From the NCBI RefSeq assembly GCF_910596095.1, contig NC_056539.1, positions 27,364,501 through 27,428,500 on the forward strand: 64,000 bases of DNA, in the 5' to 3' direction. The translations under genes were made by a program, and so were the position numbers. The DNA is from Thunnus maccoyii (Eukaryota; Chordata; Actinopteri; Scombriformes; Scombridae). Shown one piece after another: positions 1 through 64,000 of the stretch (its first letter is position 1; each line of letters begins with the position of its first letter). Below the pieces are notes generated by a model. It was not told the origin of the DNA. It saw nothing but the letters and a program-made list of their open reading frames with translations, and did not search any database.

Positions 1-958
1 CAAAAAGAAACAACCAAATCCACTGTGACACTGTTAAAAGTTAAAAAAGATTCTGTTAAAAAAAAAAAAGTTCACATTTTTGATTACCAAACTCAACACT
101 ACTGAGATCTATTAGCCTCGCTTTATTCATCCAGATTGACTTACATATCTTACAGATGGTTTACTCCATCTAGATTTAAGAACAACCAGCTGCTCCCTAT
201 GGTGCGAAGGCTCACAGGGAGCACAGCCTTCAGTAAGCATCTGCTTTGTTTAGTTCTCATTTCTTCAACTTATTTCTTACTCGCAGCGTGCTGTAGAGCT
301 CACACTTGGCTGATCTGAGCAAGTGTGAGAGACAGGGAGAGAAAGGGGCGAGCATGTGGTAAGAAATCCCTTCACATCACATTACGAGCCAGTTTAGCTC
401 TTACATTTGGAATTCACGCCTGCCTCCATGCTCCTTTTAACGCCTCTGCAGTTATCAAATCATTAATTAAGCTTATGTCGAATCTACCCAGAGAGCCCGG
501 TGTGGGAGAGAGATACGACTGCAGGCACCACCAGCCATCTGCTTCCAACACACTGATGTCGCAGCCGATCAGTCCTAATAGGCCCTCTGTCCAGACAGAT
601 TCAGAACAAGCTTTTGTTTCAACGGCACACTGACAGGACTGTTTCAGGGCCTACTGGGCAGTCTGCATTAGAAACCATCCCACTATAAAAAAACAAAACA
701 AAACATGAAGACACATCCATGAAATGTAATTACATACTCAAAATAGGTGTATATATATATATATGAATTATATTTGTATAGATCTGCCATAACAGGCACA
801 TAATGAGCCCTCATTAGAGCTGATTGCCTACCTTTTGATCCACCAAAAAGGTACACACAACAATAATAGTTTCTGATAATTAAGGGTGCAGATTTGTACC
901 ATTTCAACCTGAATTAAAGGTCGAGTCACAAACTTTGCAAGCATTAGTTTGAGCACAT
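1..958. other. No gene seen
   Basis: AT-rich DNA with A-runs and a short (TA)n near 750. Two small open frames (136-318, 325-633) lack splice context or recognisable similarity. A 3' UTR or intergenic DNA is equally possible. Confidence 0.5.
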
Positions 959-2065
959 TAAAAGACAAGTTCACAATTTTTTAAGACTGTCTTAAAACAA
1001 CAGTCAGGTGCACTTATGGACATCATTTTTGCTTCCTGTAATTATTCCTTTTGTTCATACTGGACATTAAAAGATCCCTTCCTGCAGTGATTTCAATGCA
1101 AGAGTAAAAATGTGTTCCAGAGTTTCTCTGAGGTTAATATGAGGTGTCTGCAGTCTTGGTAGCCAAACCAGATGATTATCTTCCAACATGACAGTGTTTT
1201 TAGTTCAGATTTCCCTCTTTGTGTTACTACTTTACCCCCACCACAGCTCAGCATGGAAAATGACCAAAATGGTAACCTGGGAATCTCACTAACTTACAAA
1301 GTTGTAGCTTCATATTAGCTTCAGACCATTTTTAAAAACATTTTTGCACAGAAGGAGGACTGTGGATTTTGTCCCCCATCACTTACATTAAAAGCACATT
1401 AGGAAGGGATATTTTAATGGTCAGTGTGAACAGGAGATGCAGAAAAACTAGTCCACGCATTTGTTACTTCTAGGCTGGATTATTGAAACTCATTATTATC
1501 AGGCTACCCTAATAAGTCTCTAAAGACTCTCCAGCTGGTCCAGAACACAGCTACACGTGTACTGACTAAAACTAGAAAAAGAGATCACATTTCTCCCGTT
1601 TTAGCTTCGCTACATTGGCTTCCTGTAAAATTTAGAATAGAATTTAAAATCCTTCTCCTAACTTACAAAGCCCTTAATGGTCCAGCACCATTATATCTTT
1701 AAGAGCTCATAGTACCGTATTATCCCATTAGAACGCTGTGCTCCCAGAATGCAGGCTTACTGGTGGTTCCTACAGTCTTTAAAAGTAGAATGGGAGTGAC
1801 TTACCACTGTCACCAAGTGCTTGCTCATGGGGGAATCGTTGGGTCTCTGTAAGTTAAAGAGTACGGTCTAGACCTGCTCTATGTGAAAAGTGCCCTGAGA
1901 TGACTTTTTGTGGTGATTTGGTGCTTTATAAATAAAAATTGATTGATTGATTGATTGATTGATTGAGGAGGAATGATTACAGCAAGCAAAACCTCTTTCA
2001 ATGTTCATACGGGCACCTGACTATTGATTTAAGGCACATTTGAAAAAAGTTTTTAGACCTTTTAA
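959..2065. mobile_element. Inverted-repeat element, family A, copy 1 (split by a LINE)
   Basis: The left arm (AAGTTCACAATTTTTTAAGA onward, about 965-1075) and the right arm (about 1965-2060) are imperfect reverse complements. Sister copies are near 7383-7972, 22850-23292 and 61395-61932. The arms share AACAACAGTCAGGTGC and the reverse complement of CACCTGACTATTG. No coding capacity, so a non-autonomous DNA transposon is inferred. Confidence 0.6.
1440..1968 (+). mobile_element. 3' end of an L2-type LINE, broken
   Basis: The plus strand shows the C-terminal reverse transcriptase region of an L2/Maui-like LINE, with stops and frame breaks; TLQLVQNTA-like and LHWLPV-like motifs are recognisable around 1525-1625. 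It ends in GCTTTATAAATAAAAATTGA followed by (TTGA)n, a typical L2 short-repeat tail. A sequence of about 5 bases (AGGAG) flanks it inside the family A element. Confidence 0.7.
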
Positions 2066-2089
2066 TAGTCAGTTCACCCAAATTACAAA

Positions 2090-5000
2090 AACAGATGATC
2101 AACTTTACTTTTAGATGCGGTCAGAGCAGATTTTACTCCATTTTTATTTTAATGAAGAAGGAGGTGAGACATATCCACTTCCAGGCTGGAATGATAGGAC
2201 AACCCCTTATTTTCTTTAGGTTTTGTGCAAGCAATGATGACTTTTCATCGTGTATGTAGTCAGTCTGGAACAGGCTGAATTTGAGATGTCCTAAAGTGGC
2301 CACAGTACAGAGGATAAGCCTTTTTTGTTTTGGTCTGTCTTCTGGCTCCCCCCTCTGGCCAAACTTTACAATTTATCACTTGTGATCAAAGATTAAACAC
2401 AAGTATTGATTTTACATCCATAGCATAGCCTTTAGACTGATCACTCGCTGACTCGTTTGCCTGACTGCGATACACTGCACATTAATACAGCTGATTCAGT
2501 GGTCGGTATGTTCCCAACAACTAACAGCACATATACAGTATTTTGGTGCAGTAGAGAGGCTCAGGTAAGTTTCACTACTTGAATGTGACAGAGCTGTTGG
2601 CACATCATTGAGATTCAGTACAGGTTTAGATCAGAGCTGGCCATATTTCATGGTCTGAATCTTTTAAATTCCATTTCCTTGCCAGCTAATGGAGGACTGC
2701 AGAAGGTGGCTGCTTAGACACCGATCCGCACTCAGTACAGTGTACGTGTGCGAGAGAGAGAGAGAGTTTGTGTGTGTGTGATTTTTAAGTTTGAGGTAAG
2801 TGTCGGTTGTGTGGAGGTGCTGATAAGTAATCTTCACAATCAGAGATTCCTTTGAACAATAAAAAGGGGCAAAATCTGTATGAAGTGGCTCCTCACAAAC
2901 CTGTCAAACTGCATATTTATTTTTAAAATGTATTCGAGGCTTTTATCTGGCTTTGAGACATCTAAAGTGACTCATCACATCTCTTATTTATGGATTTATT
3001 TACAGAATACTAAACTGCATTGTTGAGTACTTTTCTCTTGACACTAGACTCCAGGAATCACAGACAAAGTTTGCAGGAGTATATGTGGCAACCTTCAGAC
3101 GACTGTTACCAGTGATTGAAGTAGTTCATGTTCTCATCAGTTATTGAGGATGCATTGAACCAAAAGCCCCCAAAGGACTCTCTGTGGGACATTGACGTGC
3201 TCAAAGGCTCATAATTACATCACCTTGAAGCCCTAAAAGTCAGTGTATGTGTGGCTACAAACTGCCTTGTTTGCAGTGACATCAGCTGGAAGAATAGAGG
3301 AACTGTCAGCTATGTTGGGGCATAAGAAGGTCTTGAACTTTTCTGTTCTCAGTTAGACAAGTAAACCTGAGTTACAGCTACATCCAGTCACAGCCCTGCA
3401 GCTACAAAACCAGATGCATGTGTCAACGACATCCGAGCCGCTTCACACTGATCTGTGACTGTTGTGACCGAGCATTACAAATCACAGACTGCTATGGCTG
3501 CTAAACTCCTGTGTGTTTAAGCAGCACTGCTACCACCTAATGGCAGCCAGACTGAGGCCTCGCTTGTGCCAAAGTATGATCAGCTAAATACCATGTTTGC
3601 AGTTTTCTGTTGGCTCTCATCGGCTTTCACGTACTGTGTACATACCTGTAGAACTCAAGAGCCATCATAAGAACCAATGCCTATGAGCTCACATTTTTGT
3701 CAAAATTCCCCTCTCTTCTCTTTTAAACACAAATCAAAGTCTTTCAGAAATCATGCACATGTATACTTTCTTCGGGGCCCCAGAGCTTCATGGCCCTGAC
3801 TAACCCTGCTCAGCATCCAGATTGTGGTCAGGTTGTTGCTAACTTTGGGGTTAACCAGCTCCACTTTGCTCAGCAGGTGCAAAGCAAGAGTGGGCTTGGG
3901 TCTTGAGGAGATGTCGCATTTATTCACTGACAAACCATAGGCTACACTGCATCATTCATTGCTACTTCCACAGCTCTAATGCTAACTTTACTCTGCTGAG
4001 ATAGCCAGCCACACCGTCATGCTCTCTGCCTCTCTTAAGAGAGCTACTACGACTCATTGACGTGAATTTAATAGTTTTTGGACAACAACGGAGCTCTACA
4101 GCACAGAGGAATTGATATATCAGGCTTTGGATACACACACAATACTTTTAAGTAGGATGAGTTCATTGTTGGTTTGGTTCTGCTCATGAGATTTGTTGAC
4201 AATAAGAAAAATATAGAAAATTGCCAGCCTTATTCTTTAAAATTAGATTTAGCCTCTTCAAGACAAGGCTTCAGGATCAGGTAATAAAGCAGGACGCACC
4301 TAAAGGCCCATGTCATGCCAGTGGATATTGTGCTTTGGGATATATAAAATATTCTTGAGCAAAATTACAACAAACCATTTGACAAGTAAACTGAGGAGCT
4401 TTTAGTCTCATGACACAAGACATAGTGGCTTGAACGGTGGTGAGAACGGTCTACGCCCCTTACATTTTGTCAAGGACAGGCCTTACTGGAAATGATGCTC
4501 TCCCCCCATTCTCCTCTGTAGCAAACTGCATGTCACCACCCCAATATGAAGGGCCACCCTAAAGACTTTGGATTGGTTCTATGTTTGCTTTTTTAACTCT
4601 CTATTGCATCCACCCTGTTTTAACAATGAAACCTGGGAGAAACCTTGTCCTCAGTCTCTATGATCAAAGACTGACCTGTGAGTCAAAGGAGCTTTTAACA
4701 CCTAGTTTATAATCCAGACTTCTTTCTTGTAACATGTTGATCATCTTGCAAAAGCTTTTCAGTTACAAATGATGCTACACATGACTGAACTGTTGCTATT
4801 TTTAAGGTGCCAGACCTCACACTGAAATGTCTAGACTCGCTCACTCATCAATAAGGCCTCCTCCACTGATACAGAAAATATCTGAATGAGAAACAATGTG
4901 CTGCTTAGTGAGCAAGAAAACGCTTTATATGGAAGTATATAAAAGCATCGTAGGTGAAAACAAAATCTAAAAATCAACGGGGTGGAGACACTACAAAGAG

Positions 5001-5340
5001 CCTTAGAGGGTCAGTTTAAATGTGTTACACCTTAACTTGTTACCTGAGTCTAAGGTTCATGGTTTCTGCGAATCAACAATGTTAACAAGTGTGACAAATG
5101 ATGTTTGATTTGTTTATCCAGCAGGTCTATACACAGTGCTATAACAATGTATCATCAGGCTATTGTGCCCTCTGCTGTCTGATTACTGCTATTAAGGTCC
5201 ACACATAAAAGTCACATCAAACATAGAGGCTTTAATTTGTCTTTTTTTTTTTTTTTTACAATCATCTTCACTTTCATTTGGAAAATATCAAAGTCAGATA
5301 ATGGTAAAAGTGCACATTTTAATATAAAATGATAAAATGT
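2090..5340. other. No gene seen between LINE-split element and cp 3' end
   Basis: Contains a short (GA)n/(GT)n run near 2753-2780 and a T-run near 5241. The 60-codon minus-strand frame at 3751-3933 has no splice context or recognised similarity. An alternative last exon of cp could lie here but none is identifiable. Confidence 0.5.
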
Positions 5341-5346
5341 TGCTGT

Positions 5347-5352
5347 TTTATT
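5347..5352 (-). terminator. cp: Poly(A) signal candidate of cp
   Basis: AATAAA on the minus strand 230 bases past the cp stop codon, the first canonical signal noticed downstream. It implies a short 3' UTR. If the last coding exon has an alternative donor (see findings), another transcript end could lie further downstream. Confidence 0.5.
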
Positions 5353-5578
5353 TTGTGCGCTTATTGTTTCTGCTCATGTTAAGGTGATTTCAGAGAGTGA
5401 TGCAGCATTTCAGTCTGAAATGAATGTTTAATTGGTCTCCGATTGCTGGATTTTGGTCTATTTTCCTGAGCAGTTCAACCAAAGATTCCCCTCTTCTTTG
5501 CTGTTTAAAAGAGAAAAAAAAAACGTTAAAATTCATCATCAGCATTATTATCTGTTTCTCACTCTATTTGTCTTCCAG

Positions 5579-8500
5579 TCACATCTGTTTTCTGAGCACC
5601 TCACCTTTTTCGGTAACAGTGTACATAGCCTCCATGCCTGCTTTAACGTGGTCAGTGACGTGACAGTGGAGCAGCCAGGTACCAGGATACTGAGGACGCA
5701 TCTTTACTGTCTGAACAGGAAGAAGACGAGAATTTTAGGTCCTGAATTTTACTTTCATTAAATGTTGACAACACTGTCAAGCCAGAAGAGAGTCTAATTT
5801 TTCTGTAATTTATTGATGAGAAATTGTAAATTTGAAATTCCCTTTTAAATTTCCTTCCATCCATTTTCCTTTTAAACATTTTAGCAAAGGAAGACCAGCA
5901 CAGTGATTTTCAACCTTAATTCAGTGTATAAGTCAGTAAAGTGTTTCATATCTATAATTTCAACAACACTAGGTATTGATCTGTCTTTCTGGCTGTATCT
6001 TAATATTTATAAAAGTGATGATAAATGTAACTTTAAAAAATGTTGCCTGCATTGGAAACACTCTATTTCACTTGTTTCTATTCTTGCGTATATGTTTTTA
6101 TTGTTTCTATTTCCTGTTTCTTGTCTTATTTGCAGTTTTTTTCCCAAGCTTGTTTTAAGAAAATCATTTTTTAAGGAAATTAGTTGTTAGGTAGGAGATT
6201 TTACAGTGCAATGGATGATGAATAACAACTTTTTCTATAATCACATTGATCCCCTGTTACACTATTGATGATTTATTGATGTTTAACTGCAACATGTAAC
6301 ATTTAGAGTAAAAAGCCAAAAGGTTGAGGTTTTACCTGGAAGGTGGCTGGAAAAAGGTCAAACACATCAGTACTATGAGGACCTCCATCCAGCTGCAGAG
6401 CAAGGAGAGTTATAGGTGTTATTGTGAGCACCAGAGTGTGTTTGTAACTCTATGATTGCTATGTTTGTATGTTTTTTACATACCTTATATTCCACAGTGT
6501 GACCATGCCAGTGCACACCGTGTATGTCCACGTCAGTGCCCATTCCCATCAGGTACCAGTAAATCTTATCACCCGCCTCCATGGTCAAGCCCTTCAGGTT
6601 ACTATACACATAACCATTAATGGCTGCACGTGGACACACAAACAACACACGTCAACATATCGGAAAGAGAATTCAGCAAATTTCTTTTGATGTCTACGGC
6701 AAGTGATGCAACACAAAATCCCAATATTTGTCAAAATGATGCAGATCATAGTGTGTTTATCTCACCATGCATCTTGTTGCTTTCTTGAAAGGCTTCATCA
6801 TCCTTCAAGTCTGGGCGAGGGCTCCTGATATGGGTCCTGATGTTTTCATCCAAATACCTAGAATATTAATAAAAATACAAATTTGACAAATACTGTACAA
6901 TAATAATAATATAGTAATAATATATAGAACAGCAGTTTGTGTCTCCCAGCATTGCTACAGAGAAATATTAACATTACTGTCCAGTGTATCTTGACAGTGA
7001 TGTGTACAGTATGTGTGTATCAGCTTGATGAGATGTCAAAATATGATAAAGACATTAGGTGGGATATAATATAACCCTGTAATGCACCCCTCACTATCAA
7101 CTTTTCAAATCTGATTTATTTTCTACTAATGAAATAGTCCCAATGAAAAATCTTGTGGTCTGTGGATTATTCTGACTAACAGTGACGTCTCTCGAGAGGC
7201 AAGTTTAGGAGAATTTCACATTTTCAGTGTTTTATAGGAGGTATCATTCAAATTGTCTTTCACACAGATATCTCAAAACCTCAAAAAAATCAAACCTATC
7301 TGCATGAATTGATACTATGTAGTAAAGGTGGGAATTTGTTTTTTGTAATTTGGGCAAAGTTACCATTAAAAGATCTAAAAAGTTAAAGGATAGGTTCACA
7401 ATTTTCTTCAAAAGTCTTAAAACAACAAGTCAGGTCCCCAAAGGAACATTGAAACAGGTTTTGCTTGCTGTAATCATTCCTCCTGTTCATACTGACTATT
7501 AAAAGTGATGAGGGGACAAAATCCACAGTTCTCCTTCTGTGCAAGAATGTGTTTATATGTTTATCTGAAGCTAATATTAAGCTTCAGTCGTCCAAACTTG
7601 TCAAATCAAGTCAACGTCTTTCAAAGTTACTGTCTCTTTAGAGCTGAATTCCTTCTTTTTGTTAATATCCTTCCACTGCAGCTCAACAGGGAAACAAAAC
7701 AAGGGATTTTTTTGCTAAAAAGACCGTAACTCAGGAAGATAACCAGAGCTGCAGTCTATTGACTAAGATATCGACTGACTCAGACAACTGAAGCCTCTTA
7801 TCAGCTTCTGATAAACTTTGAAAGCACATTTGAGGAGGATCTTTTAATAGCCAGTATGAACAGGATGAATGATTACAAAGAGCAAAACCTCTTTCAGTGT
7901 TCATATGGGTACATGACTATTGTTTTAAGACAGACTTGACAAATTGTGATCCTATCCTTTAATGGTTAATTTTAAGGTTACAGTAGCTCTACTTACCAGC
8001 TCTCATTCTCATCAAAAACCAGGAAAAGCAGTGCAAACTCTTCTACTTCCTTCTTCAGTCCAAGGCTCCTGAAACACAGTTTTATATAAAACTGTATATT
8101 AGCACTCTGTCATACTTATTGTGTGGTGCAGTACAAAAACGCATTTACCTGCCTTTTCAGGTATTTTCAGGTAATCACACAAGCACACTGTATACTGCAT
8201 AACAACAGAGGCATTAACTGGTTTAGATAGTTCTGTATCAACGCTCACCTGCCCCAGCTTCGGCGACAGATCACCAATGGACCAACCAGACCGCTGTACA
8301 GATCCTGGCAGGCAGGGAGACCACATGTCAGTGTGTGTGTGTGTGTGTTTGTGTGGCTGCGTGGTGTGTGTTTGTGTGTTAGTGTTAGCGTCAGCATACC
8401 TTAGCAACATCCACAGTAGAGTAGTATGCTGACACAGAGCACTCCTCCTGCTCTGTGGTTGGTCCTGTCTTCTTTGTAACGTACCAGTAGTAGGTGTGAG

Positions 8501-11500
8501 TCTCACCTGCGAAAAAGCACCAATTCAGATTATTAAAGGTTTGAGTCCTATTTTCAGAAAACTGAAGTTACACATAGTCCAGTAGTGACTGAGACCAATT
8601 TATACAGTTTAGCATTTAGTTTTGAAGACCGAGTCCTTTGATATTCTCAGAAAGTTAAAGCAGTACACACTTAAAGTCCAGATGAAATGAAAAATGCCTT
8701 TTAAACCCTTTTAGATCACATCCCTGGTCATATTGTGCACCTATTTAACAATATATGCCCAAAAAATTGCAAAAAATCAATTTTTTTGTATTTTAATATC
8801 AAAATCCAATCATGTTTTCTTCTTATAAAACAAAATATGACGCATGCTTACGTAGGCTTGAACCAACCAATTTCAACCAATAATATCATGATCATCCACC
8901 CATCAATCAATCCTCAACTTTTAGCGTTACAGAACTAAGATTAATTTTGACATGCCCACTTTTCAACATTCAAATAAAAGTCCTCCCAACGTTATGTCTC
9001 ACTTGTCTATCCTGTATGAAATGCAGTTTAATGCCTTAATTACCACCAGTAAGTGAGCAGTTTATGTTAATATTCATTTGGCAAAAAATGACTCATAAGC
9101 CTGAACATACATGAGCTTATCCACACACAATAAATCATTTACTGTATAGTTGAAGCAAAGTCATGTTTCTGAGAAAAATATGTATATAGGTAATTATTCT
9201 TGTGTTTACATTGTTATTTGCTGTACATTTATGAAGAGTCATGTAAGAAAGTTGATGTGATGCTATTAAAGGAAAACTGTGGCTTTCCTTAGGGGGCCAA
9301 ATACTTTTATTGGAGGTCCAGATTTGGCCAACAGGCCGCTATTTGCCTAATGCTGCAAAAGACCCGGTTATACCTGTATCAAATAAAGCCACCATTCAAC
9401 AAGTTTGTAGAAAATGGTGGTGGCACTGCCTGCTACTCTTCTAAACCACTTTTTTCACCTTTAATTGACTGTAAACCTTAAAGCATTGATAAATACATAT
9501 GAAAAACTGGTTGTTAATTTTGTCTCTTTGCCACATTAACAACCAGGAAAATAAGCATTCAGGAGTTTTATGTTAACTTCTAATGGTTTTAGGTGTTTTT
9601 TATCCTGCCTGTCTGTACCTGGTTTGGTGTGGTGGATGTCAGGGGTGTCTGTCTTTACTCCATGGGCATGGATAGAATAATCCCTGGTTGCCATGTTCTT
9701 AAAAACCACCTTCACTTTGTCCCCGACATCTGCATGGATCATTGGACCTGAAAGAAGGGAAGATTCTCTAATTACCAGATTAAATGCATAACATGTCATA
9801 TAATGTGTGGATATTTGATTTAATTGTAGATATGAGGCAGTCTTAATTCTCATGCTTGGCTCTCACAGCCTACCCATAATGCCGAGGTGTTCCATATCGG
9901 GTCGTTTCTCCACCTGCTTTGTGAATTTGTCGCTGGTGAACTGACGGTAGACCACCTTCTTGTAACGGGAGCCTATAAATCCACCCTGCTGGTCTAGGAA
10001 GACGCCAGCAGGACTGTAGGGAGAGAGAGGCAGGCTTAATTTGTAGTAAATAAAATGGAGGTGTGTGTACGTAAACATGTGTGTAAATGAATCTGAGTTT
10101 ATCTGTTACGTTACTATAAAGAAATACAAAACATTCAAGACGACAAAAAAGCATAAAACATAAAAAGTAGGACAGAAAATCTTAAATATTTAATATTTGA
10201 GATTTAAACTTGAGATTGTACATTTACATATACAATCTCAGGTTTTGGACTTTAATGCCTTTTTATAAATATACTGTATAATATAAGTAAATATACTGTA
10301 GAGGGCACATAGAAGGACAATTTCAATATTTGCTGTGATTATGCAATAATGGAAAGTAACTCAGTACGTTTACTCAAGTACTATTTTAGGGCACTTGAGT
10401 ATTCCCATTTTATACTCTAAATACTGTACTTTTTCTTCCACCAAATTTATCTGACAGCTGCAATTACTTTTGCAGAATAAGATTTATCATACAGAATACA
10501 TGATGAGCTGTAAAATATGATTTTTATAGGTTAAACAATAAAACAGTATAGAAATCAGTTTAAAATTGGGTCCACCTCCACCAGCTGTCAGATTTAAAGG
10601 CTGCTTATATGTTAATGCATTAATAATAAAACTGCAATAATATAGCATGCTAAAACACTCAAAATGAGTACTTCTACTTTTAATACTATAACAAAGTATT
10701 CTTATGCAGTAGTACCGTTATTTTCATAAATAAAAAAAGAAATTACAAGTATTATGTTATACTTTTGAAAGGTCGAAATATCATCAAATTCATAAATGTT
10801 TAGACAGAATATGTGCAGGTGTTACTTTTCCTGGCCGCGAAACATCTCGGCCTCCCAGGTGCGGTTTGGAGAGTAGTCCCAGTCCATCTCCATGGCAGCG
10901 ATGTAGTAGGTTTTAGAGTGGAGCATTGTTTCACCTTGACGGTGAAATATGCTGCACTTCTCTACTGTGTAGTTGGCTCGCATCCCGCCATGATAATTGC
11001 TCACTGTAGGAGACACCACTTCAAACTGACCTGAAAACACACAAAACGATTACATGTGTAGTTATATACAGTGCCAGACAACGTTTTAGATCTTTTTGAC
11101 TCCCTGATGAAGGCTCAATGCCAGTAACGGGTCGGAGCTTTGTTTTAAAATGACCATGCCATGACAATAAAGGCATTTTAATTGTTTTAAAAGGGAGTGC
11201 CTTGGAGTTTTCTTGTATTTTTGTGTCTACATGTATCCCTATCCAAAAAGCACCTCAAACAAACTCCTACCTTAACATTTTTTGAACGTTTTAGATTTGT
11301 TGGACCATGTATAAAATGATGTGTGTCATTCCTGAAAGGACAGAAAATGAATCTGTAACTATTCTGACAGTAAAATAATAATTTCTCAAGCAAAAATGTG
11401 AAATGTTCACCGATCCCAGCTTCTCAAATGTGAGAATTTGCTGTTTCCCCTTGTTTTAAATACAGTACAGTAAAGTTAGTATCAATGGGTTTTGGACTGT

Positions 11501-14500
11501 CAAACAAAACAAGACATGTGGAATCAATAACAAAATTAATTGGTTGCAGCAACATTCTGGAGTCTAAATCGATGGTTATTTTACTGTGTTTGTGATCTTG
11601 TACTTCTATCTTTGTGAGGACTCCGGTTGTAGACCTTCTAAGTGAGGACATCATGGGTTTATATGGACGTTTTGGCTGGTTTTCACTTCTTTAAGGGACA
11701 ACTTGAAGAAATTGTTTAAGGGTTAAAGTTTGCGAGGGTAAAGGTTTTGTTTTAGCCCCATGGTCAAACTTATGGGAAGTAAGTTCATCTTATGTGGTAT
11801 ATATTCTCCTTTTCCTTCCTATTCAGTTTTACCTGGTTTGGTCTTATTAAATCTTTCTATATAAAAGGCCATGAGAGTCTTGTTATGGGAAGATGGATTC
11901 ATCGTGTTTTTATGGCTTTGTTTCTACTAGGTTTAATTTTCTCTTGTCTTTTCCCAAAACTAAACTTAAGACCAGAGGGGACCCCGGCTCTGAAATGACC
12001 TGCCTGAGGAGCTCAGACTCACCAATTCACTATCTTCTTTTAAAAGCTAATTTTTGTTGACTGGCCAACCAATAATTTTTTGTCTTTATTTTTCATACAC
12101 ATTGTTTACATTTTAGATATTTATCTAATGTTGGTTTTATGGTTTTCTGTTAAATCTTTTATTTAATTGCTTGTTTTGTGTACAGAACTATGTAACACTG
12201 GTTTTGACAAGTGATATACAAATAAATGATTAATCCTATTATCACTATATATATTGTTAAAAATGTTTTATACATTTTATTGTTATTGTTTATTGTTAAC
12301 AATTGTTTTTATTCATTTTGTATATTATCTTGCAATGTTAAAGTTGTCACATACATGCCATGAAGTGGTTTAAAAGGAAAGACAGGTGAAGACAGAACTG
12401 AAATATAAATAAATAAACAAACAAATTAATAAATAAATAAAAAGCAAATTAATTAAAATAAAGAAATGAAATAATAATAATTAATTACACTAACAGTGAC
12501 ATAAATTGCACAAACCAGATAGTGGATATACACAATTAAAGCATCACGTACTGAATAGCATGATCTGGATATACATATTGAACATTGCAACAAGTGTTTT
12601 CACAAGTATAAAAGTACAATCGTACTGTGCAAAAGTGTAAAAACTGTAAAAGTGTGAAAGAGAGAGAAATGCATACCCATGCTGTCTGGCTCCATAGTAA
12701 CTGTGTGTGAGATGTGAGGGAAAACGCTGATGCTGTCTCGTCTGGTCTGGCGGTAGAGGAAGCGGTTTCCCTCGAAATAGAGGCTGTTGATGTCCGTCTC
12801 TGAACCCAGTCCTGACAAGTGCCATGATACTTTATCCCCCTTACACATGGTCAGGCCTGGGAGGCTCCTATACACAAACCCATTGATGGCTGAGAGAGAA
12901 TGAAAGAAATAAAACACACAGTCATTATCTCACGATGATAAAACAATTGAGAGAAAAGGTTAAAAACGTGTTATGTGAACTACACACAGTGCATCTTGTT
13001 GCTCTCCATAAAGCCCTCGTCCTCCTTGTCAACAGTGGTGGGAGCTGTGGTGTAGGTCTTAATGTTGTCATCCAGATACCAGCTCAAGTTTTCATCAAAC
13101 ACTGTAGCCAGGAGGTGGAACTCTTTCTCGTAATTTTTCTACATGAGGAGAAGAGAGAAGAAGAAGAAAAGTGTCAAATTACGATTTGATTGATATATTT
13201 GTCTTATAATCTGGTCATGGTTCTTCGCTGTGATCTCCAAGTTGGGCGCTTGAGTCTCTTGAATCGGTACACTGTAAGGCAAGTGGTCGCATGATAAATT
13301 GTGAGAAGATTAGAAGGATAGGAAAGTAGAAACACATCTGCACATATTTAGTCCTTCAGGGGTGTCACAAGTCCAAAGGGGGTTGGGAAACCCTACTGTA
13401 GAGTGTGCACCTCACAAGATCCAACAGTACCTGAATGTTTAACTGGCTCCACTGTTTTCTTAACATTTTTTTTTTCATTTTGTCTATTTGGTTACATTAA
13501 TCCTGCTAGATTTATACTAGGATTATTGTTGTTATCAGACTGTTAGATTATGCTTTTTGCACTGGAACCAAATCCACTACCAGTATGAATAAGTCACCTT
13601 TCTTAACTGACCATCATCTCCAAAAGAACATTATCCAGGATAGTTTGACTTTGAATTTCTGCACATAAAGCACACATATGGTGCCATTATGTACTGTAGC
13701 TGCAGTGACCCAGCCATGGCCACTTCTTTTATACAAGTCTTAAGCTTCAATAAAGGTTAAGGCTTTAAATTTTGCATTGAAATTCTCCTGTGGCCTCATT
13801 CATTCATCTCTTTTTATAGGCTTTTAAACATGCATCTGTCACTTTAAGTTTCTCCTGCTTCGAAGCAAAGTTCACAACTTATTATACAGTCAAACACTTC
13901 ACTGTCCCTTCACAGAGCAACTCCATTACATTGTACTCCATCTTTCCTCAAGCAGCAGCACAGATTATGATTAAAACAATACAACAATAACCACAACTGG
14001 AATGTGATCTGCCCAAACACTCATCATATTACAAATGTTTTACATATAAATATTAAAAAGAAATCTGATTAAAGCCTCTTCCATCCTTTAGTTTTTGTCT
14101 TTCTCCTCACCTGTACTCCTTTCTTCAGGGAGCCAGGTCGACAGACGAGGAGGGGTCCGACCAGTCCAGAGCTGGTGTCCTTGACAGCGTCGACTCCAGA
14201 GTAGTAGAGATGGGTCAGACAGTCGGCCTCCCCTTCTACTGGCCCAGCTCCCAGAGGCACTGTCCACTCATAGGTGTGCACCGTCCCAGGTCTGACCAGA
14301 GCAGCTGGAGGAGGGGTCACCACCCCTAAACAGATAAATTTATATATAGAAAGAAAATTATTATGATTATGATAGATAGATTGTAATTCATGCATGCTTA
14401 CCGAGACTGGTGTTGTAATTTTAAATGCAAGGGTGTTTTTTCAAACTTTACAGTACCTCAGCTCACAGATTGAGCTGGAGGTGGTTTGGCTGATAACCGC

Positions 14501-17500
14501 ATGCGTCAGTTTTTGCTAGTAGCTATATGGGGATCCCTTATCTGCCACAGCTCAGACTGCTTTTTTTGCAACAGCAACTTGAATAACATCTTGTTCAGAG
14601 CTAATGTCATCCGAGCTAGCATCGCCATGCAAATTAAAATTCCTTCAGCTTCATCTTAATTTTCAGAGTTACTATGATCAAAACGTTCAAATATCAAAGA
14701 AAGTGCTTTCTCTGTAGTGTATGTGACACCTCAGTGCTGTAGCATCATGTTACTGTGACAGTAAGCTGATATAAAACACTCTTCTTCATCCTTGTGCCTG
14801 CAGTTATACGTAGCAACAATAAGAAAACAATGCCACCATGAAGCCAAACAGGAAAACATAATATTATACAGTAGGGTCCAGAAGATCTGAGACCACTTTC
14901 CCTTATGAAAGTGGTCTCAGACTTTTGGATTCCATTGTATGTTATCAGTAGCAACCTGCATACTGGTAATAAAAAAAAATAACACTATTACATACTTTGG
15001 TTCTCTGGTGACACAACAAACACTTTAGCAAAAAACATTTGAAAAACTGTGATTTTTGACAACAGAAGTTGAAAACAAGTAGTTTGAGGAATGGCAGGGA
15101 GCTGAGGGCTTAACTGTATAAGAGGTATAAATTAGACAGGGTGTAATACTGCCCCAGATGGCCAAAAACCCAAGGTATGCATGTAAAGGTTAAGCTGTAT
15201 TACTCCACTCACTTGGTTGCTTCTTTAGCTCCCGCAGCTTCTTCGCTGTGTAGGACTCTGAGGAGTAGAGGAGGAGTAAAGATGCATGAGGGAGACATGA
15301 AAAAAGACTGAAGATGTAGTCCAATGATAAAAGTATGTGTGAGTATTAACCTTCCAGTTCATTGTGATACACCGTCCCATCCTGTTCTATGCTGTACTGT
15401 ACACCATGTGGTTGTATACTGTAAGGCCGGCTGGCTTTGTTCTTAAACACCACCTTGATAGTGTCTTTCTCTTCAGCTCGCAGCACAGGACCTGGAGACA
15501 GAGATAGAAACACACACACAGTTTACTGGTTTGTCGGAAATTCAAGTCAAAGGCCCTCTAGTTGAAGTTTAGATGGGGGAAATTTGACATATCCCAAACA
15601 TAATTAGTGTCCCGACAGTGCAGATATGTGTCTGATAAAGACAGAGTGTTTCAGACAGATGAGGCTGCAAGATTGGGGACAGTGCAGCACTAATTTTCTC
15701 ACAGCATGGTGGTAATGAGATCCTGCTGATGTACTCTGAAAAACTTTGAATTAGACTCACAGTCTAGTACTTGTCTGGAACTAGTCCATCATGAAATGGG
15801 TGCTTGGCCTTAGCTAATTGGCAAACTGTGAAGAAGGGAGCCAAAAAAGAAATTCAAGAGGTCAATTTACTTGTTGATTAATCAACAATAATCAAATAAT
15901 AATGCTTGGTATTCTCTGGTATCTGTTTTCTGTCATTGTAAACGGATCATCTTTGGGTTTAGAAGAGTTGGTTGAATTTAAAAAAGGAATCTAAAATTCT
16001 TCATCTGGGAAGGAAATCTAACTTACTACCTAATTAGCTACATAACATACATGTTTTAAACTGAGAATAGGCCATTTAGAGTCCCTCAGTTTAAAAACAA
16101 CAGGCTGAAGAACTATTTTATACATCAGTCTATCGTGTTGCTTAACCAAGATCAGTGTGCTGCCAATTGAGATCTAAATCATGAGGACATGAAGCGATGT
16201 ATATGACTGTTTGATTGTTTGATGTGTTATGTGCAGCTATGAAAATGGCTATTTGTGTATCTGTATATTTAATCTGTGTGTCAACATCTTAAATATAACT
16301 GCTTAAAGATGCAAAATGAATTTCAGTGTAAGCTAACAATGAAGTTGTTTTGTATCATATCGTATCGTATCGCATTGTATCGTATTGTGTGGTATCGTAT
16401 CGTATCCTAATGTATCGTATCGTGTTGTATCGCATTATATCGTATTGTATCGTATCGTATTGTATCGTATCGTATTGTATCGTATCGTAATGTATCGTAT
16501 CGTATCGTATCGTATTGTATCGCATTGTATCGTATTGTGTGGTATCGTATTGTATCGTATCGCATCGTATCGTATCGTATCGCATTGTATCGTATTGTGT
16601 GGTATCGTATTGTATCGCATCACATCGTATCGTATCGTATCGTATTGTATCGTATCGTATCGTATCGCATTGTCGTATTGTGTGGTATTGTACCGTATCG
16701 TATCATATTGTAACATATAAGATACCATAGATAAGTTACATTTTTTCAGGTAGTAAGAAGAGGTGAGGTACTAGGTTGTATTAATCATTGTTTAATTTTA
16801 CTTAACCAGAAAAAAAACTGTGGTTCTTTATCTTGAGGTTTAACTTAGCTGTTGTGATCAGCTCTGGCTAATATGACATGTGCCACCAACCCCAACCAAG
16901 CCTGAATTACCCAGAATCCCGAGGTGTTGTTCCTCTGGGCTGCGTAGTAGCTTTGTTGTGAAGGTGTTGTCAGTGTACTCCACATAGCGAGCCTTCTTGT
17001 AGCGGCTTCCGATACGACTCCGGCCTTTGGTTACAAACTTGTCTGCCTCACTGCAAAAACACACACAAACACAATTTAGAAAAGGGTTAGGTCTGTTACA
17101 GAAACCATTGCTGTGCAAATATATAAGTAACTAACCCATCAGTCGGCAGTGTAGGAGCGTAGTCCCAGACTTCTTCTTCTGCAGCAATGAAGTACAGCCT
17201 GAGCTCACCATGTGGACGGGCTTTATGGACCTCGGGGAAACACTTCTTGATCTCAAATATAGCCTGCATTCCAGCTGAACAAAAGTACAAAACAGAAGCT
17301 CTTAGCCTTTGGGATGACATAATGTCTTTGTGAAATTATCTACCTGATTTTAAGAGTGGAGGATGTGAGCTCACCCATCAGATGGTCGTTAACGGTGCAC
17401 GTCAGCAGCCAGTGTCCGGGGTTGTCAGCTACCATTTCAGCCGTAGTGCTGGTGGCGGGGAAAAGACTGATTGTGTCTGTGTGGTGTTTCTGAGTGGTCA

Positions 17501-20500
17501 AGATCTGACCATGGAAATGGACTGAATGAATGTCCACCTGTAAATGGTTAATAAATGACATTTAAGTAGGGTTCAGATTGAGTGCTTTTGGCTCATATCA
17601 GCCTATTAACAAGATGTGACATCATCTAGCAAGCGGATCCATTTAAAATACAATACAAACTTATTTTTGAGCATTCATAACACATGTTCACAAATATGGT
17701 TTAACAAACTACCGCATAGACAAGAATTAATTGTGGAGGGAAAGCAAGTGTCTCTTTGACATTTCAAAGTAAGGCTGTACCTCTTCTATACAGTATATAA
17801 CAAAACTGACTACACCCCTCTGTAATATCACTAAAAGGTTAAATGATTCAAAATCGTATCATCTTACAATGATTGTATTACGTTTAGGGTGAAGTATAGG
17901 GTGTTTGATCTTATTTGTAATTAAAAACAAACAGGTTAGAAAGACTAAATTGAAAATACAGGCCTCAAGTACAACCTCAATGCAACAATAGTGAGTACAC
18001 CTGTGACTTCCAATTAAGACTAATTGCCTGAATAAGGTTATAAAAGAACCCGTGAATACCACAACTTTCTTAGTTTTGGCCTTGGTTGTGTCTCATGCAA
18101 CATGGCTCCACATGGTGAGGAATTTCCTGAACAACTAAGAAACCAGATTGTGAGACTTCATAAAGATGGGAGAGGGAGAGGAGCAGAAGTCAAAACACAG
18201 TTGCAGCTGTGGTTATTAGGTACAAGAGGACACATACTACCAATAACAGAAGGTGCAGTGGCCAGCCTCGAAAAATTTACACAACCTTGTGCTGAAAAAC
18301 AGACGGGCAAGTGCTTCTGATATGGCACAAGGATTAACTGTGGAAATTGGTGTTTCAGTGAATGATCAGACCGCGAAGGACATTACATGAAGTCAACCTC
18401 TACAGATGACATCCAAAAAGAAAACCATCGCTCACAAAACAGAACAAAAATTCAAGATTAAACTTTGCCAAAGAACATGAAAAGAAGCCTGATGAATACT
18501 GGCGGCACATTCTTTGGTCAGATGAACCCAAAATAAATTTGTTTAGATCAGATGGAGTCCAGCATGTTTGGCGTGGACCTGGCCAGGACTACCACAGTGA
18601 CTGCATAGTGCCGACTGTGACGCATGGAGGTGGGAGTGTGTTGATACGAGGCTGCATAAGTGCAAAAGGTGTAGGGGAGATGACATTTATAAATGACACT
18701 AAGAATGCAGGTTTGTATACCCAAATACTGAATGAAAAGATGACTCCCAGTCTCAGGAAGGTTGGCAGGAGAGGAATTTTCCAACATGACACTGATCCCA
18801 AACACAAAAATCACAGAAAAAGAAAAAAGTGACAACTATGACCTGGCTAAGTGTGTCCCCTGACCTGAATCCAATAGAAGCTTTGGAGTATTTTAAAGAG
18901 GAAGGCTGAGCAACAAAACTCCTCCAGCAAAGAGCAGCTAAAAAGAATCATCTGTGAAGAATGACAGAACATCTCTCCACAGATTTGGACAAGACTGGTA
19001 TCATCCCTGCCCAGGAGGATCAAATCTGTCATCAAAAACAAAGGCGGGCATATAAAATATTAAAAAATAAAAGAATGGAGTCTCACTAATGAAGGTGTAC
19101 TGACTTTTGTTGCAGTTCGTTCTTAAATATGGACCTTTCATTATAGTTTAATTAGTGAAACATTCTGTTCTTCAAGTGAATTGGTTTAATTCTTCAGGCG
19201 TTTTGTAAAACAAATAAAATTGTATTAAATGGAAAGGATTTGTAATTAACATTTTAGTGATATTGACCAAGGGTGTACTCAGTTTTTTTATTGAAACTTA
19301 TACCCTGCATTATCCACACTCCCACGACTACCTCAAGTTTTTTTTTACACTATAACATATTGCGTATTACATTTATTTTGCACTTATTGTAAATAAATAC
19401 ATGTACATTATGAATAAATCTGCAGATTATTTTCTGTATTTCAGAAATTAGTGCAAAATGCCCGTCACAATTTCACAAAACCCAGAATGATGTCCTTAGA
19501 TGTCTTGTTTTCATTTCATTTTATTTATTTATCTAAAAGGACAACGAACATTAATCAAAATTTCTGTAAATGTACCAGTGTCAGTTAGCTGGCTAATTTT
19601 CAACTGCTGTCCTTTGGTGAGATGTTTTGTCAGACCAACAGTCCCAAATTCAAAGATATTAGGTTTATGATGATGTAAAATACAGAAAATTCTCCCAAAT
19701 GAGAAGAAATTTTTGGCATTTAAATATTTGGAGATTTAGATTGATTTTTCTGTCAAATGTCTGATCAATTAATCAAGTAACTGTTTCAGCTCAATTCCAA
19801 AATTTTTAATATGATTGGTGAAATAGGCTGCGGCAAACTTTCAGACACCAAATGAGATCTGAAACTAGCTTGCATCCTTAAAACTATTTACTATTGAAAG
19901 AGTGTTTGAACAACACAAATCTTATGTTCATGGTTACCAGATGTTCTCCTACTTATTTATAATGTTTGGATTCATAATACCAGTAAACTCATTTTATGGT
20001 TGTCAAAGCTTTTCAGTCACTTTTAGCTTTTTCCGAACATACTTAAATAGACAAAACACACACAATGTCCACAGTTTAAACAACTAGTTTTGATTAGTTG
20101 TGTTTTAAAACTGTTATGGCCATTGGTTTCAATGAAAAATGTTAGATGTGTTTCTCATTAATAATACATTCATTACCTCGTTGCCTAAGCCGAATAAATG
20201 CCAGTGGATCTTGTTGCCTTGGCACATGCTCAGTCCAGGCAGGTTACCATACAGAAACCCGTTTATACCTGAAATACACAGTCAGGGTTAAAAGTGCTGT
20301 ATGTGTTCATGTATGGGTGGGTTTGTATAAGGACTCTCTCTCCTCACTGTGCATCTTGTTGCTCTCAATGAAATCTTCGTCCTGTTTCAGGTCTCTGGCG
20401 GGACTTGTGATGTACGTCCTGATGTTTTCATCCAGGTACCAGCTCATGTTTTCATCTGACACCATGAACAGCAAAGCGTACACATAGTCCGCCACCCGGT

Positions 20501-20635
20501 CTCCATGTACGTCCAGAGTTCCTACAGAGGAGAGGAGGGATTCAGTCTGTTGTTTTAGGGATATGTGAGACGCACTTAATGTTTGTCATAAAATTCAATT
20601 ATAGATATTAATATGAAATTCACAGTATTAAATGC

Positions 20636-20671
<36 letters not shown>

Positions 20672-23657
20672 GCAGGACATCTTAAGAGGAAAACCGTTTC
20701 TAATTGATATTTTGTTTATTGCCTCTTGTTGATTTTTGTTTATTTGGCTTCTTGTTTATCCAGTTGACATTAATTTGATGAATCACTGTAGGGTCTGTAT
20801 CAAAAAACTTCCTGCTGTCAGGTTTGGTGTTAACATGTTAAAATACATGTAATCTATGTCATCAGAGTTTATGTATTTAAGATGAAATTGAAAACATTTA
20901 CATATCCTGTGTACTTTATTTACATAATGTGTGAATAAACTTATGTGAATATACTGTGAATATGTCTACATATATGTATAAATCACTCAAATAAATTAAA
21001 TATAAATAATAAATATATTTACATGTACAGAAAACTAATATGTTACCAAATACCAGGAATTGAAATATTCACACATATTAGAAATATTATATATTTACAT
21101 AGATCGAGAACTTATTTATAAAGGCAATGAATATATGTAAATATATCAGATAAAAAACATATATTTAAATAGGTCTAATATGTGTGAGAAAATATTAAAA
21201 AGATCTAATATTTCAATTATATTTTCATTTATTTATCTAAGTATAAAATATATTTTCTTCTATTTCAATTGAATACACTGAAATATATATAAATCTAATT
21301 ATTCTTAATATATTTCAACCTATGTAACTTCTGTATGGGTTTGGTTATATTGCTTCTTATTCACCTTGCTGACATTAATTTGTTGAATTTGATTATTGGT
21401 GAAATACTGTATGTTTAAAAGGAACCCAGTACCTCGCTTACAGACGAGGAGGGGTCCTATCAGTCCTGAGTAAATGTCTTTTACGGGGATCACATGGGAG
21501 TGGTAGAATCTGGTCATGCAGTTGCTGTCCTCTAGTGTTGGACCGTGCGACTCTGGGAGGGTCCACTCGTATATCACTGTTGTACTGGGAGCCACGGAGT
21601 CGTCCCTCTTCTGCTCTGGAGGGGTGCCATCTGGGTACAGGGCTCCTGAGGAGGAAGATACAAACACACACAGTCACAGATCTGTTCATCAGCCTCTTCA
21701 GTCTGTCCATGCACAATCATGGACAGGTTCACTCATTTCCTCACCCTCATGGCCCTTGCTGTAGTTGAGTCCATGGGGGTGGATGCTGTACGGTCTGGAT
21801 GCTATGTTCCTCAGTTGGACGACCACTGTGTCTCCCTCTTCAGCTGTGATCAGGGGTCCCAGGTAGCCCAGCCAGTTTGGCTTTGTCATTTCGGTCCTGT
21901 AGGTGGCGTCGGTGTACTGCTTATAAATGGCCTTCTTGTAGGTGCCACCGATTCGCTGGGGGCCTCTCTTCAAGAAGACTGAGGCTTCTCTGCAGAGAGA
22001 TGCAGGCAGACAGAGACAATAAGGTGGGTGAGTGGTCAGGATCCATTAATATGAACTGAACACATATCCACCTGCGAATTGTAGATAAATAACATTTAAG
22101 TTGGGTTCATATTGGTTGCTTTTGGCTGATATCAGCCTCTTGACAAGATGTGATGTAAACTAGAGTGGATCAATTTGGTATCCAAGTGTGTAAAAACTAA
22201 ACTAAAATGCACTAAAAATGTTTTTGGACATCCAATAACACACAAATAACAAAACTGGTTTTGACAAACTACCAATATAGACAAGAATTAATTGTGGAAG
22301 GAGTGTCTTTTTGACATTTGAAAGTAGGGCTGCAACTAACAATTATTTTCATCAATTAATCTGCTGATTATTTTCTTTATTAATGTATTAATCATTTGGC
22401 CTGTAACATGTCAGAAAATAGGACAAAATAAACAGTATCAGTATCAGTAAACCCAGGTTAATGTTTTCAACAGTCCAAAGTTGCAAAATTAAGTGTGCTT
22501 GTGTACTCGTTATTGATTACAGTTAAAAGATTTCAAAACCTGTAACACTGAGGAAAAACACAGTTTCGTAATACAAATGATTTTATAGATATGTAGTTAC
22601 TTATTGGATAGGCCTTGTTCACAGCAGACATTTTGACATATCATGGTAGGAAAAGCACAGGTGTTACTGGTAACATTAATGATGGCTCTGTTTTATTCAA
22701 ATGTCCCAGTAAGCCATGACAGTGTGACAGTGAGTCGACATCCATCAGCCTGAAACCGAAGCAGCTAAATCAAATTCAACCATCATTCATTTTATTTACA
22801 CTTGTGATTTTCCTAATGTGACATGTTGAAATAACTTCGTCTTTTAAGATACCTGACACTGAAGAGCCAATTAGTTAAATCAAGTCGATATCTTTCAACA
22901 TTACAGTCTTTTTAATGCAAAATTCCCTCTTTTTGTTATGATCCTTCCACTGCATCTGAACAAGAAAACACTTTCCGTCAAGACATAAAGAAGGGTTTGT
23001 TTTTTTTACTAAAAAGGCTGTAATTGTGGAAGATATCCATTTTATTTGACTAGCTCAGACTGGTGAAACCTCATATTATCTTCAGATAAACTTTTAAATA
23101 CGGTTTTGCTCAAAACGAGGACTGTGGGTTTAGTCCACCATCACAATACATTGCAAGAAAATTTGGGGGGATCTTCTAATGGTCAGTATGAACAGGAGGA
23201 ATGATTACAGCGAGTAGAACCTCTTTCAATGTCCATTTGGGCTCCTGACTGTTGTTTTAGGACAGACTTGAAAAATTGTGAACTTGTCCTTTAAGTACAA
23301 CTAAAATAATCTTTAAATTCTTATTCAGTATTTGATATTCCACTGTGAGAGGAGACCATCTTTTCTTGGTACCAGTGAGGAGTTTTGTATTTTGGTTGCT
23401 GCATTTTGGACAAGCGACAGGTGTCAAAGGGCTGACTGATGGACTCATAAAGAAAGTTACGATTATCAAGACGATGTAAGATATGTGTGTACTTACTCAT
23501 CCTCCTGCAGTGTGCGGTTCTGTATGACGTTCATCCCACTTGGGGCGTAGTTCCAAGGCACCTCCTCTATCCTGATGAAGTATTCTCTCCTCATCCCGGA
23601 CACACATACTGCTGCACAACACAGCAGCAACAAACGCCTTAACCCCAACCGCTGCAT
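5579..23657 (-). CDS. cp: Ceruloplasmin (multicopper ferroxidase), complete, 23 coding exons
   Basis: Secreted copper protein that oxidises Fe(II) to Fe(III) for transferrin loading. Coding exons in order: 23657-23497, 21989-21745, 21645-21433, 20521-20348, 20268-20177, 17537-17375, 17274-17136, 17050-16911, 15491-15351, 15257-15213, 14325-14111, 13138-12988, 12889-12677, 11030-10826, 10013-9874, 9747-9619, 8506-8400, 8304-8249, 8068-7997, 6857-6766, 6623-6484, 6392-6336, 5710-5579. They total 3222 nt (1073 aa plus stop; human is about 1065 aa). Introns are GT-AG and phases match. A hydrophobic signal peptide covers residues 1-20. Three domain pairs lie at about 20-375, 380-720 and 725-1073. 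The trinuclear cluster is intact: H124/H126, H184/H186, H1002/H1004 and H1045-C1046-H1047. Type-1 sites are complete in domain 2 (H299, C342, H347, M352) and domain 6 (H999, C1046, H1051, M1056). In domain 4 they are lost (N661, S704, N709; M714 kept). The frame has an upstream GTG, but the first ATG (23657) directly precedes the signal peptide. There is no C-terminal membrane segment, which argues against hephaestin. Confidence 0.95.
7383..7972. mobile_element. Inverted-repeat element, family A, copy 2 (cp intron 19)
   Basis: Most complete copy of the family. It begins TTAAAGGATAGGTTCACAAT and ends with the near reverse complement ATTGTGATCCTATCCTTTAA. The arms are about 130 bases each and the interior is non-coding. 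It lies in the cp intron between exons 8068-7997 and 6857-6766. Confidence 0.7.
8507..9618. other. cp intron 16, no further gene
   Basis: AT-rich intron with no open frame of interest and no element recognised with confidence. Confidence 0.5.
10343..10720. repeat. Interspersed repeat, cp intron 14
   Basis: Begins GGAAAGTAACTCAGTACGTT and continues with TTACTCAAGTAC, a pattern familiar from a very abundant fish repeat. The far end (AAATGAGTACTTCTACTTTT) resembles an inverted version of the start, suggesting a small non-autonomous DNA element. Non-coding. Confidence 0.5.
11930..12240 (+). mobile_element. LINE 3' end fragment, cp intron 13
   Basis: The plus strand has a LINE C-terminal remnant around ACCTGCCTGAGGAGCTC (reading LPEEL), followed by a tail with TGTAACACTGGTTTTGACAA and ATACAAATAAATGATT, the usual end of L2-like fish LINEs. 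It is 5' truncated and lies antisense to cp. Confidence 0.55.
13139..14110. other. cp intron 11, nothing recognised
   Basis: No coding frame and no clear repeat; contains only short A/T runs. Confidence 0.5.
14874..14938. repeat. Foldback sequence, cp intron 10
   Basis: GAGACCACTTTC and GAAAGTGGTCTC form a 12-bp perfect stem around CCTTAT. Similarity extends outward to about 30 bases per arm with mismatches (GGTCCAGAAGATC against the complement of ACTTTTGGATTCC). Likely the fused ends of a Tc1-like miniature element. Confidence 0.55.
16351..16715. repeat. (CGTAT)n satellite, cp intron 8
   Basis: About 365 bases of the pentamer CGTAT with variants (CATTGTAT, TGTGTGGTAT). A longer unit of about 60 bases recurs from 16521 to 16581, with partial versions near 16371 and 16666. 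The pure unit lacks stop codons in all six frames, which explains the overlapping open frames here; none is a gene. Confidence 0.95.
17804..19295 (+). mobile_element. Degraded Tc1-like transposon, cp intron 5
   Basis: The terminal inverted repeats share ACTGACTACACCC (left, about 17804) and its counterpart ACTGAGTACACCC (right, complement near 19285); both continue with CAATATCACTAAAA-like sequence. The transposase remnant reads on the plus strand: an N-terminal helix-turn-helix start ([15 protein letters not shown], 18120s), a middle DDE part (QHDTDPKH, about 18780) and the third motif [11 protein letters not shown] near 18857. It has several frameshifts and stops and is antisense to cp. Confidence 0.85.
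19415..19795. repeat. Inverted-repeat element, family B, diverged copy (cp intron 5)
   Basis: Shows the family B order (AATCTGCAGATTATTTTCTG ... GATGTCTTGTTTTC ... GAGATTTAGATTGATT ... AATTAATCAAGTAACTG), interrupted in the middle by unrelated sequence. It is older than the copies near 33.1 and 56.1 kb. Confidence 0.4.
20637..20665. repeat. (TA)n microsatellite, cp intron 3
   Basis: About 28 bases of alternating T and A. The following 650 bases (to 21410) of this intron are very AT-rich with many ATATATTTA-like words and no recognisable element. Confidence 0.8.
21990..23496. other. cp intron 1 with two repeat remnants
   Basis: Holds a truncated family B copy (GGGCTGCAACTAACAATTAT, 22328 to about 22490) and a 5'-truncated family A copy (about 22850-23292, ending in the conserved TTGTGAACTTGTCCTTTAA). 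The remainder is unrecognised. Confidence 0.55.
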
Positions 23658-23859
23658 TTTGACGGTACACTTCTGACACTTCACCTACTGCTGTATAAGT
23701 CCAAAGCAAAATATACAGGAAACAATGATGACAAGGATGAAGATGAGTCTTTATTTCTGTCCAGTACTTCAGCAGAAGATAATGATGAAGACAGACAGAG
23801 CAGACGACCGACAACTGTTAGTTTGTCAGTCTGTCTCAGAGACTTTAGACCCTCTGTGT

Positions 23860-23866
23860 CTTTATA
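23860..23866 (-). promoter_or_regulatory. cp: TATA box of cp
   Basis: The minus strand reads TATAAAG about 205 bases upstream of the cp start codon. Transcription would start near 23830, giving a 5' UTR of about 170 bases with no obvious intron. Inferred from sequence and position only. Confidence 0.55.
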
Positions 23867-25414
23867 CTCAGTCAGCTGACTGACAGCAGGGCAGACAGGT
23901 CACTGACCAACCTATCAGAGAGAGCCAGCTGCCTGTTTGATTGAAAGCTTGGACTTACACAAGAGCAGAAAATGTTTTAATCTGCGACATCCATATGTGA
24001 TCGTTAAAACATAGAGAGATCAGATTCAGCCTTGTTTGGAGGTATCATATGTTGTAGAAATTGTACATCATGTAGTTTATCTCATTTTAGTTGGAAGATA
24101 GAAAAGCAGATCTGTGTAACCTCATTATTTCTCTTTGCTTGTTGAAATGCAGCCAAAACGCTGTTTGCCAATGATGAAAACACTCTGACTTTTGATCCAG
24201 TCAACATTAACTGCAAATGGTTGAAAAAGACACAGAAAAATTCATTGTAATACTGATTTCCTTGCTTGTAAAATTTACACGAAATTACACAAAAAATATG
24301 TAATGAACAAACATATTTCACTGTATTGACCTAATCCCCTGAACCAGCTATTACTTTAACACTCATTTGAATCACTTCCATCTACACTTTTAGTCAATTA
24401 AGGACAATTAATTCTACTTTCAAGACTGGTTTATCATCATTTTAAAGTTTTTTTATTCATGTTGTACAATAGATACATTAGATAGATTGAAATTGCCTCC
24501 ACACATGGCCAGATTAACCGGTGTAGAGTCACTTGTGCAGATGTTAAATGTTAATACCACTGTCTTCCTTACTTAAATGTGTAATAAACATTTCACTGTG
24601 TCAAAATGTTGTTTCATTATTACTTAAGAGAAATTACATTTTGACACAGAGTCCCTCTTTAAGACAGAGCCACAAGATGACGTAACGATGCGGGACTGAT
24701 ATTGTGCTTTAGTGTTATAATTAATCAAATTACTAAAAAGCTACGTCACACAGTGAAACAGGGACTTATGGGCCCAGTGCAGTTGCCCACTTTGCACTGC
24801 TGATAATCCAGCCTCGCCCCCACATAGCCACATCATGGTAGAGACTATAAAGATTGAAGTTCCTTTGCTTAAAAACTGGTTTATAGTTCTCTTGATTTAA
24901 TGGGCTTGGCTCCCAGGATCAGACGCCACATTTACTCAGTTTGGGTGCTGATATGGATCAATAACAGGCAACTCTGGAAACTCCAGGACACAAGCTCTAG
25001 TCCGGGAATTGATTTCGAAACACTGAGCTGGCTGCAATCATATGCACACATACAAAAAAGGAAAACAACACACGTTTTTGACCTATCAGAAGTAAGCTAA
25101 TAAGGCTCTTGTGTCAGTGACCTTCTCCCTCTGTAAGAGTGAGTGAGGCCAAAATAAACACAGTTTAACCGACAGATGACGCCAGATAGACTGATGAACA
25201 CAAATCATGTACTGTGACAGTTTAATTGAGATGAAGGAGGAGAGTCAAGTATGTATACATCTAACTCTGCTGCATGTAAAGTATTGTTTACTGCTGATAT
25301 CTTCAGATTCATTTCAGGGTGAGCTGTCTTCTACTTGCTGAACGTCCTTCGAACCTGTTTTTGCAAGTGAAAAAGTGTTTTTTTGTGAGATGAGCTCCAA
25401 CTTCACGACTCACT
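23867..25414. other. Intergenic, cp promoter side to TM4SF1/18-like 3' end
   Basis: No gene. An inverted pair, CTGTGTCAAAATGT (about 24596) and ACATTTTGACACAG (about 24635), may be a small foldback. Upstream cp regulatory DNA is expected in the first few hundred bases but no specific site could be named. Confidence 0.45.
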
Positions 25415-25435
25415 GTTGTAAACTTGAAATTGTTT

Positions 25436-25441
25436 TTTATT
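25436..25441 (-). terminator. tm4sf18: Poly(A) signal candidate of the TM4SF1/18-like gene
   Basis: AATAAA on the minus strand about 1.1 kb past the stop codon at 26576. If used, the 3' UTR spans roughly 25415-26575 and contains an unexplained 145-codon frame (see findings). Confidence 0.35.
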
Positions 25442-26575
25442 CAAGGCAGCACAAACGAACATACATTATAAAAATATGTCACTAAAATATATATAACATG
25501 TCTGTTAACACTGATCTAGCATCCGAAAGACACAAAGAAAACAATTTACAACAAAATGCTCTGAAAATGAAAACAAAATGTACAAACACACACACAAAAA
25601 TCTTCTCATATAAAGTGATCCAACACACCGTAAAAAGGTTGGAACCACAAGAATAATACAGGACAGAGAGGACACTTCCTGGTGCATCATGATAATCTTG
25701 AGGCACCTTCAGAAACTAAAATCATGGAAATGTACATTACTTCTTGCAAGGACACCATCAACAATGCCAGTGAAATGCCCACAAGAGCTAATTCCAACAT
25801 AATAAAACAACATGTGGGAGGCATCTTAAGTAGTGTAATGACATTGATTTGAATGATTGTGTCATCTCCATCCACTCCCATTATGTTGCTAAAAAATAGT
25901 TTGTTCTGTTCTTCTGATAGTGTAACTGTTGGTTCTACGAAGTTATACAAAGTGTACAGTATATAATAATATTCAGAATATAGGTTGTCATGAAGTAAAT
26001 GAACAGTTGTTATTAAAAATATAGCAACAGGTGCTTCTTCCTTCTTATTTAGCTTTAATAAAACAAAACAAATAAGGCACGAAAAGGTGTCTTTTTGTTC
26101 TGAAGACAACTGACAACTGCACAAATACTTTAGTGAAACTTATTATCCCGCATACCTAATATAATCATTATTATTATTATTATTATTTAGGATGTTGTTC
26201 TTTGTTTTTATTATTTGTAAATGCCTGCTGAGGCTCCTTTCACTAGGTACAAAGTGAAACACATCCTCCTTTTTCTATGTCTCTATGGCTTATACGCGAT
26301 ACACACACTTACGCTATTATGGACAAATATCCTGTTGCCTTTGAAATGTCTGCATAGTGATTTTGCCACTTTTATAGGGCAAACTGAAAGCTTGAAAATA
26401 TACACTGACATACACTGACATAGTTGCCAGGTGTCCATGATACTGCACAGTTAGTGTGCCTAAGTAGAAAGGCTGTGTGTTGTGCTCACACACAAACACA
26501 TGCTGCTGTACGCATATGTCCATTAATGCTCTGTATGTGTATATTTTTATGTGTGCACCTGCACGTGTGTTTTGT

Positions 26576-29500
26576 CTAAGCGTTAAGACTGTACTCCTGC
26601 TTATAGCAACATGGCCGGCAGACGGCGTTGACTAAACCGTTGCCGAGCTGTAAGAGACAGATGATGAACTCCAGCAAAGCCAGGCCCAGTAACACACACA
26701 GCAGAGTCACGTTCCACTCTACGATATGGACCGGCTGGAGACACCGTGACCACGTCTCTGGCTGCAACAGATACCTGGAACACAGAGACAGATGAGTGTA
26801 GAGAGTCAATCAAAGGAAGACAGTGGCGAAGTGCAACAGATGCAAGCAAGTTGGTAGAAAGCAGGACTCTTGAGTGTTGCATTCTTAAAAACGATGTTAT
26901 AAATTACTAACAGGAGGAGCTGGATGATTTTAAAACTGAAATTAGCTGCAAAAATTCACAAAGAAGTGTCTCAATACTTCAAAATAAGGAACTAAGTGGA
27001 GGCTGACTGTGTTATTCTCTATATCTCAGTATCAGAACACCTCACTGTATTATTGTGCTTATTAGGGCTAAAACTAAAGATTATTTTCACTATAAATTAA
27101 TTTCCCAATTATGTTTTCGATTAATGGATGAATAATGAAATGTCAAAAATTGAGAGCATAAAAGTCCTGTGATTGTAATCACATGTCTTGTTATGTCCAA
27201 AACCCCTAAACACTCAATTTACAACAATATAAAATAAACAAATGCAGAAAATCTTCACATTTGAGAAACTGGAATCAGAAATTATTTGGCATTTTTATTA
27301 TTATTCAATAATTATTCAATTTTCAAAATTTTGTTGCAGTTACTGTGATTTATTATTGCACTTCCATAAAGTTAGGGGACAGTTAAAAAAAAAAAAGAAT
27401 GATTAAAATCAAAGGAGCAGAAGGTGAATAATCCTGACTTTAGCATGGTTCACGCTCTAAAGAGACTGGATCCTACATTACCCATAATGCAACTCAATAG
27501 CATCTTTCATTATCTTAGCACAATAATTTGTAAAAATGTTTGATATATCATTTTATAGGATTTTAAAAGACACCTGCTAGCTAATCCAAAAGATGTAATT
27601 ATAAAATAACAAGTTAATACTTGGTTCAGTATGTTTACACCACAATACTGATGATGATGATGATGTATAATGATGCATCATTCTTGCAATAAATGACCTT
27701 TTGCAGTGTAGCTTTAATCACTTTTTACTTTGCAGGGTTACAAATCTTTGACCCCGTTTCTCTTTGCTGCCAGTAGCTGCCAGCACAGATCAGTAATTCT
27801 TTACTTTACACCATCACATGCACCACTTATATCACCGTCTTTAAAGCTCTTAACATTTTCTGTCCCTGTTAATCTATTGAAGGCATGTTTGTTCATATGG
27901 ATGGGCTGAAACGGGTTTTAGCGTTGTAATCGGCTGGTTTTATACACCAGAATATAATAATTTTTTGCAATAAATTACCTTTACTTCTGCAGTTGCACTT
28001 GTGACATTAGGAATTATTATTTACATTTAGGTTTTATAGTATTATGTGAAATGCTTTACAGAAAACACCAGTGTGCATGATGAGAGAGCTCAAAACAGAT
28101 GAACAGGTGAATTCTAAACAGGTTTTAACAAAAAAAAAACTGCATTTTTTATTTACAGCATTGACTTCTTAAAGAACACAAACATGCTCCTGTTCCCTAC
28201 CTGCCCCCCTGGTCTGAGAAGGGGTACGTCCATCCGTAAGAGGTGAAGCACTGCGGCCCCTGCACCAAGGCGAACCCTGATATGACGAAACAGTAAGCAG
28301 ACCCCACCATGCCGACCACAGCTGCCAACACTGACCCGCACATCTGGAGAGCAACAGACACACACACACAGGGGTTTTTTAGGAAGAACATCCACGTGTT
28401 TGGAAACCTTTTTGTGTGTCTGTGTATCTGTCTGAATGTTAGCTACTTCATTTCTCTGTTTCATAGATAAGAAACAGAGGCAGCTGCTACTGACACACAT
28501 ACACTTCTGCAGCTGTGCGTGTGGCGTGAGCGGTGTGAGCCGAGCTTACTTTGTCAAGTGTTAACTAACAATGGGACCCTTGTTGAATTATCATAGCTGG
28601 ATTAGCATTAGCATTCCACCTCATAAGAACACAGTGTCAGCTGGTTTAATGACAACTGTTTAGTGTTATTCACCAAGCGGTGAGAAAAAAAATGGAAAAT
28701 AGCAGTAAAATAGGAACACTGTGAGGAGTGAAAGACAGTTTTGGGCCAAAAAGTCTGATTAAAAAAAAAGCAAAGAAGCAACTGGAGCTAATTGTGGTGT
28801 GTGTGTGTAGCAAACAAAAATATACCAACATAAAACTAATTATTTGTTATATATTTTGGAAGATTCAGCTGTGAGTGTGCTGTAGATCTAAGCAGGACTT
28901 AGCTTAGCATCATACCGCACCGTCTCTCCTGGACCTTATTCAGACTGTAAAATCATTAATAGTTTGATAAGTCCCTTACCATTAAGCTCTCATTCCAGCA
29001 GCAGCTACATTTCCCCAGAGTGATGAAGACCACAGCTGGAATCAGCATCTGGAATCACAGAAAAGTATATCTTTTCAGTACAATTTTCTTTTTTTTTACA
29101 ACTTTTTGGGTGAGAAAAAGACAAAAGTTAATATAGAGAATCAAGCTGTGTGGTTCTAATCACATTTTGATGATAAATTTTTTTCATTTTGCTTCTCTCT
29201 TTTTTTTTTTTAGCAGTTATTGGAAACATTTCAAATCAGTGCTGACAGTGTAATTTCCCACTTTATAACACCACCTATAGCCCCATATGTACCTGTATGT
29301 ACCATCTACCTGATCTGTAAATAATGTTTATAACTGTGCACTTTTTTGCCCTATTTTGCTCTTCTGGTTTGATGCCTCACTGCTTTTCATTGTCTCAGTG
29401 CTTGTACTTTATCCAATGACAATAACATTGAATCTAGAACAAGTCAGTTTAGTTAATATTGCCCCAACAATGTACAGCATATAACGAACTGCAACTAATG

Positions 29501-32500
29501 AATATTGTCATTATCAATTAATCTGGCGATTATTTTCTTGATTAATCAATTCATTTTTTGGTCCATAATACATCAGAAAATGTTGATCAATGTTTCTCAG
29601 AGCCCAAGTGACATTCTCAAATGTCTTGTTTTGTCCACAACCCAAAGATATTCAGTTTACTGTCATAGACAAACCAAAAAATATTCACAATGACTTAAAA
29701 CTATTTTTTAATTATCAAAATAGTTGATGATTAATTTAATAGTTGGCAACTAATTGATTAATCGTTAACACATTTTTTGTCCCACCTATAACCATCCATG
29801 TATCATGTGTAAGGCAATATTTTCCATATAAATAATACCATCATTTAGGAAGTTAACAATATAAAACATCTACACCAACACTAACAGCCCCATGAGGCTG
29901 TAATGCTCTTTACACTACATGAAAAAATGTATGAAAATTTTAATAATAACCTCAGCTGAAGTGAGATCCAAGCCGTTATCTGAGACAGGTTCTAACTAGA
30001 GGCCTTTATTTTAAATTCCCCTGCTCCTTGCTTTGTGATCTGTTCTGATTTGCCCTTTTATTTGCTATTTGAAGTTAAAACAAACACCTTCCAGCACTTA
30101 AAGAGGCATAATCTCTTTGTTTTTAGTGTAATGTTCTTTACACAACATAAAAAAAGTGGCTCATGGTTGAAAATGGAGAAACTACTTTGCTATTCAGTGT
30201 CTATTCTTACCACTAGAAGATTGTCCCGAGCCTGTTGCAACTTAAATCAAAAGGGTTTATCCTCTCTGTGAGGGCCATTTTAGCTAATTAGCTTATCGGG
30301 TATCAAATCTCTGAAATGTCAGACTTTAGCAGGCTATAAGCATCAACTATGCTTTGGCTTAGTTGTGCTTTTAATGGAATTATACAAGCTAACATATGTA
30401 GCATAGTGCTTGTTAGCATGCTAACATAATATTTAGAATATTAGCATTAACATCAAAGCAGAAAGGAGTTTTCCAACTGAATTGTTGGACAAGTGGAAAC
30501 TTTTGACCTGCTGTTGGTGCAACATGGAAAAATCAGCATTAAGATTCTGCATCTTGGGACCATAAATGTCAATATCAAATTTAATGACAATCAATTTGAT
30601 AGCTATAATTATATATTCTGGTACATAATGTTGGAATAACTGGTATACGGACTAAAACCAATGTCACTGAGTTAACTGTATGGCGATTAAGTCTCGACAT
30701 GGTGGATAAATGGGGCAGATTAAACATGATTTATGTAACAGACAAACAGTGACGGGCATAAAAGTCCAGTCGGTACTGAGATACAGTGATACAGAGAGCG
30801 AGACAGAGAACAAGAGATGGTGGAAATACTGAATCTGTTTGTTTGTGTTCATCTCTTTTACTGTCCCCCTCCTTTTTCCTCTCCTCCTCTTTCCTGTGCT
30901 GTTGTCTCTTCTAGCATCCAGGGACTCTAAATCACAACCTAACAGAGGGAGGGAAGTTCCCAAGGTTTAACACTAACACACCCACACACACACACACGCA
31001 CACACACAGATCAGAGCCTCGTTACATACACATCCTGGATGTCCCCCCTGTCCTTTATCACAGGCAGAGAGAGAGAGAGACTGACAGAGGGAAGTGCACA
31101 GTGAGAAAGAAATTGAGGAAAAAGTAGGAAAAAGGAAGGAGGAAGGAGGAAGGGAGAGGGCTAAAGATAGCTTTCTCTCAGAGGGGTTCAGTTTGCTCTT
31201 TGACTCCTCAGTGTTCTGTCTTTTCCACAAAGAAAGGAAAAACAGAAAGAGGAAAAAACAAGGACAGCGAGGAGAAAGAAATCTATGAAAATGTGTCATC
31301 AGCAGGTATCTCCTGACCTCACCTGAAGCAACATCCAGTATTTGAAACTAACTATTGGACTTATAATCTTATCTTAGTAAGAAGGCTCCTTGTTTTGTGA
31401 TATGTTCCAATTTGCCGTTTTAATTTGCTGTTTGAGGTTAAAACACTTCCTTCACAGTTCACATTAAGAACCTTCCAGTTGCATAATCAGACATAATCTC
31501 TAATTTCACTCTCATTGTGAAAAATGTGCTTTTACAGCAGCTTAATTCGAAGAAAAGAACACAATTTATCTCTTCCTGTGCATGTGACAGGAGCATTTTA
31601 AGGTTGGGTTCTCTCTAACAAAACAGTCTCACACATTTTCTCACAGTTTTGCTTGGTCTCCCACTTCTTCAGTTCAATGAATGCAGTTTTCTAACAATGG
31701 GATACTGTGACAGCAAAATGTTTAACAGCTCTACAATTAACTTCCGCAGACACGAATGATTAAATTGATCCTCTTTTTCCACAAGAAAGTCAAAGATGTT
31801 TATCTGTCTCAGTCAAATCAGCTAGGAAATGCCTTATTTTGAAGAAATGACGCATGCTTGATCATGTTTTCTTATTAGAATCTGTAGTTATGTCCAGTAG
31901 AATACAGTATTATTTCTGCTTGCTAGATGTTGCACAAACTACAAAAAAAACTATTTAAATGTATAGCGAGGTTTTATGTATGCAATGCAAGCGTTCAGGT
32001 CAACAAGGTTAATCTTGTCTGGGAAAATACAATCTCTCCTCTGTTTCTCTCTTCTTAAAACCAAACTAAAAGAACAGATCCTTTCTTGCTCAGTCAGAGC
32101 ATAAACCCAACAGATCAGCACCATATAGAGCAGATGGATTAACGAACTGTATTCACACAACACCCCATTGTTCTCAATGAACAACTGCAAGCACACTCGC
32201 ACTGAATAGAGTTGAAGGCGGGAACGACTGATATTTAATAATATTTTGGTCTTATTATATTTTCTTATCAAAGATATTAAAGAATACTGTAAACAAGAGC
32301 TAAACAAATCAAATTAGGTGAATTAAAAAAGCAAACTAGTGAGTTTTAATCAGCATTGGCAGAAAATAATCAACACAAACAGGGAAAAAGAAAGAGGTTT
32401 CAGTCAACATAATGCCACCACTGTATCAACATGTACCAGTGCTTGTCTCTATACTTGCACTGAATAAGGCAGTAAGGGAGGTGAGTGTCAGAGAGTGTGG

Positions 32501-34185
32501 TTTGACTGTAAAGCCACAGAAAATTCTTTCAGCGGAGAGTTTTAGTGTGACATGGCTCGTACGCTTTCAAAGAATCTCATTCATTTTGGTTTAAACGAGA
32601 AAAAAAAAAGTGCAAAACACAGTTTCATAGGATGTCAGTTGGTTTGGTTCCAGAGGAAAAGTGACTCAGTGAATGTCATTACCAATAGTTTCAGTGACTT
32701 TCTGCCTCCACTGTGACTAATAGTGGTGAATTCAACCACGTGGCACCAATGACCTCAGTTAAACCTACATCAACCACACTGATTTAGCCTCTGCCAAGCA
32801 AAATAATCCCATCTGATTATTTATGTAGAAACATGCTGCCACATTGGCCCAATACACTTTCACTTTTCTAAACTTTACTTCTCTTTACATATTATAGTGG
32901 ATTAGAGTTGCTCATTATCAAAGTCACATGTTTTATATACATTATATTTGTGACAATGAGATACAGCAAAGTAACAAAATATGTATCTAAATCATAATCC
33001 AATTAACCTGACGTGTGAATCTTTACCCTCTGAAATGACTATATGTTGTCTAGAGCTGCAAACTAATGATTATTTTCATTATCGATTAATATGTTGATTA
33101 TTTTCTTGATTAATCGATCTGTTGTTTGGTCTATGAAATGTCAGAAAATGGTGAAAAATGTCTTTCACTGTTTCCCAAAGCCCAAGATGCAACCTAAGAT
33201 GTTTTGTTTTGTCCAAAACCCATTCAGTTTACTATCATAGAGGACAAAAAAAAAGAAAATATTTACATTCAAGGAGCTGGAACAACAGAATTTGGTGCTT
33301 TTTTCTCAAAACAACTAATTGATTATCAAAATAGTTGTCAGTTTTCTGACAATCGACAAAGCACTGCAGCTCTACTGTTTTCAATAAATGTGTTCTGCAT
33401 ATATTTGTTTATGAATCGCTCATAAAATACAGAAATAAATGCTCGAAAGCTGCCACAGGTAGAGATTCTGAACTTTGAGTAAATGCCTGTTTCATAGATG
33501 ATGATAAATACAGTCTAAGGTCTTTACAGTAAGCTTACACTGCTGTTACTGCAAACCAATCCCATTTAAGTGGCAGAAAATGGATGGAAGGATGTGCACT
33601 AAGTCAAAAAAGGGCTATTATGTTTACATTTTTAATAATAAATCTGGGTTTTGTATAAAAATCTTGTGTCAGACAAAGAAAAATAATTATCCTTCTACAT
33701 CTTTTTGGATTATTTTGTCATAAAAAGTTGTGGTGAAAAGTGAAAAATGCTAATATTTCAGTTTTTAAGGTAGTATACACTGTAAAAGTTTATATTGCAA
33801 AAAGTTAAAGGGCACTAAAATTAAGATGCCACCAGGATGATCTGACCTAACTTGAAAGAAAATAGAGATCAGATTAAATGAATCTTACCAAATCCTACAG
33901 TATAAATCTAGGAATATAACAGAATGACTAACCAGATGACTTAATTGTCTAATTAAATAAGCAGAGAATTAAAAGAGTTTAACTTGAGTGCAGTTTTTTA
34001 CTCACCAGCAGTCCTCCACCTCCTAGTCCACCAAAGTACCAGATGTACCTGGCCGGGCGGTCAAGCTGGATGTAGGTGAGTTCTCCCATGGGAAACAACA
34101 GCAGCAGGTTGGCCAGGATACAGCATAGGGCCAGAGGCAGCAGGGCCAGACCCAGAGACCTGGCGAAACCCACAGAACAGCACAT
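26576..34185 (-). CDS. tm4sf18: L6-family tetraspan membrane protein, TM4SF1/TM4SF18 type, complete
   Basis: Transmembrane 4 L six family protein: a small cell-surface or endosomal four-pass protein thought to organise membrane microdomains. Exons: 34185-34006, 29048-28980, 28343-28201, 26774-26576, total 591 nt (196 aa plus stop; human members are about 200 aa). All splice sites are GT-AG. Visible features are the MCCS start, TM1, an FPMGE turn as in FPNGE/FPGGK relatives, TM2 with GGLGGGGLL, a short cysteine loop (KCSCCW), TM3 with VQGPQC, an extracellular loop, then HIVEWN and TM4. The loop after TM2 is shorter than in tm4sf4 (exon 2 is 69 against 90 nt) and lacks the CCGCCG motif. GRYLL...HIVEWNVTLL resembles TM4SF1 and YCFVIS...LVQGP resembles TM4SF18, so the exact orthologue is unsettled. 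It lies on the same strand downstream of cp, as in the human block. Confidence 0.88.
27065..27350. repeat. Inverted-repeat element, family B (intron of TM4SF1/18-like gene)
   Basis: Diverged copy beginning AGGGCTAAAACTAAAGATTA and ending TTTTGTTGCAGTTA, with the interior landmarks TGTCTTGTTATGTCC and CTTCACATTTGAGAAACTGG. Non-coding. Confidence 0.6.
29484..29775. repeat. Inverted-repeat element, family B (intron 1 of TM4SF1/18-like gene)
   Basis: Begins GAACTGCAACTAATGAATAT and ends AACTAATTGATTAATCG, with the interior landmarks AAATGTCTTGTTTTGTCCAC and AAGATATTCAGTTTACTGTC. Non-coding. Confidence 0.65.
30360..30660. repeat. Interspersed repeat of unknown class (intron 1 of TM4SF1/18-like gene)
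   Basis: Contains GTTAGCATGCTAACATAATA, TTTTGACCTGCTGTTGGTG and ACCATAAATGTCAATATC in the order of a repeat common in fish genomes. No coding potential; class not determined. Confidence 0.45.
30661..33040. other. Middle of intron 1, TM4SF1/18-like gene: nothing recognised
   Basis: Has a short (CA)n near 30980-31008 and purine-rich stretches at 31080-31290, which explain the Lys/Arg/Glu- or Ser/Leu-rich open frames there. No exon-like segment was found. Confidence 0.45.
33048..33375. repeat. Inverted-repeat element, family B (intron 1 of TM4SF1/18-like gene)
   Basis: Well preserved copy: starts TAGAGCTGCAAACTAATG and ends GACAAAGCACTGCAGCTCTA. The ends are imperfect inverted repeats (AGAGCTGCA / TGCAGCTCT). 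Confidence 0.75.
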
Positions 34186-34327
34186 CGCTCACTCAGAAAC
34201 AACTGCAGGGTGCAGAGGAGAAAACTGGAATGGACCGAGGAGAGCAGAGAAAAAGAGAAAGAGGGGAGGGATGGGTCAGAGCAGCTGGGGAGCCAGGAAA
34301 CAAAAACAAGTGAGTGTGTGAGCTGTG

Positions 34328-34366
34328 TGTGTGTGTGTGTGTGTATGTGTGTGTGTGTGTGTGTGT
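34328..34366. repeat. (GT)n microsatellite upstream of the TM4SF1/18-like gene
   Basis: About 38 bases of GT with one TA interruption, 140-180 bases upstream of the start codon. A second, shorter run lies at 34529-34552. No TATA box was recognised here. Confidence 0.8.
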
Positions 34367-34740
34367 TAAACAGATTCTCCTTCCTTACAGAGGGAGTTCT
34401 GCCATGACACAACGTGCCCCAGGAAGCACACTCACAGGAAGGGAGCTGACCAATGGCTGCGCAGGGCTCAGCCAGAGATATGAAAAATCCCAACCCAAGT
34501 ATGTGTTGGTGTGTGTGCATGTGTGAGGGTGTGTGTGTGTGTGTACGTGTGTTTCCCACAGCCTCTTACGCAGCGGGGCCTCCCACAGCACTCTAAAGAA
34601 TTAATTTTTCCTCAGAATGAGTCACAACAGGTCGACATGTTTCAAAACATAATCAGTACATTCTTTCCTAATCCCTTTTGTCCACCTTGTGTATACATAT
34701 GTACAGTATAAATACTCTTTATGCATTTATACTGTATATA

Positions 34741-35042
34741 TTAGGGCTGCATCTGACAATAATTTTCATTATTGTTTAATCTGCTGATTTTTTTTCTTGA
34801 TGAATTAATTAGTCGCTATGGAGACAAATGTCAACCATTGTTTCCCAAAGTTCCAAGGTGATGTCTTCAAATGTCTACTTTTGTCCCAACCAACAGTCCA
34901 CAACCCAAAGAAATTTAGTTTACGATCAAAGAGGACTACATAAACCGGAAAATACTCACATTTGGACACTCTCAACGTGATTAATCAAATAAATAGTTGG
35001 CGATTCATTTTATGACAATCAACTAATCATTGCAGCTCTAAT
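34741..35042. repeat. Inverted-repeat element, family B (intergenic)
   Basis: Starts TTAGGGCTGCATCTGACAAT and ends CTAATCATTGCAGCTCTAA, with inverted ends TTAG-GCTGCA / TGCAGCTCTAA. It lies next to a Tc1-like element. Confidence 0.75.
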
Positions 35043-35046
35043 ATAT

Positions 35047-35972
35047 ACAGATCTGCCACAATATTAAAACCACCTGCCTAATATTGTGTAGGTCCCCCTT
35101 GTGCCGCCGAAACCGCTCTGACCTGTTGAGGCACGGACTCCACAAGACCTCTGAAGGTGTCCTCTGGTAACTGGCACCAAGACGTTAGCAGCAGATCCTT
35201 TAAGTCCTGTAAGTGGCGACGTGGGGCCTCCATAGTCTGGACTTGTTTTTCCAGCACATCCCGCAGACGCTCGATCGGATTGAGATCTGGGGAATTTGGA
35301 GGCCAAAGCAACACCTTGAACTCTTTGTCATGTTCCTCAAACCATTCCTGAACATTTTCTGCAGTGTGGCAAGGTGCGTTATCCTGCTAAAAGAGGTCAC
35401 TGCCATCAGCCGGCTTGCCTTCTTCCCATAGCGCATCCCGGTGCCATCTCTTCCCCAGGTAAACGATGTACACACTCACCCGACTGTCCATATGATTTAA
35501 AAGAAAATTCATCAGACCTGGCTACCTTCTCCCATTGCTCCATGGTCCAGTTCTGACACTCACGTGCCCATTGCAGGTGCTTTCAGGGGTGGACAGTGGG
35601 CAGCAAGGGCATTAACTTTTTCAGCAATTTGTGCTACAGTAGCTCTTCTGTGGGATCGGACAAGACGGGCTATACTTCGCTCCTCCTGTCACCGGTTCAC
35701 CAGTTGTTCTTCCTTGGACCACTTTTGGGAGATACTGACCACTGCATACTGGTAAAACCCCACAAGACCTGCCGTTTTGGAGATGCTCTGACCCAGTCGC
35801 CATCATAATTTGGCACTATTCACAGTCGCTCAGATCCTTACACTTGCCCATTTTTCCTGCTTCCAACCACATCAACTTCAAGAACTGACTGTTCATTTGC
35901 TGTCTAATATATCAATGTTATTCATTTCACTAGTCAGTGGCTTTAATGTTATGGCTGATAGGTGTATGTCTA
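35047..35972 (-). mobile_element. Degraded Tc1/IS630-type transposon (intergenic)
   Basis: The terminal repeats share CACAATATTAAAACCACCTG (left) and the complement of AGTGGCTTTAATGTTATGGC (right). The transposase reads on the minus strand; [19 protein letters not shown] near 35290-35240 is the third catalytic block. Frameshifts and internal deletions break the frame. Fish elements of this type usually encode a longer transposase, so this copy looks internally shortened. Confidence 0.8.
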
Positions 35973-36000
35973 CATACTGTATTACACAATATCTGTCCGG

Positions 36001-36185
36001 GCCTTCAACTAACAGTTACTCACATTATCAATTAATCTGTCAATAAGATGTCAGAAAACAATGGAAAGGGCCCATCAGAACCCAAAGGAGTGTCTTCAAC
36101 TTGCTTGTTTTGTCTGACAAACAGCCCAAAACACAATGATTCACAATGATATAAAACAGAGGCAGCAAATCCTTACTTTTCTCAA
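36001..36185. repeat. Family B element, partial copy
   Basis: Starts GCCTTCAACTAACAGTTACT and contains AATCTGTCAATAAGATGTCAG and CAACTTGCTTGTTTTGTC. A related end (AATTAATCAACTAATCATAT) appears near 36515, so the copy may continue past an insertion. Confidence 0.45.
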
Positions 36186-36539
36186 TGACGTTGACCATAA
36201 AGGCCTTTCCAGACAGTTGCTTTCTGTGTTTACTATCAATTAAGACTCCGAGACAAGTGTTTGAAATAATTCATGTAAAAATCATCATCATGTTTATTTT
36301 GGAAAGCTGTAGGAGGCTCTTACAGTTTGCCTTGATGTATTTCACGCAAGCCCTCCTTTCCTTGGACTCCACAATAGAAGATGGATCAAGTCAGCATGAC
36401 CCAGGGCCACAATGACCAGATTAAGAGGAAATACGCCAAATTGAAATACAATGGAATTTCCCCTTTAAACGATTAATCCATTATGTAAGTAGTTGACAAC
36501 TGTGATAAACATAAATTAATCAACTAATCATATCAGCAG

Positions 36540-38040
36540 AGATGTTTATCAACTCCCTACATGAATGTTTAAAGCATTACATCAACTGAAAACATTTTTT
36601 TAAATGACAAAAGTAAAAGTAAAATAAGAGTTAGGTCTGTCGATGTTTCCAAATTCCCCTAAACTATATTTGCTTGTAGGCATAATTACATGACATTATT
36701 TCTGTCTCTCTCTCTCTTTCTAGGTCAGAATGATACAATCGCTCAGCAGGTCTATGTAGGGCAATAGGGCACAACATGACTCCTAATAGTGCTGTGTCAG
36801 AAAGCCAGAAACACTGTATGTATGCATGTCTGTGTTTAAGGGGGCCTAGCATGTTGTGAGCTGCTTTATAATCCAGCTGGAATGCAACACATCCAGATAA
36901 ACTGCGCTGTAATCTGGAACCACTAACGAGTTGTTTTGACCAGTGTTAATTAAGGCAGATTATGTAAAACAGAGTGTTCGGGTGACAGAACACATGGCTC
37001 TTTATAGGAGTAAACAGGTCGGTACCACTAAGAGTTTGGAGCTGTAAGGAGATCAGCACTCAAAGGTCCAATATCATGTTTCTACATCAAGACATTCGTG
37101 TTGATGTGGAAACATGTTTGAGCTGTCAGGTCTGGAGCACCGGTGGCTTACAAACTGTTTCCCAACTCACTCACATTTAAAACAACAAACCTTTTTTTCC
37201 TGTAAAACTCTAGCTGCTGGAGGCCTGTCTTAATATAATTAATCTTGTCTGTATTTATGGTGTCTGTGTGGTGCAATGAGGGGCAGCAGAGCGTTTCCCA
37301 ACAGCTAAAACTTCACAAAAAGTTCAAGCTCACAGCAAAACCTGCTATGATGCCACCTCGAAAACATGCAGCGGAAGCAACGCCTGCCATGTAGAATCAT
37401 GATAGTATGTCCTAAGAGTTAATGAAGGGCCATGTGCTCATTAAAATCACATGTAATCTGCATATTAAACTGTAAGATAACTTTTGTGCACAGCTGACAT
37501 TTTTGCTTGGTGGTGAAGTGTCTAAAAAGGGAAACGGTTCGTCTTATGAGGAACATGACAGTGCTGAGTAAATTTCATGGAAATGTGCCCATTAAATTCT
37601 TATATTTCCTGTGTAAAAGTAGAGAATACAGCTGGTTGTTGTTGAAATATCTTGTTCATGTCCAATTTGTTGAACAAGTCACTAACATATCACATGATTA
37701 CAACAGTTCCTGACTTTTCTTATGGCACATCAGGGCATAGCAATTTGCACAGATTCATACATTAATCTGCCTGTTCATTAGGTATACCTAGCTAAAAACA
37801 CAGCCCTAAATAAATGCTATCTTCATGACAGTTATAACCTTTTCAACCGTCATTGTTGAAATAATTTTGGAAATTTGTTGATTCAACTTTATAGTTGGAG
37901 GTTGCAGTTTGTGATTTAGTTGAATTGTATGAGACAGCTGCTGTAATACACTGCATAGTTTTAGGCAGATGTACATATAACAGCGGACAGTGAGACAATG
38001 ACCAGAGTAGAAATCATCACCTAGAGAACTTGAAAATATA
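36540..38040. other. Intergenic, nothing recognised
   Basis: A short (TC)n near 36703-36718; no exon-like frame and no clear transposon ends. Confidence 0.4.
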
Positions 38041-38045
38041 TCTAA

Positions 38046-38051
38046 TTTATT
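38046..38051 (-). terminator. Poly(A) signal candidate of the YwrD-like gene
   Basis: AATAAA on the minus strand about 720 bases past the stop codon, the first canonical hexamer noticed downstream. If used, the 3' UTR contains both hairpins at 38430-38465 and 38512-38561. Confidence 0.3.
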
Positions 38052-38429
38052 TCATTTATCTGTAAACATGTACAAAATCATTGTAAACATATCCAGCATA
38101 TTTCATTTTGCACCACAGATCATTTGAAATACAGAGTTTTAAATTGGTTTTCAGCAATAGCAGAAACAAAAATACTATATAACACTATAAAATATTTAAA
38201 AGTAATAAAGAAGACTAACAGTGATGGACATGATTCACATTACAAACAGTGGAGGAAGGGCATGTTCGGTGCGTAATATAATGTTACACAAAGATTTGGT
38301 TTCCCATTTGTTTGCTGCTCACAAATCTAATCTGTAATCAAGAATCATGTGGAGGAACATACAGAATGTTGTGCCAATGAATGAAAAATAAAATGATGCA
38401 CATGATGATATATAAACATAAACATAAAT

Positions 38430-38465
38430 ATGTTTGTGTTGTATGTAAACATACAACACAAACAT
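38430..38465. repeat. Near-perfect palindrome, 17-bp arms
   Basis: TGTTTGTGTTGTATGT and ACATACAACACAAACA are exact reverse complements separated by two bases. It lies about 300 bases past the YwrD-like stop codon, in the probable 3' UTR. Confidence 0.9.
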
Positions 38466-38511
38466 GTGATGAACGTTAATATACTGTAAGAACATGAGAA
38501 CATAAAGCACT

Positions 38512-38561
38512 TGTATTAACAGCTACAGTGCACATGAAGGTGCACTGTAGCTGTTAATACA
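38512..38561. repeat. Perfect 22-bp hairpin with 6-base loop
   Basis: GTATTAACAGCTACAGTGCA and TGCACTGTAGCTGTTAATAC are exact reverse complements. Pairing extends one base on each side, leaving the loop ATGAAG. It lies about 210 bases past the YwrD-like stop codon. The class is unknown: a miniature transposon, a structured UTR element or a small-RNA precursor. Confidence 0.9.
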
Positions 38562-38768
38562 CCAGGCTATGACGGTGTTACTGTCAAGTTACGCCTGGTA
38601 ATAAGATCAGTCAGCTAATCAATGACGCCAAAGAACAAAGGTTTGTGTTTGCTGTGAATTTTGTCACAAGCGGATCTTTGCAGCACTTCTGCTCTACATT
38701 TCATAAAGAAATTTGCCTTCAGAAAACGTTGTGATCAGTTGATCAACTGATTATTATTTACAGTCTGT

Positions 38769-41299
38769 CTAGTATCCCTGAGCACATCCATCTGCTCGGG
38801 GGTCTGATCCTGCCCACAGCACCCTCGCTGGACGATCAGCTTGATTGACAGATGGGTTCCACCAATCCCCCACTGTAATGATCTGTCCCCGCCCAAACCG
38901 AGACCTCTTGTGGCCTGTGAGTACGAATAAAAAATACATTAAAAACATGATTGAGCTTATTAAACTGCCCAATCTTTTATCTGTCTGTAACTATCACACA
39001 AAGTAAACCAAATATTTTAAGTTACATTAGCATTTAGTTATTGAGTTGTGAAGGTTACATGAATAAACTGACACAATGTGATAGAAATAAACATTTTTTT
39101 TTAAAAAAAGGAATGAAAGACAAATTAATTCCTGAGTGACAAAGAAACATCTTGAGTTACTGGACATCACAGTAATATTTAAATAAATTAAGATAAATTA
39201 GATAAAATAACTCATAATAAGTTCTTATCACTGTAAAGTCACTTAATGCTACAAGATACTGTTAAAAGTACCTGCTCTTTTAAATCTTACGATAAATTTA
39301 ACATGTATAACTGAGAGGATGAAGGTAGCAGTTAAGCAATGAGGAAGATACACTGGGTTTTTTTTATCGATTGATGATTTGGTTCCTTAAATTTGATTTG
39401 CTTGTTAATGATTCTCAAATTTAACTTAACAAACGTAACTTAAACATAAAAAAGAGGTAGTTGGGAATTTTTGCTTTGTGTTTTTCAGTTGCTGAAACCT
39501 TAAAATAAATCAAAGTATTATCAAGAAACAATTCCAGGAATTAAGAGCTTTATAATAAATGTATTTTAATTCTGCACTGCATCATTGATACATCATCAAA
39601 GCATTATTTTTTGAGACAAGCTTTTCCTTTAACCATGAGGAATGGAAGCTATAAGCGTCTTCACTGCGTCTGACGCTCTGTGCTACTGATCTGGATTTCA
39701 CTGGGGATTTGCTCCGTCACACAAAGGGAGATTCTTTTTGTTTTTCAAAGCAGCAGATGGTGGAGGGACCGAAACACTGATGGTAAAATCCCTCACAACA
39801 TGTTCATGCTCTTCATAAAAGCCAGAGTGCAATCAAACTCACTGATAATGATGCCAGGGAAGGGAAGAGGAACAAGTGAAAACATCCTGTTTGCAACAGG
39901 AAGCAACAGAGTTTATAGGAACTATGATCTACCTTTGATTTGAGATAGTCAAATCTCAAATCAAAAGGTACAGTTGTTTCAGCCATGGTCTCATTTGGTT
40001 AAGGTAAATACTGAGACAATATATAACAAGTATTTGAACACATTAAAGTAGGTTACATGTAGCTCCTACATATATCACAATATGTTGTAAAAAAAAAAAA
40101 AAAAGATGGAATAAAAGAAAAACATGTACTGCAGGTGCACGAGTGCAACTCTTTCAAAGTGATTCAGTAGGAAGTTTTGGTCTTTTGGATTCAAACTGTA
40201 ATTTGACTTCGGTACATTTAATTAAGCATGAAATCAAGTCTAGCTGTTGTAAACAGGACAGGTAATGAGGATCTAGAAAGATAGATAATATGTCTGGAGT
40301 CATTTTACTTTTTTATCTCTTTTTTTTTGTTAGTTTTCAAATTTTGCTTTATGAATGAATGAATGAATAAGACAGTGATCTACTAGTGGTTGTAAAAACA
40401 TGATGCAGCCACTACAGTAACTGGGATGCATTACATAAAAGTTACCTGTGACTGGCCAGTCGACTTTGTGGCCTCGCCTTCTCAGCGCCTCGGCTACTTC
40501 CTGGTCTATCCCCTCCTCCAGATTAACCAACCACTCGTCAGCTAGACAGAGACGACCAATCAGGATACAATTTTGATTTTAAAAAGTCCTTCACATGAAT
40601 ATGGGACATAAGATGTGTTGTTTCACAAAATTCCCATAATTCTGACCATGTATTCAACAGCATATAATGTGATCAGACACCAGAACAAACTTATGAGCTG
40701 TATCCTATTAATGATGAGGTATAGAGCTACAGTACATCTTTTATAGAAACAAACTATACACTTTTTATGATTTTTTTGTAAAGGTAGTGTTTCTGTAATA
40801 TGCTATGAGATAGGTTTACTAATGCTTCAGTTGCTTGTGTTAACTGCTGAACTGCATAACATGACTGTATTCTCTACAGGGAGAGATACAGGCAGGGAGC
40901 CTGAAAGCTGAGCTCATTGTTATATAAAGTAATTATAAGTAAATACTAATCACATTTGCATCAACACACTATTTTCTGTATGGGAACCTATCAGGGAATC
41001 AGTTGTATGATTTGCTTTACTAAGAGTATCATGACGGATTGATTTCCTCTGTAATAATGACAACTTTAAAACCTTAAGGATACTGATTTTTTTAAATGTT
41101 CAATGTTGTATTTTCTGTTTAATGTATGTTATGATAGCACAGATGCAAAGCATATACAATATAGTACGAGGAAGTTAAATGAATGTCACAATGACTCATT
41201 TCATCTCACAACAGAGAGTACTGTATACTGCCATACAGTAGTTTGACTAAACACACATAAATATTAATTATTAATCAAGCAATGATGTTTTATGTAACA

Positions 41300-41371
<72 letters not shown>

Positions 41372-44300
41372 AAGCAGGGCATACCTTTGTGGTCATACTG
41401 TACAAAGACTCTCGGAGCATCCAGAGCCTGTTGAGGATTCATCCCAAACTCCAACATGTTCAACAACACCTAAACACACCAGCAACATCTGTTATGTTAC
41501 GAATCACACTCATAAGACTGAACCATCAGTAAAACGTAGTATGTTTTGAGTCATTTTGAATACTTTTCTGTGACTAAAAATGAATATAATCCCTAAATCG
41601 GTACATCCAAAAGGTTCAATCATGCAGAAGTCAGTGTTTTCAAATACTATTTATCCAAAGTCTGATCTGGTCTGACTATAAAGCTTATTTACACATTGAC
41701 AAATCAAAAAAGAGATGTTATAAATTAAAAAAAAACTGTGTTTGGGGCATATTTTACATACTTTATCTGAAAGTTTCTGCACTCTTGATTACTACATACC
41801 TGGATGTGTCCTTGTGGCTGCATAAAAGCCCCCATCACCCCCAGTGCAGCGAGGAGTTGTGGTTTTTGTGATTTGGAATCAGAGTCAGTGAGGAGTGCAG
41901 GTATTATAGTGTGATATGGTCGTTTCCCACCAGCAACACAGTTAACGTGGTTACGATGCAGAGAAAAGCTGGCACCACGATTCTGTCAAAGGAGAAAAAG
42001 AGATTTCATGAATATGTTTTCACGGCTTTTTTCTTTTCGTAGTGCTTCGGATATTAAACTCATGACATATTACTACAGCAGCATGTCTCTATAGATCCAT
42101 GATCATCATAAATATTTTGTGGTTTACACCTGACACATACTTACATACACAAAACAGAAGCGCACACATTTATTCCTGATGTTGTAAGGTTACCATGCAA
42201 AACAGGATCATAAAACATCACAATTTGCATTATGTCTGGTGTTTTACATGTCCTTTTTGTCTTCACCTAAAGGCACCTTTAGACTGTGCAACAACAACGA
42301 TTGTGTAAGTTTATTGCACGTCACGTTGTACGAGACACCTGTGACAATCCTCGTCACAATCTGTGTCAGACTGTACGATATCAACTGCGCACTCAATGCG
42401 TGATGAATCGTAGCGCTACGATGTTAACAGAAGAAAGTATACGAGAGCAGACGCGTGTCATCAGCTCGGCTCATGAGTCACACACACTTCTTTTTTGTTT
42501 CACCTCCATCGTTTCGATTTTTGTGTTAATTAAGGAGAACTAGTGTTTTCCCCCTAAACCGTGTTGAAAAAACTGCACTATTTGCATTCTGTATCATGTC
42601 ATGTTGTATTCTGATTGGTTTATTTCTAGATGTGCATCATAGCAGCAGTAAGAATTCGGTCTGAATTGTCTGATACTGGCAGAATTTTGCCTCAGGTTGT
42701 TTTTGGTCAACAAAGCTCCAAATCGGTCGTCGGTTGACGTGTCTCACAGTGTGATTTAAATGAAAAGACCAAAGATTTCACCGTGTTTCTCTCACAATTG
42801 TCAACTTTCATCTCAGACAGCCCAAAACTGCTTAGTGTTGCTGCTCATCTAGTAACTATAAAAACCTGCTTTTCCAGTCAAGATAAACTACAACTGTACT
42901 TCAGCATCAGACTGGACTTTAATTCTTAATTTGTAGTGACTGGACAACTTGTGAGTTTTACATACCCATCGTTACACCACTTGCACACACACACACACTC
43001 TTTCTAACCTGTAGTGAGAATCCACAGTCCTTTGGGACCAGCCCGCTCCCAAAGCCCATGTAGGTGCTGTTGACAAATGAACAGGCGTTCCCCTGACTGT
43101 CAATCACACAGAAATAGACTGTGTCACTTCCTGTCATCAGGCCGGGCTCCACTCCTTCCATGGTCCTATGAACAAACACGTACAAGCAATTAAATAACTA
43201 ATGGGGAAAAATATAATTCATGAAGTCCTCTGCCTGGTTTCTTTCTGCAAAATTTGACTTTACGTACTTATACTACTAATGTTTTACTGTACTGAAGGGT
43301 TTAGTAGTGATTTCTCACAGTGCATAATAACTACAGTGGCCCTAACTGCCAACCTAACTTCTGAATCACTAGCTATCACTTTGATAATCTTTATAACTGC
43401 GTTCTTTCACACTGGATTAATGCATGTAAACACAGGTTTTACAGTAACCAAGTTACTGCAGTGAATGTACTGTAAATCTGTAATTTCTATCCTCATTGTT
43501 ATTTCACCCAGTTACCTGGGCCCCGTTTCAGAAAGCGGGATTAGTGAAAACTGAGACGAGGGAAACTTTTCAGTTCCAGAAAGAGAGCTAACTTAAACTC
43601 TGGGTCAGTTACCATGGTAACTGACTCTGTGAAGCAAACCTGCTCGCGGGCATGTTGTTTCATTTTCCTCATTCATTCAGTCCGTATCAAAGCTCGTCAA
43701 AATCCCGGTTGGATATTAGTTTAGTTACTCAGGACTTTCTAAAGTCACCGCTTTTATGTGCATCAGTCGTTTCCTTGAACAGCGCTTTTTGCCTTCACAT
43801 TAAAATATTACACAGTGTGAATTCAGCCTAAGCTCAAAACAAACCTATGCATGTCCTTCTGTTATAACACTGTGACTCACAAGACAGCTGTTAAAGCAGC
43901 TCCTGCACTGAAATCTTTATTGCACCTAATGTGTAAACTCAGTTTAAATCTAAAAAAAAATCGATATGAAGCTTCAGACACGTGGGATCAATGAATAATT
44001 AACTCCATCACTCATGATGTGATTGGTCGCACTGATGAAACATCTTTCCTATGATATTGGAGATTATATGTTAATATTTCTGAGCAGCATCACTGAATGC
44101 TGTTGAGCCAAGATACAAATATGTCTAAAATTTTTAAATCTACTGTATTTTCACCTCAATGCCTTTTATTACTGGATCATACTGTGAGGTCATGTCTCTA
44201 TATCTTTGATCTATATATTTTTTAAATATTTACTTTATTTCTTATCTTCATTTGCTGCCTCCTGTGTTTTGTCTCCCATCAGATTAAAGCTGAACAAATA

Positions 44301-45305
44301 TATATAAAATGTAATATCGGCTACAGCCTGATACACAGTCAGATCCCACTTTATCATCATTAAGGAAATGTAAGTCTGGTAAATGATGAACTAATAGACA
44401 ACACTGAATAAAAATTAATTGTGTTAACATATTGACACTTTTCCTGCTCTGACTCAGACTCTTAAAGATAAATGTGCACTGTCTGTATACACATGCATTC
44501 ATATCTCTATGTCCACTGGATTAAAATGGAGGCTCTGCCTTTTATTTACCTGTTGCCGTGGTGAATCGTAGTATCGGAGCTCCATCGATGATGGCTTTTT
44601 TCATTAATCACACACTTAACTCAGAGTGAACATACTCAGAGATGATTGAACTGGCTCTGATCAGCTGTTCTGGAGCCGAGAACTCGGAGTTTCCCACCTC
44701 GGGGTTCATCAGTTCAGGGTTCATGGTTAGACTCAGAGTTTGTTGAACCTGCTATCTGAAACAGGCCTCTGGTTTATTATGTGTATGTAAACATTGTTTG
44801 ACTGTGAAAACGCCCTTGACAGACAATGATTTTCAGCTGAGGGGTCCAATTAGAGTCCGATTCACTCTTAGTTAAGGGTTGGTGGTATAGTAGGAATATT
44901 TTTTGTATTTGTGTGTGTTGTCTAATGCAGTGACATGCTACTCAACTTTTAGGAAATGAGAATATATTTGATATGTTTTACTACAGTATATATGTGTCTT
45001 TGTGCTCACATACAGGGATCATTCTGTTGTTTTATACTTTTATAGTCTATTTGTATTTGTCTTACAGCTGATAAGGACCTAAAGTTCAAAGTCTACAGTA
45101 ATGACCAGTGACTAGATCATGATGCCAAAATATATACACGCACACCCCACACACACACACACACACACACACTGACACGCAGAGCAGACAGAGCAGCAGA
45201 GGAGGGATGAGGCCTGAAGGGATGAACATCGGGGGGATGTAAAAGTCTACAGTCCTATCTAAAGTCAACAGAGCATGGCTGGTACATACTGGTACTAACA
45301 GATAG

Positions 45306-45337
<32 letters not shown>

Positions 45338-45536
45338 ACACAGAGACACACACCTATCCATGCTGATGTGCTGGGCTCGCTGGTGGCTGTAGCTCTTGTC
45401 CAGTAAGGTTTGCAGAGGGATAGTCACATGGTCTGGGTCACCCAGGTAACGCAGAGCATCTGTTAATGCCAGACGAACAGCATCCACCAAAACATGGATG
45501 TAGTCAGAGCTGTTATGGCCTAAAGCTGCCCCCACA

Positions 45537-45584
<48 letters not shown>

Positions 45585-48500
45585 CGCTTGAATTTTCAGG
45601 GCTTCCAGAGATTTGTACAAATTAGATGTTTTCGTGTGTGTGACTAAACATTTATTTAATTGTCTTTTTTTACCTCCTCGAAAGAGTAGAGGATGAGATA
45701 GCAGCAATTCAGACATACTGTGTATACAGTATATAATAAATAAATAAATATGCATATAAATAACATTATAATTACATAATTAAATACATTTCATGTTATT
45801 CATTGGACATAATTTTGTTTAATTTCAATGCTCACTATGTCTCTTTAATTGACATTTTTTCAGTTTCTTCCTTATCTGACTTGCTGCCACTACAGATATT
45901 TTTTTGATATTTGCAGGATTTATTCCTTCAGCAGTTAAATAGAAAAACTAGAAAACCCATTACAAAGTTTTACTTCTGACAGCTCTGATTCTTTTCGATC
46001 AAACAGCATATTTGATTAAGTTTGCTGAAGCTGTTGTTGACCCTATATTTACCCTTTATTTACAGCCTATATAGTCTCAGCTGCTGCATACTGAAGTATG
46101 TATCACATCAATTTGCATGAGCCATAAGATTTTCCCTGGAAAAACCCAGCAGATACCAGATGTTTACAATACAGACTATTTACATTAAAATGTCACACAT
46201 CAATACTATGTCTGCCATAAACTCATCCTTACCACCAACACATGACTGGCTGATTGTTACTGTGATATAATAATGTTTCAATTTCCCTCTTTAAGTATTA
46301 AAGAAAAGTATTCAAAAGCACGAGGAGACTGTTTTTTTTTCTGTAAACGCTTCAGTCTGATCAAAAGATAAATTAGACTAAAATGCCTAATGTCATGAGA
46401 TAATGAGAGTTGTTATGACTACATTTTCAAAGTCGTGGGGAATGTAATGGGACAAATGGACTTGGACAAGGCTCAGTAGGAGATCACATACTGTACTACT
46501 GTCTTTAAAGGGTCAGTTCACACAAATTAAATATTTCTAATTGTAATATTTTTACACTTGGCTTCCTGGTACATGTTCCTAGCCATGCAGATTTGTGGTT
46601 TTATGTGCCCAGGTTTTGAAATGCAATAGGATTTAGTTGAATTTAGCTTATAGGTGGTTAGCTATTTCTTTATATTTTTTAAATCAAACTTTTGACCCAT
46701 TTCACGTGGTGTTTTAAGCAACACAAATTCACCTCCATTATATTAAAGTGGGGGCTGAAGTTTCAGAGGTGAATAGCTCAAATTCTCAGCACATAAACTT
46801 TCTGGGTTGAGTAATAAAATATGTTTTGAGGTTGTTTTTTTTTTTTTGTGAATAACGCTTTATTTCTATGAAGTGATATTTGCTTCATCCACATCCCCAG
46901 AAAGAGCTCTAAGCTGCTCTGCTGGTAAGTGGCTTCAGTGTATCGGTGGCTACCTTTGAGAGGAAAGTTCTCCAGGATGTTGAGCAGCAGCAGAGCAGCC
47001 AGTCCCTGACTGTTGGGAGGAGGCTCCCACAGACACACACCCTGCACACACAATGGAGTCATTCACTCTGCTGACCATGTTATTAAAACACAGATACAAT
47101 CTAAATCTAAATTGGCTGACCTCACCTTGTACTCTGTGCTTAAGGGGGTGACGACCTCGCTGTTATGGCCGCTGAGGTCGTCCAGGGTCATGACTCCTCC
47201 GTGTTGGTTGATGACATCGACGACGGCTTGCGCCACTCTGCCCTGGTAGAAAGCTGGCTTACCATGCTCACCCAGCTCCTGTCAACACATGAGTCCATTA
47301 ATGTCACAATCAATCACTCAACTGCTCAGTTAATCAACCTATTAGAGAGTTTGTCTCTTTGCATTCTATCTGTCCATCCACAGCTTTTACAGAGGATGTA
47401 TCATGCACATTTCCAGGTCTATATTCATATTCTGGGGCTCTACTGGAATATCTTTGCATGATTTACAGTTCAAAAAACTCCTTATTAATCTTATACTGCC
47501 CCTCTATGCAGCCCCTCAGTTCAGCCTCTGTTTGAAACAGGTTGTTTTAGTTCTGGAGGCTACGTAAACAAACAATAGTAGTAGGATTTCACTTCTTTTT
47601 CTTGCTCTTTACTCAAAATGGAAACTTTTCAAATACATCCATACATGTTCGAGCCTGAATCCGATCAGAAATATGCAAGTGGACAATACAAACAACCCGT
47701 GGGACAACCTTAGCAACAATCTCAGCAACAAAGGACGGCCGTTTGTGGGCATGCACGAACAATCTCATGTCACCACAAGGAGGAAGTACAGGTAACTGAA
47801 GCCTGGGATTTTGAATTGCAGGAAGCATTTTTACATACATTTACCTCAAGTTTTGGAACTTTGAACATATTTAACATAGACATCCAACATCATAACAGTA
47901 TAAAAATAACAGAAAATCACAAAACCTTGATGTGTCCCCTTTAAAAATGCCATTAAAAACTCAAAAACATAAAAAAAAACATGTTGGTTTGCATGATGTA
48001 ATGCCACACGAGTGTAGAGTTTGAAAGCTATGTGGATGACGTGTCCACTATTGTAAACATCTACTAGTCCAATCAATGTTATAAAATGAACAGGAGGGTG
48101 TGTTTGACTGTGTGATTTTGCACCACAAGAATGTAAGACACACCGTCATCACTGAGGAATGACCTTTATGATACCATGGAAACCATCCATCAATGAGGCT
48201 GAGGTCACTTCTATTGTTTTTACTGTCTTAGGAACACAAGTGTGTGGGTGTGTGTGCATGGGTAGGGGGTTGTCATAGGCGTACTTGGCTGTGTTCCTGC
48301 ATTATTGCACGACTATGACTGAGTGTGTGATGCATTAATGAAGTAGAGAATCAATCAGTGCATGACTATTTAACAAAGCACACTTACAGTCTCCATACTT
48401 TGGTGATGACACACACACACACACACTCACACACTCACACACGCAAACAATGGGGTCAGCCACAGCACAACTGATGTCTCAAAGACGGGAAACTACTGAA

Positions 48501-51500
48501 TGAGCATGGTTTTATGAATATTACATTGTCCACATACACACATTCATATTCAGGGACAGGAAACGCAGAGACTTGTAAAATATGTGCCACCTCACTCAAA
48601 AATGACTTCAGAGTTTTTGCATAACGTGTAAATTATATTTCAAAGAATACTGCATATAATGATAACAATAATGTATAAATTAGCGCCGTTTAAAACAGCG
48701 TTACAAAGTGCTTTACATGGGGAAAACAAAATTAAAACAAATGAGCAACACAATTAAATAAAATCCAGCAAATAAAGGTATAGGGAATAAAATTTAATAA
48801 AATACCCAAAATGTAATAAAATAAGAAAAAACAGTAAAATAAACAAATAAAACATAAAATGCAGCGGAACTGGAAACATGAAACTTTGGACTAATATTAA
48901 TAAAAGGCTTTTTAAAAAGATATGTTTTAAGAAGTGATTTAAAACATGTAATTGATTCTGCGAGTTCACCTCTGTCCATTTTTTACTATCACTTCTGTTG
49001 TTGGGTTTTCAAAATTTAAATTCCGATACATGACACAAGTTCTCCTGTTGTTTGGTTTATAGTTTGTTTTGAAAGCAGACATTTTTTCTGCAGCACATTT
49101 GTTTTTACAGTTATTTTTAAGTATTTTTATTCTAAGTAATATAATATAATTTCCTTCTAATTTCCATCTTCATCTTCATCCCTACTTCTTTCCTTTTCCC
49201 TAGTTCCTCTCTTCTTTTTCCATCTATCCCTCCTTCTCCCCTCTTCTGACCATATCACCTTCTCTATGAACTCCAGATCATCCCTTTTGTCTTCCTCTTT
49301 GTTCCCCCCTTTTAAAGTTGTTCCTTCTTCGCCCACCCCTGCACAATCTATATTCCTCCCTCTATCTTCTTGTTTTCTTTCCATATTGAGTCCAACAAGC
49401 TAAGGGCTTCAGGGTTAATTACCCAGCATACCCCCTGTGTGTTCATCCAAGGTCATCCCATACAAAAGGCTAAGTGAACTTTGGAAAAAGCAAACAAAAC
49501 CTCTGGAAGGACTTGACACAAGCAGAGGGATTTTTCTTGGGTTCTACATTGTTCTGTTTCCTTCAGGTTTAAGTTCAAGGGAAAAAAATTGGCCCAGTGC
49601 TCCTCACATGACCTACGAACATGTGTGTTTTCTGTTGTTGTTGTTGTTTTGTTTTTTTTGCATTTTACTTTCGAGTATTTACCTTCAGAGTTCGAGCAAG
49701 AGCGGGATTTCTGAATACTTGTCCACGTTTGGGCGCGTGACCATCAATGAGCAGGTCTCGGCCTAGTTGCTTCCCAGCATCTCGCAGGACCTCTACCCAA
49801 TGCGCCCAGTGGTGAGCTGTTACCTCGGCAACAGGAAACCCCACCTCAGCCAGCTCCACCGCCCCGCTCAGTACCTCCTGCAAGGACAGCTGGGGAAACA
49901 GGCAGAGGAAACACATTGCTATTACCTCATAGGAAACCTCACTGAGCAGGAAGTGTTAGTCATTGTTTTGGTAAGAAATATGTGTAGACTAAAACTGGTT
50001 TGTAGTTTCCTGTGACAGTTTTCCAGAGATTTGTTTTCATCAATCTGTATGAGTAAGAAGATACTGAAGAGTTGTTTATTTTGAGATGGGAAATATTCCT
50101 TATAAAAACTTCTACTTCAGATTTAGAGGGACTGACTGACAGAGCTGGGACTTCCCAATATTTTAAATAACTGAACAGTAATCTGCTCTCAAACTCACAT
50201 GATCAACATATGAGTAATACTATTACATTTTAAGCATTCATGTCCAACAGCAAAACCTCTAAAGCATGGACGTGCCATTTCACACTGATGATCTAGTGTG
50301 TGACATTAGTACTGCCAATGCATCTATTTAATCAGTATCCCAGTGTCTGATTGCATTTATTTTAAGAAGAAAAATATCATCAAACAACAACATTAACTTC
50401 AAGTAAGATTAATACTACGTATAGTATAACTAAGTACATGAAAAGCTGTATTGGAAAATATAAATGAAAGAAAAACAGTTTGGATGATTTTTTTAAAGAT
50501 TGTGTTTTACCACTGACTATAAAGGAAACAATACGTTTTACAACCTTGTAACACATTAGCATTCATTTTAAAACAGGAGCTTAAATTACGAGCACAGGCA
50601 GCATCTAAACCCTGAGACATTTCATAAGATCCCCTCCATGTTTAGAGTTTTTTTGTTAAGTCTGACCAACAAATACATTTTTCGCATTTTGATTTTTCCC
50701 TACCATAGACTGCTATGTTACTGCTGTATTGACCAAATATAGGAAATATCCACAGAGCCCAATGACATGTTTGTCCACTCCTTGTTTATAACTCCTAGAT
50801 TCACCTTCAACACCAGTGTTTACACACACAAGGGTCTTCTTCCTTGGGTGTTTGTGTGTGTTAATATGGATAATTTTGCAGTTTACACTTAAGTTGTTTA
50901 TGTAATGTAAATGATTATATTAGCTAGCATTTTGGCTACCCAAGTGTTGCATAAAACACACCTGCACACACACACACACAGTCAAACCTTGTGACTACCA
51001 AACAGCTCTACGGTATCACACCAACACGCAGGAGCCCCTGGCACTGTAACATTCAAAGCATCAGACGGTGAAGGAGGGGCCTCGGCACTGTAACCACGTC
51101 CCTCAAGGAAATCCAGGGTCTGAGCTCTGGGCAAGCGACCACTGAGGACACAGAGAGACGCTCAGGTATTCATTCTGTATGATGGAGACAAGAACAGAAG
51201 CATGAGAGGAGTCTCTACCTGCCGTTAATTCCTTTGATCTCTCCAGTGTTTCCGTTGTAGAACAGGCAGAAGGCGTCTCCACCGGGACCAGTGCTGCATG
51301 GTTCTGTTACTGCCAGCGCCGCTGCTATGGCAACCGCAGCATCTGCTGCATTACCCCCACGCTTCAGGGTGTCTGGACAAAAACACAAAGTCATGACTGA
51401 TTGATGTGCTTGAATCATTAAATCATGAATACACCTTACTATTGTATTTGTATGTTTTATCCAATTTACTGCAAATTCTGCATACTTCACAATATTGTAG

Positions 51501-52194
51501 TTTTTGTCATTTTCAACTGTATACTATAGTTTTCTTTTTACCTTCCTCTCATCACCCAAATCACAAACACAACATATGTTTCTAACTCATCCCTAATGGT
51601 GTTTAAATAGTTTTGGTTTTACTTTCCCATTTTTTTCTTATGCCTCCACAAAATCAGAATCACAAAAATGTGATGGGATACTTTCTCGGGAGGTTGTCAT
51701 CTTGCTGCCGTGTGTTCAGACAGGACGCGAAGCAAAAGAGCGCGGCGCGGTTAAATACAAAGTCTCAAAGCAATGACGCGAGCGGAATCAAGAGTTGAGC
51801 GAAACATTTGCGCGTATCACGGGGCTTTATGAATCTGCTTCATTAACGTACAGAGATGACAGGAGTCTCTGATGACTTCTAAGTTCAGTCAGAAGCTGAA
51901 CTGAACACAAACACACAGACACGGTCGGTGCGTCTGTTGCTAGCTAGCTCACAGCTGATGTACGGTTGGTATTTTGGTTGTTTGGGGCGAATAAACACCA
52001 GCGGTCGAACTCGCGCGACAGGCGAAAATTCGCTTCGCGGTCTGTCTGAGCCACAGTAACATTCTAGATCTCCATGGCAACTGTTTCCACTCACCCAGTC
52101 CAATATTTGAAGCCAACGACTGGCTGGACGCCACACAGCCATGTAAACACACCACAGGTGACCGACGGGAGGAGAAGGTCAAGTCGGTATCCAT
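38769..52194 (-). CDS. Gamma-glutamyltransferase family protein, bacterial YwrD type, complete, 12 exons
   Basis: Ntn-hydrolase of the gamma-glutamyltranspeptidase family, likely acting on gamma-glutamyl peptides such as glutathione conjugates; the true substrate is unknown. Exons: 52194-52095, 51372-51219, 51141-50988, 49877-49683, 47278-47126, 47041-46954, 45525-45354, 43165-43009, 41982-41800, 41469-41385, 40541-40446, 38914-38769. They total 1683 nt (560 aa plus stop), with GT-AG introns and consistent phases. Family signatures are [11 protein letters not shown] and [12 protein letters not shown] near residues 40-65, [16 protein letters not shown] and [12 protein letters not shown]. The expected self-cleaving nucleophile is T354 in TGSDTVYF, giving subunits of about 353 and 207 residues. 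No signal peptide or membrane anchor is seen, unlike mammalian GGT1, so a cytosolic enzyme is likely. This type is known from bacteria, invertebrates and fishes. It lies head-to-head with tm4sf4. Confidence 0.92.
39936..39970. repeat. Inverted repeat, YwrD-like intron 11
   Basis: TACCTTTGATTTGAGAT and ATCTCAAATCAAAAGGTA pair over about 17 bases with one bulge and almost no loop. Confidence 0.7.
41301..41369. repeat. (GT)n microsatellite beside YwrD-like exon 10
   Basis: About 68 bases of uninterrupted TG on the plus strand, (CA)n in the transcript sense, starting 15 bases beyond the 5' splice site of exon 41469-41385. Confidence 0.95.
42270..42840. other. CpG-rich insert of unknown origin, YwrD-like intron 8
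   Basis: This stretch (CACGTCACGTTGTACGAGAC, ATCGTAGCGCTACGATG, CGGTCGTCGGTTGACGTG) has many more CpG dinucleotides than the flanking AT-rich intron and contains no convincing exon. A decayed or young transposon is the likeliest explanation, but matching ends were not established. Confidence 0.35.
43517..44770. mobile_element. Non-autonomous DNA transposon with inverted ends, YwrD-like intron 7
   Basis: The left end GGCCCCGTTTCAGAAAGCGG and the reverse complement of the right end (GAGGCCTGTTTCAGATAGCA) match closely. Similarity continues inward with scattered AAACTCTGAG / GGGAAAC words. The element is about 1.25 kb with no transposase frame. The end type resembles PIF/Harbinger-like fish elements; class assignment is tentative. 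Confidence 0.6.
45143..45580. repeat. (CA)n runs bracketing YwrD-like exon 7
   Basis: CA runs at about 45144-45172, 45306-45352 and 45539-45579. In the transcript sense these are (GU)n. The 45306-45352 run abuts the 5' splice site of exon 45525-45354, whose donor GTGTGTG is itself part of the repeat. The 45539-45579 run sits 13 bases upstream of its 3' splice site. Confidence 0.9.
47279..49682. other. YwrD-like intron 4 with a repeat copy
   Basis: Contains (CA)n at 48411-48443. A segment at about 48670-48975 (AGCGTTACAAAGTGCTTTAC, then AAAGGCTTTTTAAAAAGATA) resembles the 3' part of an abundant fish repeat; a related stretch lies at 61200-61300. The 49160-49380 pyrimidine-rich tract yields meaningless frames. 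Confidence 0.45.
49878..50987. other. YwrD-like intron 3, nothing recognised
   Basis: AT-rich, with a short (CA)n near 50965-50980 and no exon-like segment. Confidence 0.45.
51708..52055. mobile_element. CpG-rich inverted-repeat element, YwrD-like intron 1
   Basis: The left end TCAGACAGGACGCGAAGC and the reverse complement of the right end (TCAGACAGACCGCGAAGC) match at 16 of 18 bases. Both are followed by GCG-rich sequence. The element is about 345 bases and non-coding. It lies within 40 bases of the exon 1 donor, so it accounts for much of the apparent CpG enrichment near this promoter. Confidence 0.6.
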
Positions 52195-52257
52195 CCCGCT
52201 TTAACTACTAGTGACTGTTGGCAACAACACGGCAAAATACCGGGACAAAATAAAACC

Positions 52258-52270
52258 GCATTGGACTTTC
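52258..52270 (-). promoter_or_regulatory. CCAAT-box candidate upstream of the YwrD-like gene
   Basis: The minus strand has CCAAT about 65-70 bases upstream of the start codon and no TATA box. Exon 1 and its flanks contain more CpG than the surroundings, which would fit a TATA-less promoter. Weak evidence. Confidence 0.25.
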
Positions 52271-54322
52271 AACTTCCGATCGGTTAATCATGCATCGATT
52301 GAGTATGGCTGAACCAGGAACGGCAGCAGATGACAGATTAAATCGATGGATGGTTATGTTAGTTAAAGTTTTTCACACAGAGTTAAAATAATACCTCTCA
52401 AATTTTAATCGTTTTAATGGTGGTCTTCCTTCATAAATCTGAGGGTCAAAGTTCATTCTTGACCTTTGAAACAGCAACTGAAAAAAACAGTCTCATCAAA
52501 AGGTACGTTAGTGGTTGCTTTGGGGCTTTCTATCATACCACATGATCTTCATCAGCAGATGTTGTTTGCCCAATTGTCTGGACACTTTAGGAACTTCTCA
52601 TCTATATGATTCAAGCTGTTAGATGTGAATGATATGCTGTGTGTGGAGGCATACCACATCAACTTTCGGCTACATTTTCAGTTGATATATTGAAAACTGA
52701 AATAATCTCAGTCCTGGAACCTATATTATTTTATTGAAGGCTGGTATTTATTTCCATTTTTTCTTTATGTTAAGTTAAGTCAAGAGGGATCATGACAGGA
52801 TGAGCTACTTGTCACGTGAAACATGTGAAACTTGTAGTTTGTCATATTACTCTTGTTGCTGTCCCTGTGAAACACGTACAAACACTTTTTATGGAGAAAC
52901 ATCTCTATGGGTGTGAATTGAGTTCCTGAAAGATTAACAAATATAAATGACTGATTAATGAGACTGTAATAGTATAAAATAAAAAATAACCAAAAAATAA
53001 AAAATAAAATAAGTACTGTTGTGTTTTGATGTATGAAATTCTTATATTCTCATAAATCCATTAACTTAAGTTCTCATAATAATACAATCCAGTAAGTTTA
53101 GGATTGATAGCAGCAGTATTTAGAGAGCAAACCTTCTATTTGAAGTTAAAATGTAGTTCAATTTCAAGTTTTTTGGCCATTATATCTATCAAAAATATAG
53201 ATGAAAAGAGACTGACAAAGCATATACAACAGAGTAAGAATGTGTCTGTAAGGTTTTTAATAGTCTAACGTCCTAAAGGAAGTAGTAGTTGTAGGCCTCA
53301 TTAATAACTGAAAAATGACACGAGAGACCAGGATCCAATCCAGAGCAATTTAATCAAATAGTCAATATATTAATGACTCATTTGGGTGTGTTTGTCATTT
53401 TAACCGCATGATGAGCAAATAGCATTATAAACTTTTCAAAGTTAATGATTTTTTTTTATGGATTCCTCATATTAACTCAATCTTACAGGATGCACATGTT
53501 ACAACTAAAGACAGGTGACAAATTAAAGAAAAAAACTGGTACGGGCCCGAAAGCTTGACCCATACAGTGAGGGGATCCGGTGGCTTTGTTATGCTGTGGG
53601 GGGAAGTTTGTTGATACATATCAATACAGAATTGTTCAGAGTGATCGCCTTTATCCTGTGATGAAACATTTATGTCCTGATGGGAGTGGTCTCTTCCAGG
53701 ATGACAATGCCCCCATTCATAGGGCACGAGTGGTCACTGAATGGTTTTATGAATATGAAAATGATGTATCATATGCTATGGCCACATCCCAGTCACCATA
53801 TCTCAACCCAATTGAACACCTATGGGAGAATACCTAAAAACACCTTATCAAGACACTTTTGTTGGTTTTTCCTTTAATTTAAGTCTGTACGTAATTATTA
53901 GCCCAATTAGTGGTAAATTGATTGTTATTAGATACACCAAGAGTTGAACTACAGATTAGACAATCCTAAATGATGAAGAAACTCTTCCTGTTATTCACTA
54001 AACCTGTGGTAGGTTCACATCAGCCACATCAGCCCCACGATATCGACCAACTGTCTGTCACTTCCAGCTCTGTCTCCACGTACACAAAACACATGGTAGA
54101 ACATTAACCACTGTATCTTCACTGGTGTTTCTGTGTGCACACACGGGTATGTAATCCTACATTAATGGCTCAGTGTCTGTTTGCATGCGGCCGCAAACTT
54201 GTGTATGTGTGGTTGTACGCGCACGTGAGTGTGTGTGTGTGTGTGTGATATCCTGCTATATTACAGCTGGCTGCTGTAAAAGTGAAGCAGTGACATCACA
54301 CAGTGAGACAGGAGGGCTACAA
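52271..54322. other. Intergenic between divergent YwrD-like gene and tm4sf4
   Basis: AT-rich, with a Tc1 fragment (separate entry) and a (GT)n at 54227-54248 close upstream of the tm4sf4 TATA box. No further gene seen. Confidence 0.45.
53530..53890 (+). mobile_element. Tc1/mariner transposase fragment
   Basis: The plus strand encodes a remnant of the DDE catalytic domain: FQDDNAPIHRARVVTEW (second Asp block) and SPYLNPIEHLWE (third block, near 53793-53835). No N-terminal part and no inverted ends were recognised; an old, truncated copy. Confidence 0.75.
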
Positions 54323-54368
54323 TATAAAGGCTCAAATGCAGCATCAACAATCCTCAGACACAGGACAG
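54323..54368 (+). promoter_or_regulatory. tm4sf4: TATA box and likely non-coding exon 1 of tm4sf4
   Basis: TATAAAGG near 54323 is followed about 45 bases later by ACAG|GTGAGG, a good 5' splice site at 54368/54369. A matching 3' splice site (T-tract, ATCAG|AGGCAG) lies near 54706, just before the coding start. This fits a short non-coding first exon (about 54350-54368), an intron of about 340 bases, then the coding exon. Confidence 0.5.
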
Positions 54369-54732
54369 GTGAGGTAGACAGGATCATCTAGAAGGTTTGG
54401 TAAAGTGGGCAGCTTTTTGGAGAAATAACCAAGCAAAAATAGGTGTAGGGAGAAATTTAGCTATAGGTAGGGCCAACAGGTGTACTGTTATTCTCCAGTG
54501 TATTGATTTTTTAACGGCTGACCAGCTTGGTAAGCAGACAAAGACTGGACCAGACTGAATCCTGACCTTCAGTTTTAGAAGCCAGATCCTTGTTTTTGTC
54601 GGTTTAGTTTAGTTTTTTAATTCCATCCTTTTGAAGAATCACCTTAAGTGGAGTTTTGAAGTCCACGAGATACTTCTCTAACCCCAGGAGTTGTTTTTTT
54701 TTATCAGAGGCAGATCAAGCATCAGTGTCAGA

Positions 54733-57158
54733 ATGTGTTCAGGCAACTTTGCCAAGTGTCTGGGGATCACTCTGATACCTCTGTCGATTGTGTGTGTGCT
54801 GTGCAATGTCCTGCTCTTCTTTCCTGGTGGAAAGGCTTGGGACACCGAACACATCACAAAAGAAGTGTGGTACTTTGGAGGCATTTTTGGATCTGGATTG
54901 TTCGTGAGTATATGTAAAAATTACAACACTGGAGTATGTACACTGCATGATATCAGCTGTATTTATCATCACAGGAGATATTTTTTTCTAATTTTATATC
55001 TCGTGACCATAGCACATGAATGCTAATTCTAATATGCACATTCACAAATACAGTAAATTAAAAACCACCTGATGAAAATTCATGCTTAAAGTATTGCGCC
55101 ACCTGTAATAGTTAATGATCTTGTCTGCAAGCTAGTTCACATTAGAAATATTAGAAATGCAACAAAATATATCATAGAAATGTTTTTGTTTTGTTTTTTT
55201 TATGTATGAAGCTGTTTAGACTTTTTGTGTTTATAGCATCTTTCAAATTATTCTGATGGCATATTTGCAGAAAAAAATGAACTTATCCTGGTGAAAACTA
55301 ATGCAGCTTAAAACAATGAGTAGATAATGAACTCTACTGTATATTCTAAAGATTATGGTAGGACATTTTACTTGCACACACGAGAGGAAGAAAGAATTCA
55401 TCATCTGCTCAACTGTTTCTATCTGTGTGTGTGTGTGTGTGTGTGTGTGCGTGCGTGCATGCGTGTGTTTGAACTTGGGGTGGGCAACAGATGATTTTCC
55501 CAGCTATGGTCTTCCTGGGTCTGAAGAACAATGACTGCTGCGGTTGCTGTGGCAACGGAAGCTGTGGGCGGAGATTTGCGGTGAGGGGGTGTTTTTTTTT
55601 TCTTTTGTTTTCTCACCATAATGAAATGATTATTTACAGCAGCACAAAAGTTGGGCAAGAGTTCAAATTTGGTTCACGAAGACTAGAATGGGTCCCAAAA
55701 TGACTGCGGAATGTGGTGTCGCAGCGTAGGGTAAGTTTGCCTAACAATTTGGAGTGATACTTCAGTACAATTTGACTGCTACACCTGAAGTTCAGAAATG
55801 CAGGTCACCCACAAAGACTTTTTTTCTGTATACATCCTTTCGAGGAAAAACAAAAACAGAAAGACAAACACACAATCAAAAATAATCCCAAAAAGACAAA
55901 TTTGAGCCATTAGAGCCAATACTCTGTATATACAACAGCTACTCAGATTTGTATATGAATGTACATGCATTAAGGACCCCTGAGCAGGACAAAACATTTT
56001 TTTGTTTGGACACCTCACTGTTAAATTCATCAATGGTTTAAACTGGTATTGGATATTGTCACATAGGACTGAATTAGGGCTGCAACTAATGATTATTTTC
56101 ATTATTGTTATTTTGTTTGGTCTATAAAATGTCACAAAATGGTGGAAAATGTTGATCATAATGATTTCCCAAACCCCAAGACGACATCCCCAAATGTCCT
56201 CTTTTGTCCCGACCAACAGTCCACAACCCAAAGATATTCAGTTTACTGCCATAGAAGACTAAAGAAACCAGAAATATTCACATCTTAGAAGCTGAAATCT
56301 GAGAATTTGGACCTTTTTTTTGCTTAAAACGTCTAATCAATTATCAAAATATTTAGCGATTGATTTAATAGTTGGCAGCCAATCATTGCAGCTTCAATGT
56401 GATTATTGTCATGGGTCGTTATTCTCAGTATTTTATTGGTGTTCGTTTTGAATAAAGAAAACAGGAGAAAATCTGATTTAAGAAAATGTAATTCAGGTGG
56501 AAATCTAATTATAAAATTCTGCTTGCTATGCACATTTTTCTTTTTTTTTTTAGGGACTCTGGTGCACAATCAGTATCTTATTTTAATTTTTAACACATTT
56601 TTCTTTTTCAATTCTATTACTCGGAACTATGCCAGCCACTACACCAAGACACTTTGAGCCAATCTATTTAGAAATATTGGTATTTTTTGTGAGAAGGGGT
56701 AAAAAATGAATATAACGAGCCTCATGAATGGCCTAACAAAAAAATCAGACATGCACATTGAGATTTGCAGGGTGTTAAGACACTGCTGTGTTTTTATTTT
56801 ACCCATTTGTCCCTGTGGATCTAATATATGTCACCTGTTAACTGTAACTGTTTCCACACTCGATGGAAAGCAAACACAATGACACAGTACACACCCATCC
56901 TGATTTACACAGCAATAAATGGCTGCACACACACACACACACACACATACACACTGAATATACTCACACAAATTGATGAGATTTCAATCACTGTAACAAG
57001 ACCTTCCTCTGATGGGAGTTTCACATGACTCTCTCGCACAGAGCTTGTATTGTGCTGGTGCGGACACACATATTGATCGATAATTCAGGAATGTGTAGGT
57101 GTGAGAGTGTGTGTGGGGTCCAGGAAAGAATCGGCAAACAAAAGTTTGTCAGATCACT

Positions 57159-57199
<41 letters not shown>

Positions 57200-57358
57200 A
57201 TCTCAGTATCTCTGTGTTGGACGTGCTGCGTTCATGACCCCCAGCCTGGTGTCTCCACACCAAGAGAATAACTTCATTGTTGTCATTGTTTAAGAAGTTA
57301 AAAGTGAGATTGCAAAAAGGTATTGATTCCCAATATGAGTAACTGCTCAATCCTTCCT

Positions 57359-57402
<44 letters not shown>

Positions 57403-59220
57403 GATGCTGAGCTCCATACTGTTTGCAGCTGTGGGTGTTTTGGGGGCCGGTTACTCCGTCATAGTTTCTTCTATTGCTATTAGCCACGGACCTTTGTGTC
57501 TGTTTAAAAACGGGTCAAAGACTGAGTGGACCTATCCCTTCTCCGATGGGTGAGACCGTGAGACACACAAATCTAAGACATTTCAAAGAAATTCATTGTT
57601 ATTTTAAATTACACGTATAACCATGAATGAAATGATGGAGATGGTTTCTTTCAACCTGAAAAAATTCAGTCACATTAACAGTAGATTGGAGATAATACAT
57701 CTTATTTGTTTCTAATAAACGGTTCATAAAATAATGTCCACAAAAGCATTTTATCATTGAAAGATGTAAAGACTCAAATTACAAAAAAGTATATTTTTTT
57801 AATTTAACTCCACCCCAATACAATGGAGGCGAATGGAATTCCATTTGTGGTGCTTAACAGACTGAGAGAATGAAATTCAGTGATGACGTCTCCTTCCAGG
57901 AACAGTGTCCCTGCTAATCCACAGACCAAGGCTGGATTACCAACCAGGCAAACTCCTCTGGGACCCCCCAGGCCCTCAGGAGTCCTGAGGGCTTCACCTT
58001 CAGGCAATTAGATTGTGGTAGTTTGATTCATTTATAATGTCTGGTGATACTGTATCCATCACTAAAGCAAAATATCAAATTTATGACATAGGGACATAGT
58101 GACACCTACATTATTACATAATCTTGAGGTCCCGTCATCAAGAGGGACCCTAAATATAAATCTAAAAAATATTTTTTTTTGGGCAGCACAAATGAAATTC
58201 CATTCTCTTCTAGTAGAGGCAGAAATCTTTTGTATGTGTAATCTGGGTCAGCCGACCCCTTAAACTGTTAAAAAAGCAAATACTAACACTCTTGAAGAAA
58301 TGGAACTGTTTTTATTGATGTTGTAGTTATCAAATTAAAGCGTCTACAGACACAAACCTGCTGTTTTTATCTCACCCTCCCACTCCAGCAACTACCTGGA
58401 CCACCAAGAATCCTGGTCGAAGTGCATAGACCCGCCCAAAATAGTGCACTGGCATGTCTCCCTGTTCCTTGTGCTGCTGATCATGGGTATAATCCAGGCG
58501 GTGCTGTGTGCTGTGCAGGTGGTGAATGGCCTGCTGGGAGCTCTGTGTGGAGACTGCTGTACCTGCTGTGAACAGGTCAGTATCTGCTCTGAGATGAGAA
58601 TGGTTCACTTCAGTTCAGAGTCTAAAAGAGGAATTGGCAAAATTTGTAGGAGGATCTGAATTCAATCCAAATGTCTGATACTATACAATAATTATTATTA
58701 ATATACTTATTCATTATTAGCAGTAGCCTATTCAGTGACTAAACTATACTAAAAACAGACATAAAAGAAACACAGGTGAGGAAAGATAATTGACTGTGAG
58801 ATAAATGTTTTATCGTTTGTAACATTTATTTTTCTGCTGCCTTTGCCAGATCTCTCTTAGATCTCTCAATTAGACGTTTACCTGGTTAAATAAAGGAAAA
58901 GACAAACACTATGCTAAAGCAAACAATAAATTATATTAGGGAAATATACAGAAATAAGCTTGTTGTTGTATGCTCGCCAAAACAGTTAAAATTCTAATTA
59001 ATATATTGCATATTGACCATTTAATTCCAGATTTGATAGATTTGGTTTGTAATCTTCAATTAGCTGAGAAGAACTCATTACTCGGGGTCCAGTGAATTAT
59101 GTAACTGCTTACCGCTTGAGGATTTGTGTTTGCAAACAGAGATGGATTACATTTTTGTGATTAAATCACATTAAGATGTTAATAATTCTGTTTGTCTTTC
59201 AGAACAATAGAACTGTCTGA
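54733..59220 (+). CDS. tm4sf4: Transmembrane 4 L6 family member 4, complete, 5 coding exons
   Basis: Four-pass L6-family membrane protein; in mammals TM4SF4 is a liver and gut epithelial protein linked to growth control. Exons: 54733-54903, 55491-55580, 57404-57549, 58389-58575, 59203-59220, total 612 nt (203 aa plus stop; human is 202 aa). Strongly TM4SF4-like segments are NVLLFFPGGK, IFPAMVFLGLKNNDCCGCCG (the cysteine-rich loop), the CGRRFA end of exon 2, GAGYS in TM3, WTYPFSDG, and VLCAVQVVNGLLGALCGDC in TM4. The last exon adds only NNRTV before the stop. The upstream in-frame ATG at 54691 lies before a likely 3' splice site, so MCSGNF at 54733 is the start, matching the family's MC-start. 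Exon 3 is preceded by a (CT)n tract serving as the polypyrimidine tract. Confidence 0.95.
55423..55450. repeat. tm4sf4: (GT)n microsatellite, tm4sf4 intron before exon 2
   Basis: About 27 bases of GT on the sense strand, 40 bases upstream of the exon 2 acceptor at 55490. Confidence 0.85.
56073..56400. repeat. Inverted-repeat element, family B (tm4sf4 intron)
   Basis: Starts TTAGGGCTGCAACTAATGAT and ends CCAATCATTGCAGCTTCAA. Interior landmarks are TGTCCTCTTTTGTCCCGACC and AAGATATTCAGTTTACTGCC. It lies between tm4sf4 exons 2 and 3. Confidence 0.75.
57160..57400. repeat. tm4sf4: (CA)n and (CT)n tracts before tm4sf4 exon 3
   Basis: (CA)n at 57161-57199 and a 40-base (CT)n at about 57360-57399, which runs directly into the CTGTAG acceptor of exon 57404-57549 and supplies its polypyrimidine tract. 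Confidence 0.9.
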
Positions 59221-59844
59221 GCACTTCCTGCGGCTGTGAGAACCTGAGGGTGGCTCTTCTTCCTGTGTTTATTCCAGTTTTAGGAGGACGACAGTTTCTT
59301 GCTTTATGCTACGATTATACATTTTGGCATAAGAGCTTATTGATTGCAGTGTGTGAATTAGCTAACAAAGCTGGTGAAATGATAGAGCTCGGGTTTAAAG
59401 GGATACTCATTTACTCTCTTGCAAACACTAATCACTCCATCTTCTCATTATTAGATCTGAATGTTAGATTAGATTAGATTGATTTTCCTCTCGCTGTGTT
59501 TGTTTGTATCTCTTGCGTTTTTAGTGACTTCAGTGAACTCATTAAATCAATATAGATTCTATTTTTGATATACATATGAAAAGCAGATGGGATAGGGCCA
59601 TGATATTTATCTTTAAATGTTATGTTTTAATATCTAGACAAACATAAACAAACCTGTTGGCAAAATATACAATTTTCTGAGTATCAAGATGTTGAGTCTC
59701 TCTATTGAGGTAAGAAACTATTTCCTGTTGCATGACTGCCCCCTGTTGCGCATTTTGGTGTTGTGTGTAAGTCTGAAGGGGTTCGAAGACTGTGAGACAG
59801 TTTTAATATGCCTCTGTGTGATAAAGTTCCTGTACCGACACCAT

Positions 59845-60290
59845 CAATAAAATCTTACATCTTCGTATATCTGTGTGAAAAAGGTTGATATTAGTGATAC
59901 TGACACAGCAATGAATTTCACTAGTTATCTATGGTTTTAAACAAATGTGTTGTAACGTATTTCCACTCCAAACTATTTTCTCAGTTAGTGGGGTTATTGA
60001 AAGATTTTTTTCATATCTGGGTGTGCCACAAGATAATATTTTTCACTGATATTATTTTAAAACATCAATGAGAATGCATGTTACTACCACTGGGATTTTG
60101 CACTTCTCTTTTATATACTCTTTCATAGTGTATGTGGGCTTTCTTATATGGTACTAACTTGTCTGATGCGTTATTAAAGTATATATATATCTGGAAGACT
60201 GTATTTTACTGATGTAATCTTTGCTAAGCATTGTAAAGAAAAAAAGAGAAATTGCAGCATTGTGAACAGCAGAAAAAGTGAAATAAAGCT
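59845..60290 (+). terminator. tm4sf4: Poly(A) signals of tm4sf4 (two candidates)
   Basis: AATAAA occurs near 59847 (CATCAATAAAATC) and again near 60283 (GAAATAAAGCTC), about 0.6 and 1.1 kb past the stop codon. Either could end the transcript; two 3' UTR lengths are possible. Confidence 0.45.
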
Positions 60291-60299
60291 CAGAGAATT

Positions 60300-61190
60300 C
60301 TGGACTTCTTGTGAATTTTTATCTTTTTTTTTCACCAGCCCCGATTCACCTGAAATTGGAGGGTGTTACGATACTAACCAAGATCTGACAGACGGACTCA
60401 TTATGAAATCAGTCATTGTCAGGCTTTAGTGTATAGTGTTCTACTCCGATCAATACCTCAGTGAATAAAATTAGATTTATAACCTGTGATGGTGTCATGA
60501 TGGAGCCATTTCTGTTGTGATAATTGTTGTCAAATTTGTGATGATGTAATTAAAGGTACATCTGCTGCGTCAAACACGACACTACTCCTGACTACATCTA
60601 TTTCACTTGCTAAAGTTTGTTATTACATTTGGTTTGAATAGAAGAATATGGGTCCCATTTTAAAGCAGCATTATTACTAAAATGCCCTTTTTACTTCAGT
60701 GTCTCAGTGCTGCTTCACCTAGAAATGTTAACAGCCTTGAAACCACAAATGAGTTGAACATTGTCTTACATTGACAGGAAATTTGAAATTGTTGCAAAAG
60801 GGAAAATGAGACAACAGTATAGGTTAGAGATTTGACAGTATAGAGTTTCTGGGATACAAGTTAATTTTCAAATAGATTTTTAAATTCATTCTCTGGTTTA
60901 TAAATCACTTGGTAACATTTTATCTAATTTAAGTAGCTCAGAATTAGTGTGCTCATATTTCTTATCATATAGCCTATAATGTTATAATTTCATCCTCATT
61001 TACATTTAGTTTTTAAAATTTTTATGTATTCTACATAATAGGTGTACAAAAAGTTGACAGTTTTGGCTCCTTACATTTTATGTGAAGATTTTAAACAAAA
61101 TACAGGTCTTTGTCATTTTTGGATTTACAAATCAATCAAACGTTCATCACGTCTGTAGGATACAATTGTCCAAATGTGTCATAAAACTTT
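60300..61190. other. Intergenic between tm4sf4 and tmem69, first part
   Basis: AT-rich with no recognised gene or element. Confidence 0.45.
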
Positions 61191-61932
61191 TGATAATAAT
61201 AATAATAAGGAACTTTATTTATATAGCATTTTTCTTAACAATGTTACAAAGTGCTTTTCAAAAAATAAATAAATAAAACCAACGAGGCAGATAAAAATAA
61301 GGCTAAGAGGAGCACAGAGGTAAAGGTAGAAGTACAGAGTAACAATAGAAGATGCACAATAATAGTAATAATAAAACAATAAAATGCACAGAAGTAAAAA
61401 AAAACAACAACAACAGTCAGGTGCCCAAATGAACACTAACATGCTTTCCTTGTTTTTTTTCATCAAAAATTTATCTAAAAGTTTATCTGAAGCTAATATG
61501 AAGCTTCAGCCATCCTAATGAGTCAAATCAAGTAGATATCATTCAACATTACAGTCTTTTTAGTGCCAAAGTCCCTCTTTTTGTTACTATACTTCCACCG
61601 CAGCTCAACAGGGAAACACTGTCCGAGGAAACACAAAGAGGGAATTTGATGCTAAAAAAGACTGTAAATGTGGCAGATATCCACTTGATATGACTAACTC
61701 AGACTGCTGAAGCCTCATATAAACTTTATTTTTGCACTAAATGACTGTGTGAACACACTGATGATTTTGTCCCCCATCACGTACATATAAAGCACATTTG
61801 AAGGGGATCTTTTAATTGCCAGTATGAACAGGAGGAATGATTACAGCGAGGAAAACCTCTTTCAGTGTTCTTATGGACACCTGACTGTTGTTTTAAGACA
61901 GACTTGAAAAATTGTGAACCTTTCCTTTAACT
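61191..61932. mobile_element. Repeat cluster: A/T-rich repeat tail and family A copy 4
   Basis: 61191-61380 has (AAT)n, AACTTTATTTATATAGCATT and TTACAAAGTGCTTTTC, a common fish repeat. It is followed by a family A element from about 61395 (AACAGTCAGGTGCCCAAATG) to 61932 (TTGTGAACCTTTCCTTTAA), whose 5' arm is slightly shortened. Confidence 0.6.
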
Positions 61933-63464
61933 GAACGACGCACTCAGTCAGCAGTCCTGCTAATCGATGACAGATCGTCTTCAGTGACGCTAATCGATAA
62001 AGTGAAGTACAAAAAATGGCCCAAATGGAAGAAATAACGTACACATATATGTTTGTAACAAGTTTCCTTTTTTGCTATTCAGTTAATACGTATTTATTTG
62101 GCTAACTCGCTTCTGTTTAGCTTCACTGTATTGTGGTGGAACTGACGTTTTACGCCTCATGGTGAACACGGACAGAATAAACGTAACAACGTGTTCCCAG
62201 CTCGAAGCACCTTCTGGCTGACCTCCGGGAGAAAAAGTGTCTAAAATATGAGGTTTTCAACCTGAAACAGAGGTAATTTCAGTATGAGTGTTTCAGGAAT
62301 GTGAGCTGCCAAACAAGCTTCAGTTATGTAGCTGTTAACAGTCAGTCAGTCTCTGCAGGTATATTTTGATTATTCAGACAGTCTAGTTTGTCTGGTTGAC
62401 GTTAGTTGTCAGTGTAGCTGTGAGATGAATCCAGTAATGATAGACTGGTTTGACTGGTTTCAGCACCGGGTTTAATATTTGCCCTGGGCCAGCTGGTCCG
62501 ACCTTTAACTGTTTTCTTGATTCAAACAAACAAACAGTTTCTCTATTGAGTTCAATAAAGAGCACCACCCTTTAGAGGCTCACAGAGTCCTGTTCAGGCT
62601 CGATGTTCTTTGTGTGAGTTGGGTGGAGTTGTTAAGGGGATTTGATGTAAAATGTTTTGTTTTTGCAGAAATTGTTAGTCGGTTAGTAGACAGAAAAATA
62701 GTCTGCAATTTGATAGTAAGTTGACGTTGTTTAAAGTTTAAAGTTCCTCTCCACTCAAAAATATGTTTTTCTTCTTGTTCCCATAGTTGAATGTTTGAGC
62801 TTCACTGTGCAGAGTTTGACACTCGAAGGATGTTTTCACATTAATCTACTGAAAGTGGAAAGCTTCTCTGTGCTCATTGAAAATTCAATTGATTTGTGAC
62901 ATCGCAAATCCTGGTCCCAATATTCAACTTACATAAGTGTGATGTGGAAACTTGAAGCCTCCAGTGCACAAACACTGAGAACAGACTTTACAGTGAAGTA
63001 GGAGACATCTTGTGTCTTGTAGTTAAACTTTAGAGATTAAACACATTTGCATATTTCTAGATTCTGGAAATTTTAAAGAGGGAGAAGGAGAGAATGTCAT
63101 TTTAAGAATTTTAACAAGATAATTTAACCTTTTTTGTGGAAAAAACAAATTAGACACAAATCATTTTTTGAACTGGAGTATTTTAGATACATCTTTAACA
63201 TGTCTGGAGGGGATCTTTAAGTAATTTCTTTATGCAAAAATGCCAACAATAGTGGTTCTAGCTTCTCAAAAGTCAATATTTTCAGTTTTTTGGTTTTCTA
63301 TAATGATAAACTGACTAGGTTTGGGTTTTGAACCGTTGGTTAGACAAAACAAGCTGTTTGAGTCAACTTGGGCTATGTTTGTTATTTTAACATTTAGTGA
63401 ATTAGCCTGTAATGTGTGTGTTTGTTCTCTGACTAACTTGATCTCTGTTTACATTTTTCATCAG
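61933..63464. other. Region upstream of tmem69
   Basis: Probably contains the tmem69 promoter. The segment 62090-62275 is richer in CpG and ends in a plausible donor (AACAGAG|GTAATT near 62269), so a non-coding first exon is possible. No TATA box seen; the evidence is weak. Confidence 0.3.
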
Positions 63465-64000
63465 ATGTTCTCTGTTATATTTAGAAGGAGCACCTTTACT
63501 GCCCAGAAGGTAATGGAGCATTTGTGATTTTCCAGCTCCGAAGCTCTGTTGTTCATATTCCTAATATTTAAACATTTTAAAACTAATATTTGATTTTAAA
63601 AAAATGCTACATCTTTAAAATGAATGTGTATTTCTCAGGTGTTGCACTGGGCAGGTCCTCCGCAAAGATGCTGGATATCATCCCTGGCCGGAGCTTCTGA
63701 TGGTGGATCCAGCAGCCCAGCGACTTGCTGGGCTTCATCAGCCAGGCTGCCCTGTGCAGAACGGGCTGCTGGACGAGCAAAAACTGCTGCTATACTTGGT
63801 TTCATGAGGACTGAACCCTTCCACAGGACCCAGACTCATTGCGCTGCATTTTTAGTGAGGAACCAACATTTCCACTCTTCTGCTGTGAGGCAGAAGAAGC
63901 GACCAAAGCCTGAACCGCCTCCCAGAGAGCTGGATCTGCTCCGCTATGACATGAAGGACTTGTGGAAGAGTCCCAAACCTGCCCTGTACCTGGGGTTTGC
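63465..64000 (+). CDS. tmem69: Transmembrane protein 69, 5' part only (runs off the window)
   Basis: Coding exon 63465-63509 (MFSVIFRRSTFTAQK) begins at an ATG directly after a TTTTCATCAG acceptor and ends at AAG|GTAATG. The next exon starts at 63639 after TTTCTCAG and is open to the window end. The N-terminus is rich in Arg, Ser and Ala with almost no acidic residues, as expected of a mitochondrial presequence. The recognisable TMEM69 block appears near the edge: RYDMKDLWKSPKPALYLGFA, where the conserved SPKPALYL precedes the first membrane helix. The membrane segments and C-terminus lie beyond the window. The family's biochemical role is unknown. Any upstream exon is non-coding; the region near 62150-62275 is a candidate. 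Confidence 0.8.

Follow-up and report, generated by a model that had tools for sequence, protein, structure and literature searches.

The ceruloplasmin of Thunnus maccoyii has complete type-1 and iron-type ligand sets in domain 2, and its domain 4 has lost the two histidines and the cysteine of the type-1 copper site. We consider it probable that this protein, the sole ceruloplasmin found in the genome, uses domain 4 as a copper-free structural cupredoxin and domain 2 as the second electron entry, and that it derives from a three-site ancestor. The loss of the domain 4 site is itself already known for fish ceruloplasmin and has been in print since 2013 (PMC3600357).

The gene lies on the minus strand at 5475-23657 of the window, the whole stretch of 64,000 nucleotides that was analysed. 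With exon borders chosen by hand, the spliced model contains 24 exons, with GT-AG at 23 of 23 introns. The joined frame of 3222 nt is open over 1073 residues and has a single stop, which is terminal. The frame and the splice sites bear out the original prediction of an intact, in-frame gene, and a pseudogene or frameshift was rejected on the open 24-exon model.
5475..23657, minus strand: complete ceruloplasmin coding region, from the hydrophobic N-terminus to the stop; no C-terminal membrane segment seen by eye

The protein has six cupredoxin domains and is closest to ceruloplasmin among the PDB sequences matched (n=27), with human ceruloplasmin as the best match (1212 bits, residues 9-1065). 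Hephaestin is absent among these 27 matches, and the distinction between ceruloplasmin and hephaestin therefore rests on ligand and secretion features. Ceruloplasmin is secreted and has no C-terminal anchor, whereas hephaestin has a membrane anchor. Read by eye, the N-terminus of the window protein is hydrophobic, the C-terminus is EKAKKRGIFG at residue 1073, and no C-terminal transmembrane segment, the hephaestin trait, is seen. By its signal-like N-terminus and missing anchor, the product would be a secreted ceruloplasmin. The mammalian definition, with a type-1 copper in each of domains 2, 4, and 6, does not describe this protein, in which domain 4 is without His, Cys, and His; PMC3600357 states this loss for fish ceruloplasmin, and it is therefore a feature of the fish type that leaves the gene in the ceruloplasmin family.

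Rfam at gathering thresholds matched nothing in the window. Open frames at 26576-26809, 28197-28442, and 58339-58659 of the window contain L6_membrane matches; human CP lies near TM4SF genes.

The ligand positions of domain 4 are carried by three exons.
12988..13138, minus strand: exon 12, with E621 and H626 retained in the ESNKMH motif of domain 4 (gene model)
12677..12889, minus strand: exon 13, first half of domain 4, with E657 kept (12798-12800) and N661 in place of the first type-1 His (12786-12788) (gene model and alignment)
10826..11030, minus strand: exon 14, second half of domain 4, with S704 for Cys (11011-11013), S708 for the iron Asp (10999-11001), N709 for the second His (10996-10998), M714 kept (10981-10983), and C723 kept (10954-10956) (gene model and alignment)

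Specifically, the ligand columns of domain 4 read N661 (AAC), S704 (TCT), S708 (AGC), N709 (AAT), and M714 (ATG), where the human protein has His, Cys, Asp, His, and Met. Aligned with human ceruloplasmin (4enz, 1kcw), the protein is free of gaps from the ESNKMH motif to the end of the Cys-His-Met loop, and the substitutions therefore do not depend on how the sequences were aligned. The codons and the human alignment confirm what had been predicted: His/Cys/His replaced by N661, S704, and N709 with M714 remaining, and the iron Asp replaced by S708 with E621 and H626 of ESNKMH kept. The predicted positions, 10826-11030 and 12677-12889, are exactly those of exons 14 and 13. Type-1 ligands are changed at three of four places in domain 4, whereas domains 2 and 6 together have none changed of eight (one-sided Fisher test, 0.018). 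When iron ligands are included, the domain 4 unit has five changes at eight places and the other units have 0/16 (0.0013). The units and tests of both comparisons were picked after the data had been seen, and two of the five changes (Ser, Asp) occur in human hephaestin, so that the second figure overstates the case.

Domain 4 is, judged by its sequence, retained as a fold despite the lost copper ligands. It shares 70/129 identities with human, the same as domain 2 (70/129), compared with 80/132 for domain 6, and the cysteine pair C642-C723 is kept, with disulfide pairing expected by homology. Searched alone, the domain 4 piece matched no Pfam family at E 0.1. The human domain 4 pair His667/Trp669 (PMC7147499) corresponds to Thr691/Glu693, and a sequon, N717-Y-T, lies three residues past M714. 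These replacements, the sequon near M714, and a similarity to human equal to that of domain 2 despite the lost copper could be taken as signs of a new role for domain 4, for instance as a surface that binds a partner without metal or as a changed pocket for the substrate, with the copper ligands replaced under selection. We regard such a role as quite improbable, because a domain that packs against its neighbours would be expected to conserve its fold in any case.

An assembly or annotation error, an alternative exon, or a pseudogene would make the loss only apparent, and the sequence does come from a single assembly. This explanation is strongly disfavoured and, in our judgement, hardly credible. 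The substitutions are separate codon changes in two exons of an otherwise open 24-exon gene. An alternative exon with canonical ligands, the case that would have spoken against the original prediction, was not seen in a motif scan of introns 11-12, 12-13, 13-14, and 14-15 on both strands; the scan gave 17 short matches, eight with stops and none domain-like by eye, and this candidate was rejected. With the domain 6 exon, exon 13, and exon 14 as queries, no second ceruloplasmin copy is found among the best-scored genome candidates. At 100%, each query hits a single place, the window itself; the remaining best-scored matches are the gene's own other domains (41-59%), a paralogue on contig C13 (38-57%), and loci on C11 and C8 (33-44%), which by similarity are probably factor V/VIII genes.

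The same loss is also reported for other fish. The 2013 survey describes the domain 4 site as present in ceruloplasmin "except fish Cp" and names Tetraodon and the icefish Chionodraco (PMC3600357). According to its text, the ceruloplasmins of Tetraodon nigroviridis and Chionodraco rastrospinosus are six-domain proteins in which domains 1 and 6 enclose the trinuclear cluster and domains 2 and 6, but not domain 4, carry blue sites, as in the window protein. No difference between these proteins and ours is established, the likeness being drawn from the text of the paper.

Domain 2 is complete where its human counterpart is degenerate.
20348..20521, minus strand: exon 4, domain 2 ESNKMH, with E259 and H264 (human Tyr241) (gene model and alignment)
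20177..20268, minus strand: exon 5, domain 2, with terminal E295, the equivalent of human E272 (gene model)
17375..17537, minus strand: exon 6, domain 2 H299, C342, and H347, and iron-type D346 (human N323) (gene model and alignment)
17136..17274, minus strand: exon 7, domain 2 axial M352 (Leu in human and rat) (gene model and alignment)

The type-1 set consists of H299, C342, H347, and M352, and the iron-type set of E259, H264, and D346, plus E657 supplied by domain 4. Human and rat ceruloplasmin (4enz, 1kcw, 5n0k) resemble the window protein in length, domain order, domain 6 ligands, and trinuclear His motifs. In domains 2 and 4, they show the reverse pattern: their domain 4 is intact and their domain 2 has Leu, Tyr, and Asn at the places of M352, H264, and D346, whereas here domain 2 is complete and domain 4 is without three of its four type-1 ligands. 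The human residues at the iron-type places of domain 2 are given as E236, Y241, N323, and E633 in PMC11817551. Domain 2 of the window protein would thus be expected to bind copper and iron and to be redox-active, and the potentially redox-active type-1 sites would still number two (domains 2 and 6). The literature examined, a scope outside which the alignment figure of PMC3600357 falls, has no statement on the Met and iron-ligand state of fish domain 2, and we make no claim of novelty.

Domain 6 and the trinuclear cluster retain their ligands.
21745..21989, minus strand: exon 2, domain 1 trinuclear pair H124/H126 (SIHPHG) (gene model and alignment)
21433..21645, minus strand: exon 3, domain 1 trinuclear pair H184/H186 (FYHSHV) (gene model and alignment)
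6766..6857, minus strand: exon 20, E959 and H964 of the domain 6 iron site (gene model)
6484..6623, minus strand: exon 21, domain 6 type-1 H999, trinuclear H1002 and H1004, and D995 for human E971 (gene model)
5605..5710, minus strand: exon 23, domain 6 C1046, H1051, M1056, and D1050, and trinuclear H1045 and H1047 (gene model)

The type-1 site of domain 6 comprises H999, C1046, H1051, and M1056, and its iron site E959, H964, D1050, and E295; the human equivalent of E295, E272, is donated by domain 2 to the domain 6 iron site (PMC3738974). All four His-X-His motifs are present (H124/H126, H184/H186, H1002/H1004, and H1045/H1047). Human structures show two facing pairs across domains, E633 of domain 4 opposite His324 of domain 2 and E971 of domain 6 opposite His685 of domain 4 (PMC6614124). 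The first of these facing Glu residues is kept in the fish protein (E657), and the second is Asp (D995).

In the reading that we prefer, the window protein would be a secreted multicopper ferroxidase. Iron would be oxidised at the domain 6 site, the residues of which are observed, and the type-1 copper of domain 6 would take up the electron and hand it on by way of His-Cys-His to the trinuclear cluster, which lies between domains 1 and 6; this is the path known from the literature for human ceruloplasmin. Domain 2 would most likely be the second electron entry, the role of domain 4 in human. The predicted copper content is five, not six, with two coppers blue and oxidisable. E621, H626, and M714, still present in domain 4, fit this explanation poorly. 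Retention of E657 may be structural, because its human counterpart E633 is conserved too, in a protein whose domain 2 is not expected to bind iron (PMC11817551).

The hephaestin-like paralogue on C13, read exon by exon from unspliced alignments, has 24/24 canonical ligands and all three sites intact. Like the window ceruloplasmin, it has Met and the iron-type set in domain 2; in contrast to it, the type-1 and iron ligands of domain 4 are kept. Because this paralogue in the same genome has all three units intact, the ancestor probably had three sites, of which mammals would have degraded the domain 2 unit and fish the domain 4 unit, each keeping domain 6 and one partner; the sequences compared are those of human, rat, and the T. 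maccoyii genome. According to PMC11817551, human hephaestin carries Met in domain 2, where an additional iron site of low affinity is predicted, with an iron-type set as in the window protein except for Ser at one place. In its domain 4, Ser occupies the iron Asp position and Asp the other altered iron position, with a type-1 site predicted to be intact. S708 alone is therefore not diagnostic of domain 4 loss, and Ser and Asp at these positions need not reflect decay.

Factor VIII resembles the window protein in that domains 2 and 6 hold mononuclear sites and domain 4 lacks one (PMC3600357), a pattern probably reached separately. It differs in being a clotting cofactor with extra regions and much lower similarity (724 bits for the best chain, versus 1212 for human ceruloplasmin). 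A second protein without the domain 4 site is also consistent with a tolerated loss, under which function would depend on domain 6 and the trinuclear cluster alone, domain 4 would have decayed because it could be spared, and domain 2 would have held on to its ancestral ligands with no new task. However, a dispensable domain 2 would be free to decay, and in this one genome its ligands are canonical at 8/8 places, versus 5/8 altered in that of domain 4; a simple tolerated loss seems unlikely to us, if deserving of some weight.

The original prediction of a functional change in domain 4 holds as a coding change in an open gene, but the human protein, in which domain 2 is redox-inactive and domains 4 and 6 form the redox-competent pair, was an incomplete yardstick for it, domain 2 being complete here. 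The 610-nm absorbance proposed as a check would not be expected to separate the fish from the human protein, because two oxidisable type-1 coppers are expected in each; a copper stoichiometry of five versus six would.

We tentatively propose, at a likelihood a little below even, that domain 6 plus one redox-active partner is needed and that the partner differs by lineage, domain 4 in mammals, where domain 2 was silenced, and domain 2 in fish, where domain 4 was. If true, the copper that stays permanently reduced in the human protein would be peculiar to mammals or tetrapods and would not belong to the enzyme as such. If domain 2 proves redox-active, the fish protein would be a natural enzyme for asking why human ceruloplasmin holds an unoxidisable copper, and would bear on whether six-domain ferroxidases require one or two electron entry sites.

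The window spans 27364501-27428500 of contig C7. The ceruloplasmin gene occupies 5475-23657 on the minus strand of the window. Its 24 exons, whose borders were set by hand and give GT-AG at 23 of 23 introns, join into 3222 nt with a sole stop at the end, encoding 1073 residues. The top Protein Data Bank match is human ceruloplasmin (1212 bits, residues 9-1065), far above the top factor VIII chain (724 bits). All eight trinuclear His are present (H124, H126, H184, H186, H1002, H1004, H1045, and H1047), as are, by sequence, the type-1 and iron ligands of domain 6. Domain 3 aligns with about 12 residues more than its human counterpart, partly from a 45-nt exon (exons 10 and 9, 15213-15257 and 15351-15491). 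An extended stretch of ATACG-like repeats in the exon 8-9 intron (16343-16720) keeps several frames open on both strands.

Features of the window and the related gene elsewhere in the genome
10826-11030, minus: exon 14, domain 4
12677-12889, minus: exon 13, domain 4
18410-18832: Tc1-like transposase remnant in the intron that separates exons 5 and 6 (Pfam HTH_Tnp_Tc3_2, 25.8 bits, under the curated cut-off)
26576-26809 and 28197-28442, minus, and 58339-58659, plus: L6/TM4SF membrane-protein matches in open frames next to the ceruloplasmin gene
35078-35386: Tc1-like transposase remnant (Pfam DDE_3, 50.8 bits)
51215-51523, minus: open frame that matches the initial part of the Pfam profile for gamma-glutamyltranspeptidase (PF01019) at 58 bits
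Contig C13, about 18772200-18786230 (L012-L014): hephaestin-like paralogue, the sole other ferroxidase-type six-domain gene among the best-scoring exon-search matches

The alignment of human and tuna domain 4 is gapless from the ESNKMH motif up to the Cys that follows the loop. Relative to human, the first type-1 His is replaced by N661 (AAC), the Cys by S704 (TCT), and the second His by N709 (AAT), and the iron-site Asp is replaced by S708 (AGC), while E621, H626, E657, and M714 (ATG) are retained. The original prediction of this loss holds in the spliced model and human alignment for every residue, number, and coordinate. The fold is retained, with the cysteine pair present and 70/129 positions identical to human (54.3%), which equals the figure for domain 2; domain 6 is higher (80/132, 60.6%). 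Three residues past M714, adjoining the former copper site, lies a potential N-glycosylation sequon, N717-Y-T (10966-10974, minus), aligned with human K-Y-T, which lacks the Asn. Thr691 and Glu693 (residues 690-695, VTMEPD; exon 13, 12684-12701, minus) replace the human His667/Trp669 pair, discussed for myeloperoxidase binding (PMC7147499, in excerpt).

Both strands of the four introns flanking exons 12-15 were motif-scanned for an alternative exon carrying the canonical ligands; of the 17 short hits, 8 contain stops, and none resembles such an exon. Exon 13, exon 14, and the domain 6 exon, searched against the 782-Mb, 54-contig genome, each have one full-identity place, the window; among the best-scoring matches to the three exons, there is no second ceruloplasmin with normal domain 4, and the nearest other gene is the C13 paralogue, with weaker matches on contigs C11 and C8.

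The explanation first offered was partly right: it missed the complete domain 2 ligand set in the spliced sequence. Domain 2 has type-1 residues H299, C342, H347, and M352 and iron-type residues E259, H264, and D346, with E657 of domain 4 the likely fourth iron-type ligand. Retention of E657 is a weak sign of such a site, because human keeps E633 although its domain 2 has no such site. Human domain 2 has a non-coordinating axial Leu and E236, Y241, N323, and E633 (alignment; PMC11817551, in excerpt), and rat matches human at Leu, Tyr, and Asn. The third human residue is aspartate in excerpts of PMC3738974 and Asn in the alignment and PMC11817551; reviews describe human domain 2 as permanently reduced, with no iron binding expected there. 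Human hephaestin, like tuna ceruloplasmin, has Met in domain 2 (PMC11817551).

In human ceruloplasmin, the three type-1 coppers lie ~18 Å apart, with domain 6 ~13 Å from the cluster, and Glu residues in one domain sit opposite a His that binds copper in the neighbouring domain (E272-H1026, E633-H324, and E971-H685; PMC6614124, in excerpt). In tuna, the domain 6-domain 2 (E295-H1051) and domain 4-domain 2 (E657-H347) contacts would persist, the domain 6-domain 4 contact (D995-N709) would now lack a copper ligand, and, judging from the ligands, the second electron entry would be domain 2.

Read exon by exon, the C13 paralogue is canonical at 24/24 positions, which comprise type-1 plus iron ligands in each of three units (domains 2, 4, and 6). 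Human and rat are changed at 3/24, all in the domain 2 unit, and tuna at 5/24. All five tuna changes fall in the domain 4 unit when the Glu contributed by domain 6 (E971 in human, D995 in tuna) is assigned to its target site, a tally to be read with caution as the units were defined after the data were seen. Human hephaestin shares two of the five: Ser in place of the iron Asp (S703) and Asp in place of E971 (D996; PMC11817551). For type-1 ligands alone, 3/4 are changed in domain 4 vs 0/8 elsewhere (p = 0.018). Sampling comprised one fish genome, human, rat, and the text of one survey (PMC3600357).

That 2013 survey already reports domain 4 site loss in fish ceruloplasmin; therefore, tuna is one more case of a published fish trait. 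The survey's appendix also includes zebrafish ceruloplasmins, which its text does not take up individually. The sequences would be most simply explained by an ancestor with three sites, followed by degradation of the domain 2 unit in mammals and of the domain 4 unit in the fish lineage of tuna. It is this reciprocal condition of domains 2 and 4 that merits testing.
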